64,000 nt of DNA from an uncultured Alistipes sp. GTDB lineage: Bacteria; Bacteroidota; Bacteroidia; Bacteroidales; Rikenellaceae. The notes under the pieces are model-generated. The model saw only the letters and a program-made list of their open reading frames with translations, was not told the origin of the DNA and searched no databases. A program made the position numbers and the translations under genes. Positions 1 through 64,000 of this stretch are shown here, piece after piece (position 1 is the first letter of the stretch; every line of letters begins with the position of its first letter). Location of the stretch: positions 45,029 through 109,028 of the forward strand of contig CASDSD010000039.1 of assembly GCA_949283205.1 (NCBI GenBank), read 5' to 3'.

Positions 1-5
1 ATTGC

Positions 6-13
6 TATCTTTG
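6..13 (+). promoter_or_regulatory. -7 promoter element upstream of rplM
   Basis: TATCTTTG matches the Bacteroidetes -7 consensus TAnnTTTG. It lies 58 bases before the chosen rplM start. The matching -33 element would fall outside the window, so only half of the promoter can be seen. Confidence 0.6.
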
Positions 14-71
14 CGCACCCGTAAAGTGCGGGATGGATTACAAACAACAAGTATTAACTAAACGTAACAAG

Positions 72-527
72 ATGGATTCAAGAAGTTACAAGACTATCTC
101 GTTGAACGCCGGCACGGTCCAGAAGGATTGGTACGTGATCGACGCCACCAACGAGGTACTGGGACGTCTTGCATCGCAGGTGGCTAAGATCCTCCGAGGC
201 AAGAACAAGCCCGGGTACACCCCTCACGTCGATTGCGGTGACTATGTCATCGTCATCAACGCCGAGAAGGTGAAGCTCACGGGCAACAAGATGACCGACA
301 AGGTCTACACGCGGCACACGGGATATCCGGGCGGACAGCGTTTCGCGACTCCGGCCGACTATCTGGGCAAACGCCCCGAGTTCGTGATCGAGCACGCGGT
401 AAAGGGTATGCTTCCCAAGACTCGTCTGGGAGAGGCAATCATCAAGAATTTGAAGGTCTATGCGGGCGCCGAGCATCCTCACGCCGCACAGAACCCCAAG
501 GAAATTAAGTTAAACGAGATTAAGTAG
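72..527 (+). CDS. rplM: 50S ribosomal protein L13
   Basis: Large-subunit ribosomal protein that binds 23S rRNA early in 50S assembly. The 151-residue product is close to the usual L13 length (about 140-150). It carries the family signatures DATNEVLGRLAS near the N-terminus, the central HTGYPGG segment and AVKGMLPKTRLG near residue 110. An in-frame ATG at position 33 would add 13 basic residues; ATG 72 is preferred because L13 proteins normally begin just before the KDWYVIDA segment. rpsI follows after 6 bases, the near-universal L13-S9 pair, so the two are co-transcribed from the promoter at the window start. Confidence 0.96.
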   Translation: MDSRSYKTISLNAGTVQKDWYVIDATNEVLGRLASQVAKILRGKNKPGYTPHVDCGDYVIVINAEKVKLTGNKMTDKVYTRHTGYPGGQRFATPADYLGKRPEFVIEHAVKGMLPKTRLGEAIIKNLKVYAGAEHPHAAQNPKEIKLNEIK

Positions 528-533
528 CAGAGT

Positions 534-920
534 ATGGAAGTTGTAAACACCGTAGGTCGCCGTAAGGCCGCTGTCGCTCGCGTATACGTGAAGCCGGGTA
601 ATGGTAAGATTACAATCAACCACAAGGATCTCGAGGTCTATTTCCCCCTGAACATTCTCCAGTACGAGGTTAAGCAGCCGCTGATGGTAACCGACACGCT
701 GGGCAGCTACGACGTTGAGATCAACCTCGACGGCGGCGGCATCAAGGGACAGGCCGAGGCCGCTCGCATGGGTATCGCCCGCGCATTGTGCGAGATCGAT
801 GCGGAGTTCCGTTCGGTACTGAAGAAGAACGGATTCCTGACGCGTGACTCACGCGAGGTTGAGCGTAAGAAGCCGGGTCAGCCGGGCGCACGCCGCAAGT
901 TCCAGTTCAGTAAGCGTTAA
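534..920 (+). CDS. rpsI: 30S ribosomal protein S9
   Basis: Small-subunit ribosomal protein of the 30S head whose C-terminal tail reaches the P-site tRNA. The 128-residue product starts with [12 protein letters not shown], has [19 protein letters not shown] around residues 68-86, and ends in the diagnostic KFQFSKR tail with its invariant terminal arginine. It lies 6 bases after rplM and is translationally close-coupled to it. Length and motifs are typical and nothing is unusual. Confidence 0.97.
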
Positions 921-1104
921 ACCTTACCCGACCTGAATTTCGGCTTGGCACGACGCGGGTTTCAAATCTGTCGGACCGCCACTTGTATAATATTAAGGTA
1001 TTACCGGCAAATTGCCCCGTCGCGGAAAACTTCTGGGATCGGCCGCAGGCCCCTACCGCGGGAGTTGAAGTAAAGAGAATAAAAATTAAAAACAGAAACA
1101 AAAA
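921..1104 (+). other. intergenic leader between rpsI and rpsB
   Basis: A 184-base non-coding gap inside the ribosomal block. It has no convincing ORF, no TAnnTTTG promoter and no terminator with a U-run. The last 30 bases are A-rich (AATAAAAATTAAAAACAG...), as is common just upstream of highly expressed Bacteroidetes start codons. A ribosomal-protein leader could sit here, but I see no structure strong enough to call. Confidence 0.4.
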
Positions 1105-1977
1105 ATGTCACGTACAGATTTCAATACATTGTTGGATGCAGGCGTTCACTTCGGTCACCTGAAGCGCAAGTGGAACCCCAAAATGGCTCCCTACATCTTC
1201 ATGGAGAAGAACGGCATCCATATCATAGATCTCCACAAGACCGTGGTCAAGCTCGATGAGGCAGCCGCCGCATTGAAGCAGATCGCCAAGAGCGGCCGCC
1301 GTGTGCTGTTCGTCGCCACGAAGAAGCAGGCCAAGGAGATCGTAGCCGAAAAGGTTGCAACCGTCGGAATGCCTTACGTTACGGAGCGTTGGGCAGGCGG
1401 TATGCTTACAAACTTCCCCACGATACGTAAAGCCGTCAAGAAAATGGCCACCATCGACAAGATGCTTGGCGACGGCACATTCGACAACTTCTCGAAGCGC
1501 GAGAAGCTCCAGATAGCACGTCAGCGTGCCAAGCTGGAGAAGAACCTCGGCTCCATAGCCGACCTGACGCGTCTTCCGGCCGCACTGTTCGTAATCGACG
1601 TGCAGAAGGAGGCCAATGCAGTCAAGGAGGCCAAGCGATTGAGCATCCCCGTCTTTGCCATGGTTGATACTTGTTGTGATCCGACAGACATAGATTACGT
1701 AATTCCGGCAAATGACGACGCAGCGAAGTCAATCGCTACCATCCTCGATGTAGTCTGCACGGCCATCGCCGAGGGCACCGAGGAGCGCAAGCTCGAGAAG
1801 GAGAAGGAGGCACAGGAGGCCGAGGCGGCAGCTCCCGCCAAGAAGGAGGGCAAGCCCCGCATCAAGAAGGCCGTACGTGCCGCTGTGGATGCCGAGGAGG
1901 AGGTCGTAGCCGATGTAGTGGCAGCTACGGAGGCCGCTGCGGCAGAGAATACCGAGGCTCCCGCCGATGCAGAGTAA
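1105..1977 (+). CDS. rpsB: 30S ribosomal protein S2
   Basis: S2 joins the 30S platform late and helps recruit S1. Residues 1-225 are a canonical S2: LLDAGVHFGH at the N-terminus, RWAGGMLTNFPTIRKAV near 92-108, and the DPTDIDYVIPANDDA motif near 192. The remaining 60 or so residues form a low-complexity Glu/Ala/Lys-rich tail not found in short S2 proteins. rpsB and tsf are adjacent in most bacteria, as here (55-base gap). The gene is preceded by a 184-base gap rather than being tightly coupled to rpsI. Confidence 0.97.
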   Translation: MSRTDFNTLLDAGVHFGHLKRKWNPKMAPYIFMEKNGIHIIDLHKTVVKLDEAAAALKQIAKSGRRVLFVATKKQAKEIVAEKVATVGMPYVTERWAGGMLTNFPTIRKAVKKMATIDKMLGDGTFDNFSKREKLQIARQRAKLEKNLGSIADLTRLPAALFVIDVQKEANAVKEAKRLSIPVFAMVDTCCDPTDIDYVIPANDDAAKSIATILDVVCTAIAEGTEERKLEKEKEAQEAEAAAPAKKEGKPRIKKAVRAAVDAEEEVVADVVAATEAAAAENTEAPADAE

Positions 1978-2032
1978 CGGGCGGGCTACAGCCGAAGATA
2001 GTTTTTAACCTTTTAACAGAATCGAAAAGACT

Positions 2033-2863
2033 ATGGAAATAAAAGCAGCAGATGTAATGAAGCTCCGCAAGATGACGGGCGCAGGCATGATGGACTGCAA
2101 GAAGGCTCTCATCGAGGCCGAGGGCGATTACGAGCGCGCCAAGGATATCATCCGCGAGAAGGGCAAACTGGTTGTGAGCAAGCGTGCCGACCGCAGCGCT
2201 ACCGAGGGTGTGGTTGTCACGAAGATCGTCGGCACGAAGGCATATCTTCTGTGCCTGGCGTGCGAGACCGACTTCGTTGCCCAGAATGCCGAGTTTGCGG
2301 CTTCGGCCAACGCCATCCTCGACATCGCCGTGAAGAACGACGCTGCCGACGCGGCTGCGCTGCTCGCCATCAAGAACGACGAGGGTCGTACCGTCGAGGA
2401 GATGGTGACCGAGAAGTCGGGTCAGACGGGCGAGAAGGTCGAACTGGCATACTATGGCCGTATCGAGGCTCCCTACTGCCACGCATACGTTCACTTCAAC
2501 AAGAAGCTCGGCACCATTCTCGGCTTCAACAAGGAGGTGTCGGAGGAGGTTGCCCACACCGTTGCCATGCAGGCTACGGCCATGGCTCCCATCTCGATCG
2601 ACGTGGACGACTGCCCCGCCGAGACGGTTGCTCATGAGAAGAGCATCGCCATGGAGCAGATGAAGCAGGATCCCAAGAACGCCAACAAGCCCGAGGCCAT
2701 TCTCGAGAAGATCGCCGAGGGTAAGATGCGCAAGTTCTTCGAGGAGAACACGCTTCTGAACCAGACGCTGGTAGGCGAGAAGATCTCGATCCGCGAGTAT
2801 ATCAAGAATGCGGACAAGGATGCTACGGTAGTTGCCTACAAGCGTTTCGCACTGGAGGCATAA
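2033..2863 (+). CDS. tsf: elongation factor Ts
   Basis: Guanine-nucleotide exchange factor that recycles EF-Tu-GDP to EF-Tu-GTP. The N-terminal UBA-like segment includes MKLRKMTGAGMMDCKKAL, the EF-Ts hallmark (residues 9-26), and residues 80-84 contain the conserved CETDF motif. The 276-residue length is normal. It is the last gene of the ribosomal block; a perfect hairpin with a U-run lies 19 bases after the stop codon. Confidence 0.97.
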   Translation: MEIKAADVMKLRKMTGAGMMDCKKALIEAEGDYERAKDIIREKGKLVVSKRADRSATEGVVVTKIVGTKAYLLCLACETDFVAQNAEFAASANAILDIAVKNDAADAAALLAIKNDEGRTVEEMVTEKSGQTGEKVELAYYGRIEAPYCHAYVHFNKKLGTILGFNKEVSEEVAHTVAMQATAMAPISIDVDDCPAETVAHEKSIAMEQMKQDPKNANKPEAILEKIAEGKMRKFFEENTLLNQTLVGEKISIREYIKNADKDATVVAYKRFALEA

Positions 2864-2881
2864 TTCGTTGCATACATGTTG

Positions 2882-2915
2882 AAAACCCCTTGCGGCCGAG
2901 CCGCAAGGGGTTTTT
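2882..2915 (+). terminator. Rho-independent terminator after tsf
   Basis: A perfect 14-bp stem (AAAACCCCTTGCGG paired with CCGCAAGGGGTTTT) with a 5-base loop and a terminal T-run, directly after tsf. It ends the rplM-rpsI-rpsB-tsf block. Confidence 0.92.
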
Positions 2916-3047
2916 GTTTGCATGCCGGGGGGGCGGACGATGCTTATGACGTGGGGCGAGGCTCTTCGCGGAATGGTCTTTTCGTTGCGGTTTTTGCCTT
3001 TTGAGATGCGGGCATGGTCTCGTGCGGCGAATTATGGCACGGCGGGC

Positions 3048-3078
3048 TTTGGTTATCCGGCGGGATTTTGTAACTTTG
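3048..3078 (+). promoter_or_regulatory. Bacteroidetes-type promoter for the dipeptidase gene
   Basis: TTTG at 3048-3051, a 19-base gap, then TAACTTTG at 3071-3078: both halves of the Bacteroidetes sigma-factor consensus at the right spacing. Transcription would start about 3083-3086 and give a leader of about 35 bases before the ATG at 3120. Confidence 0.8.
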
Positions 3079-3119
3079 TTTTCGACATGTAATGTTTTTT
3101 CAGTCATAGCGAAATAATC

Positions 3120-4577
3120 ATGACTCTTAAGGATCTTGAACCTCGTCGGGTATGGATGGAGTTCGATGCCATAACCCGTGTGCCGCGCCCGTCGAAGCGC
3201 GAAGGCCGAATTATTGAGTATCTGGTCGATTTTGCACGCCGTCACAGTCTCGAGTGGGAGCGTGACGATGCTGGAAATGTCGTTATGCGCATACCGGCCT
3301 CGGCCGGGTGCGAGGCGTCGCCTGCGGTGACGTTGCAGGCACATATGGACATGGTGTGCGAGAAGCGCGGCGATGTGGAGTTCGATTTCGAGCGCGATCC
3401 GATCCGTACGCGCGTCGAGGATGGCTGGGTGCGTGCCGAGGGCACGACGCTGGGGGCGGATTGCGGTATCGGCATGGCGGCGGCATTGGCGCTGCTGCTG
3501 GATCCTCCCGCGGAGCACGGGCCTCTGGAGGCGCTCTTTACGGTGGACGAGGAGACGGGACTTACGGGGGCCTTCAACCTCGGCGAGGGGATGATCGGCG
3601 GCAAGTACCTTATAAACCTCGATTCGGAGGACGAGGGCGAGATATTTATCGGTTGCGCGGGCGGTGTGGATACCGTAGCGACGTTGGCGTGCGACCGTGA
3701 GGCGGCGCCTGCGGAATATTCGTTTTACCGTTTCGATGCCGCCGACATGCTTGGCGGGCACTCGGGCGACGACATAGACAAGGGCCGCGCCAACTCGGTG
3801 AAGGTGGCGGCGCGTTTCGTTGCGGCGGCGGCCGCAGGGTGCGGGGCGCGTCTGGCGCGTATCGAGGGCGGGAACCTGCGCAATGCCATCCCGCGCGAGT
3901 CGTATGCCGTCGTTGGCGTAGCTGCGGATCGTGGGGATGATCTGAAGGAGCTGTTCGACCGTTTTGCCGCCGAGGTGAAGGCCGAATATCATGTTGCGGA
4001 GCCGCGTATGCGCTTGTCGTTGGCGGCTGCGGAGACTCCCGCAAGTGTATTCAGCGAGGCGTCGCAACGTGCGCTTACGGATGCGCTTATGGGTGTGGCG
4101 TGCGGCGTTATCGCCATGTCGCAGACGGTGAAGGGCCTTGTCGAGACCTCGACGAATCTGGCTTCGGTCAAGGAGCCCGAGGCGGGACGTGTGGTCATTA
4201 CCACGTCGCAGCGTTCGTCGGTCGACAGTGCCAAGGTGTATGCCATGTCGATGGTCGAGTCGGTCTTCCGTCTTGCGGGGGCCGTGGTGGAGCATTCGGA
4301 CGGGTATCCGGGCTGGACGCCGAATCCCGATTCTCTGCTGCTGCGGCGTACCGTGGAGAGCTACTGCACGCTTTTCGGTACCGAGCCGAAGGTGCGGGCC
4401 ATACATGCGGGTCTGGAGTGCGGCCTCTTCCTCGAGAAGTATCCCCATCTGGAGATGGTGTCGTTCGGACCGACGCTGCGCGGCGTCCATTCGCCCGACG
4501 AGAGGCTCGAGATCGCCTCGGTGGACAAGTTCTGGCGTCTGCTGCGCGAAGTGGTTGCGGCCGTGGTGCGCGAGTAG
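3120..4577 (+). CDS. pepD: aminoacyl-histidine dipeptidase (M20 family, PepD type)
   Basis: Zinc metallopeptidase that cleaves Xaa-His and other dipeptides in the cytoplasm. The 485-residue product has the M20/PepD metal and catalytic motifs in order: QAHMDMV (about 79-85), TTLGADCGIG (about 112-121), the DEETGLTGA segment with the general-base glutamate (about 143-151), NLDSEDEGEIFIG, and a C-terminal HAGLECG that supplies the last metal ligand. Length matches E. coli PepD (485). No signal peptide is visible. It has its own promoter. The rhamnosidase starts 59 bases downstream without an obvious terminator between them. Confidence 0.95.
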   Translation: MTLKDLEPRRVWMEFDAITRVPRPSKREGRIIEYLVDFARRHSLEWERDDAGNVVMRIPASAGCEASPAVTLQAHMDMVCEKRGDVEFDFERDPIRTRVEDGWVRAEGTTLGADCGIGMAAALALLLDPPAEHGPLEALFTVDEETGLTGAFNLGEGMIGGKYLINLDSEDEGEIFIGCAGGVDTVATLACDREAAPAEYSFYRFDAADMLGGHSGDDIDKGRANSVKVAARFVAAAAAGCGARLARIEGGNLRNAIPRESYAVVGVAADRGDDLKELFDRFAAEVKAEYHVAEPRMRLSLAAAETPASVFSEASQRALTDALMGVACGVIAMSQTVKGLVETSTNLASVKEPEAGRVVITTSQRSSVDSAKVYAMSMVESVFRLAGAVVEHSDGYPGWTPNPDSLLLRRTVESYCTLFGTEPKVRAIHAGLECGLFLEKYPHLEMVSFGPTLRGVHSPDERLEIASVDKFWRLLREVVAAVVRE

Positions 4578-4636
4578 GATGCGATATTGCGATTGTGCGT
4601 AAGATGAGATTGTAGAGAAGCAGAAAACAGTTCGGT

Positions 4637-7363
4637 ATGAATAATATGGTTTGCTGGGCCGCCTCCGTTGCGGCGCGATATTTCCGCCGTGGGGCTGTTG
4701 CGGGCCTGGCGGCTGCCGCGGCGGTGACGATGGTTGCCTGCGGCGGCGATGACGAGCGGGTGAAGATTGCGGGCCTGCGGTGCGAGTATTCGGAGGAGCC
4801 GCTTGCCATCGACGGCGACAGCGTGCGTTTTACGTGGCGTTACGAGAGCGACGACCCCGTGGCGTCGTTCCGTCAGCATAAGGTCGAGGTGCGTATCGCC
4901 ACGGACGAGGCATCGTTGGCGGACGGGGAGACGTGCGTTGCGACGAGCGGTCGTGTGCGGGGCGGTCAGATGGTGACGATGCCTACAGACAGCCTCGAGG
5001 CCGAGAGCCGTTACTGCTGGCAGGTGCGCGGATACAATGCCCTGGGTGTGGAGACGATGGTCTCGCCCGTGGCGTGGTTCTCGACGGCGAAACTGCACGG
5101 CAAGGCGTGGAGTGCAAAGTGGATAACGGACTCCCACGACAAGGATTACGAGCCCGCGCCGATGTTCCGCAAGCGGTTCCGGGTGAACGGCAAGGTGGCG
5201 CGCGCATCGCTCTACATCTCCGCCGCAGGGTATTACGATGCGGCGATAAACGGCGGCCGTGTCTCGGACGACTGGCTCAGTCCCGGATATACGCATTACG
5301 ACAAGCGCAACCTCTATATGGTGCATGACGTTACGGATCTCCTGCAGGAGGGCGACAATGTCATCACCGCCACGCTGGGCAACGGCTTCTACAACGAGTA
5401 TTCGGGTATGGCCGTATGGCAGTTCGAGTCGGCGCGCTGGCGCAACCGACCCCGTATGATATGCGAGCTTCATGTGGAATATGCCGACGGCCGCACGCAG
5501 AAGGTGTTGTCGAACTCTACGTGGCGAACCGCGACGGGAGAGGTGCTGGGTAATGTGATATATGCCGGCGACATAATCGACGCGCGCTGCGAGGTGGAGG
5601 GGTGGAACGACCCCGCGATGGACGACAGCGCATATCCCGCCGCCGTGGTGTGCGAGGCTCCGTCTCCGCTGCTGGTGGCGCAGCAGATGCCCCCGATCCG
5701 CGAGAGCGAGACTTGCGAGCCGGTATCGGTGCGCCGCATTTCGGACAGGGAGTATGTTTTCACGTTCGCACGCAACATGACGGGCGTCTGCACGCTGCGC
5801 GTGCGCGGCGAGGCCGGTACGCGTATCACGATGGAGCATGGCGAGCTGTTGCGTGACGACGGTACGGTCGAGATGCACAATATCGATTTCCACTCGCACC
5901 CCGTGCGTGACTACTCGCTGCAGCGCGACATATTCTATTTGAGCGGGGAGGGCATGGAGAGCTTCACGCCGCGTTTCCACTACAACGGATTCCAGTATGT
6001 CACGGTGACGGCCGACCGGCCGGTGGAGCTGGACCGCAGCAGCCTGACGGCACACTTCCTGCATACGGACGTGCGTTCCGTGGGTGACTTCCGCTCGTCG
6101 AACGAGCTGCTGAACAAGTTGTGGCAGGCCGTGCGGCGCTCATACCTGTGCAACCTGCAGGGTATCCCCACCGACTGCCCGCACCGCGAGAAGAACGGCT
6201 GGACGGCCGACGCGCACGTGAGCATCGATATCGGACTGACGAACTACGATGCCATAACGGTATACGAGAAGTGGATCGACGACATCGTGGACAACCAGCG
6301 CGAGGACGGCTCGATCTCGGGTATCATCCCGAGCGCCGGGTGGGGTTACGACGACTGGATCGGCCCCGTGTGGGATGCCGCCATGTTCATAATTCCGAAC
6401 GCCCTCTACAACTACTACGGCGATGTGCGCGCCATCGAGAAGATCTATCCCGTGGCGGAACGGTATCTCGGCTATCTGGCTGCGCGCGAGAACGAGGAGG
6501 GTACCGTCACCTACGGCCTTGGCGACTGGTGCTACTACAAGACGCAGACGCCGTCGGACTTCACCACCACATGTTTCTACTATTATGACCAGAAGCTGAT
6601 GGCCCGCTTTGCCTCCCTGACGGGACGCGACGCCTCGAAATACGAGGCCAAGGCTGCCGCGCTGCGCGATCTGATCAACGACAAGTATCTCGATCCGGAA
6701 ACCGGCATATACTCGATAGGGCGTGTTACTGCGCAGGCCGTGCCGCTGGCTCTGGGTATCGTCCCCGAAGGCCTTGAGGAGCGTGTTGCGGCGCGCCTGA
6801 ACGATGTTGTCGTGGAGGATGGCTATACGTGCGATTTCGGCCTTCTGGGCAGCCGCTATGCGCTGCGCATGCTGGTCAGGTACGGCTATGTCGAGACGGC
6901 CTATAAGCTGGCGACGCAGACGCGCCGCCCGTCGTGGGGCAACTGGATCGTCGAGGGCTTCACCACGCCGCTCGAGACGTGGGCCCTGCGCGAGAACTTC
7001 TCCGACTCGTCGGCCAACCATGTCTTCTTCGGCGACATAGCGGCATGGATGCAGAGCGACATCGCCGGCATAAACTACGACGAGTCGAAGCCCGGCTTCG
7101 AGAATATCGTCATCCGCCCGCACTTCCCCGCCGGAATGGAGTGGGCCGAGGCGTCGTACCATTCGGTGCGCGGCGTGGTGCGCTCGGCATGGCACCGCAG
7201 CCGCAACCATATCATTCTCGAAGTTACCATACCTCTCAATACCACCGCCACGATCTATACCGACGGTGTCTACAGGATCAAGGGTAACGGCTCGACGTAC
7301 CGTTTCGTCGTTAACGAGCGTGCCGCCGAGAGATCGGCGCGACAGGAGGGCGAGCGTAAATAG
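4637..7363 (+). CDS. alpha-L-rhamnosidase (GH78) lipoprotein
   Basis: Glycoside hydrolase predicted to release terminal alpha-L-rhamnose from plant or bacterial glycans. The 908-residue product starts with a lipoprotein signal (basic Arg pair, Ala-rich core, then MVACGGDD with lipid-modified Cys near residue 35). Fibronectin/beta-sandwich domains follow (DYEPAPMFRKRFRV near 171, YTHYDKRNLYMV), then the (alpha/alpha)6 barrel. The barrel includes TDCPHREKNGWTADAH, equivalent to the catalytic acid region of GH78, GWGYDDWIGPVWDAA, and TTPLETWA followed by SANHVFFGDIAAWM. A C-terminal beta domain closes it. No SusC/SusD pair or regulator is nearby, so this is a lone CAZyme rather than a full polysaccharide-utilisation locus. 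Confidence 0.93.
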   Translation: MNNMVCWAASVAARYFRRGAVAGLAAAAAVTMVACGGDDERVKIAGLRCEYSEEPLAIDGDSVRFTWRYESDDPVASFRQHKVEVRIATDEASLADGETCVATSGRVRGGQMVTMPTDSLEAESRYCWQVRGYNALGVETMVSPVAWFSTAKLHGKAWSAKWITDSHDKDYEPAPMFRKRFRVNGKVARASLYISAAGYYDAAINGGRVSDDWLSPGYTHYDKRNLYMVHDVTDLLQEGDNVITATLGNGFYNEYSGMAVWQFESARWRNRPRMICELHVEYADGRTQKVLSNSTWRTATGEVLGNVIYAGDIIDARCEVEGWNDPAMDDSAYPAAVVCEAPSPLLVAQQMPPIRESETCEPVSVRRISDREYVFTFARNMTGVCTLRVRGEAGTRITMEHGELLRDDGTVEMHNIDFHSHPVRDYSLQRDIFYLSGEGMESFTPRFHYNGFQYVTVTADRPVELDRSSLTAHFLHTDVRSVGDFRSSNELLNKLWQAVRRSYLCNLQGIPTDCPHREKNGWTADAHVSIDIGLTNYDAITVYEKWIDDIVDNQREDGSISGIIPSAGWGYDDWIGPVWDAAMFIIPNALYNYYGDVRAIEKIYPVAERYLGYLAARENEEGTVTYGLGDWCYYKTQTPSDFTTTCFYYYDQKLMARFASLTGRDASKYEAKAAALRDLINDKYLDPETGIYSIGRVTAQAVPLALGIVPEGLEERVAARLNDVVVEDGYTCDFGLLGSRYALRMLVRYGYVETAYKLATQTRRPSWGNWIVEGFTTPLETWALRENFSDSSANHVFFGDIAAWMQSDIAGINYDESKPGFENIVIRPHFPAGMEWAEASYHSVRGVVRSAWHRSRNHIILEVTIPLNTTATIYTDGVYRIKGNGSTYRFVVNERAAERSARQEGERK

Positions 7364-7373
7364 AGGGCTCGCC

Positions 7374-7440
7374 GCGGCCGCGTCATGACAGGAGAGGACG
7401 GTTGCTGCGGCCGCGTCATGACAGCAGAGAGCGGTTCGCC
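7374..7440. repeat. imperfect tandem duplication, 33-base unit
   Basis: Two adjacent copies of a 33-base unit, 7374-7406 and 7407-7440. Both begin with the same 18 bases (GCGGCCGCGTCATGACAG) and continue with diverged GAGAGGACGGTT / AGAGAGCGGTT. It lies in the gap between the convergent rhamnosidase and clpC genes. It is probably a local slippage duplication; no function is evident. Confidence 0.7.
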
Positions 7441-7484
7441 GCTGTTGCGGTTCCGACAGATGCGGTCGGGCCGAAACGAAAAAT

Positions 7485-7514
7485 GTCCGGCTTCCCCTTC
7501 AGAGGGAGCCGGAC
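7485..7514 (-). terminator. terminator of the clpC-like gene
   Basis: GTCCGGCTtCCC paired with GGGAGCCGGAC (one bulged T). On the minus strand it is followed by ATTTTTCG, giving a U-run in the clpC direction. On the plus strand the stem could also stop rhamnosidase transcripts. Confidence 0.78.
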
Positions 7515-7559
7515 GTCGTTTCATTCATTTCGTAAAGCGGGTTGGATCGTTGCCGCCTG

Positions 7560-10004
7560 TCAGGCTACGCGCAGGGTTATGCCGTCGCGGCTCTCTTCCA
7601 CGACGACGCTGCCGCCGGTGCGGAGCTTGCCGTCGATGATGAGTGTCGAGAGCGGGTCCTCCACCTCGTCCAGCAGCGTGCGGCGCAGCGCCCGCGCCCC
7701 GTATCGCGCCTCGTATCCCATTTCGGCCAGCCGGTGCCGCGCCTCGGGGGTGACGGTGACATCATAGCCCATGTCGCGCGTGCGGGAGAGTATGCCGTCG
7801 AGCTCAAGGTCGACGATACGCTCGACGTCGCCTATCGAGAGCGTGCGGAAGCAGATTATGTCGTCGATACGGTTGAGAAACTCGGGCGCGAAGGTGCGCT
7901 CAAGCGCCTTGCGGTACTCCGCCTCGGGTGCGGAGAGGGTGTTGGCATCTTTCGAGTGGGTGTTGTATCCCACCTGAAAACTCTTGTCCGCCGCGGCGCG
8001 CGAGCCGACGTTCGAGGTCATGATGATGACGGTATTGCGGAAGTCTACCGTGCGCCCCGCGCCGTCGGTGAGGCGTCCCTCGTCGAATATCTGCAGCATG
8101 GTGTTGAAGACGTCGGGGTGCGCCTTCTCGATCTCGTCGAAGAGCACCACGGCATACGGTTGGCGCCGTACGGCCTCGGAGAGCTGTCCGCCCTCGCCGT
8201 AGCCCACATATCCCGGGGGCGAACCGATGAGGCGGGCGACGTTGTGTTTCTCGCCGTACTCCGACATGTCGATGCGGATGAGTCCGCGGCGGTTGTCGAA
8301 AAGCCATTGCGAGAGCTCCTTCGCCAGCAGCGTCTTGCCTACGCCCGTGGGCCCCACGAAGAGAAAGACCCCGATCGGGCGGTTCGTATCCTTGAGGCCG
8401 GCGCGTGAGCGGCGAAGCGAACGCGATACCCGCTCCACGGCCTCCCGCTGGCCTATGACGCGCCCCTGCAGATGGTCGGCAAGCGTGCGCAGACGCTCCG
8501 CTTCGCCGCTCGAGATACGTTCGGCCGGTATTCCGGTCATTTCGGTAATGACGTGTTCGACGTCGGCGGCCTCGATGACGGCGGGGTTGTTCTGCATGTC
8601 GCGGTGCCATGCCGCACGCTGCTCGTTGAGGCGCGACTTGAGCGCCAGCTCCCGCAGGCGTGCCGTGGCGGCCTTCTCGTAGATGAGTGCCGACACGGCC
8701 TCGCGCCGCTCGCGCGAGGCGGCGTTCATCTGACGTTCGGTCTCGCGTATGGCCTCGGGCTCGTGTGCCGTCAGGGTATGCGTGCGCGCTCCCGCCTCGT
8801 CCATGGCGTCGATCGCCTTGTCGGGGAAGTGGCGGTCGGTGATATACCGCTCGGTAAGGGTGACGCAGGCCTGCAGCGCCTCTTCGGTATACCTTACGTT
8901 GTGGTACCGCTCGTAGTAGGGCGCTATGTTGCGCAGAATCTCGAGCGTCTGCGCGGCTGTGGTGGGTTCGATGATCACCTTCTGGAAACGCCGCTCGAGT
9001 GCCGCGTCGCTCTCGATGTTCTCGCGGAACTCGTCGAGGGTCGTCGCTCCGATTGTCTGCAGCTCGCCGCGTGCGAGCGCCGGCTTGAGTATGTTGGCCG
9101 TGTCGAGGCTCCCCTGCGTGGCTCCGGCCCCGACGATGGTGTGTATCTCGTCGATGAAGATTATGGTGTCATTGCTGCGGCGCAGGCAGTCGATGATCTG
9201 CTGCATGCGCTCCTCGAACTCGCCGCGGAACTTGGTCCCCGCCACGAGCGACGCAACGTCGAGCGAGTAGATCGTCTTGTTGCGTATGGTGCATGGCACC
9301 TCGCCCGAGGCGATACGCAATGCCAGCCCTTCGACGATGGCGCTCTTGCCCACACCCGCCTCGCCGATGAGGATAGGGTTGTTCTTCTTGCGGCGCGAGA
9401 GTATCTGTATGACGCGCTCGATCTCGGCCTCGCGCCCGATGACGGGATCGATATGTCCTTCGCGCGCCTGGCGCGTGAGGTCGGTGCCGAACTTGTCGAG
9501 CATGGAGGTATTTGCCGTCCGGGGCTGTTCATCCTCCATGTCGGCGATATGGAGGCGTATTGCCGAGGGTTCCTCGACGGGGATGGTCATCTCCTCTATG
9601 GCCGATGCCAGAGCCTGGGCGTTGACTCCGTAGAGGGCGAGTACCTGTGACGTGGCAGTGGTGGTGTCGCGCACGATGTCGAGCAGGGCATGTGCCGTCG
9701 AGACATGGCGCAGGGCGTGGTTCTCGACCATGAGGCGCTCGCGGTACTCCTTGTAGAAGGTCTCGGGCGACAGCTGTTCGGCCTGCGGCTGGCTCTTCGT
9801 GAGGTTCTCGATGCGCAGGGGCAGCTGGAACATCTCCCAGTCCTTGAGTTGCGAGGCTAAAGCCCTGTATCCCATCGATCCGTCCTCGCGCAGGATCTCC
9901 AGCGCAAGCAGATCTTTATATGAATGGCGTATGTCGGCCTTTGTCGTATCGAACGTGACGCGGGCGAATACGGCTTCCAAGGTCTTTGAAATCTTAGTAT
10001 CCAT
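7560..10004 (-). CDS. clpC: ATP-dependent Clp protease ATP-binding subunit, ClpC-like
   Basis: Double AAA+ unfoldase that feeds substrates to ClpP. The N-terminal 160 residues are a diverged Clp-N pair. The first AAA+ module has GEAGVGKS (214-221), Walker B IIFIDE (281-286) and pore loop [10 protein letters not shown] short M-domain-like linker lies at about 410-480. The second module has GPTGVGKT (551-558), pore loop [11 protein letters not shown] (about 597-607) and [16 protein letters not shown] at 678-681 occupies the place of the ClpP-docking tripeptide (VGF in ClpC, IGL/F in ClpA/X), which together with the short linker favours ClpC over ClpB. An upstream in-frame extension is ignored because ATG 10004 begins the conserved protein (814 residues). 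Confidence 0.9.
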
Positions 10005-10150
10005 AACAGTCCGTTTTGTCGTTTTTCGGCAATATAACGGATTAACATGCGAGGATATTATGTTGGGCGGAATCCCTGCATCTATCCGTTTAACGCTCAA
10101 TTATATTGCTCGATGTGATTTTTATATGTGCAGGCCGCCCCGGTTGGTGC

Positions 10151-10196
10151 GACATAAAAAACATGTGCCGAATGTTCTATTTGGACAATCGGCACA
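10151..10196 (-). terminator. terminator of the flavoprotein gene
   Basis: On the minus strand TGTGCCGATTGTCC pairs imperfectly with an arm ending TCGGCACA (7164-style GC stem of 8 bp at the base, two mismatches higher up) and is followed by GTTTTTTATG, a good U-run. It sits 44 bases beyond the stop of the reductase gene. Confidence 0.8.
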
Positions 10197-10239
10197 CGCG
10201 GCGTTGTTATCGTCTGTCATGGAGCTTTTGACGCGGACG

Positions 10240-10776
10240 TCATACGGCGGCTCCCGCCTCGTAGGCTTCGCGCATGGCGGGGGTGGAGTTCACCTCGCCG
10301 CTCTGCCATACGCCCAGGCCGTAGATGATGCCACGCTCGACGGGGTTGTCGAGGCAGCCGAGGAAGCCTCTGAATGCCGCTACGGTGGGCTGCATCGATT
10401 CGACGTCGCTTTCGGCTGCGGTCATTATGAGGTAGAACTCCTTGCCGGAGATCTCGGTATAGCGGGCGCAGCAGCGGTCGATGAGGGTCTTTAGCTGTGC
10501 GCTCACCGTGTAGAAATAGACGGGTGTGGCCAGTACTATCACGTCGGCCGCAATCATGGCGGCGATGATTTCGGCGGCATCGTCTTTTTGCGGGCACGGC
10601 TTGCCTGTGGTGCAGAGTCCGCACCCGAGGCAGTAGTTTACCTTTTTGTCGCGCAGGAAGATCTTTTCCACCGTATTGCCTGCATCGGCGGCACCCTGCA
10701 TGAACTGGTCGCACAGCGTGTCGGAGTTACCCTTGCGGCGCGGCGAAGATGAGATGATCAGAACCTTTTTTGACAT
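10240..10776 (-). CDS. NADPH-dependent FMN reductase / iron-sulfur-flavoprotein-like
   Basis: Flavodoxin-fold protein that probably binds FMN and acts as a cytoplasmic electron carrier or reductase. The N-terminus ISSSPRRKGNSDTLC (residues 8-22) is the FMN phosphate-binding loop of this family. Four cysteines follow as C49-x2-C52-x2-C55-x5-C61, the compact motif of archaeal and bacterial iron-sulfur flavoproteins, so an Fe4S4 cluster is likely. ATG 10776 is chosen over an upstream start because it directly precedes the first beta strand. A TAACTTTG element on the minus strand (10801-10808) sits just upstream. The substrate cannot be told from sequence. Confidence 0.85.
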   Translation of the reverse strand: MSKKVLIISSSPRRKGNSDTLCDQFMQGAADAGNTVEKIFLRDKKVNYCLGCGLCTTGKPCPQKDDAAEIIAAMIAADVIVLATPVYFYTVSAQLKTLIDRCCARYTEISGKEFYLIMTAAESDVESMQPTVAAFRGFLGCLDNPVERGIIYGLGVWQSGEVNSTPAMREAYEAGAAV

Positions 10777-10800
10777 GATATCATGTTTTTTAATCTGCTG

Positions 10801-10808
10801 CAAAGTTA
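10801..10808 (-). promoter_or_regulatory. -7 element upstream of the flavoprotein gene
   Basis: The minus strand reads TAACTTTG, a perfect TAnnTTTG, 24 bases before the start codon at 10776. I find no good -33 TTTG at the expected distance. Confidence 0.55.
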
Positions 10809-10901
10809 CACGGCGGCGGGGTGCCGCGGCGTATCCCTGTTACGGATATTGTTACCAATTTCACCTGTCGGCACTCCGTGCGGATGCCGCTTCACACTCT
10901 T

Positions 10902-12905
10902 TTACCGTTCGGGCACGACCAGTACGGCGTCGGCATAGAGCGTACCCGTAACCTGTCCTCCGTTGTCGAACTCGACCCAGGCGGGGGTGTCGGCCCGCAG
11001 GTCGTACTGCCCGAGGCTGATCCATTCGCCCGAGGTCTGGCCGTGGATGGTTATGGCGTCATAGTCGAGAGTGATGCGGTTCGTGTCGGTGCCGTTGCAT
11101 ACGGTCACCTCCGAGAGCTTCGACATGCCGCCGCGCTTGCTGTAATAGGTGTATATGTCGTAGCGTCCGTCGCGTTTGACCGTAAAGGGATAGCGCAGGG
11201 TCTGCTTGCCGGCCGCCTTCTCGAGCCTGTATAGCGAGGGGCCGTAGCCTCCGTATATCTTTACCCGCTGCCATCCGGACCCTGCGGCGGCCTCCACGTC
11301 GGTGTCGTCGACCAGAATGTCGGGCGCGGTACCGTCCAAAAGCGGGTCTTCGTCATACATGCGCTGTATCTCGGTGACATCTATGGCCTGCACGTCGGTG
11401 TTGCCGTCTATGGCCAGCGCGGCAGCCTTGGCGGCGCTCTGCCCGAGGACCATGAATACGGGCTCCATGCGGATCGAGCCGTAGGCTATGTGGCTGGCCG
11501 AGAGGCATACCGGAACCAGCAGGTTGGTACACTCCTCGCGTCGGGGCGTAATCGAACGGTATGATACGGGGTAGGGCGAACCTATGCCTATTTGTACGTC
11601 GCCCTCGTTCTTGACCATTGCCCGGCCGTCCTTGTGTATGACGATGCGCTGGCAGTTGTGCGAATCCATGGTATAGGCCGCCATGCCCACACCGTCCTCG
11701 ACCGTGGTGCGGTTCTCGCAGTCGGCCTGCGTGGCGACGTATTCTCCCACCATGCGGCGGCTTTCGCGTATGTAGAGCTGCGGTGTCCAGTGTCCGGTGT
11801 CGGTATATTCGTCCTTGGGCAGGCCCCAGCGCAGCATCTCGCTGCGCATCTTCTCGGGCACGCGCGCGTCGTGGCCGATGAAGTAGAGCAGGCCGAGCGT
11901 GTAGCTCATATGCTCGTCGAAGATCCTCTCGCGCTCACGGTACGACGCCTCGGGATAGCTGTGGTTCATGCCTATCATGTCGGTCGAGAAACCGCCGTTG
12001 TTGTTTATGTCGGTCTTGCGGTTGGGCATGTGGCTGAGGATTATGTATGAGTAGAGATTGTGGTTGCCGCTGGCCTCGATCAGACGCACCAGCAGTTCGT
12101 AGCGCGTGGAGTCGTAGTCGGCGGGGCGGGCGATGGGGATGCTGTTTTGCCCGTTGTCGGTGAGGCATATGCGGAAATTGTATGCCTGCACCTTGTCGTC
12201 GCCGCTGCCCTTGGCCGCGAGTGTGCCGTCGGATATGCCCCACAGCAGGCCGCTGGTGCTGTCGCCCTCGATGACATAGGGGTCGACCCCGTCGGGGAAC
12301 TGATGCAGGTGGCGCATTTGTACGCCGTTCCATGTCTCGCCGTAGGTGACGTTGTCCTCGCGGCCGACGACGTATGAGACGCCGGCGCGGGCCATCAGGT
12401 CGCCCTCGTACGAACAGTCGATATATTGCTTGGCGCGCACGACGGTGCGGCCCAGGCCGAAGCATCGGTCTGTATTCTGAAGCCGTATCGACTCGATGCG
12501 CGTGCCCTGCTTGTCGGCACGGAGGATGCGGTGGCCGTAGAGCATCTCGACGCCTCCGCGCTCGATGTAGTCGTTGAAGATGTCGAGTGCGACATGCGGC
12601 TCGAAGATCCATTTCTCGAGTTCGCCGTAGTGCGCCCCCACGCGGCGGTAGAAGTCGAGCGAGAGCCCCTCCACGGCCTGCTTGTTGCCTATGTCGGTCT
12701 GTCCGAGGCCGCCCGTGGAGAGGCCTCCGGCGCGATGCCCGGGCTCCACGACGACGACCGTCTTGCCCTGCATGGCGGCCGAGTATGCCGCGATGACGCC
12801 CGAGGATGTGCCTCCGTAGACGCATATGTCGTATTCGAGGGTGCGGGTGCAGCCCCCTGCCATCAGCAGCGGGGCGAGTGCGAGAAGTAGCGAGGTTCTT
12901 TTCAT
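10902..12905 (-). CDS. FAD-dependent oxidoreductase lipoprotein with golvesin-like C-terminal domain
   Basis: Predicted exported flavoprotein. The 667-residue product has a lipoprotein signal (hydrophobic core ending LLMAGGC). A Rossmann-type FAD-binding start follows: DICVYGGTSSGVIAA, then VVVVEPGHRAGGLSTGG with the acidic ribose ligand and a GG doublet. This is the 'FAD-dependent oxidoreductase, xanthan-lyase-associated' family common in Bacteroidetes and Planctomycetes. Residues from about 535 (DILVDDTDVEAAAGSGW onward) form a beta-rich domain like that of golvesin/xanthan-lyase C-terminal regions. The family is usually linked to carbohydrate oxidation or breakdown; the substrate is unknown. 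The nearest possible partner is the rhamnosidase 4 kb away, with no operon link. Confidence 0.82.
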   Translation of the reverse strand: MKRTSLLLALAPLLMAGGCTRTLEYDICVYGGTSSGVIAAYSAAMQGKTVVVVEPGHRAGGLSTGGLGQTDIGNKQAVEGLSLDFYRRVGAHYGELEKWIFEPHVALDIFNDYIERGGVEMLYGHRILRADKQGTRIESIRLQNTDRCFGLGRTVVRAKQYIDCSYEGDLMARAGVSYVVGREDNVTYGETWNGVQMRHLHQFPDGVDPYVIEGDSTSGLLWGISDGTLAAKGSGDDKVQAYNFRICLTDNGQNSIPIARPADYDSTRYELLVRLIEASGNHNLYSYIILSHMPNRKTDINNNGGFSTDMIGMNHSYPEASYRERERIFDEHMSYTLGLLYFIGHDARVPEKMRSEMLRWGLPKDEYTDTGHWTPQLYIRESRRMVGEYVATQADCENRTTVEDGVGMAAYTMDSHNCQRIVIHKDGRAMVKNEGDVQIGIGSPYPVSYRSITPRREECTNLLVPVCLSASHIAYGSIRMEPVFMVLGQSAAKAAALAIDGNTDVQAIDVTEIQRMYDEDPLLDGTAPDILVDDTDVEAAAGSGWQRVKIYGGYGPSLYRLEKAAGKQTLRYPFTVKRDGRYDIYTYYSKRGGMSKLSEVTVCNGTDTNRITLDYDAITIHGQTSGEWISLGQYDLRADTPAWVEFDNGGQVTGTLYADAVLVVPER

Positions 12906-12921
12906 AAGGTCGGTATTTGTA

Positions 12922-12929
12922 CAAATTTA
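12922..12929 (-). promoter_or_regulatory. -7 element upstream of the FAD oxidoreductase gene
   Basis: The minus strand reads TAAATTTG, matching TAnnTTTG, 17 bases upstream of the start codon. The leader would be very short. No clear -33 element is seen. Confidence 0.45.
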
Positions 12930-12999
12930 TGAAAAAAATCGCAGCCGTGACAGTCTGCAGGCATGATATGCTATAAAAAACAGTCGCTGCAGATGCGAT

Positions 13000-13030
13000 T
13001 TTGCAGCACCGGAAATAATGCGTATCTTTG
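13000..13030 (+). promoter_or_regulatory. Bacteroidetes-type promoter for rarA
   Basis: TTTG at 13000-13003, a 19-base gap, then TATCTTTG at 13023-13030. This is a full match to the phylum's consensus, about 68 bases ahead of the rarA start. Confidence 0.8.
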
Positions 13031-13097
13031 CCTTCGCACCGCTGCGGGCCGCCACCGGAGGATTACGGCCGACGGCTGGCGCTGAAACAGTTTGGTT

Positions 13098-14378
13098 ATG
13101 AACAGCATACCGTTGGCCGAGCGGCTTCGGCCGCAAACCATTGAAGAGTATATCGGGCAGACACATCTGGTCGGTCCCGACGGTGTCTTCCGCAAGTTCC
13201 TCGAGACGGGGAACGTGCCGTCGTTCATTCTGTGGGGTCCGCCGGGCGTTGGGAAGACCACGCTCGCAAAACTTGTGGCCAACCATCTGAAACGTCCCTT
13301 CTATACGCTTTCGGCGGTGACGTCGGGCGTGAAGGAGGTGCGCGAGGTGATCGAGTCGGCGCGCAAGCAGAGCCTCTTCAACCAGAAGGCGGCCTTCCTC
13401 TTCATCGACGAGATCCACCGCTTCAACAAGAGCCAGCAGGATTCGCTTCTGGGAGCCGTCGAGCAGGGTATCGTTACGCTGATAGGCGCCACCACCGAGA
13501 ATCCCTCGTTCGAGGTGATCTCGCCGCTGTTGAGCCGCTGCCAGGTCTATATCCTCAAGCCGATGACCGACGATGAACTCTCGACGCTGCTCAACCGTGC
13601 CATCACGGTGGACGAGGAGCTGCGCAGCCGCAATGTCAAGGTGACGGAGACCGGGGCGCTGTTCCGCTTTGCCGGGGGCGACGCCCGCAAGCTGCTCAAC
13701 ATACTCGATATCGTTGCCGGTGCCACGTCGGGCGACATCGAGATAACCGATGCTTACGTCACCTCGTGCCTGCAGCAGAACATTGCCCTCTATGACAAGA
13801 ACGGCGAACAGCATTACGACGTCATCTCGGCCTTCATCAAGTCGGTGCGGGGGAGCGACCCCAATGCGGCGATATACTACCTGGCGCGCATGCTGGCCGG
13901 GGGTGAGGAACCCCGTTTCATCGCGCGGCGCCTTGTTATCCTGGCGTCGGAGGACATAGGACTGGCCAACCCCAACGCACTGCTGCTGGCAAACGCCTGT
14001 TTCGACACGGTACACAAGATCGGCATGCCCGAGGCACGCATAACCCTTGCCGAGACGACCATATACCTTGCCACAAGTCCCAAGAGCAACTCGGCCTACA
14101 TGGCCATAAACGAGGCTCTGGGTTTCGTCTCGCACGACACGACCAACCGCCCCGTGCCGCTGCACCTGCGCAACGCCCCCACCAAACTGATGGACGAGGC
14201 GGGCTACGGCAAGGGATACAAGTATGCGCACGACTTCGCGGGCGGTTTTGTCGAGCAGGAGTTCCTGCCCGAATCGATCTCCGGAAAACGGTTCTACAAG
14301 CCCAACACGCAGAATCCTTCGGAGGCGAAGATCGCCGAACGCATCCGCACGCTCTGGGGCGACAAGTATTCGAAGTAG
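13098..14378 (+). CDS. rarA: replication-associated recombination protein A (RarA/MgsA)
   Basis: AAA+ ATPase of the clamp-loader group that acts at stalled replication forks. It has [17 protein letters not shown] at the N-terminus, Walker A GPPGVGKT (residues 47-54), Walker [17 protein letters not shown], and the sensor-1 region [11 protein letters not shown]. The C-terminal tetramerisation region includes [13 protein letters not shown] and [14 protein letters not shown], both diagnostic for RarA. The 426-residue length is typical. ATG 13098 is preferred to an upstream TTG two codons earlier. Confidence 0.95.
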
Positions 14379-14448
14379 GGGCCCGTTGCGCGGGGCGGTA
14401 CGCATTTTGCTCGTTTTATCCACGTTAAAAAGAAATCTTACATTCACC

Positions 14449-15390
14449 ATGAAAAGGAGTATATTATTGATTTTATCGCTGTTGGCGGCCCTTCATGCGA
14501 TGGCGGCAACCGCCGGCAGGCAGACGCTTCTGTATGCCGTCAAGGGCGCCGACTCGCTCTACCTGGACCACTATGCGGCCGACGTCGAGGGACAGCGTCC
14601 CTGCATGATCTTCGTCTTCGGCGGAGGCTTCGTCGGCGGCGTGCGCGACAATGCGGAATACATCCCTTATTTCGAGTTCCTGAATGAACACGGCTACGAT
14701 GTGGTGTCGATCGACTACCGTCTGGGGCTCAAGGGTATCGACGGCTCGAAGGAGCTGTCGGTGCGCGAGATGGTGGGGCTGTTCGACAATGCCGTCACGA
14801 TGGCCGTGGAGGATCTCTTCAGCGCCACGCTCTTCGTCCTGGACAAGGCCGACGAGTGGGAGATAGACCCGCACATGATCGTCTCGTGCGGCTCTTCGGC
14901 AGGCGCCATCACGGTGCTGCAGGCCGAGAACGCCCTATGCAACCGCAGCAGGACGGCCGCCGTCATGCCCGAGGAGTTCGATTATGCGGGTGTGGTATCC
15001 TTTGCCGGTGCGGTCTTCTCGGTTAAGGGGGCGCCCGAGTGGGGACGCAAGCCCGCGCCCGTGATGATGTTCCACGGCAATGCCGACAATCAGGTGCCCT
15101 TCGAGAAGGCATCGCTCTTCGGTGTGGGATTCTACGGCTCGAAGTTCCTCGTAAAGCAGTTCGACAAGGAGGTGTGGCCCTACTGGTTCTATACGGTCGA
15201 GTACCAGAACCACTCTATGGCCGTGACGCCCATGCGCGACAACCGTTACGAGATACTGTCGTTTCTCGAGCGCATGGTGCGCGAGCGGCGTCCTATGCGT
15301 GTGACGACAGAGGTGCGCGACGGCGATTTCCCGCCCTGCAAGACGAAATTCAAGGTTATGGATTACATACGCTCCAACTACTCGGAGTGA
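14449..15390 (+). CDS. exported alpha/beta-hydrolase (esterase/lipase-like)
   Basis: A 313-residue protein with a clear Sec signal peptide (MKRSILLILSLLAAL then ...MAAT). It has an alpha/beta-hydrolase core: the oxyanion-hole strand MIFVFGGGFVGG near residue 50, the nucleophile elbow SCGSSAGA near residue 146 (catalytic Ser in GSSAG), HGNADNQVPF carrying the probable Asp, and a late NHSM histidine. The fold is that of carboxylesterases and peptidases of the BD-FAE/LipA-like kind. The substrate is unknown. It starts 70 bases after rarA and ends 37 bases before the phosphoesterase gene, so the three may share transcripts. Confidence 0.82.
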   Translation: MKRSILLILSLLAALHAMAATAGRQTLLYAVKGADSLYLDHYAADVEGQRPCMIFVFGGGFVGGVRDNAEYIPYFEFLNEHGYDVVSIDYRLGLKGIDGSKELSVREMVGLFDNAVTMAVEDLFSATLFVLDKADEWEIDPHMIVSCGSSAGAITVLQAENALCNRSRTAAVMPEEFDYAGVVSFAGAVFSVKGAPEWGRKPAPVMMFHGNADNQVPFEKASLFGVGFYGSKFLVKQFDKEVWPYWFYTVEYQNHSMAVTPMRDNRYEILSFLERMVRERRPMRVTTEVRDGDFPPCKTKFKVMDYIRSNYSE

Positions 15391-15427
15391 CGCGAAACGT
15401 CCCGATAACCTGCGAAAACCCGGACTT

Positions 15428-15925
15428 ATGAAACGCATAGGAGTAATATCCGACACGCACGGCACCTTCGACGACGTGTTGAAACACTTTCTGGAGGATG
15501 TCGACGAAATATGGCATGCGGGCGACTTCGGCTCGATAGAGACTGCCGACGCCATCGCGGCCTTCAAGCCCCTGCACGGGGTCTATGGCAACATAGACGG
15601 CGGCACGACGCGCCGCGTCTACCACAGCTCGGCATTCTTCGAGTGCGAGAGCAAACGGGTTCTGATAACCCATATCGGAGGCTATCCGCGCCACTACTCT
15701 CCGCCTGCGATGCAGCTGATACAGGGCGCGCAGCCCGACATCTTCGTGGCGGGGCACTCGCATATACTCAAGGTGATGTTCGATCCCGTGTACCGGCTGT
15801 TATACATCAACCCCGGGGCTGCGGGCGAGTACGGATTCCACAAGGTGCGCACGGCGGTTCGTTTCACCATCGACGGCGATGACATGCGTGACATGGAGAT
15901 AGGCGAGTGGCCGCGCCGCGGGTAG
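15428..15925 (+). CDS. metallophosphoesterase, YfcE/MJ0936 family
   Basis: Small cytoplasmic dinuclear-metal phosphodiesterase. All calcineurin-fold motifs are present in 165 residues: GVISDTHGTFDD (D9, H11), HAGDFGS (D33), GNIDG (N55), THIGGYP (histidine ligand) and AGHSHILK. This group hydrolyses phosphodiester bonds in vitro; the physiological substrate is usually unknown. It is followed by a strong terminator and has no signal peptide. Confidence 0.92.
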   Translation: MKRIGVISDTHGTFDDVLKHFLEDVDEIWHAGDFGSIETADAIAAFKPLHGVYGNIDGGTTRRVYHSSAFFECESKRVLITHIGGYPRHYSPPAMQLIQGAQPDIFVAGHSHILKVMFDPVYRLLYINPGAAGEYGFHKVRTAVRFTIDGDDMRDMEIGEWPRRG

Positions 15926-15954
15926 TGTGTCGCTGCCTGCTGCAGGATATGACA

Positions 15955-15988
15955 AACGGGTGCGATCCCTTGGAGGATCGCACCCGTT
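15955..15988. terminator. terminator between convergent genes
   Basis: A perfect 14-bp stem (AACGGGTGCGATCC / GGATCGCACCCGTT) with a 6-base loop, followed by CGTTTTGCG on the plus strand. It lies between the plus-strand phosphoesterase and the minus-strand transglutaminase-like gene and can serve the former. Confidence 0.88.
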
Positions 15989-16010
15989 CGTTTTGCGTCG
16001 TGTGACGAGG

Positions 16011-17618
16011 TTATTTTACTATTAGCTCGCCGTATGCTCGGTCGGCAAGGGCCGTAAGCAGGGCGCGTGCCGACTTCCACTCTGCGGGCGGGACGATCGC
16101 CTTGTTGATCCTCACGTTGCGCGTGACGGTGGCCTTGCCGCCCTCGACCTCTATGCGGAGCGTCACTTCGCCAACCGAGTTGGAGATCTTCAGCTCACGG
16201 TTCGGCGTAAGGATGCGGCCGTCGGTCTCGACGGTGAAGCGTACCTCGTCGTCGCATACGAAGGGCATCTCGAAATATTGCGTGCGCTCCGTCCCCGGAC
16301 GCGACATTCCCCACGACTCGGCAAACCCTGTGGCGGGCAGTTTCACCAGACGGTATCCCGAGCGGTCGGCAACGCTGACGGCAGGTGTCTGCTCCGTCTT
16401 CGAGGTTACGCCGCTGCGGACGGTTTCGACTTCGGTCGTGGCGGCGGCTTCCGTCCCCTTGACCGTGATATTTACCGCAGCCCTGCAACTGTTGCCGCAG
16501 GGGGCGAAGCCGATCTTCTCGCCGCTTGTTACCGAGTATGCCTCGTCGCGGTCGCTGCGCAGCTGCAGGTCGACGGGAGAGCCTGTCGAGGTGTAGTATT
16601 CGTCTTTGCCGTCGATTGCGACCCGTACCGCGAAACTCTTGATGTCGCGCAGCATCTTCACGGCGTGGCAGGCGGGATATACCGCCACCGGCTCGGCGTC
16701 GATGCCCTCGGCCGCGAGCATGCGGGCCAGAAGCGTGCATTTCTCGAGTTCGGTGCCGTAGGCCGATGACAGCACCTCTCTTGCCGTGCGGCTGCGGTAG
16801 CCTGCCATATGGGGCGTTACGCCGCATGAGCCGAGATTCGACGTCATATAGTCACAATATGCTTTTACGGTCCCGGCCTTTGAGTCGCGCGCAAGTCCCG
16901 GTATGCGTACTATGTCGCGTTCCGAGCGGGCGATGCGGCTAAGGGCGTCGGCCGTCGAGGCGAATGTCGTGGCGCAGAGTATGGGGCGTCCTTCGCCGTT
17001 CTGCGGCATGTTGCCCTCATCGTAGTATGCGGCGAGGTTGCGGAACTGCCACGTATAGGTGTCGCCCGTGCGGCGGGGCTTCATGGCGGGGTCGTAACGC
17101 AGCTCGGTGCCTGCGGGTACGGTGATCTCGATACGGCGCTCCTTTACCGAGGCGGCAGGCTCGGTGAGCATCTCGCACACCTCCAGTGCAGGGTAGAAGC
17201 CCGCCTTCGTCGAGAGCGTGTAGTCGAGGTGTATCGTGGCGCCGATCTCCAGCCCCGTATGGGTTATGACCGCCTCGAGCAGGCGGTTGTATGCCGGGGC
17301 ATCGGCCGCGGCGCTGGGCAGCGATTTGTTGACGGCGTTGCCGGGCAACTCTATTACGGTGCCGTCGGCCTGTGTCGTGTAGGCCTCGTTTATGGTCAGG
17401 GTCTGGTATTCGGGGTCATAGACGACGAACGTCTCGCCGAAGAGGTCGTTGAACGAGGTGTGGGTCTCGAGTTTCAGGTCCATCACGCGGCGGTACTGCT
17501 GCGAGCCGTCGGCCGCGAGCGTGTAGCAGGTGTGGAGTTTGTCGTATGTGGCCTCGTCGCCGGCGTATGCCGCCGTGAAGGCCAGAAGGCACAATATGGT
17601 TGCTATGTATCGTTTCAT
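16011..17618 (-). CDS. DUF3857/transglutaminase-like exported protein, apparently catalytically dead paralogue
   Basis: A 535-residue protein with signal peptide MKRYIATILCLLAFTAAYAG, a DUF3857-like beta domain (about 30-230) and a transglutaminase-like region (about 240-355). Aligned with the upstream paralogue, the catalytic segment reads AYGTELEKCTLLARM where that protein has RCGVCKDKAALLISM. The catalytic Cys position is therefore Glu290 and the CKDK motif is lost. The expected His and Asp segments (HFNHCVA, LDPTW) are also absent, replaced by SFAVRVA and STGSPVD. I infer a non-enzymatic role, perhaps binding or pairing with its neighbour. It lies 6 bases downstream of that gene in the same operon. 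Confidence 0.85.
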   Translation of the reverse strand: MKRYIATILCLLAFTAAYAGDEATYDKLHTCYTLAADGSQQYRRVMDLKLETHTSFNDLFGETFVVYDPEYQTLTINEAYTTQADGTVIELPGNAVNKSLPSAAADAPAYNRLLEAVITHTGLEIGATIHLDYTLSTKAGFYPALEVCEMLTEPAASVKERRIEITVPAGTELRYDPAMKPRRTGDTYTWQFRNLAAYYDEGNMPQNGEGRPILCATTFASTADALSRIARSERDIVRIPGLARDSKAGTVKAYCDYMTSNLGSCGVTPHMAGYRSRTAREVLSSAYGTELEKCTLLARMLAAEGIDAEPVAVYPACHAVKMLRDIKSFAVRVAIDGKDEYYTSTGSPVDLQLRSDRDEAYSVTSGEKIGFAPCGNSCRAAVNITVKGTEAAATTEVETVRSGVTSKTEQTPAVSVADRSGYRLVKLPATGFAESWGMSRPGTERTQYFEMPFVCDDEVRFTVETDGRILTPNRELKISNSVGEVTLRIEVEGGKATVTRNVRINKAIVPPAEWKSARALLTALADRAYGELIVK

Positions 17619-17624
17619 CTTGCT

Positions 17625-19580
17625 CTATCTCTTTTCGAATACCAAATCCTTTATTGCGTTGAATCCCATGACCGACTCGCGGAACTGGGTCCAGTCGGCG
17701 GCATCATATACACGTTTTCCGAGCGATATGCGCTGCTGCAGGTGCAGCGTCGCGCCCGATTGCGAACAGCTGCCTTCGTAATTGACAACGTCGCCGCCCG
17801 CCTCGGCCCCGTACGGCTCGCCGGCAAGGGCGTAGCCCTCGGGCAGCGTTATCTGTTCGTCAAGCTCCACAAGGCGCGAGGTCGAATCCTTGAAGGCGTA
17901 GCGTCGCGTCTCGGGTGAGAGATCGAGTCGCAGGAACGAATATATCGAGTTGTAGAGTCCGGTCTTCACTATGGGGCGGCAGATCATGACGCCGTCACCT
18001 ACAGCCGCATAGTCGGGGATCTCGAAGCGTACGGTTATCGAGAGGGGCCCCTGCTGGTAGTCGGCGGGATTTTTCCCCGCATCGTACGACAGGAGGCGCG
18101 CCTGCGGCGATATGTTCAGCAGCTCGCGTTCTATCGCGGCGCGTACGCGGGCACGCATGCCCGTGGTGAAGGGACGGCGTGCCGAGGCGTCCGACAGCCC
18201 CTCGGCCTCGACAACGAAACTGCCCGTAAGTTTGCCGCGGGCATCGAGCCGCGACGTGGCCCTTATGCGGAAGTAGTGGTTCTCCGGGGCCGAGAGGGGC
18301 GTAAGGCAGAGGTCCGACCCCTCGGGTATGCCGGGCAGGTAGTTCTGCTGCTGCTCGGCGCTGCTCCACAGCTCGCGGCTGAAGGGCACCCACGTCGGGT
18401 CGAGCGGCATGTATGTGCCGTCGTCGAGCTTCACGACAGCCACGCAGTGGTTGAAGTGGTCGGCGGGGATCGCCTCGATGCGCGAGCCGGCCATGGTCAT
18501 GGCAGGGTAGGCCTCGAAACCCGCCATGCGGAGCATCGAGATGAGCAGCGCCGCCTTGTCCTTGCAGACGCCGCAGCGGTCTGTGAAGTTGGTGCGGGTG
18601 TTGTGCAGCGTGTAACCCTCGCCCTCGCCCATCGAGATGCCCGAATAACGCATGTTGTCGGCCACCCAGTGTGTCAGCACGGCGATCTTGCGCATAGGGT
18701 CGTCGATGCCGCGTATCAGCTCGTCTACCTTGGCCTGCGCCTCGGGTGTGGGGTCGAAGCTGCCGTAGTCCTCGTTCACGCCGTGGAACCAGAGCGACTT
18801 GTCGCGCCACGAGTCGGTCGACGAGAGCATCAGCTTCGGCGCCACGTCGTAGAGGTCGACCATGTTCGATTCCGAGATGAAGGGCATCGCATCCTCTACC
18901 GTGAACGACAGTATCTGCCTTCCGTCGGCAAAGCGTACCGAGGGGGAACATGTTCCCTGATAGAACTCATACTGTACGCGCTTGCCCTGCGGGACGGATA
19001 CCGTATAGTTCTTGAGCATCGTAGGCATCGATACCCAGAATGGCACGATATCGTAGAAGTGCCCCCGCATGGGTGGGATGAAACGCTCGTCGTCGGCCGG
19101 CATGCCGCCGTCGAGCAGGGCGTATGTGAAACCGTGCTTCTCGATGGTGTAGTCGATGACGTCGCCGACCTCGAGGGCTCCGATCTCGATCATGATCTGG
19201 CGTGCGCCCCAATATATGGCGCGTGCAGGGGCGGCGTAGTCCAATGTGTTCCCGAGGGGTATTTCGTCGATGCGGCCGTCGGCGCGGTACACCTTCACGG
19301 AGGTGAAGCGTGCCGATGCCGTGAGCGGATCGTAGTCGTATTTCAGCACGCGGTTCGTCCGCGCCGCCTCCGTCTTGTTTATGAGTATGACGCGATGGAT
19401 GTCGAAGGCTCCCGATCCGGTCTCGGCGATCTCGACGTTCGTACGGTCGAGGAGGCATATGGCGGGAGCCGACATGAGCGTCGTGTTTGCCTCGGCCCGC
19501 GCCTTGAGCGGGAGCCACTCCTGCGCCGATGCGGCGTACCACAAGGGCAGGAGCAGGATAAACAACAGTAGTCTCTTCAT
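17625..19580 (-). CDS. DUF3857 domain protein with active-type transglutaminase domain
   Basis: A 651-residue exported protein (signal peptide MKRLLLFILLLPLWYAASAQ). An N-terminal DUF3857 beta domain (about 40-230) is followed by a papain-like transglutaminase core with its complete triad: Cys339 in RCGVCKDKAALL, His378 in HFNHCVAVV and Asp394 in PLDPTW. A C-terminal beta-rich DUF2569/DUF3858-like part completes it. Such proteins are abundant in Bacteroidetes periplasms; their substrates are mostly unknown. It has a clear upstream promoter and leads the two-gene operon with the inactive paralogue. Confidence 0.88.
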   Translation of the reverse strand: MKRLLLFILLLPLWYAASAQEWLPLKARAEANTTLMSAPAICLLDRTNVEIAETGSGAFDIHRVILINKTEAARTNRVLKYDYDPLTASARFTSVKVYRADGRIDEIPLGNTLDYAAPARAIYWGARQIMIEIGALEVGDVIDYTIEKHGFTYALLDGGMPADDERFIPPMRGHFYDIVPFWVSMPTMLKNYTVSVPQGKRVQYEFYQGTCSPSVRFADGRQILSFTVEDAMPFISESNMVDLYDVAPKLMLSSTDSWRDKSLWFHGVNEDYGSFDPTPEAQAKVDELIRGIDDPMRKIAVLTHWVADNMRYSGISMGEGEGYTLHNTRTNFTDRCGVCKDKAALLISMLRMAGFEAYPAMTMAGSRIEAIPADHFNHCVAVVKLDDGTYMPLDPTWVPFSRELWSSAEQQQNYLPGIPEGSDLCLTPLSAPENHYFRIRATSRLDARGKLTGSFVVEAEGLSDASARRPFTTGMRARVRAAIERELLNISPQARLLSYDAGKNPADYQQGPLSITVRFEIPDYAAVGDGVMICRPIVKTGLYNSIYSFLRLDLSPETRRYAFKDSTSRLVELDEQITLPEGYALAGEPYGAEAGGDVVNYEGSCSQSGATLHLQQRISLGKRVYDAADWTQFRESVMGFNAIKDLVFEKR

Positions 19581-19645
19581 ATATCCGATTGTTTTAGTTG
19601 TTAATCGTCATCATTAGGCAGCGCCGTCCGGTGCCGTCAACCATG

Positions 19646-19677
19646 CAAAGGTAGTGAAAGGAGAGGGCAGAGCCAAA
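19646..19677 (-). promoter_or_regulatory. Bacteroidetes-type promoter for the DUF3857 operon
   Basis: On the minus strand TTTG (19674-19677), a 20-base gap, then TACCTTTG (19646-19653). Both elements match the consensus and lie 66 bases upstream of the start codon at 19580. Confidence 0.8.
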
Positions 19678-19698
19678 TCGAAATGGCCAGTTTCCCTG

Positions 19699-19714
19699 TT
19701 TCGACATGTCGAAA
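19699..19714. promoter_or_regulatory. 16-bp perfect palindrome, possible operator
   Basis: TTTCGACATGTCGAAA reads the same on both strands. Its right half (CATGTCGAAA) is repeated directly at 19725-19734. It lies 22 bases upstream of the -33 element of the DUF3857 promoter, a position suited to a dimeric regulator. The regulator is not identified. Confidence 0.45.
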
Positions 19715-20408
19715 CGCCTTCGGCCATGTCGAAAGATGGTGGGAAGGTGTATACAGGAGCAAAATATGGCATCATGAATCAAGTCGTAGCAGCCTTGGAA
19801 ATGCTGGTCTAAATGTGACCTTCATGTTATTAGGGTGTTATTTCCGTAGGCGTTTGACCGCTCCGTTCAAGTCCCAAACACAGTTTCCGAGAACTTCTTT
19901 AACCTTCAGCTGTCGGGCGTTCAAAGAAGTATTCAAACATCTGTATACCGCTATTTGAATGGCCCGCCGCATCGATCGCCCAAAATCAGGCTTCACACAT
20001 TTGCAGGAAGCACTAGGAAGGACAACCATGCAGGACTGTGTGTTGTCGGCACGCTTAAATGCACAATAATGGATAGAAAGTTTTTTATTTTGACACAATT
20101 TTGTATATTTATAATCAAATCTCAAAATAACTGAACCTTGATGCATGCAATGATCCCCAACGTACTTACGTGAATTTCAAAATAAGAGCAATAAGGCGAC
20201 AAAGCAGCCTTGTTTCCATAAGATTCCTTTCGGTACTTTCAATTCTTGGGTAAATGATGTAAACAATATATGGATCACATCATGTCAACGTCAAAAAAGG
20301 AATCGTTGCCTTGCGCATCATTACGAACAGTCCGAATAGAAAAGAGATATGTGGCACTACTTCAAAGATATAGAAAAAGGTATTAATTAAATAATCAATA
20401 TTGCAATC

Positions 20409-21155
20409 ATGGATAAATTAATAAAAATCAGGATATACAAGCTGTTTATAGCTTCATCGATGCAAAACTCGTGTCGCGAGTTGGTCTGTGATATAATCAA
20501 AAAAGTAAATACGAAACTTGAACTTCATGATATTAAGTTTGACTTAATAGAATATGGAGAAACTCCTATCGTCGATCACGGGCCCGACACACAACAAATA
20601 TTAAATGAGAAGGCTGCTACATCCGATTTGTTAATAGTCTTGGCTGAGAATAATATCCCGATTGGCAAATATACTTATGGGGAGTATCAGGCAGCTTATA
20701 AACAGTCGTTAAACAATCCCGACAACCACCCATACATAAAGGTATTTTCTCTATGCAATCAGAGTAATGAACATATAAAGTTGGCCTACATCGCAGAGGA
20801 TGGTACATGTCGTAACTTTGAAACGAAATTGTATGATGATTCCAAACGTTATCCTCAATATATATTGAGAACAAAATTCAATGAGTTTTTTGAGGAATGG
20901 CTTACAAAGATTGCCTTGTATGGATTTGAGCATAATTTAACCCAGGATGAACTGGCCTATGGAGATCATCTTCATAAAATTGGTCAAGGCGGAATACGAC
21001 AGAACAATAAAAAGTATTACAAACGAGACAACCTTGATGGACAAATAGAGAACATATTTAAAACTTCACCAATTGTAATACTTGAAGGTAATACTTATAG
21101 TGGTAAGACACGTGCGGCTTTTGAGTTTCTGAAAAGGTGCAAGGAGTGGAAGTAA
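20409..21155 (+). CDS. N-terminal fragment: DUF4062/TIR-like domain plus Walker A
   Basis: The 248-residue product that would be made if the TAA is real. It begins at the ATG at 20409, contains the sensor/effector-like domain and ends 14 residues after the P-loop GNTYSGKT. It therefore lacks Walker B and all of the C-terminal part. Such a fragment could not be a working NTPase. By itself it would be an isolated DUF4062/TIR-like domain. Confidence 0.6.
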   Translation: MDKLIKIRIYKLFIASSMQNSCRELVCDIIKKVNTKLELHDIKFDLIEYGETPIVDHGPDTQQILNEKAATSDLLIVLAENNIPIGKYTYGEYQAAYKQSLNNPDNHPYIKVFSLCNQSNEHIKLAYIAEDGTCRNFETKLYDDSKRYPQYILRTKFNEFFEEWLTKIALYGFEHNLTQDELAYGDHLHKIGQGGIRQNNKKYYKRDNLDGQIENIFKTSPIVILEGNTYSGKTRAAFEFLKRCKEWK

Positions 21156-24100
21156 TATGATTTCAATATATATGCCAATCGTAATTACATAAAAGATTTA
21201 CTCGAAATTTACAATATAGATTACTCGGGGGCCAATCGCGGAAATGTCTTTTTTTTCGATGATATCAACGATATCCTCAATAAAGAAGACGAAAAGATTG
21301 ATCGTAATCAACCTCTGTGGAGCAAACTCAACGGATACAACGAATTGAACGGGTTTAATATTAAAGATTTTGGCAAAACAAGAATTATATTCACTATATC
21401 AGGAAAATTATCGACTTCTCAAAAAAATAAAATATATGAACAAATTTTCAATAATCCTAGTGCAGATCTACACTCTAGCCTAAAAAAAATAATAGTAAAC
21501 TTTGATGTTTATGATCAATATTCTTTCCGTCAGATGGTAAATGCCATGCAACGTGAAGGAATGATTGATAGGGCTAGTATTAGTCCTGGGAATTACACAA
21601 TTGGATCGCTTTTTATTCGAACGGAAGAGATCAGGAAAGAAGCGATGGAACAATATGAGCAAAACAGTGCTCTTATGATAGCACTTGTCGGCCATTTCAA
21701 ATATACCTCTACAAAATCTCGATTCACGGGGTTGATAGAAGAAATACAGGAACTGTATGATTTTATACGAAGTACGAAATCGTATGCGCATACGTATTCG
21801 GAAAAACTCGAGGATGGGATTGAAGGATTACGCCAAAAGGGACTTCTCGTTACATCAACAAATGAGTATGACACATTACGGAAAATATATATTGATAAAT
21901 ATATCCTTGACATTTTCAATGAAGTAGTCTCAAATAAGATTAAGTATGAAAAAACGAAAGGCATTTATGCGCTTAATAAATTACTCATAGACTACGCGAT
22001 GGAATGCCAAAGAGAGGAGAGAAGAAGTTTGGCAAGTCATCACATATGCTACGTTACACAGATGGCGTATCTTATTGTTGACCGAAATCAACCTGCCGAT
22101 GAGGAAATAATTGATCTAATAGAGATGTTAGCATCAACCCTGCTGTCTGTAAATAGGAAAAGAAATAAAGAAAATGCAAATGCTGTTATTATAATGAATT
22201 TAGTGGACATAGCTTCAATCCCAGGACGTTATTCTATGAATTTCGCATCATCTGCGATTGCTAAAATTAACGATTTTGAGATGGTCAATGATCTGCTGGA
22301 TACATGTTATGATTATTACCAGTATTGCATGGAGAATAACAAAGATAATAGTAATATAATCATAGATTTTTACAAACGAGCTGTTTATTCGATGCTTTCG
22401 ACGGGGAATCGAATAATGACCATGGAGCAAGAACGACGAATTTTAGATCGTATTTTTGACAATGGGGAAGAGTGGAAATTCCCATTTGAAGACAGTGACC
22501 TTCAAAATGTTTTCAACCTTGCGCGTCTGTCCAAATATACGAAAAAAATGGATGCTCAGCAAATAATAGAACTACTGCCGAATGCCACCCTCAAAGGCTT
22601 GAAGCTATTAGATGATAATGAAGAGCCTGAGACAAATAACAGTAAAAAACAAGCAGACAAATATAAATATTTTGTTGATATCGTATCTTCATCGTCAATT
22701 GAAGATGAAAATAGTGACGAAGAAGAACAAAGTGGGCTCTATGAGAACATCTTTCTGAAACAGCTTGACAATACAGCCATTAATGCTATACGTCGCATAC
22801 GTAGTTTTGATGAGTTTATTAAGGTCATCGAAAGTCTTCGGGCAATGTGCATTAAATCCATACATGTTAAACTTGCAATTGAACGAACCTTTACTCGAGA
22901 CTTTTATAAAATAGTCCCCGAAATAGTCAGAACTATGAATTATATCGACAGAAATGAGTTTTTCAAATTCATTTTATGTATTGATGACAACAAGGGGATG
23001 TTGGGTAACGGCTCAATAAAGTCGGAATATGTAGAACTACATCGTGCATCCCGTATTCATTTGTTAAATCAAATTTTAATATATCTTGACGAGAATGCCG
23101 CATTAGAAGGTTACGAGGAGATGGTTGATAACAAACTTTGTGACATGGAGACGTTATCACACCTTTTAAAAAATGAATTCTTGAATTTTGAGCAACTTGT
23201 ACGTCTAATAGGCAAAGACGACGGGCAAACTAACTTCATAACTTTAAATCAACTTCTGGGCAAGGCCGAAACGTTGTCAGATGCAAATGTATGCCTGCGC
23301 CTAATGGGAATTATGAGTTGTGACCCGTGTAAAATACGTGATGAAAGTGCACTTGTAAAATATCTTCAGATAAAGTATATAGGTCAACATCAATGTATTG
23401 AGATTATTAAGGGAAGGCGCCAGTTATACCCTGACGCTCTTTCGGATACTACTATAACAGCTGTTCTGTCAAAATTAAATCTTGAACAACTTATTGATAT
23501 CTTTTTCCCGTCAGAGAAAAACATTGGTCAGGGCTATTATTTTGAACACTATGGATTTCTTGATAAAGAAATCGAGAGAATGCGTAAAAATGCCATACAT
23601 CTCAACATGTTATTTTCCGGAGCAAATAACGGTGGCAATGAAGTCGCACAACTCATAAGCGCGAAATTTGAAGAGATAATTCAAGACCCCAAATTACAAT
23701 TATTGATTACCGATCCAGACTGTAATGGGAAAAATGGTATTCTATCTGTATACATGAAGAATAGACACTTGTTCCCTGATTACGAGAGTGTCAGGCGTTT
23801 CTATGACAACTTATCAAATGAATGTAAGCCTGAGATGGTAGATCATTATATTTACAGTGTTTTTTTATGGAATATCATAGATGCATATAAAAGAAATATA
23901 TATGACAGAACTAAAGCCATAAAATTGCTTAACAGTGAATTAATTAGTGCATATGCAATATTTGCAAAACTATATACGAAAGACAAGGTAATATATATGA
24001 TGGCAAACCTTTATCGTTATCGGCCACTCCTTACGGATGAATTTAGTTTCAATAACGTTGAAGAGTATGCATACGAGAACAGAATATTGAAAACAAGCTA

Positions 24101-25706
24101 TGTAGATTATCTTGAATATCTTATAAAAAACAATACCGCTTTTGTGGATGGTACTTTCATATATAATGCATTGATAATGATGCAAAAACAAATAAATGAT
24201 GAGGTGTATGATAAACTTGCCATATTAGCGTCATTGAATCATGTAGGAGTGAAATACGATACTATTCTTAGAACTAACAAGAATTCACCTGTGTTATCAC
24301 AAAAAATGCAGCAAAGGTTATTCAATTACGACGTGGAATCAAACACGCTCTATATTGATAAAGATCTAGTACATAATGTTTCATATATTAAGGTGTTGTG
24401 TTTTTTATTGTATAACGAACTGATGACTCTCGATAATGCGGAGAAATATCGTATGCAAAACAAGATACCGATTACTGAAACTTACCTCAACTTAGCTCTT
24501 AAATGCATGTCTCAGAACATTATAAAAAGTTGGAGATTATCAGGGCACGACAACGATGTCCTTAAAAATGGATATGATCAAATGTGGGAATATATCAATA
24601 ACATATTTCCCGAAACTTCGTATATTCATAAAAGTGTGCAAATGTGCCTATCTCTTATTGCCGTCACACCTAATGAAGAATCATTGAATCATATTTTTTT
24701 AGACAATGAATTTGCCGAGTTGAAAAATAAGACAGAAGTAATTGCAGCTCGCATGAAAGAAACGCTTCGGTTGCGGCACAATAGCAGCAAGGCTGATCTT
24801 ACATTATCTGAATTTAAAGATCTGATTGTCGAAAACTGTCGCAATGTTAATATTTGGATTATAAATATTTACCTCAGCACATTTGTCAAAATAGCCAAAC
24901 ATGAATTGACTTATGTGGATAATAGCAATATTGGTGATACTCCATTTGATCGCTGTTGGCCTCTTCTAAAAGAAAAGAGCAAGATAGATGTATTTGAGCT
25001 TCTTAAGCTTGATGAAAAAACAAAAATAGACATTATTGAACAGATGGAGCTCCAGGAAAACAAGTGGCTCATAGAGGCAAATGTTCAGACGTTCTCGTAT
25101 TTTGTTCAAACTACACCGAATCTCATAAGTACTATGGATACTTTGTTCAATGGTGATTTTACATATGATGATTCAGGTAAAAAGAACTGCTTGAAGGATG
25201 CATTAAAAAACTATGCTTTTACGTATGAAACAGTAAAATTGAAAGATAAAGATTGCGCACGGAAAGAAGTGGAGCATATTTGTCAAATTCTTTTGAGAGA
25301 TAATAATCGCAGAATATTCGAAGAGATCTGTGATGAATACATCATAAGATCAACCCACAAAATAAAGTCGAATAAATGGAAAAGAATGAATGCCTTATGG
25401 GAAGATTTACTCACTTGGCAAGACTTCAGGATTGCAATGGTGCATTATATCTGCAAATCAGAAGTAAAAATGAGTTATAATAAAGGACGAAGGTCAAGTA
25501 AGCTTTTATATTTGGATCGTGGGGATTTTATGCGTGTTCAAATCCTTAAAACCGCACTTTGTATGGACAATTTTGACGACGAACTTAAACATAAAGTTGT
25601 TGATTGTTACAATAAGGTAATCTTTGCGGCAGAAAAAACGGGAGATGAATTTAAATACAAAGATGCAGAACTTATCAAGTCGATATTCTCATTAAATGAA
25701 TGTTGA
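21156..25706 (+). CDS. C-terminal fragment: Walker B and helical sensor region
   Basis: Open without a break for 1,516 codons after the TAA, in the same frame. The first in-frame alternative start is the TTG at 21345, which lies beyond Walker B (21258). Independent translation would therefore lose the NTPase core completely, which argues against a genuine two-gene arrangement. The sequence is Leu/Ile/Asn/Lys-rich and predominantly helical. No catalytic motif is recognised in it. Confidence 0.5.
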   Translation, partial: YDFNIYANRNYIKDLLEIYNIDYSGANRGNVFFFDDINDILNKEDEKIDRNQPLWSKLNGYNELNGFNIKDFGKTRIIFTISGKLSTSQKNKIYEQIFNNPSADLHSSLKKIIVNFDVYDQYSFRQMVNAMQREGMIDRASISPGNYTIGSLFIRTEEIRKEAMEQYEQNSALMIALVGHFKYTSTKSRFTGLIEEIQELYDFIRSTKSYAHTYSEKLEDGIEGLRQKGLLVTSTNEYDTLRKIYIDKYILDIFNEVVSNKIKYEKTKGIYALNKLLIDYAMECQREERRSLASHHICYVTQMAYLIVDRNQPADEEIIDLIEMLASTLLSVNRKRNKENANAVIIMNLVDIASIPGRYSMNFASSAIAKINDFEMVNDLLDTCYDYYQYCMENNKDNSNIIIDFYKRAVYSMLSTGNRIMTMEQERRILDRIFDNGEEWKFPFEDSDLQNVFNLARLSKYTKKMDAQQIIELLPNATLKGLKLLDDNEEPETNNSKKQADKYKYFVDIVSSSSIEDENSDEEEQSGLYENIFLKQLDNTAINAIRRIRSFDEFIKVIESLRAMCIKSIHVKLAIERTFTRDFYKIVPEIVRTMNYIDRNEFFKFILCIDDNKGMLGNGSIKSEYVELHRASRIHLLNQILIYLDENAALEGYEEMVDNKLCDMETLSHLLKNEFLNFEQLVRLIGKDDGQTNFITLNQLLGKAETLSDANVCLRLMGIMSCDPCKIRDESALVKYLQIKYIGQHQCIEIIKGRRQLYPDALSDTTITAVLSKLNLEQLIDIFFPSEKNIGQGYYFEHYGFLDKEIERMRKNAIHLNMLFSGANNGGNEVAQLISAKFEEIIQDPKLQLLITDPDCNGKNGILSVYMKNRHLFPDYESVRRFYDNLSNECKPEMVDHYIYSVFLWNIIDAYKRNIYDRTKAIKLLNSELISAYAIFAKLYTKDKVIYMMANLYRYRPLLTDEFSFNNVEEYAYENRILKTSYVDYLEYLIKNNTAFVDGTFIYNALIMMQKQINDEVYDKLAILASLNHVGVKYDTILRTNKNSPVLSQKMQQRLFNYDVESNTLYIDKDLVHNVSYIKVLCFLLYNELMTLDNAEKYRMQNKIPITETYLNLALKCMSQNIIKSWRLSGHDNDVLKNGYDQMWEYINNIFPETSYIHKSVQMCLSLIAVTPNEESLNHIFLDNEFAELKNKTEVIAARMKETLRLRHNSSKADLTLSEFKDLIVENCRNVNIWIINIYLSTFVKIAKHELTYVDNSNIGDTPFDRCWPLLKEKSKIDVFELLKLDEKTKIDIIEQMELQENKWLIEANVQTFSYFVQTTPNLISTMDTLFNGDFTYDDSGKKNCLKDALKNYAFTYETVKLKDKDCARKEVEHICQILLRDNNRRIFEEICDEYIIRSTHKIKSNKWKRMNALWEDLLTWQDFRIAMVHYICKSEVKMSYNKGRRSSKLLYLDRGDFMRVQILKTALCMDNFDDELKHKVVDCYNKVIFAAEKTGDEFKYKDAELIKSIFSLNEC

Positions 25707-26084
25707 ATTTATTTTAATATTGAGCATATCGGAACATGCCAAATATTTGTTATATGTTATTTCCCGTGGAATACTACCCGTTGTGAGTTGTCAGTTCCGG
25801 TTAGTCTTTGGTGTCGTGCTTAAATAATTTAGATATAAGGGGGGGGCAACACTTTATTGTCTTCCTGTTATATTAGAGGCTGTTTCAAAACAGCCTCTAA
25901 TACTTCAATGAACTTACAATAAAATAAGTCTTTAGTATTTTATATCCTTTAGATACCTTTTTATTGTCCCCTCCCTCTTGGGAGAATGGGATATTTGCCG
26001 GACGGTATGGCGGTTGTTATGGATTGTCCCAAACGGGCGCTACACGATGCGGCGAGGTGTCAGGGATGCCGTCATTGGGTCGGA
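25707..26084. other. intergenic region between the convergent STAND and triple-AAA genes
   Basis: 378 bases with no supportable gene. It holds a G-run (eight G at about 25842-25849) and a strong palindromic hairpin at 25872-25901. G+C rises again to the right of about 25980, where the next gene begins, so the compositional border lies here. Confidence 0.5.
25872..25901. terminator. 14-bp palindromic hairpin after the STAND gene
   Basis: ATTAGAGGCTGTTT and AAACAGCCTCTAAT are exact inverse complements separated by two bases. The position, between two convergent genes, suits a bidirectional terminator, although the U-run is poor. The AGAGGCTGTTTCAAAA core also resembles terminal repeats seen at the ends of some Bacteroidetes insertion sequences, so a relic IS end is an alternative. 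Confidence 0.55.
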
Positions 26085-29000
26085 TTATGGTTTTACATAC
26101 CCGATTCGCCGCGTATCGACCTCTTTCCAGACATAATGTTCCACATCGCACAGCCGCACCGTGCCGTCGCCGTGCGAATCCCCGGTGCTGATGCGCAGCA
26201 GGGCGGTTTCGGCAATCGAACGGGCGAGTTTCGACATGGTCCGCGCATTGGCATAGCCGAGCCGGCGGTTTGCGCAGAGCGAATGGATGTAGTCGGCCAT
26301 ATGCCGGGCCGCCTCGGGCGAGAGCTGGAGCCGCTTGCGCTGCAGGCACTTCCCGAGAATGGCCAGCAGCTCCTCCTCGGTATAGTCCGCAAAGTGCAGC
26401 GTATGGTCGAACGCGGTGATGCCCCCTTCGCGCAGGCTGCGCGTCAGCAGGTGCGGCGTGCCTTCGTTTTCGGCGATGACCAGCGCATAGGTGCCGGGCA
26501 GCTCCATCGTCATCGAACTCAGCTTGAAGCGTAGCACCTCGCTGTTGAAGCGGGAGTCGGGATGCTTGAAGACGGGGGCATCGCCGTCGATGAAGAGCAG
26601 CCCCTGCTCGGAGCGTTTCATCGCCTTTTGCAGCAGCTCCTCGGCCTTGAAGTCCGAAACATTGTACAGCGTCTCGGCCTTGAGTTCCACCAGATGCCCC
26701 TTCCCGAGAAGGTGCATCGCCCGGAGCAGTTCTGCCATGATGCCGGCCACGGTACTCTTTCCTGTACCCGTATTACCCGTAAAGTTCCAGCGCAGGGGTT
26801 CGTTGTCCATCCAGCCTCCGCCCTGCGAGCGCATATAGCGGCTCACATCGACGAAATTGTGGATGCTGCGCTTGACCTCCTCCAGTCCCACAAGGGCATC
26901 GAGCCTCTTCAGTACGCGGCCTACAGCGGCCTCATCGAATCCGACCTTCTGCTCGCGTGCCGCATCGTCCCCCGGTGACGGAATATCCTCCTGGCAGATC
27001 AGGCAGAGACGGTTGCGGTCTTTCTGTTTTGCGGCAGGGAGTGCGGCCAGACGCGAACTCATGGCCGGCAGGATCTGCGACGAGATAAGCCGCGTGATAT
27101 AACGGGCATTCCCCCAGTTCGCATCCTTGCCCGCGAGTTTGGACTCGACCAGTTCACGCAACTTGCGCCGGGCGGCGGGCGAGAAGCGGAACTGCGAGCG
27201 TTCGGCCACCTGGTCGGCTATCTGCATCAGTTCGTCGGCCGTGTAGTCGACGAAATGGAATGTATATGGGATGCGTGAACGCAGTCCGCGGTTGGATGCG
27301 AGCATCTCTTCCATCTCCTCCTTATATCCGGCCATGATGACCAGCATATCGACCGGCTCCTTGTCCAGTGCCGAGAGCAGCACCTCGAGTACCCGCGGGC
27401 CGTAATCCTTCTCGTTGCCTTTGGGTGCCAGCGTGTAGGCCTCGTCGATAAACAGGACGTTGCCTTTGGCCCGATTCAGGATATCCTCTGTGTTTTTCTC
27501 CGTGTCGCCGACGAACTGGCCGACCAGATCCTTCCGCTCGACATAGATCAGATCGCCCTTCGACAGCAGCCCCATCGAGGCGTAGATCTCTCCGATGAAC
27601 GATGCCACGGTGGTCTTGCCCGTGCCCGGATTGCCTGTGAATACCATGTGCAGGGGCGGCATGGCCGTCTCGATGCCCTGCTCGTTGCGCAGCATCATCA
27701 ACTTGACCATGTTCAAATGGGCCTCGATGCTCTTTTTCAATGCTCCGAGTCCCACCATGTCGTAGAGTTTGCGCATGGAGCCTCTATAGTCTTTCACGTG
27801 CGGTGTCGGGATATCCTCCCGCTCGATGGTCAGCATGTCGAACAGCGATACCGGATTGCGGCGGGCAAGGCGTGAGGCCATGGCCGGGAGAATCTCCGTC
27901 TGGAGGAGCGTCGCAATGTAGCGGGCGTTGCCGAACTTCTCGTCCCGCAGCCTATAATCGTGGCGGATCTTCATACGCAACGCCTCGCGTGCATCCTCCG
28001 AAAGAAAGTAGTTGTGCCGGATACAGTACGAGTCGGCGATCTGCATCAGCTCGTCGGCCGTGTAATCCTGAAAGTAATATCTGTTCCGCTCCGGGATACG
28101 TGACGAAAGCCCCTGGTCGATGGAGAACAGGCGTGTGATGCCGTCGGGATATCCTGCCAGCAGCAGCGCCCAGTCGTTCTTTTGTTCGTCACTAAGGGCC
28201 GTGAGCAGAGTCTGTATGACGTTCTTGCCCGGATCGCGAGGGTCGTTCGGGTTGTAGAGGTTGTGGGCCTCGTCGATGAACAACACCCCGCCTTGCGCCT
28301 CCTGAATAGCCTGTAGGGTCAGCTCCTGCTCACTGGAGTAGTTCTGTCCTGTCAGCAGGCTGCGTTCCTTGTAGACGACGTGCCCCGAACTCAGCAATCC
28401 CAATTCTTTGAGCATCGCCCCGTAAAGCCGGGCTACCGTCGTCTTGCCCGTTCCGGGATTGCCCATGAATGCGGCGTGCAGGGATACCGGCGGTACGGAC
28501 AACCCGTTCTGCCGCCGCTGGATGGCCATGCGGATCATGTCCCGATAGGTGGCCATCTGTTCCTTTACCTGCGACAAACCGATCAGGGACTTCAGCATCT
28601 CGAAAGGCTGTTCGGGCATATTGGTAGTTCCCGAACCCTCGGACTTGTAATAGCCATGGACATCCCGTTTCCCGACATGGAATGTGACAGGCGCAATTAG
28701 TTGATCCTTGTATTTTAGCTCAATCACATAATTGCCCTGTGTCCAGCAGAAAGTCTCGTCCTCGTCGAACGAGCAGAGCAAAAACAGCTCCGTTATGTAT
28801 TCATTATGGGTTACGGAGGGAAAGACCTCTTTGTGTACCAGTAAGCGGCCGGTTTCGTCGTAGAGATTGACCGACATCTCTCCATAATGGCACCGGGTCA
28901 ACCTGCTGATGGCTTCAAAAGCAAGACACACCGATTCCAGCCGCCGGACATCGAATGCCCACAGCGACTCCTGCGGAATACCCTCGTCCGAATTCACCGG

Positions 29001-29810
29001 CCCGCGGAACAGGCGTATCGACTTTATTCTCAAATCATCTTTGTTACCAGGTCTGTTGGTTGCATTCTCTTTTTCTCTGTTTTCGACTTCATCGGAGGTC
29101 TCCGAATCGGACAAATTGTCAAACGGGAAGTCGGAATAGGGATCCTCCTTTGAGGAGTCGGAATCCGTGTTAGAGTCAGTATCGGAATCGAAGTCGTTTT
29201 CTGAAAATTGGCACTGTCCCTCCGTGTTAAATACCTTCTTCATCAGTTCCGGGAACGCCTTGTCCAAATCCGATTCTTCGGACTGGATGGAGGCTGCGGC
29301 CGCAGTCTTTACCAACAATCGCTTGTCGTCATCGGACGGCCGGAATATGTCCGAAACCGTCTTGTCGATTTCATGAATAACCGTTATTCCTATTTGCCCC
29401 CATACATCTTCCATCAGTTCATAATTGACGATTGTGTAGTTGCACACAAGTAGCATCTCGATCTCGACGTCGGGATGAAGCAGTGCGAGGACGCATTTTG
29501 CCCGCTGCATATCATAGACCGGAGAGACGCGGTAGTCACTTTGTGAAAAATACAACGGCGGTTCGAGTCCGCAACTCTCTTCATCGGCCAACCAGGACTG
29601 GTCCCCTTTGGATGCATCAAAGAAATCGAACTTGACCAACAGGAACGAATTATCCTTGCCGACATATATGACATCAACCGGTTTCCCGAAAAGAGGAGCC
29701 TTGCGGATGGATTCATTGTTATTGAGTCTGTTCAATGCCTCGGACAGGCTCTTGCTGCTGGTTTGATCCAATTCGGACAAAAAAGTCTTGAAATAATTCG
29801 TATCGCTCAT
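26085..29810 (-). CDS. triple AAA+ ATPase (CbbX/SpoVK-type) with acidic linker
   Basis: A 1,241-residue protein of unknown function. Residues 1-195 are an unrecognised alpha/beta domain. About 203-248 is a Ser/Asp/Glu-rich linker, and 258-390 a beta-rich domain. Three CbbX/EccA-like AAA+ modules follow: Walker A GNPGTGKT (450-457) with FIDEAH; GNPGTGKT (726-733) with FIDEAY and a pore-loop-like GQFVGDTEKNT; and GNTGTGKS (1012-1019) with Walker B FIDGD, where Gly replaces the catalytic Glu. Related modules remodel Rubisco (CbbX) or assist type VII secretion (EccA). ATG 29810 is chosen over a TTG three codons earlier. A TAACTTTG element lies 29 bases upstream. G+C is like the core genome, unlike the STAND gene beside it. 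Confidence 0.82.
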   Translation of the reverse strand: MSDTNYFKTFLSELDQTSSKSLSEALNRLNNNESIRKAPLFGKPVDVIYVGKDNSFLLVKFDFFDASKGDQSWLADEESCGLEPPLYFSQSDYRVSPVYDMQRAKCVLALLHPDVEIEMLLVCNYTIVNYELMEDVWGQIGITVIHEIDKTVSDIFRPSDDDKRLLVKTAAAASIQSEESDLDKAFPELMKKVFNTEGQCQFSENDFDSDTDSNTDSDSSKEDPYSDFPFDNLSDSETSDEVENREKENATNRPGNKDDLRIKSIRLFRGPVNSDEGIPQESLWAFDVRRLESVCLAFEAISRLTRCHYGEMSVNLYDETGRLLVHKEVFPSVTHNEYITELFLLCSFDEDETFCWTQGNYVIELKYKDQLIAPVTFHVGKRDVHGYYKSEGSGTTNMPEQPFEMLKSLIGLSQVKEQMATYRDMIRMAIQRRQNGLSVPPVSLHAAFMGNPGTGKTTVARLYGAMLKELGLLSSGHVVYKERSLLTGQNYSSEQELTLQAIQEAQGGVLFIDEAHNLYNPNDPRDPGKNVIQTLLTALSDEQKNDWALLLAGYPDGITRLFSIDQGLSSRIPERNRYYFQDYTADELMQIADSYCIRHNYFLSEDAREALRMKIRHDYRLRDEKFGNARYIATLLQTEILPAMASRLARRNPVSLFDMLTIEREDIPTPHVKDYRGSMRKLYDMVGLGALKKSIEAHLNMVKLMMLRNEQGIETAMPPLHMVFTGNPGTGKTTVASFIGEIYASMGLLSKGDLIYVERKDLVGQFVGDTEKNTEDILNRAKGNVLFIDEAYTLAPKGNEKDYGPRVLEVLLSALDKEPVDMLVIMAGYKEEMEEMLASNRGLRSRIPYTFHFVDYTADELMQIADQVAERSQFRFSPAARRKLRELVESKLAGKDANWGNARYITRLISSQILPAMSSRLAALPAAKQKDRNRLCLICQEDIPSPGDDAAREQKVGFDEAAVGRVLKRLDALVGLEEVKRSIHNFVDVSRYMRSQGGGWMDNEPLRWNFTGNTGTGKSTVAGIMAELLRAMHLLGKGHLVELKAETLYNVSDFKAEELLQKAMKRSEQGLLFIDGDAPVFKHPDSRFNSEVLRFKLSSMTMELPGTYALVIAENEGTPHLLTRSLREGGITAFDHTLHFADYTEEELLAILGKCLQRKRLQLSPEAARHMADYIHSLCANRRLGYANARTMSKLARSIAETALLRISTGDSHGDGTVRLCDVEHYVWKEVDTRRIGYVKP

Positions 29811-29838
29811 GGCTGGCAAATGGGTGGTGTGGTTTTTA

Positions 29839-29846
29839 CAAAGTTA
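29839..29846 (-). promoter_or_regulatory. -7 element upstream of the triple AAA+ gene
   Basis: The minus strand reads TAACTTTG, a perfect TAnnTTTG, 29 bases upstream of the start codon at 29810. No strong -33 TTTG is seen at 19-21 bases. Confidence 0.55.
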
Positions 29847-30069
29847 ACAAAAACAGCCTAATTAAATGCAGAAAGCGGCGGTATATGTGGCATTGATGAA
29901 TTAGTAAAGAAAAGCATATGGATCGAAACAGAGATAATTAAAACGCCTTAACTGAAAAAACGATACGGAAAAAGGCGGAAAGATCGAATTGCGCGTATTT
30001 GTGTCGAAATTGTGCACCCGCCAAAAACGAAACAGCCGACTGCATTGCTGCAAGCGGCTGTCTTTCAAG

Positions 30070-30142
30070 TGGTACCAGGAGGAATCGAACCGCCGACACA
30101 AGGATTTTCAGTCCTTTGCTCTACCAACTGAGCTATGGCACC
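30070..30142 (-). tRNA. tRNA-Phe (GAA)
   Basis: The minus strand folds as a complete cloverleaf: acceptor GGTGCCA / TGGTACC with one G-T pair, D-arm GCTC..GAGC, anticodon stem AAGGA/TCCTT with loop CTGAAAA (anticodon GAA), and T-arm GGCGGTTCGATTCCTCC. The CCA end is not encoded. Its 3' end faces the triple-AAA gene and the AT-rich region. Confidence 0.97.
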
Positions 30143-30626
30143 ATCTTCATCGGTCGGTTTTTTTGATCATCCTCCCGCAGCCTTTCGGCCGTCCGGCAGA
30201 TCTTTCCGACCCGTTGCGAGTGCAAAGGTAAACAAAAAATCTCAACATCCAAACGTTTCGGCAATTTTTTCTGTTTTATCTTTACTGCGGGGCATTGAGG
30301 ATCTTCGCTGTCGGCACGTAGCTTGGCAAACACCAAATCAACACACACCTCAAGGGGATACACATGATTGTACAGCAATGTGGCTGCAGCAGACGTACTA
30401 CGATCGAATTCATGAAATATATCGTCACTATGTTGATTCCGGATGCTTTTGCAGTTGGACCGCAACCTGTTCGACTCTTCATGAAAAAGAAATGCCGCGA
30501 AACCGAAAGTTTCGCGGCATCTTTGTAATACCCTTAATAACCCAATGGCCTGTCATGCCATTTTTTCGGAGACATCGTCCTTTCGCCTTCATGACATGGC
30601 TCTGCCGAAACGTTGCCCCGTCGAAG
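30143..30626. other. intergenic region between two tRNA genes
   Basis: 484 bases between tRNA-Phe and tRNA-Ser. I see no supportable ORF; short frames here match no family and lack promoters. The only strong element is the hairpin at 30492-30520. Confidence 0.5.
30492..30520 (-). terminator. terminator downstream of tRNA-Ser
   Basis: A perfect 12-bp stem (ATGCCGCGAAAC / GTTTCGCGGCAT) with a 5-base loop. On the minus strand it is followed by TTCTTTTTCAT, a reasonable U-run. It lies about 105 bases beyond the 3' end of tRNA-Ser. Confidence 0.75.
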
Positions 30627-30715
30627 CGGAAGGAGGGGGATTCGAACCCCCGGTACCCAAATTCGAGTACGTCAGTTTAGCAAACTGGTGGTTTCAGCCA
30701 CTCACCCATCCTTCC
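30627..30715 (-). tRNA. tRNA-Ser (GCT)
   Basis: A class II tRNA on the minus strand: acceptor GGAAGGA / TCCTTCC with discriminator G, anticodon stem-loop CAGTTTGCTAAACTG (anticodon GCT, reading AGC/AGU), a long variable arm (CGTACTCGAATTTGGGTACC) as expected for serine, and T-loop GGGGGTTCGAATCCCCC. CCA is not encoded. Confidence 0.97.
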
Positions 30716-30933
30716 AAACCGATATTCTCTGAAAGAGTGGTGCAAATGTATGCAAAAAAAACTACAGTGCAAAATAATCGAGCTGTAAAATTTTTGCTGC
30801 CGAGAAATATGGGATTGCAATCACATTGTCCGAGATTTTATTTGTTAAGGTCCTTGGTTCTTGAAGGAGGTCCGTTGTACGGGACGACTAAGACCTTTGG
30901 CGGCCGAATGGATGTAACCGGAATATTAATCGT

Positions 30934-30957
30934 GTTAACGTTAACATTAACGTTAAC
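30934..30957. repeat. GTTAAC-rich inverted repeat
   Basis: GTTAACGTTAA, CA, TTAACGTTAAC: two 11-base arms that are exact inverse complements around a two-base centre, containing four (G/A)TTAAC units. It lies 37 bases upstream of a -7-like element, so it could be a binding site for a dimeric or multimeric regulator. Confidence 0.6.
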
Positions 30958-30994
30958 ATGCCGGCCGCGGTTATGCCGTTTTGTCAAAAAAAGT

Positions 30995-31002
30995 TATATT
31001 TG
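30995..31002 (+). promoter_or_regulatory. -7 element upstream of the DUF5009-like gene
   Basis: TATATTTG matches TAnnTTTG, 90 bases before the ATG at 31093. A TTTG at 30980-30983 is only 11 bases upstream, too close for a normal -33 element, so the promoter call is tentative. Confidence 0.4.
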
Positions 31003-31092
31003 TAATCTGTGTGGATTACGGCACGGTTGAACCTTGTGTGCCGGCTGCCGGAATTGTACGGAATACAATATTTCATTTCATTTTTGAATACC

Positions 31093-32202
31093 ATGAAAAA
31101 CGAACGTCTGATGTCGCTTGACGCTCTGCGCGGATTCGACATGCTATTCATCATGGGCCTGGCCTCGCTGGTGGTGGCCCTCTGTGCCCTGTGGCCCTGC
31201 AGCGTCACCGACGCCATCGCCCGCTCCATGAGCCACGTTGAGTGGAACGGACTGCGTCACCACGACACCATCTTCCCGCTGTTCCTGTTCCTGGCAGGGG
31301 TGTCGTTCCCCTTCTCACTGGCCAAGCAGCGCGAGTCGGGACGTACGCGCGGGCAGATCTATCTGAAGATCGTGCGCCGCGGCGTGCTGCTGGTATTGTT
31401 CGGACTCATATATAACGGGCTCTTCACGCTCGACTTCTCGGGCCTGCGCTGCGCCAGCGTGCTGGGACGCATCGGTATAGCGTGGATGGTGGCGGCCCTG
31501 TTGTATGTCAACTTCGGCGCGCGCACGCGTGCCGTGATCTCGGTCGTGATACTTGTGGGCTACGCCCTGCTGTCGAAATATGTGGGTGCGCCGGATGTGC
31601 CCGGAGCCGACCCGTTGAGCCGTGAGGGGTGCCTCGTGGGATATGTCGACCGTTGCCTGCTGCCGGGACGCCTGCTCTATGACGGGGGGCGCTTCGATCC
31701 CGAGGGACTGTTGTCGGCGCTGCCGGCGGTGGTTACGGCCCTGCTCGGCATGTTTACGGGAGAACTCATACGTCTGCCCGAGGAGCGAATGTCGGGAGGC
31801 CGCAAGACTCTGTGGATGCTGGCCGGGGCTGTGGTGCTGGCCGTGGCGGCAATCGCGGGCAACGGCTTCGTGCCTGTGAACAAGATGCTGTGGTCGAGTA
31901 CCTTCGTATGTGCCGTGGGAGCCTATTCGCTGGCCATGATGGCGCTCTTCTACTATGTGATCGACGTGCGCGGGCACAAGGGGTGGACGCTCTTCTTCCG
32001 CGTGGTCGGAATGAATTCGATAACGATTTACATGGCGCAGCGGATCATCGGTTTCGGCGGCATCTCGGATTTCTTCCTCGGGGGTGTTGCGGGGCTGTGT
32101 CCCGAGCAGATCGCGGCGGTGATCACCTCGGCGGGATATGTGGCCGTATGCTGGCTGTTCCTCTATTTCCTCTACCGGAAGCAGGTATTCCTGAAGATAT
32201 GA
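31093..32202 (+). CDS. DUF5009 / heparan-alpha-glucosaminide N-acetyltransferase-like membrane protein
   Basis: A 369-residue polytopic inner-membrane protein of the acyltransferase group related to lysosomal HGSNAT. The N-terminus MSLDALRGFDMLFIMG is the family signature. The first loop has HDTIFPLFLFLAGVSFPFS (about 56-74), carrying the conserved histidine thought to take part in acetyl transfer. About ten hydrophobic segments follow, ending in WLFLYFLYRKQVFLKI. In Bacteroidetes these proteins are often linked to glycan metabolism; the acceptor here is unknown. ATG 31093 directly precedes the signature; the longer upstream frame is non-coding in appearance. Confidence 0.85.
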   Translation: MKNERLMSLDALRGFDMLFIMGLASLVVALCALWPCSVTDAIARSMSHVEWNGLRHHDTIFPLFLFLAGVSFPFSLAKQRESGRTRGQIYLKIVRRGVLLVLFGLIYNGLFTLDFSGLRCASVLGRIGIAWMVAALLYVNFGARTRAVISVVILVGYALLSKYVGAPDVPGADPLSREGCLVGYVDRCLLPGRLLYDGGRFDPEGLLSALPAVVTALLGMFTGELIRLPEERMSGGRKTLWMLAGAVVLAVAAIAGNGFVPVNKMLWSSTFVCAVGAYSLAMMALFYYVIDVRGHKGWTLFFRVVGMNSITIYMAQRIIGFGGISDFFLGGVAGLCPEQIAAVITSAGYVAVCWLFLYFLYRKQVFLKI

Positions 32203-32244
32203 TTATGTGTGCCGCGTGCCGATACGCCATTTGCATTTTTTTTG

Positions 32245-32252
32245 TATTTTTG
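32245..32252 (+). promoter_or_regulatory. -7 element upstream of sufB
   Basis: TATTTTTG matches TAnnTTTG. Transcription would begin about 32257-32260, only a few bases before the ATG at 32263. That favours the second in-frame ATG (32272), or a nearly leaderless mRNA. Confidence 0.45.
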
Positions 32253-32262
32253 CCGATCATAA

Positions 32263-33717
32263 ATGGTTTTTATGGCTGACAAGGAGAGAGAATTGATCGA
32301 GGATATCGAACGCGGCGAATACAAGTACGGCTTTACGTCGGATATCGACACCGATACCATAGGCCGCGGCCTCGACGAAGATGTCATACGCCTCATATCG
32401 GAGAAGAAGGGCGAGCCCGAGTGGATGCTCGAGCGGCGCCTGAAGGCATATCGCCATTGGCTGACGATGAAGCTCCCGACGTGGGCGCATCTCGATATTC
32501 CCGAAATAGATTTTCAGGACATAATATATTATGCGGCGCCGAAGCCCCGCAGGAAGCTCGGCTCGATGGATGAGGTCGACCCCGAGCTCAAACGCACGTT
32601 CGACCGTCTGGGCATTCCGCTCGAGGAGCAGATGGCTCTTGCGGGCGTTGCGGTGGATGCCGTCATGGATTCGGTGTCGGTAAAGACCACCTTCCGCGAG
32701 ACGCTGGCCGAGAAGGGCATAATCTTCTGCTCGATCTCGGAGGCCATACGCGAGTACCCCGACCTGGTGAAACGGTACCTGGGGTCGGTTGTGCCATATA
32801 CCGACAACTTCTATGCGGCGCTGAATGCGGCGGTCTTCTCCGACGGGTCGTTCTGCTACGTCCCGAAGGGGGTGCGCTGCCCGATGGAGCTGTCGACATA
32901 CTTCCGCATCAATGCCGAGGGGACGGGACAGTTCGAGCGCACGCTGCTGGTTGCCGACGAGGGCGCCTATGTGAGCTACCTTGAAGGTTGCACGGCACCG
33001 CGGCGCGACGAGAACCAGCTCCATGCCGCCGTGGTGGAGATCGTCGTCGAGCGCGATGCCGAGGTGAAGTACTCTACGGTGCAGAACTGGTACCCTGGCG
33101 ACAAGGATGGGCGCGGCGGAATATACAACTTCGTCACCAAGCGAGGCCTCTGCCGCGAGAATGCGCACCTGTCGTGGACGCAGGTCGAGACCGGCTCGGC
33201 CATAACGTGGAAATACCCGAGCTGCGTGCTTCAGGGCGACAACGCGGTGGGTGAGTTCTACTCGGTGGCCATGACGAACAACTTCCAGCAGGCCGATACG
33301 GGTACCAAGATGATACATGTGGGACGCAACACGCGCAGCCGCATCGTCTCGAAGGGTATCTCGGCGGGCCGCAGCCAGAACGCCTACCGCGGTCTGGTGC
33401 GTGTGGCCAAGGGTGCGGACAATGCCCGCAACTACTCGCAGTGCGATTCGCTTCTGATAGGTGACCGGTGCGGGGCGCATACCTTCCCCGTGATCGACTC
33501 GCGCAATGCGTCGGCGGTGGTGGAGCATGAGGCCACGACATCGAAGATATCGGAGGAGCAGCTCTTCTACTGCAACCAGCGCGGCCTCTCGACGGAGGAT
33601 GCCGTGGGCCTTATCGTGAACGGCTATGCCAAGGAGGTGCTGGCAAAGCTGCCGATGGAGTTTGCCGTCGAGGCGCAGAAGCTGCTGGCCATAAGTCTCG
33701 AAGGCTCGGTCGGATGA
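32263..33717 (+). CDS. sufB: Fe-S cluster assembly scaffold SufB
   Basis: Subunit of the SufBCD scaffold on which Fe-S clusters are built. The 484-residue product has the SufB family pattern: [18 protein letters not shown] (about 204-221), [40 protein letters not shown], and near the C-terminus [18 protein letters not shown] plus EHEATTSKI. It is the first gene of sufBCDS. The start may be ATG 32263 (MVFMADKE) or ATG 32272 (MADKE); the closeness of the -7 element to 32263 makes the second plausible. Confidence 0.96.
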
Positions 33718-33813
33718 TTCGGCGCACGGAATATCGGGCTTTTGCGCCATATGGCCGTTTTGGTGTAAAGGTTGTCCGAAAATTGTGAAATGTAAAAAAT
33801 TGACGAAAAAGAT

Positions 33814-34566
33814 ATGTTGAGTGTAAAGAATCTGCACGCCTCGGTCGAGGGCAAGGAGATACTTCGGGGCATAGATCTCGAGGTGCGTGCCGGCGAGGTG
33901 CATGCGATAATGGGCCCCAACGGTTCGGGCAAGAGTACGCTGGCGTCGGTGCTGGCGGGGAATCCGAAATATACCGTTACGGAGGGCTCGGTCGAGTTTC
34001 TGGGGCGCGATCTGTTGAGCATGCCCGTCGAGGAGCGTGCATGTCTGGGACTGTTTCTCGGTTTCCAGTATCCGGTGGAGATACCGGGTGTGACGATGGC
34101 CAACTTCATGAAGATGGCCGTGAACGAGCAGCGCAGGTACCGCGGTGAGGAGCCATTGAAGGCGAACGAGTTCCTGCGCCTGATGCGCGAGAAGAGCGCC
34201 GTGGTGGAGCTCGACTCGAAACTGACGGGGCGCGCCGTGAACGAGGGTTTCTCGGGCGGCGAGAAGAAGAAGAACGAGATCTTCCAGATGGCGATGCTCG
34301 ACCCCAAGCTGGCGGTGCTGGACGAGACCGACTCGGGCCTCGACATAGACGCCCTGCGCATCGTGGCCACGGGCGTGACCAAACTGCATACGAAGGATAA
34401 CGCCACGGTGGTCATAACGCACTACCAGCGCCTGCTGGATTACATCGTGCCCGACGTGGTGCATGTGCTCTACAAGGGCCGCATAATATATTCGGGAGAC
34501 AAGACCCTGGCGCAGAAACTCGAGCGCGAGGGTTACGACTGGCTCATAAACGACTACAAGGAATGA
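33814..34566 (+). CDS. sufC: Fe-S cluster assembly ATPase SufC
   Basis: ABC-type ATPase that drives conformational change in the SufBCD complex. A 250-residue cytoplasmic protein with Walker A GPNGSGKST (about 34-42), the SUF-specific SGGEKKKNEIFQM signature and Walker B LAVLDETDSGLDIDAL. It has no membrane segments. It is separated from sufB by 96 bases. Its stop overlaps the sufD start (ATGA), so the two are translationally coupled. Confidence 0.97.
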   Translation: MLSVKNLHASVEGKEILRGIDLEVRAGEVHAIMGPNGSGKSTLASVLAGNPKYTVTEGSVEFLGRDLLSMPVEERACLGLFLGFQYPVEIPGVTMANFMKMAVNEQRRYRGEEPLKANEFLRLMREKSAVVELDSKLTGRAVNEGFSGGEKKKNEIFQMAMLDPKLAVLDETDSGLDIDALRIVATGVTKLHTKDNATVVITHYQRLLDYIVPDVVHVLYKGRIIYSGDKTLAQKLEREGYDWLINDYKE

Positions 34567-35342
34567 GACTGCTCGAATACATAGCGCGCGGCGATGCCGG
34601 CGAGGCGGAGATCATGTTGAACCCTTCGTCGCACGAGGTGCGTCGTGTCGAGGCCGGCGGCCGCCTGTCGCTGGTCGTGGTGCACACCGATGCAGGGACC
34701 GCGTCGCTGGAGATAGAGCTCGGCGAGGGAGCGTCGCTGCACCTTGTGGAGGCCTTTTGCGGCGGTGCCGTATCGAAGTGCCGGATACGTCAGGCGGCGT
34801 CGAGCCGCTGCGACATTACGTCGGTGGTGACGGGGGCGGCCGAGGCGGACTATGCGGTGGACCTCGACGGCACGGATGCCGGGAACAATCTTCGCGGGGC
34901 CTTCCTTGCGGGAGGTGCGGAGCGCGTGCGCTTCGGGCTGCGGGTGTCGCACAACGTACCGCGCTGCACGAGCAACTCGCTTGTCAAGGGCGTTGCCGGA
35001 GGCAGCGCCGAGTGCGAGTTCAACGGTCTGGTATATGTTGCGCAGGATGCGCAGCAGACCGACGCGCGGCAGACGAGCCGCAATATTGTTCTGGGCGGAG
35101 CGGCACGTATCGTGACGAAACCCCAGCTCGAGATATATGCCGACGACGTGAAGTGTTCGCACGGCGCCACGGTGGGGCAGCTCGACGATGACGCCATCCT
35201 CTACATGCGCCAGCGCGGCCTTTCGGAGGCGCAGGCGCGGCGGCTGCAGATCGAGGGCTTCGTGCGCGACATAGTGTCGCAGGCGGGGACTTTGGGCGAT
35301 GCGTTGGCGGAGGAGCTGACGGCAAAACTGGAGGAGTTGTAG
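34563..35342 (+). CDS. sufD: SufD, short form
   Basis: Partner of SufB in the scaffold complex. The C-terminal part is clearly SufD-like: QTSRNIVLGGAARIVTKPQLE, then DDVKCSHGATVGQLDDDAI with the conserved Cys and His near residues 199-201, then YMRQRGLSEAQARR. The protein is only 259 residues, while many SufD proteins have 400 or more. The N-terminal helical region is essentially missing and the beta-helix core starts almost at once. The gene overlaps sufC by 4 bases, so no longer start is available. Its position between sufC and sufS supports the call. Confidence 0.9.
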   Translation: MRLLEYIARGDAGEAEIMLNPSSHEVRRVEAGGRLSLVVVHTDAGTASLEIELGEGASLHLVEAFCGGAVSKCRIRQAASSRCDITSVVTGAAEADYAVDLDGTDAGNNLRGAFLAGGAERVRFGLRVSHNVPRCTSNSLVKGVAGGSAECEFNGLVYVAQDAQQTDARQTSRNIVLGGAARIVTKPQLEIYADDVKCSHGATVGQLDDDAILYMRQRGLSEAQARRLQIEGFVRDIVSQAGTLGDALAEELTAKLEEL

Positions 35343-35343
35343 A

Positions 35344-36561
35344 ATGTTCGACGTAGATAAGATACGCAGGGATTTTCCCATTCTGGCAAGCGAGGTGAAC
35401 GGCCGGCCGCTGGTATATCTCGACAGCGGCGCCACGGCTCAGAAACCCGAGTGCGTGCTGCGCTGTGTGGACGAGATGTACCGTACGCTCAATGCCAACA
35501 TACACCGCGGGGTGCACTTCATGGCCGAGCAGGCTACCGAACGTTACGAGCAGGCACGCGAGACGGTGCGGGCCTTTATCGGGGCGGCGGCACGCGAGGA
35601 GGTGGTCTTCACGGCGGGGGCGACGGCGTCGCTCAACACCGTGGCCTATGCGTGGGGCGAGCGGTTCCTGCACGAAGGCGACAACATCGTGGTGAGCGAG
35701 ATGGAGCACCACTCGAACCTGGTGCCGTGGCAGTTTGTGGCCGAGCGCAAGGGGGCGACGCTGCGCATGCTTCCCTTCGACGACGAGGGGCGGCTGATGA
35801 CGGAGCGGCTGGACGACCTTATAGACTCGCGCACGCGCATGGTTGCCGTGACGCAGGCTTCGAACACGCTGGGAACGCGTCCCGACCTGCGGCCCGTGAT
35901 CGAGCGGGCGCATGCGGCGGGGGCGCTGGTCACCGTGGACGGATGCCAGGGCATTGTTCACGGCGGTGTCGACGTCGGTGCGCTGGGGTGCGATTTCTAT
36001 GCCTTCTCGGGGCACAAGCTGTACGGGCCTACGGGTATCGGCGTGCTGTACGGGCGGCGCGAGCTGCTGGAGGCTATGCCTCCGTTCCTCTGCGGCGGGG
36101 ATATGGTGGACCGCGTGTCGTTCGCGGGTACGACCTATGCGCCGCTGCCGCTGAAGTTCGAGGCAGGCACGGCCAACTTCGTCGGTGCCGTGGGGCTGGG
36201 TGAGGCCGTGCGGTACGTGCAGTCGCTCGATGCCGCCGAGGTTGAGGCGTACGAAAGGTCGCTGGCCGACTATGCCGCCGGGGTCCTTGGTGAGATAGAG
36301 GGACTGCGCATATACGGGACGACGGAGGACAAGTCTCCGATAATATCGTTCAACGTCGAGGGCGTGCACCACTACGACATGGGCATGATCCTCGACAAGC
36401 TGGGCATCGCCGTACGTACGGGGCACCATTGCGCCGAGCCGGTGATGGACCACTACGGCGTGACGGGCATGTGCCGCGCCTCGCTGGCCATGTACAACAC
36501 GCGCGCGGAGATCGACGCGCTTGCGGCCGGTGTGCGGCGTGCGGTGCGGATGCTGCGGTAG
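35344..36561 (+). CDS. sufS: cysteine desulfurase SufS
   Basis: PLP enzyme that takes sulfur from cysteine for cluster assembly. The 405-residue product starts VDKIRRDFPILASEVNGRPL, typical of group II desulfurases. It has the PLP-binding Lys225 in SGHKLYGPTGIGVLYG and the catalytic Cys363 in RTGHHCAEPVM. It directly follows sufD (1-base gap). No sufE or sufU follows: the next gene is tmk after 167 bases. The sulfur-transfer partner must be elsewhere, or SufS acts directly on SufBCD. Confidence 0.96.
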   Translation: MFDVDKIRRDFPILASEVNGRPLVYLDSGATAQKPECVLRCVDEMYRTLNANIHRGVHFMAEQATERYEQARETVRAFIGAAAREEVVFTAGATASLNTVAYAWGERFLHEGDNIVVSEMEHHSNLVPWQFVAERKGATLRMLPFDDEGRLMTERLDDLIDSRTRMVAVTQASNTLGTRPDLRPVIERAHAAGALVTVDGCQGIVHGGVDVGALGCDFYAFSGHKLYGPTGIGVLYGRRELLEAMPPFLCGGDMVDRVSFAGTTYAPLPLKFEAGTANFVGAVGLGEAVRYVQSLDAAEVEAYERSLADYAAGVLGEIEGLRIYGTTEDKSPIISFNVEGVHHYDMGMILDKLGIAVRTGHHCAEPVMDHYGVTGMCRASLAMYNTRAEIDALAAGVRRAVRMLR

Positions 36562-36728
36562 GGCGTTGCCGTCTGACGCATGCCGCCGGAAACAGGGTTG
36601 GAGAGTCGGATACCGAATGGCGATGCGTATGATTGTACCGGAATGGAGCGGTCGGGTGTTTCCGACTGTCCGAGGCGGCCGTGTGACGACCTGCGGAATA
36701 AGTATAATACCAAACGAAAAAACAGTAC

Positions 36729-37421
36729 ATGTTCATAGTGCTTGAGGGGGTGGACGGTTCGGGCAAGTCCACACAGATAGAGAGACTGCGCGGAATGTTT
36801 GCCGAGCGTGGTGTCGCGAGTGAATATATCCATTTCCCGCGATTCGATGCGCCCTTTTTCGGGGAGCTCATAGCTCGGTTCCTGCGTGGGGAGCTGGGCG
36901 GAATCGACGAGGTTGACCCTTATGTCGTGGCTCTGCTCTATGCGGGAGACCGCCGTGATGCCGCCGCTCTGATACGGCGCTGGCTCGATACGGGGAAGGT
37001 GGTCATCGCCGACAGGTATGTCTATTCTAATATCGGATATCAGTGCGCCAAGATCTCGGACGAGAGGCGGCGGGAGGAGCTGCGCCGCTGGATCTTCGAC
37101 CTCGAGTACGAATATTTCAAGATCCCGCAGCCCGACATCTCGATCTTTCTTGACGTGCCGTATGCCTTCACCGAGCGCAAGCTGACGGAGGCGCGCGAAG
37201 GCGCCGACCGTGAATATCTGCACGGGGGAAAGGACATACACGAGTCGTCGATGGCTTTCCAGAAGGCGGTGCGCGACACGTATCTCGAGGCGGCCCGCCA
37301 TGACCACGACCTGCATGTGGTCGATTGCAGCGTCGCCGGCCGTGAGATGGCCTCGCCCGACGAGGTCTTCGCCCGCATACGCAGTCTTGTAACACGATAT
37401 GTCGATAGGATAGGAAGATGA
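36729..37421 (+). CDS. tmk: thymidylate kinase
   Basis: Phosphorylates dTMP to dTDP in the dTTP pathway. The 230-residue product starts FIVLEGVDGSGKSTQIERL with its P-loop at about residues 8-16. The dTMP-binding FPRFDAPFFGELI segment follows, then the DRYVYSNIGYQCAK motif (DRY/H near 97). It is somewhat longer than E. coli Tmk (213), as usual in Bacteroidetes. Its stop overlaps the start of the DoxX-like gene by 4 bases. Confidence 0.93.
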   Translation: MFIVLEGVDGSGKSTQIERLRGMFAERGVASEYIHFPRFDAPFFGELIARFLRGELGGIDEVDPYVVALLYAGDRRDAAALIRRWLDTGKVVIADRYVYSNIGYQCAKISDERRREELRRWIFDLEYEYFKIPQPDISIFLDVPYAFTERKLTEAREGADREYLHGGKDIHESSMAFQKAVRDTYLEAARHDHDLHVVDCSVAGREMASPDEVFARIRSLVTRYVDRIGR

Positions 37422-38533
37422 GCCGCAAACTGAAGATAGCCTCTCATGTGTGCCGCGTCATCGTGGGCCTCGTATTCGTCTTCTCGGGATTCGTGAAGGC
37501 GGTGGATCCGTGGGGAACCGCATTGAAGGTGAACGAGTACCTCTCGATCTACGGCATGGAGGAGTTGAGCGGCGTAAGCATGGTATTCTCGATATGGCTG
37601 TGCGGCGCCGAGCTGATGATGGGTCTGATGCTGCTGTTCAAGGTGCGCACGCGCCTGGTGTCGATCTTCGCTCTGGCGTCGATGATATTCTTCACGGTCC
37701 TTACCTTCCTCAGCGCCACGTGGATCCCCGTCGAGGACTGCGGCTGTTTCGGCGACGCGCTGAAACTTACGCCGTGGGAGACCTTTGCCAAGAATGTGGT
37801 CATACTGCCCATGGTATTCGTGGTGTGGTACCGTTATCGCGGGCACCGCGTGCTGGAATTCAAGCGCATAGAGATATTCCTCACCACACTTTTCTGTGTT
37901 CTGGCAATGGGCCTCGGGACATACTGTTACTTCACGCTGCCGCTGATCGACTTCCTGCCCTATAAGAAGGGAGCCAACATCTACGGGATGATTTCCGAGC
38001 AGCACGATACGGGCGCCGAGACCATGTCGGAGGAGGAGTACGTATTGGTATACCGCAACCGTGACACGGGCGAGTTGCACGAGTTCTCGATCGATGACGA
38101 GGAGTGGCGCGACGAGTCGAAATGGGAGTGGGTCGAGACGCGCGTCGAGAACGAGACGTCGGCCGTGCAGACTCTCGTGAGCGAGTTCTCGCTGTCGGAT
38201 CCCGAGGGCAATGTGACGGATGACCTGTTGACGCGTGAGGGTACGGTATACCTTATCTGCGTCACCGACTTTGATGACATAGGCGAAGGCTGCCGCCGCC
38301 GTCTGCGCCGTGTCGTGGAGCGTGCGGCCGAGGAGGACGCTACGGTTGTCTGCATCACGCCGCAGCCGCTGCGTACGGTGACCTATTACCGTTTCGACGG
38401 CAGCGACGAGGTGCGTTGTTACAATATCGACGCCACGGTGATGAAGACCGTACTGCGTGCGAAAAACGGGCTTGTGGTGCTGCACGACGGCGTTATCGAG
38501 GATAAGTACAACTGCGGCAGCATAGATTTCTGA
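37418..38533 (+). CDS. DoxX/MauE-like membrane protein with C-terminal soluble domain (BT_3928-like)
   Basis: A 371-residue protein. The first 150 residues hold four hydrophobic segments with the DoxX-type start VIVGLVFVFSGFVKAVDPWG and the CGCFGDALKLTPWETFAKN loop seen in MauE/DoxX redox membrane proteins. A further membrane segment follows at about 150-172. Residues 175-371 are soluble, with a late part (DATVMKTVLRAKNGLVVLHDG) that looks like a degenerate thioredoxin-fold strand-turn. A role in periplasmic redox or respiration-linked chemistry is suggested by family only. It is translationally coupled to tmk. Confidence 0.78.
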   Translation: MSRKLKIASHVCRVIVGLVFVFSGFVKAVDPWGTALKVNEYLSIYGMEELSGVSMVFSIWLCGAELMMGLMLLFKVRTRLVSIFALASMIFFTVLTFLSATWIPVEDCGCFGDALKLTPWETFAKNVVILPMVFVVWYRYRGHRVLEFKRIEIFLTTLFCVLAMGLGTYCYFTLPLIDFLPYKKGANIYGMISEQHDTGAETMSEEEYVLVYRNRDTGELHEFSIDDEEWRDESKWEWVETRVENETSAVQTLVSEFSLSDPEGNVTDDLLTREGTVYLICVTDFDDIGEGCRRRLRRVVERAAEEDATVVCITPQPLRTVTYYRFDGSDEVRCYNIDATVMKTVLRAKNGLVVLHDGVIEDKYNCGSIDF

Positions 38534-38563
38534 TCGGACGCAGGCGAGCGTGCCGGCACTTTG

Positions 38564-38608
38564 GTATAAAAATTGACCTTCTCGAAAGAGGAGGTCAATT
38601 TTTTATAC
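38564..38608. promoter_or_regulatory. 45-nt inverted repeat ending 2 nt before the RND adaptor start codon
   Basis: GTATAAAAATTGACCTTCTC, loop GAAA, GAGGAGGTCAATTTTTTATAC: about 20 paired positions with one G-T and one extra T. It begins 30 bases after the stop of the DoxX-like gene and ends 2 bases before ATG 38611. With a GAAA tetraloop and T-run it could terminate the upstream operon. It could equally sequester the efflux operon's ribosome entry site, or be an operator. Confidence 0.65.
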
Positions 38609-38610
38609 CT

Positions 38611-39666
38611 ATGTGCAAACCGTTGTTTTCTCTGCTGCGTGCGGGTGTGTGGCTTGTCGGCATCGGGGTGTGTTCCGGTTGCGGCGGCAGCACTCCCGAC
38701 ACCCCGTATGTGCGTCCCGTCAAGGTCGCGACGGTTCACGCCGTCGACTATGTAGACAAGGATTTCGCCGGCATGGCTACGGCCGATGACGCTACGAATC
38801 TGGCATTCAAGATCTCGGGACAGGTGTCGAGCGTCGATGTGGCGAAGGGCGATTATGTTGCGAAGGGGGCGCTGCTGGCGCAGCTCGATCCGCGTGACGT
38901 GCAGCTCCAGGTGGATGCCGACCGTTCGCTTTACGACATGGCTTCGTCGCAGCTGTCGCGCATGAGGCGGCTGCTGGAGCACGAGGCGGTGTCGCGTCAG
39001 GAGTACGAGTCGGCGCAGACATCCTATGTGCAGGCCAAGTCGGCCTACGAGAACTCGAAGGACCTGCTCGTGGAGACGAAGCTGCGGGCGCCGTTCGCCG
39101 GCGTGGTGGAACGCACCTATGTCGATACCTACGAACGCGTGCAGTCGGGGCAGACGGTGGTGCGGCTGGTGAATCCCGTCAGCTCGACGGTCGAGTTCAC
39201 CATGCCCGAGCGGAGCATGTCCTACCTTGCCGATACGACGACACGCTTTTTCGTCACCTTCGACAACTATCCCGAGCGCCGTTTCGCGGCGCGTCTGGAC
39301 AGCTATGCCAAGACCTCGTCCGACGCCTCGGGATTTCCCGTGTCGCTGCGGATAGCGAAGGCGGATGCCGAGCGGTTCGGCATCTCGCCCGGCATGACGT
39401 GCAGCGTGACGATGCGCACGGCGGAGAATGCCGCGAGTGTGGTGGGTGTGCCCGTTACGGCGATCTATGCGCCTGCGGAGGGCGGGACCTTCGTGTGGTG
39501 CGTTACCGACGGCGGGAGTGTCGAGCGTCGTGCGGTGGTCACGGGAGGCATCTTCGGCCGCGACATGGTTATCGTCGACAGCGGCCTCAAGGCGGGTGAG
39601 CGTGTGGTGACGGCGGGCGTCTACCGTCTGCGCGAGGGCGAGCAGGTGAAAATATTAAATCCGTGA
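38611..39666 (+). CDS. RND efflux periplasmic adaptor (membrane fusion protein) lipoprotein
   Basis: Links an inner-membrane RND pump to an outer-membrane channel. A 351-residue protein with an N-terminal signal ending VCSGCGGS (probable lipid-attached Cys). The biotinyl-lipoyl strand LAFKISGQVSSVDVAKGDYV lies near residue 68. A coiled-coil hairpin (about 100-155, RRLLEHEAVSRQEYESAQT) follows, then the second lipoyl half LRAPFAGVVERTYVD, the beta-barrel and the membrane-proximal domain (AGERVVTAGVYRLREGEQV). It is the first gene of a three-gene pump operon. The substrate is unknown. Confidence 0.92.
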   Translation: MCKPLFSLLRAGVWLVGIGVCSGCGGSTPDTPYVRPVKVATVHAVDYVDKDFAGMATADDATNLAFKISGQVSSVDVAKGDYVAKGALLAQLDPRDVQLQVDADRSLYDMASSQLSRMRRLLEHEAVSRQEYESAQTSYVQAKSAYENSKDLLVETKLRAPFAGVVERTYVDTYERVQSGQTVVRLVNPVSSTVEFTMPERSMSYLADTTTRFFVTFDNYPERRFAARLDSYAKTSSDASGFPVSLRIAKADAERFGISPGMTCSVTMRTAENAASVVGVPVTAIYAPAEGGTFVWCVTDGGSVERRAVVTGGIFGRDMVIVDSGLKAGERVVTAGVYRLREGEQVKILNP

Positions 39667-39670
39667 GGCC

Positions 39671-42600
39671 ATGTCGATAGCAGAATATTCGATACGCAAC
39701 CGCCGTGTGGTGTGGTTCGTGCTGGCGCTCTTCATCGTGGGGGGCGTGTGGGCCTTCGCCTCGATGGGCAAGAAGGAGGACTCGACCTTCGTGCTGAAGA
39801 CGGCCGTGGTCACGTGCAGCTATGCCGGGGCGACACCCGTGCAGGTTGAGCAGCTTGTCTCGGAGCCCGTGGCGCGTGAGCTGCAGTCGATGCGCGGCGT
39901 GCATAAGATAACCTCCGAGTCGTATTACGGCTACTCGAAGATAACGGTGGAGCTGGACCCTGCCACGCGTGCCGACGAGATCCCGCAGCTGTGGGACGAG
40001 TTGCGGCGCAAGGTGGCCAACATCTCGCCGCAGCTGCCCTCGGGCGCGGGAACGATACGCGTGAACGACGATTTCAGCGATGTCTACGGGCTCTATTACG
40101 GGCTTGTCGCCGACGATGGTTTCTCGTGGGGCGAGATCCGCGACTGGGCGCAGCGCATAAAGACCGAGGTGGTGACCGTGTCGGGGGTGCAGAAGGTGGC
40201 GCTGTTCGCCGAGCAGACTCCGGTGATAAACCTCTATATAACGATGTCGGCCCTGGCCAATTTCGCCATCACGCCCGAGATGATCGTGGCGACGATATCG
40301 CAGCAGAACGCCATCGTCAACAGCGGCCGCATCGTCGCCGACGAGATGGAGATACGCGTCCTTGAGACGGGCGTATATGCCTCCGTGGATGACATAGCCG
40401 ATCAACTTCTTATCGCCGCCGACGGCCGTCAGTACCGCCTGGGCGACATAGCCCGCATCGAGGAGGGCTATCTCGAACCCCCTGCGGCGTTGATGCACGT
40501 CGACGGCCGGCGCGCCGTGGGCATAGGGGTGTCGTCGGAAGCCGGGGCCGATGTGGTGGCCCTGGGGGGCGAGGTGCGAGCGTGCATGGAGCAGCTGTCG
40601 CGGAGCATGCCCGTCGGTATGGATATCGTGACGCTCTATCCCGAGGACGAGATCGCGCGTCAGGCCAACATGTCGTTCCTGGCGAACCTCCTGGAGTCGG
40701 TGGCCATAGTGATCGTGGTGATAATGCTGGCGATGGGTGTGCGCAGCGGCTCGCTTATCGGGTTGTCGCTACTCTTCACCATCGGCGGCACGATGCTCTG
40801 CATGTATATGACGGGCGAGGGGATCAACCGCACCTCGCTGGCGGGCTTCATCATCGCCATGGGGATGCTGGTCGACAACGCCATCGTGGTTACGGACAAT
40901 GCCCTCAGGTCGGCCGCCTCGGGCGTGCCGCTGCGCGAGGCTCTTGTCCGCGGCGCCGAAGGCCCGAAGTGGGGGCTTCTGGGGGCGACGCTCATCGCCG
41001 TCTTCTCGTTTCTGCCTCTCTATCTGGCACCTTCGGCCGTTGCCGAGATCGTCAAACCGCTGTTCGTCGTCATCGCCCTCTCGCTGATGATAAGCTGGGC
41101 GTTGGCCCTGACGCAGGTTCCCATGTTCGGGGTGTCCATGCTCAAGGTGCCGCCGCAGGGCGGCGCAGAGAGCCGCTTCGCATGGTTCGACCGCGTGCTG
41201 GGGTGGATGATAGGCCACCGCTGGACGGTGGTGACGGCTGCCGTGGCGCTCTTCGCGGCGTCGCTGGCCGCCATGCGCGTCATGCCGCAGAACTTCTTCC
41301 CGCAGATCGACAAGCCCTATTTCCGTGCCGACGTTATTTTGCCCGAGGGGTATGACATAGAGGCTACGCAGCGCAACCTCGACACGATGACGCGCTGGCT
41401 GCACACGCAGCCCGAGGTGGTGCGCGTATCTACGACGGCGGGATCGACACCCCTGCGATACTACCTTGCCAGCAGCAGCGTCGCCTCGCGCCCCAATTTC
41501 GGTAACATACTGGTCGAGGTGGACGACAAACGCTCGACGGAGGCGGTGAAGGGGCGATTCGATGAATTCGTGCTGTCGACGTGTCCCGACGTGTGGCTGC
41601 GCTCGTCGTTGTTCAAACTCTCGCCTGTGCCCGAGGCCACGATCGAGATCGGCTTCGTGGGGAACGATATCGACACGCTGCTGCGGCTGACGAGCGCCGT
41701 GGAGGAGATTATGTGGCGCGACGGCGGCGCGGTGAACGTACGCAACAGTTGGGGCAACCGCATCCCGGCGTGGATCCCCGTCTATTCGCAGACCAAGGGC
41801 CAGCGTATCGGCGTGAGCCGTAGCCGTATGGCGCAATGGATGACGCTCGCCACGCAGGGATACAACATGGGCGAATACCGCAGCGGGGACGAGGTGGTGC
41901 CGATCCTGCTCAAGGACGAGGCGCAGAGGGACTACAACCTGTCGAACCTGCAGTCGATGCCCGTTTTCTCGCAGAGCGGCCGCGTATACTCTATCGAGCA
42001 GGCGAGCAGCCGCTTCGACTTCGATTTCCTGCGGGGCGTGATCAAGCAGTATAACCGGCAGCGGGTGATGAAGGCACAGTGCGACCCCGCGCGCGGCGTC
42101 AATACGCAGCGGCTCTATTCGCGGCTGGTGTCGGCCGTGGAGCGCGAGGTCGTCGTCCCCGAGGGCTACCGCATGCGTATCTTCGGCGAGCAGGAGTCGC
42201 AGGCGGAGTCGAATGCCGCGCTGGCGGAGAATATGCCGCTGACGCTGGTGTTGATGTTCATCGTATTGCTGCTTCTGTTCGGCAACTACCGCGATCCGGT
42301 GGTCATTCTGCTCATGACTCCGTTGATCTTCATCGGCGTGGTGGGGGGATTGCTCGCGACGGGCAACAGTTTCAACTTCTTCTCGCTGCTGGGGCTTTTG
42401 GGCCTGGTGGGCATGAATGTCAAGAATGCCGTGATCCTGGTCTCGTCGATAAACGACCTGCGTGCGGCGGGGGTCGATGGCGCGGCGGCCGTGGTACAGG
42501 CGGCGCGGAGCCGTCTGGTGCCGGTGTGCATGGCTTCGGCGACGACCGTGCTGGCATTGATACCGCTGCTCTTCGACTCCCTGTTCGCCAGCATGGCGGC

Positions 42601-42694
42601 AACGATAATGGGCGGGCTGATCGTGGCCACGGCGCTGACCATGTTCGTGCTGCCCGTGACATACGCATTGTTCCACAAGATCAGAAAACGATGA
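39671..42694 (+). CDS. RND efflux transporter, inner-membrane pump
   Basis: Proton-driven exporter of the AcrB/HAE1-like superfamily, 1,007 residues. It has the usual start (SIAEYSIRNRRVVWFVLALF as TM1), a porter domain with QVEQLVSEPVARELQSMRGV near 56-75, and the TM4 region with GMLVDNAIVVTDNAL where the acidic relay residue sits. A second duplicated half begins near 515 (IGHRWTVVTAAVALF) and ends with LGLVGMNVKNAVILVSSI and the final TM segments. It lies 4 bases after the adaptor gene and overlaps the channel gene start. Substrate class cannot be read from sequence. Confidence 0.95.
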   Translation: MSIAEYSIRNRRVVWFVLALFIVGGVWAFASMGKKEDSTFVLKTAVVTCSYAGATPVQVEQLVSEPVARELQSMRGVHKITSESYYGYSKITVELDPATRADEIPQLWDELRRKVANISPQLPSGAGTIRVNDDFSDVYGLYYGLVADDGFSWGEIRDWAQRIKTEVVTVSGVQKVALFAEQTPVINLYITMSALANFAITPEMIVATISQQNAIVNSGRIVADEMEIRVLETGVYASVDDIADQLLIAADGRQYRLGDIARIEEGYLEPPAALMHVDGRRAVGIGVSSEAGADVVALGGEVRACMEQLSRSMPVGMDIVTLYPEDEIARQANMSFLANLLESVAIVIVVIMLAMGVRSGSLIGLSLLFTIGGTMLCMYMTGEGINRTSLAGFIIAMGMLVDNAIVVTDNALRSAASGVPLREALVRGAEGPKWGLLGATLIAVFSFLPLYLAPSAVAEIVKPLFVVIALSLMISWALALTQVPMFGVSMLKVPPQGGAESRFAWFDRVLGWMIGHRWTVVTAAVALFAASLAAMRVMPQNFFPQIDKPYFRADVILPEGYDIEATQRNLDTMTRWLHTQPEVVRVSTTAGSTPLRYYLASSSVASRPNFGNILVEVDDKRSTEAVKGRFDEFVLSTCPDVWLRSSLFKLSPVPEATIEIGFVGNDIDTLLRLTSAVEEIMWRDGGAVNVRNSWGNRIPAWIPVYSQTKGQRIGVSRSRMAQWMTLATQGYNMGEYRSGDEVVPILLKDEAQRDYNLSNLQSMPVFSQSGRVYSIEQASSRFDFDFLRGVIKQYNRQRVMKAQCDPARGVNTQRLYSRLVSAVEREVVVPEGYRMRIFGEQESQAESNAALAENMPLTLVLMFIVLLLLFGNYRDPVVILLMTPLIFIGVVGGLLATGNSFNFFSLLGLLGLVGMNVKNAVILVSSINDLRAAGVDGAAAVVQAARSRLVPVCMASATTVLALIPLLFDSLFASMAATIMGGLIVATALTMFVLPVTYALFHKIRKR

Positions 42695-43953
42695 TGAACG
42701 GATTACGTATAGCGATCGTGGGCATGTCGGTGGCGGCTTCCCTCTCTTCGTGGGGGCAGGAGGGGCCGATGACGCTGGCGGCATACCGCGACAGTGTGAG
42801 CGGCTACAGTTGGCAGCTGAAGAGCGCTGCGGAGAATGCTTCGGGCGCCTATGCTACCATGCGGCGCGAGAAGACGGGCATGCTGCCCGACTTTTCGATA
42901 TCGGGGTCGTTCGTAAAGACATTCCACAAGATCGACGACCGCAGGCTCTGGGGATTCGCTCTGGACCGCAGCATCGAGCAGACGGTCTATGGCGGCGGGG
43001 GCCTGCGCGCGGCATACCGCAAGGCGCAAAGCGACTACCGCTCGGCGCAGCAGGACGAGCTGTCGGCACGCCTCGAGGTGCGCTATGCGGCCGACTGTGC
43101 CTACTGGAACGTTTCGGCGATGCAGATATTCATGTCGGCGGCCGAGGAGTATGTCTCCATAATCGAGTCGTTGTATCGTGTGGTCAGGGAGCGTTTCGGC
43201 GAGGGATATATCGCCAAGAGCGACCTGCTGCAGGTTGAGACGCGACTGAGCGATGCCGAGTACCAGCTCGAGACGGCGCGGCGGAACTATGCCGAGGTGC
43301 TGCATGACTTCAATGTGCTGTACGGTGCCGACCTCGACAGCCGGGCGCATCTGGCACAGTCGATAACGGATTCCGTGCCCATGCCCGAGCGGGTGCCGGC
43401 CGACGAGATGCTGGCGCGCAGGCCCGACCTTCAGGCGGCGGCGCTGCGCGTCGAGGCGGCGGAACATGCCGTGGATGTGGTGCGTGCCGCATACAACCCG
43501 CAGATCGTAGTCGGTGCGAGCGGTTCGTGGCAGACGTTCACGCCCAACATCTCGGGGCGCACGTATTTCGATGCGGCGCTGACGGTAGGAGTGCGCGTGC
43601 CGATATTCCATTGGGGCGAGCGGCGCCATGCCGTTTCGGCTGCGGGTGCGGCCGTGCGCGCATCGCAATACTCGCTCGGGGCGGCCCGCGACGCCGCGGC
43701 GCGTGAGGAGGCGGACGGCTGGAGCTCCCTTACGAGCAGCCGGGCGCAGATGCTCTCGTCGCTGCGCAACCTCAAGATCGCGGGCGAGAACCTCGAGATA
43801 AGCACCTACTCCTACAACGAGGGGCAGGCGACGATTCTCGACGTGCTGCAGGCGCAGCTGAGCTGGATACAGATATACACCAACACCATCACCGCACAGT
43901 TCAACTATGCGGTGGCGGTGTCGGCATACGAAAGGATAACGGCGGCGGATTAG
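42691..43953 (+). CDS. TolC-like outer-membrane efflux protein
   Basis: The outer-membrane channel of the tripartite pump, 420 residues. It has a signal peptide (LRIAIVGMSVAASLSSWGQ). Two repeated OEP halves follow with long helices: LTLAAYRDSV-like start, FGEGYIAKSDLLQVETRLSD near 169, LARRPDLQAAALRVEAAEHA near 243, and YNEGQATILDVLQAQLSW near 375. ATG 42691 overlaps the pump stop codon (ATGATGA); 42694 is an equally placed alternative. Its last bases overlap the stop of the convergent OsmC gene. Confidence 0.92.
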   Translation: MMNGLRIAIVGMSVAASLSSWGQEGPMTLAAYRDSVSGYSWQLKSAAENASGAYATMRREKTGMLPDFSISGSFVKTFHKIDDRRLWGFALDRSIEQTVYGGGGLRAAYRKAQSDYRSAQQDELSARLEVRYAADCAYWNVSAMQIFMSAAEEYVSIIESLYRVVRERFGEGYIAKSDLLQVETRLSDAEYQLETARRNYAEVLHDFNVLYGADLDSRAHLAQSITDSVPMPERVPADEMLARRPDLQAAALRVEAAEHAVDVVRAAYNPQIVVGASGSWQTFTPNISGRTYFDAALTVGVRVPIFHWGERRHAVSAAGAAVRASQYSLGAARDAAAREEADGWSSLTSSRAQMLSSLRNLKIAGENLEISTYSYNEGQATILDVLQAQLSWIQIYTNTITAQFNYAVAVSAYERITAAD

Positions 43954-44360
43954 GCGCTCACGCTCTCGGTACTTACGACCGATATCTCGTGAGCCACGGG
44001 AGCTATCGTGCGCAGCATGGCGATGGTGCCGCAATACTTGTCCTGGGTGAGAGCCAGGGCGCGGCTGACGGCATTCTGGTCGTCGAGCGTCTTGCATTGC
44101 GCGTTGTAGGATACGTTGAAGCTGCGGAAGCGGCTTCCGGCCTGTACGTCGGGGGTGTCGAGAACGCCCTCGACGCTTATTTCGAGCGCCTTGAGCGATA
44201 TCTTCGCCTTGCGCAGCATGGCCTGCACGGTGAGACCGGCACATTTTGCCGCAGCGTAGAGCATGAGGGCCTTGGGATTCAGATCGTCTGCCTTTTGCGA
44301 GCCCTCGAGGCGGAACTTGCCGCTGCGGGTGAGCCCGACGGTTACTTTTTGCGTGTTCAT
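43950..44360 (-). CDS. OsmC/Ohr-family protein
   Basis: A 136-residue protein of the peroxide-reducing OsmC/Ohr family. Both family cysteines are present, Cys40 (AAAKCAGLTVQ) and Cys110 (DKYCGTIAM), so thiol peroxidase activity is plausible. The N-terminal strand TVGLTRSGKFRL and the NPKALMLYAAAKC helix start fit OsmC. Its stop codon overlaps that of the convergent TolC-like gene (shared TTAG), leaving no room for a terminator. Its start faces the promoter of the TPR gene. Confidence 0.86.
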   Translation of the reverse strand: MNTQKVTVGLTRSGKFRLEGSQKADDLNPKALMLYAAAKCAGLTVQAMLRKAKISLKALEISVEGVLDTPDVQAGSRFRSFNVSYNAQCKTLDDQNAVSRALALTQDKYCGTIAMLRTIAPVAHEISVVSTESVSA

Positions 44361-44450
44361 TGTCTTTGTGGTTTTTATGGTTGGTGCGGCGCGAAGAGCG
44401 TAACGATCTCGCGCCCGCGATAGTGCGTGGGGACAATAATCGTTCCTTTG

Positions 44451-44482
44451 TTGCGTATTTTATGGCAAAATCGTTATCTTTG
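44451..44482 (+). promoter_or_regulatory. promoter for the TPR-barrel operon
   Basis: TTG at 44451-44453, a 21-base gap, then TATCTTTG at 44475-44482. This supports the ATG at 44510 as the true start of the TPR gene rather than an upstream in-frame ATG. Confidence 0.7.
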
Positions 44483-44509
44483 CTCACCACTAAATCCGAA
44501 GTGAATCGT

Positions 44510-47497
44510 ATGCACAGAAGAGTATTGATATTGGCCCTGTCGCTGTTTGCGGCCGGCACGTTCGAGGCGGCGGCGCAGTCCCCGTCGATAGACGATGCGA
44601 TCGGGCGGGGCGTCTCGCTCTACAATTTCGGCCATTGGGCCGAGGCGAGGACCGAATTCCGCAACGCGCGCGAACGACTCTCGCCGGTGCGGGACCGCTT
44701 GCGTGTCGAGAAGATAGACTATTACCTTGCGCTGTGCGACATGGAGTTGCGCACGGCGGATGCCGAGAGCCGCATGAGGCGGTTCCTGGAATCATATAAC
44801 GGTTCGTCGTACACCAACGAGATACAGTTCTCGCTGGGTGCCTATTATTGCATCCTGGACGACACGGAGCGTGCCGAAGAGGAGCTGTCGAAGGTGCGTT
44901 ACGAGAGCCTCGATCCCAAGTACAGGGACAAGTACGACCTGCGTATGGGATACATGTCCTTCATGAAGGGGGACTACGAGAACGCCGAACGCTATTTCGG
45001 CCGCATCGCCCCGTCGAGCGACTATGCCGACCATGCGGTCTACTACAAATCATACATGGCCTACTCGCGGGGAGATTTCGATACGGCGCGCAACGGCTTC
45101 AACTCGCTGCTGCGCAGCCCGCTGTATCGCGACCTGATGCCGTTCTACCTGATGCAGATCGACTTCAAGAGCGGCGACTACCGCGCCGTGGCCGACAAGG
45201 GCGAGGAGCTGATGTCGCACACCACGCCCGAACAGGCGGTGCAGATACGCCGCATGATGGCCGAGTCGTGGTTCCAGCTCGAGGACTACGCCAATGCGGT
45301 CAAGTACATGACCGCGTACAAGGAGTCGGGCGGCGAGATGAAGCGCGTGGAGAACTATATCATGGGATATTCGCTCTACCGCCAGACCTTTTACACCCAA
45401 GCCGAAGAGTATCTCCGCCAGGCGTGCGGCGCCGACGACATGCTCACGCAGAATGCGTCGTACAACCTTGCGGACTGCTACCTGCGGGCCGGAGATAAGG
45501 AGAACGCCATGCGTTCGTTCGCCATGGCGGCCTCGTCGGCCTACGATGCCGATATTGCGGAGGATGCCCTGTTCAACTACGGAAAGCTGCAGTACGAACT
45601 CGGCGGCGGCGTCTTCAACGAGGCGATCAATGTCCTGAGCCGTTATGTCGAGATGTACCCCTCGTCGCCGCGCGTACTCGAGGCGCGGCGGCTGCTCATT
45701 GCGGCCTATTACAACTCGCACAACTATGCCGAGGCGTACCATGCCATCAAGAACTTCCCCGATCCCGATGCCGACGCGATGCAGGCGTTGCAGAAGATAG
45801 CCTACTTCAACGGCCTGGAGTCGTATGTCGCGGGCGATCTGGAGGAGGCCGAGAGCTCGCTGCAGGAGTCGCTCGGCGTGGGACTCAATGCCAAGTACAA
45901 CGCCCTGGCGTCGTTCTGGCTGGGCGAGATAGCCTATGCCTCGGGCGACACGTCCACGGCGCTGCAGCGCTATCGCAACTACATGGCCCGCGCGCCGCGC
46001 ACGGGCAACGAGTATGCCATGGCGCAGTACAATATCGGATATTGCTACTTCAACAACGACGAATATGCCGCTGCGGGCGAGGCCTTCGAGAAGTTCCTGT
46101 CGCTCTATGCGCAGCGCGACTCGTACCGGGCCGATGCCCTGAACCGCTTCGGCGACGTGCATTATGCATCGCGCGAGTTTGACGAGGCCGTAAGGAACTA
46201 TGATGCGGCGGCGGCTTTGGGAACGCCGGAGCGCTACTATTCGCAGTTCCAGCGTGCCGTGACGCTCGGGGCGCAGAACAACGTGCCGCAGAAGATAGAG
46301 AGCCTGCAGCGTATCGTGCAGCAGGACCGCGGCGACTATGTCGATGCGGCCACCTACGAACTGGGACGTACATATATAGGCGATGCGCAGTACGAGGCGG
46401 GCGTGAAGGTGCTGGAGCGTTTCGTGGGACAATATCCCAATTCGCGCTACCACACGCAGGCGTTGTCGGACCTGGGCCTTGCGTACATGAATCTGGGACA
46501 GCGCGACAAGGCGTTGAAATATTACGACATGGTTGTCAAGTCGGCGCCGCAGTCGGCACAGTCGAAGAGTGCCATGCAGGGCATCCGCGAGATATATATC
46601 GCTGAAGGCGACGTGGATGCATACTTCGACTATGCACAGAAGGCCGGTCTCGAGGGCAACATGAGCGAGATGACGCGCGACTCGCTCTCGTATACGGCGG
46701 CGCAGAAGCTCTACCTCGACAACAAGACGTCGGAGGCGGCGGCATCGTTCACCTCCTACCTGTCGAACTTCCCGAAGGGATATTACCGCAACGATGCTCT
46801 CTTCTACCTGAGCGACTGCCATATCCGCGACGGGCGGAATGAAGAGGCCATCAAGTCGCTGGCCGAGTTGGCGGCGCAGGGACATACGCAATATTCGGAG
46901 CGTGTGCTGGATCGTCTCTCGTCGATGTATTACGAGACGGAGCAGTACGAGCAGGCGGCGGGAATTTTCCGCTCGCTCTATGACGAGGCCACGACGTCGG
47001 CAGCCAAGATCAACGCCGCCTCGGGATATGTTGCCTCTACGTTGAAGTATGCCGACGACAACGGCATACTGGCCATGGCGGACGATGTGGCGTCGATGGC
47101 CGAGGTGAACGATACGGCACGGCGCAAGGCACAGTTTGCCAAGGCTCAGGTGCTGCAGCGTCAGGGTCGCGGCGACGATGCCCTGGCCATATACAAGAGC
47201 CTGTCGTCCGAGACCAAGAGCGCCGAGGGTGCCGAGTCGTTCTACCGTCTGATCGAGGCGGAGTATGCGGCCAAGAATTACGACAGGGCCGAGAAGATGG
47301 TATACGAGTTCTCCGACAGCAAGACGCCCCAGAACTATTGGCTGGCCAAGGCCTTTATCCTTCTGGGAGACATATACATGAGTCGTGGCGACAGCTTCCA
47401 GGCGCGCGCGACGTATCAGAGCGTGGCGGACGGATATTCGCCCGCGGATGACGGCATAGTTGAGGAAGCCAAGTCGAAAATTGCTAAAATCAATTGA
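44510..47497 (+). CDS. large exported tetratricopeptide-repeat protein
   Basis: A 995-residue protein with a signal peptide (MHRRVLILALSLFAAGTFEAAAQ) and TPR-like repeats over almost its whole length. Examples are SLYNFGHWAEARTEFRNA near 35, LGEIAYASGDTSTALQRYRN near 472, LGRTYIGDAQYEAGVKVLER near 620 and LGLAYMNLGQRDKALKYYDM near 655. No enzyme domain is visible. It resembles BamD/YbgF-type periplasmic scaffolds, only much longer. The next gene starts 2 bases after its stop and encodes an outer-membrane barrel, so a joint envelope role is likely. ATG 44510 follows the promoter directly. Confidence 0.85.
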   Translation: MHRRVLILALSLFAAGTFEAAAQSPSIDDAIGRGVSLYNFGHWAEARTEFRNARERLSPVRDRLRVEKIDYYLALCDMELRTADAESRMRRFLESYNGSSYTNEIQFSLGAYYCILDDTERAEEELSKVRYESLDPKYRDKYDLRMGYMSFMKGDYENAERYFGRIAPSSDYADHAVYYKSYMAYSRGDFDTARNGFNSLLRSPLYRDLMPFYLMQIDFKSGDYRAVADKGEELMSHTTPEQAVQIRRMMAESWFQLEDYANAVKYMTAYKESGGEMKRVENYIMGYSLYRQTFYTQAEEYLRQACGADDMLTQNASYNLADCYLRAGDKENAMRSFAMAASSAYDADIAEDALFNYGKLQYELGGGVFNEAINVLSRYVEMYPSSPRVLEARRLLIAAYYNSHNYAEAYHAIKNFPDPDADAMQALQKIAYFNGLESYVAGDLEEAESSLQESLGVGLNAKYNALASFWLGEIAYASGDTSTALQRYRNYMARAPRTGNEYAMAQYNIGYCYFNNDEYAAAGEAFEKFLSLYAQRDSYRADALNRFGDVHYASREFDEAVRNYDAAAALGTPERYYSQFQRAVTLGAQNNVPQKIESLQRIVQQDRGDYVDAATYELGRTYIGDAQYEAGVKVLERFVGQYPNSRYHTQALSDLGLAYMNLGQRDKALKYYDMVVKSAPQSAQSKSAMQGIREIYIAEGDVDAYFDYAQKAGLEGNMSEMTRDSLSYTAAQKLYLDNKTSEAAASFTSYLSNFPKGYYRNDALFYLSDCHIRDGRNEEAIKSLAELAAQGHTQYSERVLDRLSSMYYETEQYEQAAGIFRSLYDEATTSAAKINAASGYVASTLKYADDNGILAMADDVASMAEVNDTARRKAQFAKAQVLQRQGRGDDALAIYKSLSSETKSAEGAESFYRLIEAEYAAKNYDRAEKMVYEFSDSKTPQNYWLAKAFILLGDIYMSRGDSFQARATYQSVADGYSPADDGIVEEAKSKIAKIN

Positions 47498-47499
47498 TT

Positions 47500-49155
47500 A
47501 TGAAGAGACTGTCATATATAATGCTGTTGCTTGCGTTGCCCGTGGCGGCCTCGGCACAGGTGGCCAAGCAGGTGGAGGTGACGAAGGACTATGTGCCGAT
47601 GGTCAGGTCGGCGCAGAAACTCTCCGTAATTCCCGACATGACCGATACGGTCACCATGCAGCCCGACATCGAGTATGAGGTTACGCCGCGCTGGTATCAG
47701 ACCTCGATGCTGGTGGAGAACTTCCGCCCGGCGACGATCACATACTGGGACTATAACCGTTCGCGTCCCTTCTATGCGCGCGGGGCCTTCGGTGTGCCCC
47801 TGACGAGCGAGGCCGACATCTATGTCTCGACCTATAACAAGGATCGCGGCTATGCCATGGCCTATGTCAACCATTGGGGAGACTACCGCAACCGCCACAA
47901 CCATCTCGGCGAGAAGGTGACGTCGGGCGTCTCGGAGATGAACAACCGCGTGGGGGGCCGTGCCGGATTGATGGTGCGTCGGCATATGCTGGAGGTTGAC
48001 ATCTATGGTGACCAGCGGCTGCGCCACCGTTATCCCACTACGGGCGAGAAGATCCTCTTCGGCAGCGTTGCTGGCAAGATCCGCTTCGGCGACGACTTTA
48101 CGGACATGAGTCGCTGGAACTTCAACCTCGAGGTCGGGGGCAACATCTTCGGCGAGAACTATGTGCCGGAGGGGGCCGAAAAGCACAGCCAGTCGCAGGC
48201 CGATGTCCGTTTCGCATTGGGCAAGCTGCTGGGAGGCCGGCACATATTCCGGGTGCATGCGGGATATACGGGCGTATTCGGCTCGGCGGCCCTGAGCGAC
48301 TATGGCGACAACACCTTTATGGCGGGCCTGCGCTACGGCATAAGCGGCCGCCGTATGGAGTTCCTCATCGGTGCGGATTACTGCTATGACGATCTCAAGG
48401 GCTCGACCGACAGCCCGCACAAGGTGTTCCCGTACCTGAAGCTGACGTGGAAGAATACGAACGAGAAGTTCGTCCCCTATGTCGAGGTCGACGGCGGCAT
48501 ACGTCGTCACGACTACGGGTCGCTGCTCTACGAGAATCCCTATCTGAAGATCCCGGCAGGCAGCGCGTCGGCGTTCCTGGCCATACCCAACGAGTCGGTG
48601 TATAACGGCCGTGCCGGTTTCGGGGGCAACTTCGGCGGCGGAGTCTTCGCCTACGGCATCTCGGCCGAGCTGTCGCTGAACGACAACCATCTCTACTGGT
48701 ACAGTTACGACTATGCCGACTATGGCGGCACGAACGCCTATCAGCACAGCCTGCGTATCAATGGTGATCTGAAGTTCCGCCCCGTGGGTCAGTTCGAGGC
48801 CGAGTTTCATGCCGGAGTATATGCGTGGGAGAACTACGACGGCTTCTACAGCAGCCGCCCGAGTGCCGAGATCAACGCCGCATTGCGGTATATCGGCCGC
48901 AAGGTGACGGCCGGCGTGTCGTTCGACTACCGCGGCCCCATAAAGTGGATGGATACGGATGAGTCCACGGGACAGATCGGGATGTACCGCACGCCGTCGT
49001 CGTTCTGCCTTAACATCGATGCCGAGTGGCGGGTGACGGAGCGGCTGGCCGTATATGCCGAGGGTCGCAACCTCGCGGGCAGTACGATATATGACTGGGC
49101 ATACTACTATTACGATACGGCGCAGGGTCTGCTGGGTGTGAAGTTCACCTTCTGA
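47500..49155 (+). CDS. outer-membrane beta-barrel protein (TonB-receptor-like, no plug)
   Basis: A 551-residue protein with signal peptide MKRLSYIMLLLALPVAASAQ. A short N-terminal stretch (VEVTKDYVPMVRSAQKLSV) is followed by about 450 residues of alternating Tyr/Phe/Arg-rich beta strands. It ends LLGVKFTF with the terminal Phe recognised by the BAM complex. No plug domain or TonB box is seen, so it is a barrel with an unassigned role rather than a standard receptor. It is translationally close to the TPR gene and followed by a strong terminator. Confidence 0.82.
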   Translation: MKRLSYIMLLLALPVAASAQVAKQVEVTKDYVPMVRSAQKLSVIPDMTDTVTMQPDIEYEVTPRWYQTSMLVENFRPATITYWDYNRSRPFYARGAFGVPLTSEADIYVSTYNKDRGYAMAYVNHWGDYRNRHNHLGEKVTSGVSEMNNRVGGRAGLMVRRHMLEVDIYGDQRLRHRYPTTGEKILFGSVAGKIRFGDDFTDMSRWNFNLEVGGNIFGENYVPEGAEKHSQSQADVRFALGKLLGGRHIFRVHAGYTGVFGSAALSDYGDNTFMAGLRYGISGRRMEFLIGADYCYDDLKGSTDSPHKVFPYLKLTWKNTNEKFVPYVEVDGGIRRHDYGSLLYENPYLKIPAGSASAFLAIPNESVYNGRAGFGGNFGGGVFAYGISAELSLNDNHLYWYSYDYADYGGTNAYQHSLRINGDLKFRPVGQFEAEFHAGVYAWENYDGFYSSRPSAEINAALRYIGRKVTAGVSFDYRGPIKWMDTDESTGQIGMYRTPSSFCLNIDAEWRVTERLAVYAEGRNLAGSTIYDWAYYYYDTAQGLLGVKFTF

Positions 49156-49174
49156 CGCTTGCCGTGCAAGAGTG

Positions 49175-49210
49175 AAAAGGCGGGAATCCGGATGCGGTTC
49201 CCGCCTTTTT
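49175..49210. terminator. bidirectional terminator
   Basis: A 12-bp perfect stem (AAAAGGCGGGAA / TTCCCGCCTTTT) with an 11-base loop and T-runs on both sides. It lies between the convergent barrel and MATE genes. Confidence 0.9.
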
Positions 49211-49243
49211 ATTCTGCATGAGGAGATGCTGCCGCATTGTATG

Positions 49244-50578
49244 CTAATCCTTGCTGCCGGCCTCGGCCTGGCGGTAGACCTTGCCCAGACGGTGCGACAT
49301 GAGGAACTCGAAGATGCCGCGCAGCAGCATGAACGACGTGAAGGCGAGCCACAGGGCGTTGTTGCCTATCATCGGGTGCATCGTGTAGAAAATGATGAAG
49401 TATGCGGCCGTTGCCAGCAGCATCGAGTCGCGCATGATACGCGACTGCGTGGCTCCGACCATGACGCCGTCCATGATGAATGGCATGGCTGCCACGAGTG
49501 GTATCGCTATGACCCAGCCGATGTAGCGGGAGGCATATTCGACGATGAGCTGCGCGTCGGTGGTTTCGTCGTTGATGAAGAGGTGGAGCAGCTCCTGCCA
49601 CCAGCCGATGTAGATGCCGACATAGAGTATGGCGACGACCATGCACCACGCCATGCAGCGGTGTATGCAGCGGCGCAGCGAACGGTGGTCGCGCGCCCCG
49701 ATGAAACGCCCCGTGAGGGCTTCGGCGGCATAGGCGAAGCCGTCGTTCATGTACGAGAAGAGTGTGAAGAGCTGCAGCAGGATTGTGTTCACGGCCAGCA
49801 GCACGGGATCGTCCATACGTGCCGAGGCGGCGGTGAAGAAGGTGTATGCGGCGACGATGCAGAGCGTGCGGATGATGATGTCGCGGTTTATGACGAAGAA
49901 TTCGCGCATGGCCTTGATATCCGTCACCTCGCGCCACGCAATGGCGACGAAGCGGCGGCGGTAATGCAGCCACGTTATGATGACAGTAGCGGCGACGCCG
50001 GTCCACTGCGCCACGACGGAGGCGTATGCTATGCCGACGATTCCCATGTCGAAGCCGAAGGCGAACCACACGCTGCAGGCGATGTGTATCACGTTTACGG
50101 CGATGGCCACTATCATGGGTATTATGGCGTTCTGCATGCCGGTGAGCCAGCCGTTGAGGCCGAAGAGCATCACGCCTGCGGGCACGGCCCAGATGCGGGC
50201 GAAGAAGTAGTCGGCAACCATCGCGTCGCCGTGCATGATCTCTATGGCGGCGAGTCCTATGGGACGTTGCAGTATGAGGACGCCGAACCCCACGAGGCAC
50301 GAGACCAGTACGGCCCGCGCCAGCATGAGAGTCGTTCCCTTCCTGTCTCCGGCGCCGAAGGCCTGTGCGGTGAGGCCGCTCGTGCCCATGCGGATGAAGG
50401 CGCAGTTCCAGTATATGAAGTTGAATATCGAGACGCCTATTGCCAGGGCGCCTATGGTTGCGGCGGAGCCTCCCCACTGTCCGGCGATGACGGTGCCGGC
50501 GATACCCATTATGGGGACGGTGATGTTGGAGACGATGTTCGGCAGCGCCAGGCGCAGTATTTCGCGGTTCATGCCCAT
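49244..50578 (-). CDS. MATE family efflux transporter
   Basis: A 12-TM Na+ or H+-coupled multidrug/organic-cation antiporter in the inner membrane, 444 residues. The N-terminus reads LRLALPNIVSNITVPIMGIA followed by AGQWGGSAATIGALAIG, and TM7 onward includes SYMNDGFAYAAEALTGRFIG, both typical of DinF-like MATE proteins. The start is set at ATG 50578 because a TATCTTTG promoter element lies just upstream at 50601-50608; a second ATG two codons later is also possible. The substrate is unknown. Confidence 0.92.
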   Translation of the reverse strand: MGMNREILRLALPNIVSNITVPIMGIAGTVIAGQWGGSAATIGALAIGVSIFNFIYWNCAFIRMGTSGLTAQAFGAGDRKGTTLMLARAVLVSCLVGFGVLILQRPIGLAAIEIMHGDAMVADYFFARIWAVPAGVMLFGLNGWLTGMQNAIIPMIVAIAVNVIHIACSVWFAFGFDMGIVGIAYASVVAQWTGVAATVIITWLHYRRRFVAIAWREVTDIKAMREFFVINRDIIIRTLCIVAAYTFFTAASARMDDPVLLAVNTILLQLFTLFSYMNDGFAYAAEALTGRFIGARDHRSLRRCIHRCMAWCMVVAILYVGIYIGWWQELLHLFINDETTDAQLIVEYASRYIGWVIAIPLVAAMPFIMDGVMVGATQSRIMRDSMLLATAAYFIIFYTMHPMIGNNALWLAFTSFMLLRGIFEFLMSHRLGKVYRQAEAGSKD

Positions 50579-50600
50579 GCTGTGATAGTGTAAATCGCAG

Positions 50601-50608
50601 CAAAGATA
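50601..50608 (-). promoter_or_regulatory. -7 element upstream of the MATE gene
   Basis: The minus strand reads TATCTTTG, 23 bases before the start codon at 50578. No good -33 element is found at the expected distance. Confidence 0.55.
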
Positions 50609-50680
50609 CAACATTCCCGCATACGGGGTTGCATTGCGGCTGCGGGGAGTGTTTTTTTGTCCTCTTATTCGATGGCGTGA

Positions 50681-50712
50681 TTGCCTAACGTAAGGAAATT
50701 TGATTACCTTTG
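50681..50712 (+). promoter_or_regulatory. promoter for the pseudouridine synthase gene
   Basis: TTG at 50681-50683, a 21-base gap, then TACCTTTG at 50705-50712. This places the start of transcription close to 50718 and supports ATG 50737 as the gene start. Confidence 0.68.
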
Positions 50713-50736
50713 CCGCATAAAACTTATGTCATCGTT

Positions 50737-52119
50737 ATGAGAAACAACAAACAGGATTCGACCACAGCCGTATCGCGTTTCGGCCGCGACAAACGCACCC
50801 GCAACGCTTCGGCCGAGCGTGTCGACCGCAGCCCTCGTCCACGACGTGAAGCCGACGGCGACGGGTATCCGCAGCGGGGCGGAGAACACCCGCACGCAGG
50901 CAAACGCGCATCGTACAACCCCAATTTCTCGGCCGACAACCGCCTGCGCGAGGGCGGCGAACAGCCTGGACGCGAATCGTTCCGCGAGGAGCGTGGCGAG
51001 CGTCCGTCACAGCGGTTCCGTCCGTCGCGCGGAGAGCATGCGCCCTATGGCGAACACCGCCATTATGACGAGCGTCCGTCATTCGGAGCCCGTTCTTCAC
51101 GCGGAGGCCGTCCCTCGTTCGGAGGCCGTCCGTATCATGAGGGCGACCGTGAGGAGTTCGGCGGCAGGGAGCCCGGGGATAAGGAGTTCGGCGGCAGGCA
51201 GACGCGTCAGCGCGGCGGCCGCAGTTTCGAGCGCGGGGCCGCGGAACCGGAATACGGGCGCAAGCCGCATCGCGAGGGCGGCGCGCCGCGAAGTTCCCGT
51301 AACGATGGCGGCCGCGGTACGTATGGAGACAATCGTCCCAAGCGTTCGTACCGTGCCGGCGACAGACCGGGATATTATCCGAAGTATGCCCCGTCGAAGA
51401 TGCCGGACGAGATGCGTCTGAACCGTTTTCTGGCGCAGTCGGGTCTCTGCTCTCGCCGCGAGGCCGACGACTACATACAGGCGGGTCTTGTGACGGTGAA
51501 CGGGGTCGTTGTCTCGGAGCTTGGCACGAAGGTGAAGCCTTCGGACGATGTAAGGTTCAACGATGAGCGCATACAGGGCGAGAAGAAGGTATATCTGGTG
51601 CTGAACAAGCCCAAGGGATATGTCACCTCGATGGAGGATCCCCATGCCGACAAGACGGTGATGGACCTTGTGAAGAATGCCTGCACGGAGCGCATATACC
51701 CTGTGGGGCGTCTGGACAAGAACAGTCTCGGCCTGCTGCTCTTCACGAACGACGGCGACGTGGCGAGCCAGCTGACGCACCCTTCGCTCGAGAAGAAGAA
51801 GATCTACCAGGTGACGCTCGACAAGCCTCTGACGCGAGCCGACATGGAGCGCATAGCCGAAGGTATCACGCTGGAGGACGGCGAGGTCTATGCCGACGAG
51901 ATCGCATATACGGGCGATAACAAAAAGGAGGTGGGCATCGAGATACACTCGGGGCGCAACCGTATCGTGCGCCGCATCTTCGAGCATCTGGGCTATTCGG
52001 TGCAGAAGCTCGACCGTGTCTACTATGCCGGTATCACGAAGAAGAACCTCAAGCGTGGCGCATGGCGTTTCCTGACGCGCGAAGAGGTCGAGCGCCTCAA
52101 GAGCGGCCGCTACGAGTGA
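50737..52119 (+). CDS. rluB: RluB-family pseudouridine synthase with long charged N-terminal extension
   Basis: Converts a specific uridine of rRNA to pseudouridine (RluB/RsuA group). The catalytic protein occupies residues 226-460: an S4 RNA-binding domain (RLNRFLAQSGLCSRREADDYI), then GRLDKNSLGLLLFTNDGD with catalytic Asp327, and the conserved IHSGRNRIVRRIFEHLGY. Residues 1-225 are low-complexity, rich in Arg, Gly, Ser, Glu and His, with RGGRPSFGGRP-like repeats, and probably disordered. The exact target base cannot be told. The gene has its own promoter and a terminator after it. Confidence 0.92.
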   Translation: MRNNKQDSTTAVSRFGRDKRTRNASAERVDRSPRPRREADGDGYPQRGGEHPHAGKRASYNPNFSADNRLREGGEQPGRESFREERGERPSQRFRPSRGEHAPYGEHRHYDERPSFGARSSRGGRPSFGGRPYHEGDREEFGGREPGDKEFGGRQTRQRGGRSFERGAAEPEYGRKPHREGGAPRSSRNDGGRGTYGDNRPKRSYRAGDRPGYYPKYAPSKMPDEMRLNRFLAQSGLCSRREADDYIQAGLVTVNGVVVSELGTKVKPSDDVRFNDERIQGEKKVYLVLNKPKGYVTSMEDPHADKTVMDLVKNACTERIYPVGRLDKNSLGLLLFTNDGDVASQLTHPSLEKKKIYQVTLDKPLTRADMERIAEGITLEDGEVYADEIAYTGDNKKEVGIEIHSGRNRIVRRIFEHLGYSVQKLDRVYYAGITKKNLKRGAWRFLTREEVERLKSGRYE

Positions 52120-52142
52120 CGTCGCGCGCATGACGATATGAA

Positions 52143-52173
52143 AACGGCGGAATCCCACAGGGGTTCCGCCGTT
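52143..52173. terminator. bidirectional terminator
   Basis: AACGGCGGAATCCC, ACA, GGGGTTCCGCCGTT: a 14-pair stem with one G-T. It lies between the convergent pseudouridine synthase and clostripain-like genes. A short T-rich flank follows on both strands. Confidence 0.85.
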
Positions 52174-52194
52174 CCGTTTGTCCCGTGTGCCGCG

Positions 52195-53412
52195 TCAGTG
52201 CGTATCCCTGTACCAGTCGGTGAGGGAGTATTCGTAGCGGTATATCTCGGCGGGGGCCGAGGTGCTGATGCCCGAATACGACGAGATGGGGTAGTTGCCC
52301 GCCACGCCGTAGTTGGACCAGAACGACGGCAGGGTATACTTGTACGGCACGCAGAGCGACATCTGCCGTGCGAATGACGCCTTGAGGGTCTCGCCGCCGC
52401 ACGCCTTGTCGACGTAGTCGCCCAGATCGAAGAATATGTGGTCGATCTGTCCTTCGTATGTCTGCAACTGCGAGGGGTCTGTATCGTCCAATGCTCCCGC
52501 CGTGTTGATGCGTTTCATTATTTCGGCGAGGGGCTCCAGCTGCGAGCAGTCGATGGCTGCCACCGATCCCGAGTATCCGTATGTCGAGGCATAGTGGTCG
52601 TGGAAGGTGCGGCATACGGCGTCTATATCGCTGTTGCGGCCGTTTCCGGCCAGCAGGTACGGCAGCACCTCTGTATATGGGAAGCCGTCGCCGAGGATTT
52701 CGCACGGTGCCCCTATGATATAGTCGGCGTTGTTGCGCAGCACGTATGCCGATTCGACGTTGGCCATGAAACAGGCGTCGAAGAGGATATAGCGGAACTT
52801 CGTGCCCGTTGCCGTGAGCGCTTCGGCGATGTCGGCGATCTCGAATTTGTTGGATGCGCTGTCGGAATATCTCTCCCCGAAGTAACGTGTCACGATGTTG
52901 CTTGGCATCTTGCGCCAGTAGTCCGCCTTCACGGTGCGGGGATGCGTGGCGGCAGCGGCAGCGGCGGAGGGCGTCTCCGCAGGGATCCATGCCGTGGCGT
53001 GGCCCGCCATCACCAGACCGTAGCTCTCGGCCGGGGCCAGACGCATCATCTCCGATAGGAAGAACGTCATGTCCTCGCCCTCGGCTATGGGTGGCATGTC
53101 GTATGTGGCCAGTTTCTTCTCGACGCACGTGCCGTTCTCGAGCTCAAGCTCCATGATGTCGGCGCTGTTGCGGCTGCTGCCCTGGTAGAGGCACAGGACA
53201 CGGCAATTTCCTGCGGCATTGCGGGCGATAGCTTCGGCTGCGGCGTCGATGTTGCGCGAGAAGTAGTACGACAACTGTGTGCCGGTGAAGTAAAACATCA
53301 GCGTATGGGGTGTCGGACCGTTTTCCTGCGGTGTCGATTTGCGGCATGCCGCCGTGAAGAGCATTGCGGCGGCGGCAAACAGCAGTACGATATGTCGAAG
53401 TGCGGGGCGCAT
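52195..53412 (-). CDS. clostripain-family (C11) cysteine peptidase lipoprotein
   Basis: A 405-residue caspase-fold (clan CD) peptidase. The lipoprotein signal ends LFTAACRK with Cys23 as the lipid site. The catalytic His138 is in VMAGHATAW and the catalytic Cys214 in ILFDACFMANVE, both in the C11 pattern. Substrate specificity is expected after Arg/Lys by analogy with clostripain. The surface position suggests a role in protein degradation outside the cytoplasm. It is followed upstream on the same strand by the DUF4919 gene (33-base gap), so they may form an operon. Confidence 0.9.
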   Translation of the reverse strand: MRPALRHIVLLFAAAAMLFTAACRKSTPQENGPTPHTLMFYFTGTQLSYYFSRNIDAAAEAIARNAAGNCRVLCLYQGSSRNSADIMELELENGTCVEKKLATYDMPPIAEGEDMTFFLSEMMRLAPAESYGLVMAGHATAWIPAETPSAAAAAATHPRTVKADYWRKMPSNIVTRYFGERYSDSASNKFEIADIAEALTATGTKFRYILFDACFMANVESAYVLRNNADYIIGAPCEILGDGFPYTEVLPYLLAGNGRNSDIDAVCRTFHDHYASTYGYSGSVAAIDCSQLEPLAEIMKRINTAGALDDTDPSQLQTYEGQIDHIFFDLGDYVDKACGGETLKASFARQMSLCVPYKYTLPSFWSNYGVAGNYPISSYSGISTSAPAEIYRYEYSLTDWYRDTH

Positions 53413-53445
53413 GGTGTTGTCGTGTCGGATATCTGGAGTGTGTTC

Positions 53446-54189
53446 CTATTTGTATTCTCTCGGCTTGAGGTTGTTGAACTGCCAGGTACGTTTCTTCTTG
53501 AATGTGACGTCATCGGGCTTGTTGCGGTAGATGCGGCTGTAGTCGAAGTAGAAACCGCGGATCTTCTTGCCGTCCGGGGCCTTGACGGGTTCTATGAGAG
53601 GGATGTACTCCACATCGCGGCTGATGATCTCGGCGCGCTTGCCCGTGAGATCCATCGACGCCACGACGTCCACCGCGTGCGAGAACATGAGTATGTGCAT
53701 CGGATACTTCTCGCTGCGGCCGTCGCCCGAGGCCTTGATGGTCTCGAGGATGCCGTTCAGGTGGCGGAAGTATGCCTCCTCCTTCTGCTTGTCACCCAGG
53801 GCGCCGTATGCGAAGACCATCATGTTCAGCACCGTGGGATTGAAGGGGTCGACCTTCATCGCCTCGTTGCAGATGGATATCACCTGCCGCATCTCCTCGT
53901 TGGTGACGGCATCGGGATCGAGTCCGATCAGGGATTCGTAGAGCATGTCCACGGCCTTGTTCGTCGCCAGGGGCTTGTAACTCTCCTGATAGGCATATCC
54001 GTAATATAGATAGTGGTAATCCTCCTCGGAGAGCGAGTCGAGCGTGTTGTATCGCATCATGAGCGACGGGTAGTAGTATGGTGACGACGAGTCGAGCGTA
54101 CGGTCGAGGATATCGTCCTCGTCGGGTATCTTGGACCACGAGAGCGACGGCACCATCAGCAGCGCCAGGGCTATATACAGGAGTTTCAT
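53446..54189 (-). CDS. DUF4919 family exported protein
   Basis: A 247-residue protein with signal peptide MKLLYIALALLMVPSLSWS. The body is helical and Tyr-rich (YYYPSLMMRYNTLDSLSEEDYHYLYYG-like region near 38-64) and ends in the TFKKKRTWQFNNLKP segment, which fits DUF4919, a Bacteroidetes family of unknown function. It precedes the clostripain-like gene in the same orientation and follows dapA by 30 bases, so all may belong to one minus-strand transcript. Confidence 0.75.
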   Translation of the reverse strand: MKLLYIALALLMVPSLSWSKIPDEDDILDRTLDSSSPYYYPSLMMRYNTLDSLSEEDYHYLYYGYAYQESYKPLATNKAVDMLYESLIGLDPDAVTNEEMRQVISICNEAMKVDPFNPTVLNMMVFAYGALGDKQKEEAYFRHLNGILETIKASGDGRSEKYPMHILMFSHAVDVVASMDLTGKRAEIISRDVEYIPLIEPVKAPDGKKIRGFYFDYSRIYRNKPDDVTFKKKRTWQFNNLKPREYK

Positions 54190-54219
54190 ACGTTATGAGT
54201 TTTCGGATATAACGTATTC

Positions 54220-55110
54220 CTACCGCAAATCGTATTCCGCTATGAGTTTTTCGATCTTCTTCATCAGGGGCTCCGTTGCCGGCACCAGGGGCAGGCGCAA
54301 CACGTTCTCTATGCGTCCCATCACGGCGAGCGCAGCCTTGATGCCCGTAGGGTTGCCCTGCTCGAAGAGGGCCCCTATGGCCTCGCGCAGGCGGCCCATG
54401 ATGGTCTCGGCACCGTCGAAGTCGCCCGCGGCGGCCAGATCCACCATGCGTGACACCATCTGCGGAAAGGCGTTCGCCGCAACCGATATCACGCCGTCGC
54501 CGCCGCGGCGCATCACCTCGAGCGTGAGGCTGTCGTCGCCCGAGATTACGCGGAACCCGTCGGGACGGTTGCGTATGATCTGCTCTATCTGGTCGATCTT
54601 GCCCGAGGCCTCCTTCACGGCGATGATATTTGGTTCGTCGGCCGCAAGGCGGCATGTGGTCTCGGCCGTCATGTTGACGCCCGTACGGCCCGGTATGTTG
54701 TAGAGGATCACGGGCACGGGTGACGCTTCGGCGATGGCGCGGAAGTGGCGGTAGAGTCCCTCCTGTGAGGGCTTGTTGTAGTATGGTGTGACGCTCAGAA
54801 TGGCATCTATGCCGCTCAGGTCGGTGTGCTCGACATACTCCACCACCTCGGCCGTACAGTTGCCGCCCAGACCGGCCACGAGGGGTACGCGCGAGGCTAC
54901 GCGCTGCTTAATGATGTTGAGTATGCGTCCTCGGTCCGTAGGCTTTATGGTGGGGGTCTCGGCCGTGGTGCCGAGGGCCACGATATAGTCTGTACCGCCG
55001 TCGATTATAGTGTCGATAAGGCTCTCCATAGCGGCGATGTCGTATGAGAGATCCTGCTTGAACGGTGTTATCAGGGCGACACCTGCGCCGCGGAATTTAC
55101 TCGTGTCCAT
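54220..55110 (-). CDS. dapA: 4-hydroxy-tetrahydrodipicolinate synthase
   Basis: Condenses pyruvate and aspartate semialdehyde in lysine/diaminopimelate synthesis. A 296-residue TIM barrel with GTTAETPT (47-54), Tyr137 in ILYNIPGRTG and the Schiff-base Lys166 in IAVKEASGK: all DapA active-site residues are present. The long open frame upstream of ATG 55110 is antisense to nothing real and overlaps ligA in another phase; ATG 55110 begins the conserved protein. It lies 35 bases downstream of ligA on the same strand. Confidence 0.96.
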   Translation of the reverse strand: MDTSKFRGAGVALITPFKQDLSYDIAAMESLIDTIIDGGTDYIVALGTTAETPTIKPTDRGRILNIIKQRVASRVPLVAGLGGNCTAEVVEYVEHTDLSGIDAILSVTPYYNKPSQEGLYRHFRAIAEASPVPVILYNIPGRTGVNMTAETTCRLAADEPNIIAVKEASGKIDQIEQIIRNRPDGFRVISGDDSLTLEVMRRGGDGVISVAANAFPQMVSRMVDLAAAGDFDGAETIMGRLREAIGALFEQGNPTGIKAALAVMGRIENVLRLPLVPATEPLMKKIEKLIAEYDLR

Positions 55111-55145
55111 ATCTCGTTTTCCTTTTGTTCGTTTTGTCGTGCCGC

Positions 55146-57254
55146 TTAAAACAGGGTTCCCTGCTGCGGCTGTGCGGGTGTGTTCTCGTCGGCAGCCTCT
55201 GCCGTATCGGTATGCTGCGTCTGCCCGGATGCGGGTGTGTCGGAGGCGGTGCCGCCGACCATGTTGTCGGCTATCATGCGGTAGAACTCCTCCTCCGAGA
55301 TGATCTTGATATTCAGTTTTTGCGCCTTCTGCAGCTTGGCGGGCCCGATCTTGTCGCCCGCCAGCAGGTAGGAGGTATTGGCGGATACGGCTGCGAGGTT
55401 CTTGCCTCCGTGCGCCTCGATCATGGCCTTGAGTTCGTCGCGCGAGTGGTCGCGGAACGTGCCCGAGATGACGATCGACAATCCGCGCAGCGCCTCCGAG
55501 GCGGGTGTCTGCTGCCGCGCCTCGAACTGCAGGCCCGCGGCGCGCAGCCGCTCTATTATGGCCCGGTTCTGTTCGTCGGCGAAGTAGTCGAGGATCGAGT
55601 CGGCGATCTTGTCGCCTACCTCTTCGGCCTCGATGAGCTCCTCGCGCGAGGCCGCCATCACGGCATCGAGCGAACGGAAGTGCGCGGCGAGATATTTGGC
55701 CGTCGTTTCGCCCACGAACCGTATGCCCAGGGCGAACAGGACGCGGTGGAACGGCACCTCTGTCGAGTGCCGTATGCTGTTTATGATATTCTCCGCCGAT
55801 TTCTCGCCGAGGCGGGGCAGTACGGCCAACTGCTCGGCCTTCAGGTCGTAGAGGTCGGCGATGCAGCCCACAAGGCCGTTCTCGAAGAGCAGCTCGACGG
55901 TCTCCTCGCCCAGCCCGTCGATGTTCATGGCCTTGCGGCGTATGAAGTGTATGATGCGTCCGAGTATCTGCGGCCGGCAATGGCTCTGGTTGGGACAGTA
56001 GTGCTTCGCCTCGCCCTCGTAGCGCACCAGCGGCGAGTGGCACTCGGGGCACTCGGTGATATACTCCAGCGGGCGGCTGTCGGCAGGTCGCTGCGCGAGG
56101 TCCACCCCCGTGATCTTGGGGATGATCTCGCCTCCCTTCTCGACATATACCATATCTCCCTCGCGCAGGTCGAGCGCCGCTATCTGGTCGGCATTGTGCA
56201 GCGTGGCGCGTTTTACGACGGTGCCGGCCAGCAGTACCGGCTCGAGGTTGGCCACGGGGGTAATGGCGCCCGTGCGTCCTACCTGGTATGTCACCTTGAG
56301 CAGGCGCGTGAGGGCCTGCTCGGCCTTGAACTTGTATGCCACGGCCCACTTCGGGGCCTTGGCCGTGAAGCCCAGGGCGCGGCGGTCGCTGAAGCGGTTT
56401 ACCTTTATCACCACGCCGTCGGTGGGGAACGGCAGCGCCTTGCGCGCGGTGTCCCAATAATTTATATATGCGTCGATCTGCTCGGTGTTGTGGCAGATGG
56501 CCATCTTGTCCGATATCTTGAATCCCCACCTGCGGGCCGCCTCGAGGCTTCCCCAGTGCGAGTCGTAGGGGAGATTGTCGCCCGCCAGCTGGTAGAGCGT
56601 GCAGTCGAGGCCGCGACGCGCCACCACCTGTGACGACTGCTGCTTGAGTGTTCCCGCGGCGGCGTTGCGCGGGTTGGCGAAGGGCGGCTCCATGTTGGCC
56701 TCGCGCTCGGCGTTCAGCCGGTCGAACGAGGCGTATGGCATGAGCACCTCGCCGCGTATCTCGAAGAAGTCGGGATAGTCCTCTCCGGTGAGTGTCAGAG
56801 GTACGGTGCGTATGGTGCGGACATTCTCCGTGACGTCGTCGCCGCGTGTGCCGTCGCCGCGCGTGACGGCGCGCAGCAGTGCCCCGTGCCGGTATGTAAG
56901 CGATATTGCCGTGCCGTCGAACTTCAGTTCGCAGACGAACTCCGATTCGCCGATCTCCTTCTGCACGCGGTCGATCCACTCGTGCAGCTCGTCGAGCGAG
57001 TAGGTATTGCTGAGCGAGAGCATGGGGAAGGCGTGCTGGACGCTTCGGAACTCGTTTGTGACGTCGCTGCCGACGCGCACCGTCGGGGAGTTGGGGTCTG
57101 CGAGTTCGGGGTGTGCGGCCTCGAGGTCCTGCAGTTCTCGCAGCATGGTGTCGAACTCGAAATCGGAGACGACGGGGTCGTTTTCGATATAATAGCGGTA
57201 ATTGCAGTAATTGAGACGCTGTCGGAGTTCCTTTATACGCTGCTCTTCTGTCAT
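55146..57254 (-). CDS. ligA: NAD-dependent DNA ligase
   Basis: Seals nicks in replication and repair using NAD+. A 702-residue protein. The Ia domain starts at the N-terminus (NYRYYIENDPVVSDFEFD). The adenylation Lys111 is in CELKFDGTAISLTY. The OB fold, the four-Cys zinc motif (CPECHSPLV...HYCPNQSHC), helix-hairpin-helix repeats and a C-terminal BRCT domain (LSIVISGTFRDHSRDELKA) follow in order. About 40 low-complexity residues follow the BRCT. ATG 57254 is preferred over an upstream start 13 codons earlier. Confidence 0.97.
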   Translation of the reverse strand: MTEEQRIKELRQRLNYCNYRYYIENDPVVSDFEFDTMLRELQDLEAAHPELADPNSPTVRVGSDVTNEFRSVQHAFPMLSLSNTYSLDELHEWIDRVQKEIGESEFVCELKFDGTAISLTYRHGALLRAVTRGDGTRGDDVTENVRTIRTVPLTLTGEDYPDFFEIRGEVLMPYASFDRLNAEREANMEPPFANPRNAAAGTLKQQSSQVVARRGLDCTLYQLAGDNLPYDSHWGSLEAARRWGFKISDKMAICHNTEQIDAYINYWDTARKALPFPTDGVVIKVNRFSDRRALGFTAKAPKWAVAYKFKAEQALTRLLKVTYQVGRTGAITPVANLEPVLLAGTVVKRATLHNADQIAALDLREGDMVYVEKGGEIIPKITGVDLAQRPADSRPLEYITECPECHSPLVRYEGEAKHYCPNQSHCRPQILGRIIHFIRRKAMNIDGLGEETVELLFENGLVGCIADLYDLKAEQLAVLPRLGEKSAENIINSIRHSTEVPFHRVLFALGIRFVGETTAKYLAAHFRSLDAVMAASREELIEAEEVGDKIADSILDYFADEQNRAIIERLRAAGLQFEARQQTPASEALRGLSIVISGTFRDHSRDELKAMIEAHGGKNLAAVSANTSYLLAGDKIGPAKLQKAQKLNIKIISEEEFYRMIADNMVGGTASDTPASGQTQHTDTAEAADENTPAQPQQGTLF

Positions 57255-57282
57255 AACGGGATAATAACGGCCTACGCCTTGC

Positions 57283-57290
57283 CAAAGGTA
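57283..57290 (-). promoter_or_regulatory. -7 element upstream of ligA
   Basis: The minus strand reads TACCTTTG, matching TAnnTTTG, 29 bases before the ligA start codon. The -33 partner is weak. Confidence 0.5.
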
Positions 57291-57397
57291 CATATTTTGT
57301 TCGGTTCGCGGCGGCGAAATAAAAAAAATAGAAAAAAAATATACATAAATAACGACGTATGTAATTTTTGTTTATACTTGCAGAAAATTTTGGAGAT

Positions 57398-57724
57398 ATG
57401 ACGCCAAACAGTACGAAAAAACGTTTAGTGACCAACATCCATAACCTTACCGCCGAGCAGCAGGAAGACCTGAAAACCCTTTATCCCAAAGGGTTTTCCG
57501 ATGTGATGATGCGTATCGACAAGCCCAACGGAGACTTTTTCTACGCTGTTCCCTACGAGACGGCCGACACCTATTATCTGGTCAAGATCGATGTCAAGAT
57601 CGACGATTCGGCAGCCGATGCCGCCGAGGACGACTACTACGATGACGACGAGATAAAGGGGGCGGACGAGATCCAGGACGACGGCGGATCGATGGGTGAC
57701 GATGAGGACGAGATGGATGACTAG
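57398..57724 (+). CDS. small acidic hypothetical protein
   Basis: A 108-residue protein with no signal peptide. Residues 1-75 form a compact alpha/beta-like stretch (LTAEQQEDLKTLYPKGFSD, then DFFYAVPYETADTYYLVKID). Residues 76-108 are almost only Asp, Glu and Gly. Conserved small acidic proteins of this kind occur next to purA in Bacteroidetes; I do not know a function. ATG 57398 is taken, with TATACTTG (one mismatch to the -7 consensus) about 18 bases upstream. A good terminator follows. Confidence 0.75.
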   Translation: MTPNSTKKRLVTNIHNLTAEQQEDLKTLYPKGFSDVMMRIDKPNGDFFYAVPYETADTYYLVKIDVKIDDSAADAAEDDYYDDDEIKGADEIQDDGGSMGDDEDEMDD

Positions 57725-57741
57725 TCGCGGATCAAGTCGAG

Positions 57742-57779
57742 ATAAGAGAGGATCGAAACACGGTTCTCTCTTATTTTTT
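57742..57779 (+). terminator. terminator after the small acidic protein gene
   Basis: ATAAGAGAG (57742-57750) pairs with CTCTCTTAT (57766-57774), followed by TTTTTG. It separates the small gene from purA. Confidence 0.82.
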
Positions 57780-57899
57780 GTCCCTGCGGGCGGGCGGGGC
57801 CGCCGTGCGTGCGGCATCGGTGCGCATGGTGGCGGCGCAGGTGCAGAACATGTTGATAAAATATTGCGCCTCAAGGGCGGCGGGTTCGGAAAAAATAGC

Positions 57900-57907
57900 T
57901 ATCTTTG
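57900..57907 (+). promoter_or_regulatory. -7 element upstream of purA
   Basis: TATCTTTG, 40 bases before the purA start. No convincing -33 TTTG is present at 19-21 bases. Confidence 0.6.
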
Positions 57908-57946
57908 AAAGCAAAAAACGTCTTTTGCATATAATTACAAGGTATA

Positions 57947-59212
57947 ATGAAAAAAGTAGACGTAGTTCTCGGATTACAGTGGGGCGACGAAGGCAAGGGC
58001 AAGGTTGTGGATGTCCTGACCCCTTCATATAAGGTTATCGCCCGTTTTCAGGGCGGTCCCAATGCCGGACACTCGCTCCATTTCGGCGATACGAGTTTCG
58101 TTTTGCACACCGTTCCGTCGGGTATTTTCCGCGACGGCTCGGTAAATATCATCGGCAACGGCGTGGTGGTCGATCCGGTCATCCTGGCCAAGGAGATCGC
58201 CGACATCGAGGCGCATGGCGTCGATGTCAAGAGCCGTCTGCTCATATCGAAGAAGGCGCATATCATCCTGCCGACGCACCGCATACTCGATGCGGCGAGC
58301 GAGGCCGCAAAGGGCAAGTCGAAGATCGGCTCGACGCTCAAGGGCATAGGCCCCACCTATATGGACAAGACGGGCCGTAACGGCCTGCGCTTCGGCGACG
58401 TGCTGGCGCCCGACTTCAAGGCGCGTTACGAGCGCCTGAAGAACAAGCATGTCGAGATGCTGCGTCAGTATGATTTCCAATACGACATAGCCGAGTATGA
58501 GAAGACGTGGATGGAGGGCATAGAGTTCCTCCGCGGCTACCGTTTCGTCGACAGCGAGCAGACCGTCAACGACTACATCGCCGCCGGCGAGGGTATCCTG
58601 GCCGAGGGTGCGCAGGGATCGATGCTCGACGTGGATTTCGGTACATATCCCTTCGTGACCTCGTCGAATACGGTGTGTGCGGGTGTCTGCACGGGCCTGG
58701 GCGTTGCTCCCACGAAGATCGGCGACGTGTACGGTATCTTCAAGGCATACTGTACGCGTGTGGGCAGCGGCCCCTTCCCCACGGAGCTTTTCGATGAGGT
58801 GGGCGAGACGCTGCGCCAGGTGGGCCACGAGTTCGGCGCCACGACGGGACGTCCCCGCCGCTGCGGCTGGCTCGACATGGTGGCGCTGAAGTACGCCGTC
58901 ATGATAAACGGCGTGACGGGCCTTATCATGATGAAGGCCGACGTGATGAACGATTTCGACACCATCAAGGTGGCAACCTCTTACCGTATCGGGGGCGTTG
59001 AGACCAAGGTCTTCCCCTATGAGGCGACGGAGGACCTGGAGCCGGTATATACCGAGTTCAAGGGGTGGAAGTGCGATATCTGCCACGTGCGCCGCTATGA
59101 GGATTTCCCCGCCGAGTTCAAGGCATACGTCGAGTTTATCGAGCGCGAGACGGGCGTTCACGTCAAGATCATCTCGGTGGGTCCCGACCGCGACGATACC
59201 ATCGTAAGGTAG
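57947..59212 (+). CDS. purA: adenylosuccinate synthetase
   Basis: Converts IMP and aspartate, with GTP, to adenylosuccinate in AMP synthesis. A 421-residue protein with the GTP-binding GLQWGDEGKGKVVD at the N-terminus (Asp and His catalytic residues in GDEGKGK and NAGHSL). GPTYMDKTGRNGLRF near 130, EGAQGSMLDVDFGTYPFVT near 222 and GATTGRPRRCGWLD near 300 follow, all family signatures. The following hydrolase gene starts 6 bases after the stop, so they share a transcript. Confidence 0.97.
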   Translation: MKKVDVVLGLQWGDEGKGKVVDVLTPSYKVIARFQGGPNAGHSLHFGDTSFVLHTVPSGIFRDGSVNIIGNGVVVDPVILAKEIADIEAHGVDVKSRLLISKKAHIILPTHRILDAASEAAKGKSKIGSTLKGIGPTYMDKTGRNGLRFGDVLAPDFKARYERLKNKHVEMLRQYDFQYDIAEYEKTWMEGIEFLRGYRFVDSEQTVNDYIAAGEGILAEGAQGSMLDVDFGTYPFVTSSNTVCAGVCTGLGVAPTKIGDVYGIFKAYCTRVGSGPFPTELFDEVGETLRQVGHEFGATTGRPRRCGWLDMVALKYAVMINGVTGLIMMKADVMNDFDTIKVATSYRIGGVETKVFPYEATEDLEPVYTEFKGWKCDICHVRRYEDFPAEFKAYVEFIERETGVHVKIISVGPDRDDTIVR

Positions 59213-59218
59213 GCGGCG

Positions 59219-60463
59219 ATGTCGTTGCCCGGGTGGATAATGTGCCTGCTGTTGCTGCTGCCGGCATCTCTGGAGGCGCGTGGCGGCGGCCTGCGGCGGC
59301 ATCTGCCGCGCAGGGCATGCGACTTTGTAAACTCGATAGGCGTGAATACCCATTTCGGGTATTACGATACGACGTACGGCCTCTATGAGAAGGTGTTACG
59401 TCCGCGCCTGCTGGAGCTGGGCGTGAAACATATCCGCGACGGCACGTTCAATGCCGACGTTGCGCGCAAGTACCGCGAGGTGGGGCAGGCGGGCATACGC
59501 CTGCTGCTGATAACCTCGGCGGAGCATGTGGCCGGGCAGGCCGAGGCCATAGGACCCATGCTGTGGGGTGTGGAGGCCGTGAACGAACCCGACGGCCGTG
59601 GCGGCGAGTGGGTCGATGCGGCCCGAACGGAGCAGCGGCGGCTCTATGAAACGGTCAAGGGCGGCGCCGCGACGCGGCACCTTGCCGTTGTAGGCGTGTC
59701 GCTGGCAAACATAAGGGACAACCCGGCACGTCTGGGCGATGTGTCGCAGTGGATGGACTACGGGGGCATGCACCCCTATGCGGCGGGACAATATCCCTCG
59801 CGCCATTGGGGGTGGGGCATGTCGATGGAGGCGGCGCTGAATGAGGCGCGCAGGGTGAGCGGTGAGAGGCCGCTTCTGGCGACCGAGTGCGGCTACCATA
59901 ACAAGGAAGACAATTCCAACCACCCGGGCGTGAGCGAACGTGCTGCGGCGATATATCACCTGCACCTCTTCTTCATCTATTTCAACCGGGGTGTGGAGCG
60001 GTGCTACAAATACGAGTTCCTGGACCTGCGTCCCGATGACGGCATGACCGACATGGAGTGTCACTTCGGGCTGGTGCGGGCCGACGGTACGGTCAAGCCG
60101 TCGTTTACGGCCATACGGAACCTGCTGCGGATATTGTCGGATGACGATGCCGGGCACAGATGCCGGCCGCTGGAGGTCGGGGTAGAGGCGCCAGAGGGTG
60201 TCACGGTGCGGACAACGCTGTTGCAGAAGAGCGACGGGCGGTGGTACCTGGCTCTGATGCGCGAAGGTGTGGCGTATGACCTGACGCGCCGGGAGGATGT
60301 GACGGTCGAGCCTGTCGACGTTGTCGTGCGCACGGGGCGGCGGCTCGCGGTGCGTGCCTACGTGCCTAATGAATCGGACGTGGCGGTTGCCGACTACGGC
60401 CGTACGGAGTGCGTTACGGTGCCGCTGGGCGCCGAGGTGCAGATCCTCGAGTTGAGCCGTTGA
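59219..60463 (+). CDS. putative exported glycoside hydrolase (clan GH-A-like TIM barrel)
   Basis: A 414-residue protein with a signal peptide (hydrophobic LPGWIMCLLLLLPASLEA). The barrel begins with NSIGVNTHFGYYDTTYG. Two Glu residues lie where clan GH-A enzymes have the acid/base and nucleophile: Glu123 in GVEAVNEPDG (the NEP motif) and Glu223 in LLATECGYHN, 100 residues apart. C-terminal residues 320-414 look like a beta-sandwich. The exact family and substrate are not recognisable. Its close coupling to purA (6 bases) is functionally unexpected. Confidence 0.76.
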   Translation: MSLPGWIMCLLLLLPASLEARGGGLRRHLPRRACDFVNSIGVNTHFGYYDTTYGLYEKVLRPRLLELGVKHIRDGTFNADVARKYREVGQAGIRLLLITSAEHVAGQAEAIGPMLWGVEAVNEPDGRGGEWVDAARTEQRRLYETVKGGAATRHLAVVGVSLANIRDNPARLGDVSQWMDYGGMHPYAAGQYPSRHWGWGMSMEAALNEARRVSGERPLLATECGYHNKEDNSNHPGVSERAAAIYHLHLFFIYFNRGVERCYKYEFLDLRPDDGMTDMECHFGLVRADGTVKPSFTAIRNLLRILSDDDAGHRCRPLEVGVEAPEGVTVRTTLLQKSDGRWYLALMREGVAYDLTRREDVTVEPVDVVVRTGRRLAVRAYVPNESDVAVADYGRTECVTVPLGAEVQILELSR

Positions 60464-60642
60464 TCGGGGGCGGCCGGTCGATATTGGGACCGGTGTCGTG
60501 CGGATGCGTGGGCTGATGCCGATCAGTGGTGCGGACCGGTCATGAGTTGACGTCCGGTCATAAACAGAAAAGAAAAAAGTAAACGGGCTGCGGCCGCAGG
60601 GCCCTGCCCCGAATACCCGAATAAACTAAACATTTATAACCA
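60464..60642. other. intergenic region before the etf operon
   Basis: 179 bases with no ORF I can support and no clean TAnnTTTG element. Two ACCGGTC/GTCCGGTC segments occur at about 60534-60557. The last 40 bases are A-rich, as expected for a leader of a well-expressed gene. Confidence 0.35.
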
Positions 60643-61521
60643 ATGAACAAAGCATTGAAAATCGTTGTTCTGGCCAAGCAGGTGCCCGATACCCGCAATG
60701 TGGGTAAGGATGCCATGACTCCCGAGGGTACGGTGAATCGTGCGGCGCTGCCGGCCATTTTCAACCCCGAAGATCTGAATGCCCTCGAGTTGGCATTGCG
60801 CCTCAAGGAGCAGCGTCCCGGATCGACGGTGCATATCCTGACCATGGGTCCGTTCCGTGCCGCCGACATCATCCGTGAGGCGATGTTCCGCGGTGCCGAC
60901 GGAGGCTATCTGCTCACCGACCGCAAGTTTGCGGGTTCGGACACGCTGGCTACGTCGTATGCCTTGTCGTGCGCCCTGCGCAAGGTCGGCTATGACCTTA
61001 TCGTTGCTGGCCGTCAGGCTATCGACGGCGATACGGCGCAGGTAGGCCCGCAGGTGGCCGAGAAGCTGGGGCTGCCGCAGGTGACCTATGTCGAGGAGAT
61101 CGAGCGTGTGGATGAGGGGTCGCTTGTAATACGCCGCCGTCTGGAGCACGGCAGCGAGGTTGTGGAGTGCCCCATGCCTGCCGTCATCACGGTCAACTCG
61201 TCGGCGCCGGCCGTGCGTCCCAAGAACGCCCGCCGCGTCATGAAGTACAAGTATGCGATGATCCCCACCGAGATTGCCGCGGCGCCCGATTCGGAGCAGG
61301 CGCGCATGGTGGCGGCGCACGACTATCTGCAGATTACCGAGCTGACGGTTGCCGACATCGACACCGACGAGAACCAGCTCGGGTTCGCAGGCTCGCCCAC
61401 GAAGGTGAAGAAGATCGAGAACATCGTCTTCCAGGCCAAGGAGGCGAAGCGCCTGACGGGTGCCGACGCCGATATAAATGAACTGATGGTGGAACTTATT
61501 GCGAGCCATACGCTCGGTTAA
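60643..61521 (+). CDS. etfB: electron transfer flavoprotein, beta subunit
   Basis: The small, AMP-binding subunit of ETF, which passes electrons from acyl-CoA dehydrogenases to the respiratory chain. A 292-residue protein with KIVVLAKQVPDTRNV at the N-terminus, the ALELALRLKEQ segment, and AGRQAIDGDTAQVGPQVAE near 126-144 (the ETF-beta recognition signature). It is somewhat longer than mitochondrial ETF-beta (about 255). It is the first gene of an etfB-etfA-x-acd operon. Confidence 0.95.
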   Translation: MNKALKIVVLAKQVPDTRNVGKDAMTPEGTVNRAALPAIFNPEDLNALELALRLKEQRPGSTVHILTMGPFRAADIIREAMFRGADGGYLLTDRKFAGSDTLATSYALSCALRKVGYDLIVAGRQAIDGDTAQVGPQVAEKLGLPQVTYVEEIERVDEGSLVIRRRLEHGSEVVECPMPAVITVNSSAPAVRPKNARRVMKYKYAMIPTEIAAAPDSEQARMVAAHDYLQITELTVADIDTDENQLGFAGSPTKVKKIENIVFQAKEAKRLTGADADINELMVELIASHTLG

Positions 61522-61524
61522 TCG

Positions 61525-61532
61525 AAGGAGGT
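61525..61532 (+). promoter_or_regulatory. strong Shine-Dalgarno site for etfA
   Basis: AAGGAGGT, a perfect anti-16S match, 3 bases upstream of the etfA ATG (61536), i.e. spacing of about 7 from the GGAGG core. It stands out because nearly all other genes in this window lack any Shine-Dalgarno sequence. Confidence 0.8.
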
Positions 61533-61535
61533 AGT

Positions 61536-62555
61536 ATGAATAACGTATTCGTATATATAGAACTCGAAAACGGCGCTGTCGCCGACGTGAGCCTCGAGCT
61601 GCTCACCAAGGGACGCGAGCTGGCCGACCGCCTGGGCGTGAAGCTCGAGGCCGTGGCCATGGGCGAGAACCTCGCCGGCATGGATAAGGAGTTGGCCAAG
61701 TATGGTGCCGATACGGTGTGGGTTGCCGATGACAAGATCTTCGCACCGTTCCGCACGCTGCCGCATACGTCGGTGCTGTGCGGCCTGATCGAGGCCGAGC
61801 AGCCGCAGATCGTTCTCTTCGGCGCTACGCCCGTAGGGCGCGACTTCGCGCCGCGCGTATCGTCGGCGCTGCACAGCGGCCTTACGGCCGACTGTACGCA
61901 GCTCGAGATCGGCGACCACAAGGATGCCAAGACGGGCAAGGAGTACAAGGACCTGCTCTACCAGATACGTCCCGCCTTCGGCGGCAACATCATCGCCACG
62001 ATCGTCAACCCGGACCACCGTCCGCAGATGGCTACGGTGCGTGAGGGCGTTATGCGCAAGGCCGAGGCTGCCGTGCCCGCCGCAGGCGAGGTGAAGCAGA
62101 TCGCATGGAAGGAGTACCTGAAGGACAGCGACCTCGCGGTGACGATTATCGACCGTCAGATCGAGAAGCGCAAGATCAATATCAAGGGCGCGAGCGTGAT
62201 CGTTGCCGGCGGCTACGGCATGGGCTCGAAGGAGAACTTCAAGCTGGTGCACGAGCTGGCCGAGGTGCTGGGTGCCGAGGTGGGCGCAAGCCGCGCCGCC
62301 GTCGATGCCGGTTTCACGGACCATGCGCGTCAGGTCGGGCAGACGGGTGTCACGGTACGTCCGAAGCTCTATATCGCCTGCGGTATCTCGGGACAGATAC
62401 AGCACACGGCGGGCATGGACCAGTCGTCGATGATAATCTCTATCAACACCGATCCCGAGGCGCCGATCAACAAGATCGCCGACTACGCCATCACGGGTGA
62501 CGTGAACGAGGTTATACCCAAGATGATCAAATATTACAAGCAAAATTCCAAGTAG
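61536..62555 (+). CDS. etfA: electron transfer flavoprotein, alpha subunit
   Basis: The FAD-binding subunit of ETF. A 339-residue protein. The C-terminal FAD domain includes GASVIVAGGYGMGSKENF (near 208), GASRAAVDAGFTDHARQVGQTG (near 250-270) and LYIACGISGQIQHTAGM followed by NTDPEAPINKIADYAITGD, all diagnostic. It follows etfB by 14 bases with an unusually good ribosome-binding site. The order with an acyl-CoA dehydrogenase downstream points to fatty-acid or branched-chain acyl-CoA oxidation or reduction. Confidence 0.96.
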   Translation: MNNVFVYIELENGAVADVSLELLTKGRELADRLGVKLEAVAMGENLAGMDKELAKYGADTVWVADDKIFAPFRTLPHTSVLCGLIEAEQPQIVLFGATPVGRDFAPRVSSALHSGLTADCTQLEIGDHKDAKTGKEYKDLLYQIRPAFGGNIIATIVNPDHRPQMATVREGVMRKAEAAVPAAGEVKQIAWKEYLKDSDLAVTIIDRQIEKRKINIKGASVIVAGGYGMGSKENFKLVHELAEVLGAEVGASRAAVDAGFTDHARQVGQTGVTVRPKLYIACGISGQIQHTAGMDQSSMIISINTDPEAPINKIADYAITGDVNEVIPKMIKYYKQNSK

Positions 62556-62557
62556 CG

Positions 62558-63238
62558 ATGCCGCGTTTGCTTTCGTTCATAGCAGTCCTGTTGAGCCTGT
62601 TGCCTGCCGCCGCCCAGCGTGTGGCAAGCATCGAGTGCGGTTTCGGGGAGTATCGTCCGCTGCTGTCGGCGGCGGGATTCGAGGCCTACGCCTTCGACCT
62701 GAGGGATTTCCTGAAGGGTGAGGGCCGCTATGACGTTACCTTCCGCGTGCGCGAGTATGCCGCTGGCAGCCAGATCGACTCGACGGATTATGTATTGGGC
62801 GAGAATAAGACTCTCTTGACGGATTATCCCGAGGAGCAGCGCTCCGACGTCTTCTCCGACGAGGCGGGTGTCGTGTCGCGTGCCGAGAAGCTGGTGGCGG
62901 GGTGTTACCCCTCGAAGGCGGATTCGATTGCGACATGGATGGTCGAGCTGCAGGATGTGGCGCAGATGTACCCGCGTCTGCCGTTGCGGAACATTGCGGT
63001 CGAGGGGACACCGCGATACCACTACATATCGCGTCCGTTCGAGACTGTGGATGGCGTGATGCCAGGGGAGTTCATCCCGTTGATCTTTTTCGGCTCGATG
63101 TGGTATGACGCCGAGTATGGTGTCTACCGTTTCTGCGGCGAGAGCGAGATAGCGCCCGACCTGTCGAGCGAGATTGTGAGCCACGTGCCGCATTTCTACG
63201 TGATGGGCGTCGTATTCACGCCGGTGAAGGAAGAGTAA
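62558..63238 (+). CDS. exported hypothetical protein (DUF5041-like) in the etf operon
   Basis: A 226-residue protein with signal peptide (LLSFIAVLLSLLPAAAQ). Middle segments are VLGENKTLLTDYPEEQRSD and KSDSIATWMVELQDVAQMY-like text, and it ends SHVPHFYVMGVVFTP. I believe it belongs to DUF5041, which sits between etfA and the acyl-CoA dehydrogenase in several Bacteroidetes; this is from memory and unverified. Its 2-base spacing from etfA shows co-transcription, yet it is exported while its neighbours are cytoplasmic, so the link is obscure. Confidence 0.65.
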   Translation: MPRLLSFIAVLLSLLPAAAQRVASIECGFGEYRPLLSAAGFEAYAFDLRDFLKGEGRYDVTFRVREYAAGSQIDSTDYVLGENKTLLTDYPEEQRSDVFSDEAGVVSRAEKLVAGCYPSKADSIATWMVELQDVAQMYPRLPLRNIAVEGTPRYHYISRPFETVDGVMPGEFIPLIFFGSMWYDAEYGVYRFCGESEIAPDLSSEIVSHVPHFYVMGVVFTPVKEE

Positions 63239-63269
63239 ATGCAAAGAAAAAACAAAACGAAACATAATT

Positions 63270-64000
63270 ATGGCCAATTTCTTTTTAGATAACAAGGATT
63301 TGCAGTTCCAGCTCTCGCATCCGCTGATGCAGAAGATCGTGGAGCTGAAGGAGCGCGGTTTCGCCGAGAAGGACCTCTACGACTACGCTCCGCAGAATTT
63401 CGAGGATGCCATGGACTCGTACCGCCGCGTGATGGAGATCGCGGGCGAGGTGTGCGGCGACGTTATCGCCCCCAACGCCGAGGGTGTCGACCATGAGGGT
63501 CCGCGCGTGGTGAACGACCACGTGGAGTATGCTTCGGGTACGGTCGAGAACATGAAGGCCGTGGTCGATGCGGGTCTGAGCGGCCTGACGCTGCCGCGCA
63601 AGTACGACGGCCTGAACTTCCCGCTCATCTGCTTCGTCATGGCCAACGAGATGGTGGCCCGTGCGGATGCCAGCTTCGAGAACATCTGGGGCCTGCAGGA
63701 CTGCGCCGAGACCATCAACGAGTTCGCCTCGGAGGAGCAGAAGCAGAGGTACCTGCCGTGGGTGTCGGCCGGAGCGACGTGCGCCATGGCGCTGACGGAG
63801 CCCGATGCCGGTTCGGATCTGGGTGCCGTGATGCTGAAGGCAACGTGGTCGGAGGAGAAGGGCACATGGCTGCTCAACGGCGTGAAGCGTTTCATCACCA
63901 ACGGTGACGGTGACATATCGCTGGTGTTGGCGCGTACCGAGGAGGGCACGACCGACGCGCGCGGACTGTCGATGCTCATCTACGACAAGCGCAACGGCGG
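63270..64000 (+). CDS. acyl-CoA dehydrogenase (N-terminal part, cut by window end)
   Basis: Flavoenzyme that oxidises acyl-CoA and hands electrons to ETF, encoded just upstream. 243 codons are visible: an N-terminal extension (LDNKDLQFQLSHPLMQKIVEL), the all-alpha domain, then CAMALTEPDAGSDLGAV (about 171-187), the FAD/substrate-binding signature, and WLLNGVKRFITNGD, the standard strand motif. The C-terminal alpha domain with the catalytic Glu lies beyond the window. The gene is 31 bases after the DUF5041-like gene. Confidence 0.94.
   Translation, partial: MANFFLDNKDLQFQLSHPLMQKIVELKERGFAEKDLYDYAPQNFEDAMDSYRRVMEIAGEVCGDVIAPNAEGVDHEGPRVVNDHVEYASGTVENMKAVVDAGLSGLTLPRKYDGLNFPLICFVMANEMVARADASFENIWGLQDCAETINEFASEEQKQRYLPWVSAGATCAMALTEPDAGSDLGAVMLKATWSEEKGTWLLNGVKRFITNGDGDISLVLARTEEGTTDARGLSMLIYDKRNG

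What the first reader, a model, noticed from the sequence alone, without database searches (positions are those of the whole stretch)
20409..25706. Large STAND-type sensor gene split by one TAA exactly between Walker A and Walker B
Seen: one frame of 1,766 codons broken only by TAA at 21153-21155. Walker A (GNTYSGKT) ends 14 codons before it and Walker B (NVFFFDDINDI) is 31 codons after it. The N-terminus looks DUF4062/TIR-like and the rest is helical. Known: STAND proteins of this order include many anti-phage and NLR-like sensors. Inference: this is a recently inactivated, or deliberately switchable, defence gene, since more than 1,500 codons downstream remain open.
Basis: partly seen in the sequence, partly recalled or inferred. 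Interest (0 to 1): 0.82.

Follow-up and report, generated by a model that had tools for sequence, protein, structure and literature searches.

The report
Broken TIR-like STAND immune-sensor gene
A bacterium of the same genus as a gut Alistipes carries a very large, apparently imported gene that looks like an immune sensor which would kill its own infected cell, but one stop codon inside its ATP-binding engine has most likely switched it off recently.

Summary
In detail: window 20409-25706 is one frame of 1,766 codons with a single internal TAA at 21153-21155, between Walker A and Walker B. The one full-length relative found, 1,616 aa in an Alistipes MAG, is a single intact gene that aligns through the stop without a gap; a second relative, cut by its contig end, is open across it. 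The nSTAND3 profile matches across the TAA, below its cut-off. The N-terminus is DUF4062-like by profile comparison with shuffle controls; a 2026 preprint reports DUF4062 as a TIR-like NADase domain used in antiphage defence (PMC13174449). The gene lies in a ~10.35-kb stretch between a core gene and tRNA-Phe that two genomes of the genus lack. Best reading: a horizontally acquired TIR-like/STAND sensor, recently inactivated by one nonsense change. A switchable stop is not supported: repeats bracketing it are no better than chance, 40 of 40 tRNA genes found have ordinary anticodons, no unusual fold. Assembly error or strain polymorphism cannot be excluded: no reads are available. Structure prediction failed. 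Three close members were found, in one genus.

The parts
20409..21155 (+). 5' fragment, 248 aa plus TAA: DUF4062/TIR-like N-terminal domain, linker, and start of the NTPase domain with Walker A
20409..20905 (+). DUF4062-like (TIR-like) putative effector domain; boundary approximate
   Evidence: hhalign against the N-termini of two DUF4062-TPR proteins: 96.2% probability, E 2.8e-9; 60 column shuffles reach at most 1.41%
20682..20684 (+). codon of Glu92 in the motif IGKYTYGEY; invariant in 3 of 3 family members and aligned with a Glu of the DUF4062-TPR proteins; candidate catalytic Glu (assignment inferred)
21048..21515 (+). nSTAND3-like NTPase domain, profile positions 11-141 of 155, matched across the TAA; 24.2 bits, below the 27.2 cut-off
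   Evidence: G000:C39:66076-66543; hhalign
21087..21110 (+). Walker A, GNTYSGKT
21153..21155 (+). in-frame TAA, codon 249 of the frame
21243..21275 (+). Walker B, NVFFFDDINDI
21156..25706 (+). 3' frame of 1,516 codons: rest of the NTPase and a long C-terminal region (presumed sensor; no family match). First in-frame TTG at 21345, ATG at 21534, GTG at 22203, all after Walker B
25871..25902 (.). perfect 15-bp inverted repeat with a 2-base gap after the gene; possible terminator
19718..30068 (.). ~10.35-kb island between a core gene and tRNA-Phe, absent from two genomes of the genus; no integrase among the proteins scanned and no second copy of the tRNA end
26085..29819 (-). neighbouring gene for a 1,244-aa protein with several AAA ATPase modules, in the same island, different base composition (about 56% G+C for 26014-29853)
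30069..30142 (-). tRNA-Phe (gaa) at the right border of the island

Best explanation
This is a horizontally acquired, single-gene STAND sensor with a DUF4062 (TIR-like) effector domain at its N-terminus, an nSTAND3-like NTPase switch after it and a long C-terminal region that presumably recognises an invader protein. In an intact member, trigger binding would make the NTPase oligomerise and bring the TIR-like domains together to destroy NAD+, killing or stalling the infected cell (inferred from published DUF4062 and Avs5 work, not shown here). In this genome one nonsense codon between Walker A and Walker B ends translation after 248 residues. The product would have the effector domain and the P-loop but neither Walker B nor the sensor, so it should be inert (inferred). 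The undamaged remainder points to a recent loss.
For: Shown: single frame with one TAA; a full-length intact 1,616-aa homologue with 43% (N part) and 33% (C part) identity, collinear through the stop; a second homologue open across the position until its contig ends; nSTAND3 profile spanning the stop, E 3.1e-5; hhalign to three STAND proteins with repeats, 93.2%, E 2.9e-7, and of the N-terminus to two DUF4062-TPR proteins, 96.2%, E 2.8e-9, against 60 column shuffles each that reach at most 0.54% and 1.41%; 3 of 3 members keep the candidate catalytic Glu. Foreign origin: 34.4% G+C against mostly 55-65% elsewhere in the window; two genomes of the genus have the flanks without the island. Recency: no second lesion; 95% bound 1.22% neutral divergence. 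Published: DUF4062 is a TIR-like NADase in antiphage defence (PMC13174449); Avs5 is effector-nSTAND3-repeats (PMC12931631).
Against: No read data, so the stop could be an assembly or base error or a strain polymorphism. Pfam scores are below curated cut-offs (nSTAND3 24.2 against 27.2, where the profile also rings in 14 of 14 control genomes, over the cut-off in 7; the own genome has no DUF4062 match). The proteins used for the two hhalign links had been found by searching with this family, so those links are not independent of it. No PADLOC match for the gene or its homologue. The only neighbour in the island is an AAA gene that hits 12 PADLOC profiles (best IetA, E 5.2e-14), which may be generic AAA likeness. 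No structure model was obtained. Only two other close members were found, one of them cut by its contig end.
Confidence: 0.7

Rival explanations
1. The gene is intact in the organism; the TAA is a metagenome-assembly base error or a strain variant that became the consensus.
For: The genome is an unnamed fragmented assembly of 50 contigs, 92% complete; no reads are available; the rest of the frame is undamaged.
Against: 13 neighbouring genes compared with genomes of the genus (14 aligned stretches, 6,449 residues) show no internal stop in the window. Of the 34 rows of that call I counted these 14; 3 repeat the same genes against another genome, also without stops; I set aside 17 as overlapping antisense or shifted frames by my own judgement, 8 of which hold the 18 stops. 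The TAA is about 43 kb from the nearer contig end.
Confidence: 0.18
2. The two frames are now two working proteins: a free TIR-like domain with a P-loop, and a separate sensor.
For: Both frames are long and open.
Against: The cut is inside one NTPase domain; the full-length homologue is one gene; the first in-frame TTG and ATG after the stop come 63 and 126 codons on, beyond Walker B.
Confidence: 0.05
3. The stop is regulated: it is read through or switched in some cells so that the sensor is made rarely.
For: The remaining 1,516 codons are undamaged, as expected if they are still translated sometimes.
Against: No suppressor anticodon in 40 of 40 tRNA genes found; no unusual RNA fold (z 0.69 and -0.53); repeats bracketing the stop exist but are short, imperfect and no longer than chance; no tandem array; two of two homologues that cover the position lack the stop; TAA ends 9 of 32 chosen genes of the window.
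Confidence: 0.04
4. The gene was not an immune sensor but a STAND-type regulator of some other process.
For: DUF4062 and STAND domains also occur in proteins without known immune function (recalled); no neighbouring gene could be assigned to a defence system.
Against: Rare, patchy, island-borne and of foreign composition, which fits accessory defence genes better.
Confidence: 0.15

Closest known systems
Swarozyc (KpSwz) and DUF4062 proteins, PMC13174449
   Same: N-terminal DUF4062-like domain with an invariant Glu (equivalence to KpSwz Glu97 inferred); accessory, horizontally spread
   Different: Swarozyc pairs DUF4062 with an auxiliary domain that binds the phage portal; here it is fused to an NTPase and a long further region
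AVAST type 5 (Avs5: SIR2, nSTAND3, repeats), PMC12931631
   Same: Order effector, nSTAND3-like NTPase, long C-terminal region; both effectors would act on NAD+ (inferred here)
   Different: The effector is DUF4062-like, not SIR2; the nSTAND3 match is below its cut-off; no TPR or PPR family match in the C-terminal region
Human TEP1, NWD1, NWD2, NPHP3 (DUF4062 next to a NACHT STAND ATPase), as described in PMC13174449
   Same: DUF4062 in the effector position, before a STAND-type NTPase
   Different: nSTAND3-like rather than NACHT; no WD40 domains recognised; bacterial
Bacterial STAND NTPases with N-terminal TIR and other effectors (PMC8195603, 12 passages seen)
   Same: Fusion of a NAD+-directed effector to a STAND NTPase is a known bacterial theme
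   Different: Those passages speak of TIR, not DUF4062; 'DUF4062' does not occur in that text
2,496-aa protein beside the same AAA gene in genome G157 (L100:1708-9198)
   Same: DUF4062 match (E 9.7e-5, 22.9 bits, below cut-off) and a P-loop in the same place; collinear hhalign alignment over residues 6-245, 71.4%, E 3.6e-5, no shuffle control run; one open frame
   Different: Much longer and far diverged; its NTPase matches AAA weakly, not nSTAND3; it lies on the other side of the AAA gene

Membership tests
STAND NTPases | P-loop NTPase with Walker A and hydrophobic Walker B in one domain between effector and sensor regions | tested here: met
   Motifs at 21087-21110 and 21243-21275, conserved in the intact homologue; in this copy the stop lies between them. 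STAND-specific motifs beyond these were not tested
Pfam nSTAND3 (PF20720) | score above the curated cut-off of 27.2 bits | tested here: not met
   24.2 bits for the window gene, 19.0 for the intact homologue, 13.7 for the truncated one; hhalign at 93.2% shows likeness, not membership
Pfam DUF4062 (PF13271) | score above the curated cut-off of 24.7 bits | tested here: not met
   No match for the window N part nor in the own genome, nor for the intact homologue; linked through DUF4062-TPR proteins, one of which scores 20.7 bits (the same gene 23.7 bits)
DUF4062-like domains in the wide sense | detectable homology to DUF4062-bearing N-termini, with the conserved Glu | tested here: met
   hhalign 96.2%, E 2.8e-9 with the Glu aligned, controls. 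The partners are themselves below the Pfam cut-off, and that this Glu is the published catalytic one is inferred: the paper's alignment figure is not held
DUF4062-like domains in the wide sense | TIR-like three-dimensional structure and NADase activity | not tested
   structure jobs failed or did not complete (later tries); activity needs the bench
AVAST type 5 (Avs5) | SIR2-like N-terminal effector | tested here: not met
   No SIR2 match in Pfam, NCBIfam or PADLOC for either half or the homologue; N-terminus is DUF4062-like
Swarozyc | DUF4062 plus the HTH/winged auxiliary portal-binding domain | tested here: inconclusive
   No such domain recognised by Pfam in the homologue, but the published domain was not itself searched with
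Known antiphage systems in PADLOC-DB 2.0.0 | match to a system profile | tested here: not met
   0 families for 3 of 3 proteins (both halves and the homologue) at E up to 1

The most novel reading that the evidence does not exclude
The stop is part of the mechanism: the sensor stays off because its NTPase cannot be completed, and it is finished only in a cell infected by a phage that recodes stop codons and brings its own suppressor tRNA, so that the phage's altered code is itself the trigger. Gut Bacteroidales phages with recoded stops are known (recalled), mostly with TAG or TGA rather than TAA, which counts against it.
Probability: 0.02. Interest if true: 0.92.

Novelty: new variant of a known kind. 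Interest (0 to 1): 0.4.

Why it matters
The stop itself looks like an ordinary recent loss of an accessory gene. The family around it is the more useful result. It joins a DUF4062-like (TIR-like) effector to a STAND switch in one bacterial protein, the order that the human vault protein TEP1 and NWD1, NWD2 and NPHP3 have with a NACHT domain. [quoted passage not shown] Intact bacterial members (the Alistipes RGIG7722 homologue and the giant protein in G157) would be tractable models for that step. The broken copy adds a case of loss of a presumed self-killing defence gene, consistent with a cost of carrying it (inference).

Tried and rejected
Switch by inversion, recombination, tandem repeat or slippage: short imperfect direct and inverted repeats bracket the stop, but the longest exact arm across it is no longer than in resampled sequence; no tandem array; the lesion is an in-frame codon. 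Read-through: no suppressor among the tRNA genes found, no fold signal. Alternative code: TAA is a normal terminator in the window. Two-gene architecture: contradicted by the intact homologue. Classical integrative element at tRNA-Phe: no second copy of the tRNA 3' end in 19000-30200 at up to 3 mismatches in 18, 6 in 25 or 11 in 40, and no integrase family among the island proteins given to Pfam (both halves, the AAA protein and the 102-aa frame at 19838-20146); other small frames were not scanned with Pfam.

Searches that led nowhere: single-sequence scans of genome contigs and viral contigs, alignment scan of viral contigs, plasmids and phages by tblastn, an exact DNA pattern in viral contigs, PDB sequences (profile searches gave best E 0.41 and 0.25, to unrelated proteins), PHROGs (best E 0.092). 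Judged unrelated: the G576 hit, a sensor kinase. Left flank 16011-20000: no match in G157; a longer query (11000-19600) found two stretches of it in G157, window 13106-14368 and 15428-15918, on another contig. So the island site as seen in G137 and G178 was not found in G157, and no tRNA lies in the 13 kb read beside its AAA gene. Paper listings without direct bearing.
Full report
WHAT IS THERE. The other five frames of the stretch carry 80-210 stops, and 2,000 first-order Markov sequences of the same length reach at most 204 stop-free codons. Codon usage before and after the stop is alike (correlation 0.81, third-position G+C 0.36 and 0.33), as for one gene.

ONE GENE, NOT TWO. Among 268 genomes of the family searched with the C-terminal part, 2 match: the own genome and G096. 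Its gene is a single open frame of 1,616 aa, 43% identical to the N part and 33% to the C part, aligned through the stop with no gap. Among 180 genomes of the genus searched with the N part, 9 match at E up to 0.01: the own genome, G061 and G096 strongly (E below 1e-57), and six weakly (E 8.3e-4 to 9.3e-3). The G061 gene runs off its contig end after 277 codons and is open across the stop position. So two of two homologues that cover the position have a sense codon there. With the homologue as query, 3 of 393 genomes of the order match (own and two weak, one of them a sensor kinase); with the profile, 3 of 395 of the phylum sample (own and two weak, both at the NTPase). These samples overlap. 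A scan of genome contigs with the alignment gave one relative, again RGIG7722. The family is therefore rare, and its three close members come from one genus.

DOMAINS. Neither half matches a Pfam, NCBIfam or PADLOC family at E up to 1. Searched in the genome with stops read through, the nSTAND3 profile matches window 21048-21515, profile positions 11-141 of 155, E 3.1e-5, 24.2 bits against a cut-off of 27.2, and the match spans the TAA. It is the third of 13 matches in this genome, and the profile rings in 14 of 14 control genomes, over its cut-off in 7, so this score alone is not proof. The aligned family matches a profile of three proteins with an NTPase and TPR or PPR repeats (A8; their own nSTAND3 scores are 16.9-18.3 bits, also below the cut-off) with 93.2% and E 2.9e-7. 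The N-terminal alignment of three family members matches the N-termini of two DUF4062-TPR proteins with 96.2% and E 2.8e-9, over 139 columns that include the IGKYTxxEY motif. With 60 column shuffles of the second profile in each case, the best probabilities were 0.54% and 1.41%; reversed profiles gave 0.13% and 0.15%. The partner proteins had been found by searching with this family, so they are intermediates, not independent finds. One of the DUF4062-TPR proteins has a sub-threshold DUF4062 match (E 4.7e-4).

CONTEXT. The gene has 34.4% G+C, while most of the window has 55-65%. In G178 the left flank (87% identical, to window 19717) is followed after 343 bases by tRNA-Phe, and in G137 (83%, to 19594) after 1,084 bases, beyond which the right flank continues; in G137 a frame of 205 aa lies in between. 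So 19718-30068, about 10.35 kb, is an island holding this gene and a convergent AAA-ATPase gene of different composition. No second copy of the tRNA end was found. In genome G157 the same AAA gene lies beside polysaccharide genes on one side and, on the other side, an open frame of 2,496 aa with a DUF4062-like N-terminus and a P-loop. That frame was found by the Pfam DUF4062 profile, not by our family, and aligns collinearly with it over the DUF4062 domain and P-loop (71.4%, E 3.6e-5, no shuffle control). In the window the sensor gene is on the opposite side of the AAA gene, G157 shows no tRNA in the 13 kb read there, and the window's left flank lies on another G157 contig. So this is a hint, from two genomes, that such genes travel with the AAA gene, not proof of one shared site.

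HOW IT WOULD WORK. From PMC13174449 (abstract, passages, part 1 of 2 of the Results, and the Discussion seen): DUF4062 is a TIR-like NADase domain; KpSwz needs Glu97 and protects by abortive infection; in TEP1, NWD1, NWD2 and NPHP3 it sits beside a NACHT ATPase. From PMC12931631 (three passages): Avs5 has SIR2, nSTAND3 and repeats. From PMC8195603 (12 passages): bacterial STAND NTPases with TIR and other effectors are known. Our intact homologue has the same order with a DUF4062-like effector. Shown here: sequence relationships, motif conservation, position of the stop, island. Inferred: NADase activity, trigger recognition, oligomerisation, antiphage role.

THE STOP. The 248-aa product would retain the effector domain and Walker A but lose Walker B and everything after it. 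Restart is unlikely to rescue the NTPase: the first in-frame TTG and ATG come 63 and 126 codons downstream, past Walker B. Of all single substitutions in the downstream part 5.26% are nonsense (717 of 13,644), so its being undamaged bounds neutral divergence since the loss at 1.22% (95%; it counts nonsense changes only and assumes no selection). In the neighbourhood 13 genes (14 aligned stretches, 6,449 residues) compared with genomes of the genus show no internal stop; of the 34 rows I set aside 17 as overlapping antisense or shifted frames, and the 18 stops lie in 8 of those. Regulated reading of the stop has no support: 40 of 40 tRNA genes found have ordinary anticodons (the assembly is 92% complete), folds have z 0.69 and -0.53, TAA ends 9 of 32 genes that I picked by hand, and repeats that bracket the stop are no longer than chance gives: longest exact arm 12 bases, reached in 116 of 200 (inverted) and 131 of 200 (direct) resamplings.

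VERDICT. A real, most likely recently broken member of a rare DUF4062-like/STAND family, best read as a horizontally acquired abortive-infection sensor. The break is ordinary. The architecture is a new variant of known kinds: it fails the Avs5 test (no SIR2) and the curated Pfam cut-offs, and works, by inference, like Avs5 with a Swarozyc-type effector. In the listings and the passages read I saw no description of a bacterial DUF4062-nSTAND3 protein; the library lacks most subscription journals, and the preprint's supplementary figures, which show DUF4062 domain combinations, are not held, so this is not a claim of absence.

Noticed in passing
L100:1708-9198 (G157:C1:335707-343197): Open frame of 2,496 aa with a DUF4062-like N-terminus and a P-loop, beside the same AAA gene as in the window; the longest frame of this kind seen here.
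   Followed up: partly
window 26085-29819 (-): 1,244-aa protein with several AAA modules and AAA_lid_6; hits 12 PADLOC profiles, best IetA (E 5.2e-14), perhaps generic AAA likeness. DNA identity to G157 differs along the gene: 91% for 26014-27526, 79% for 27527-29853 (the break falls at my fetch boundary, so its exact place is not known).
   Followed up: no
L090-L099 (ten loci of the genus): 16 of 180 genomes of the genus hold a DUF4062 match over the cut-off; in four of the ten loci read (L093-L096) a P-loop motif follows it in the frame (for L092 my script picked a wrong frame), so DUF4062-NTPase fusions of several kinds recur in this genus.
   Followed up: partly
window 13092-14378 (+): The best nSTAND3-profile match of the genome (28.6 bits, over the cut-off) lies at 13227-13376 on the plus strand, opposite a 507-aa minus-strand frame (12927-14450) without Pfam match at E up to 1e-5. 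DNA of 13106-14368 is widely conserved in the genus, so the real gene is probably the 428-aa plus-strand frame, a conserved P-loop protein.
   Followed up: partly
L074:4984-5601 (G137): At the island site of a related genome a different frame of 205 aa lies between the core gene and tRNA-Phe, a sign of repeated exchange at this site.
   Followed up: no
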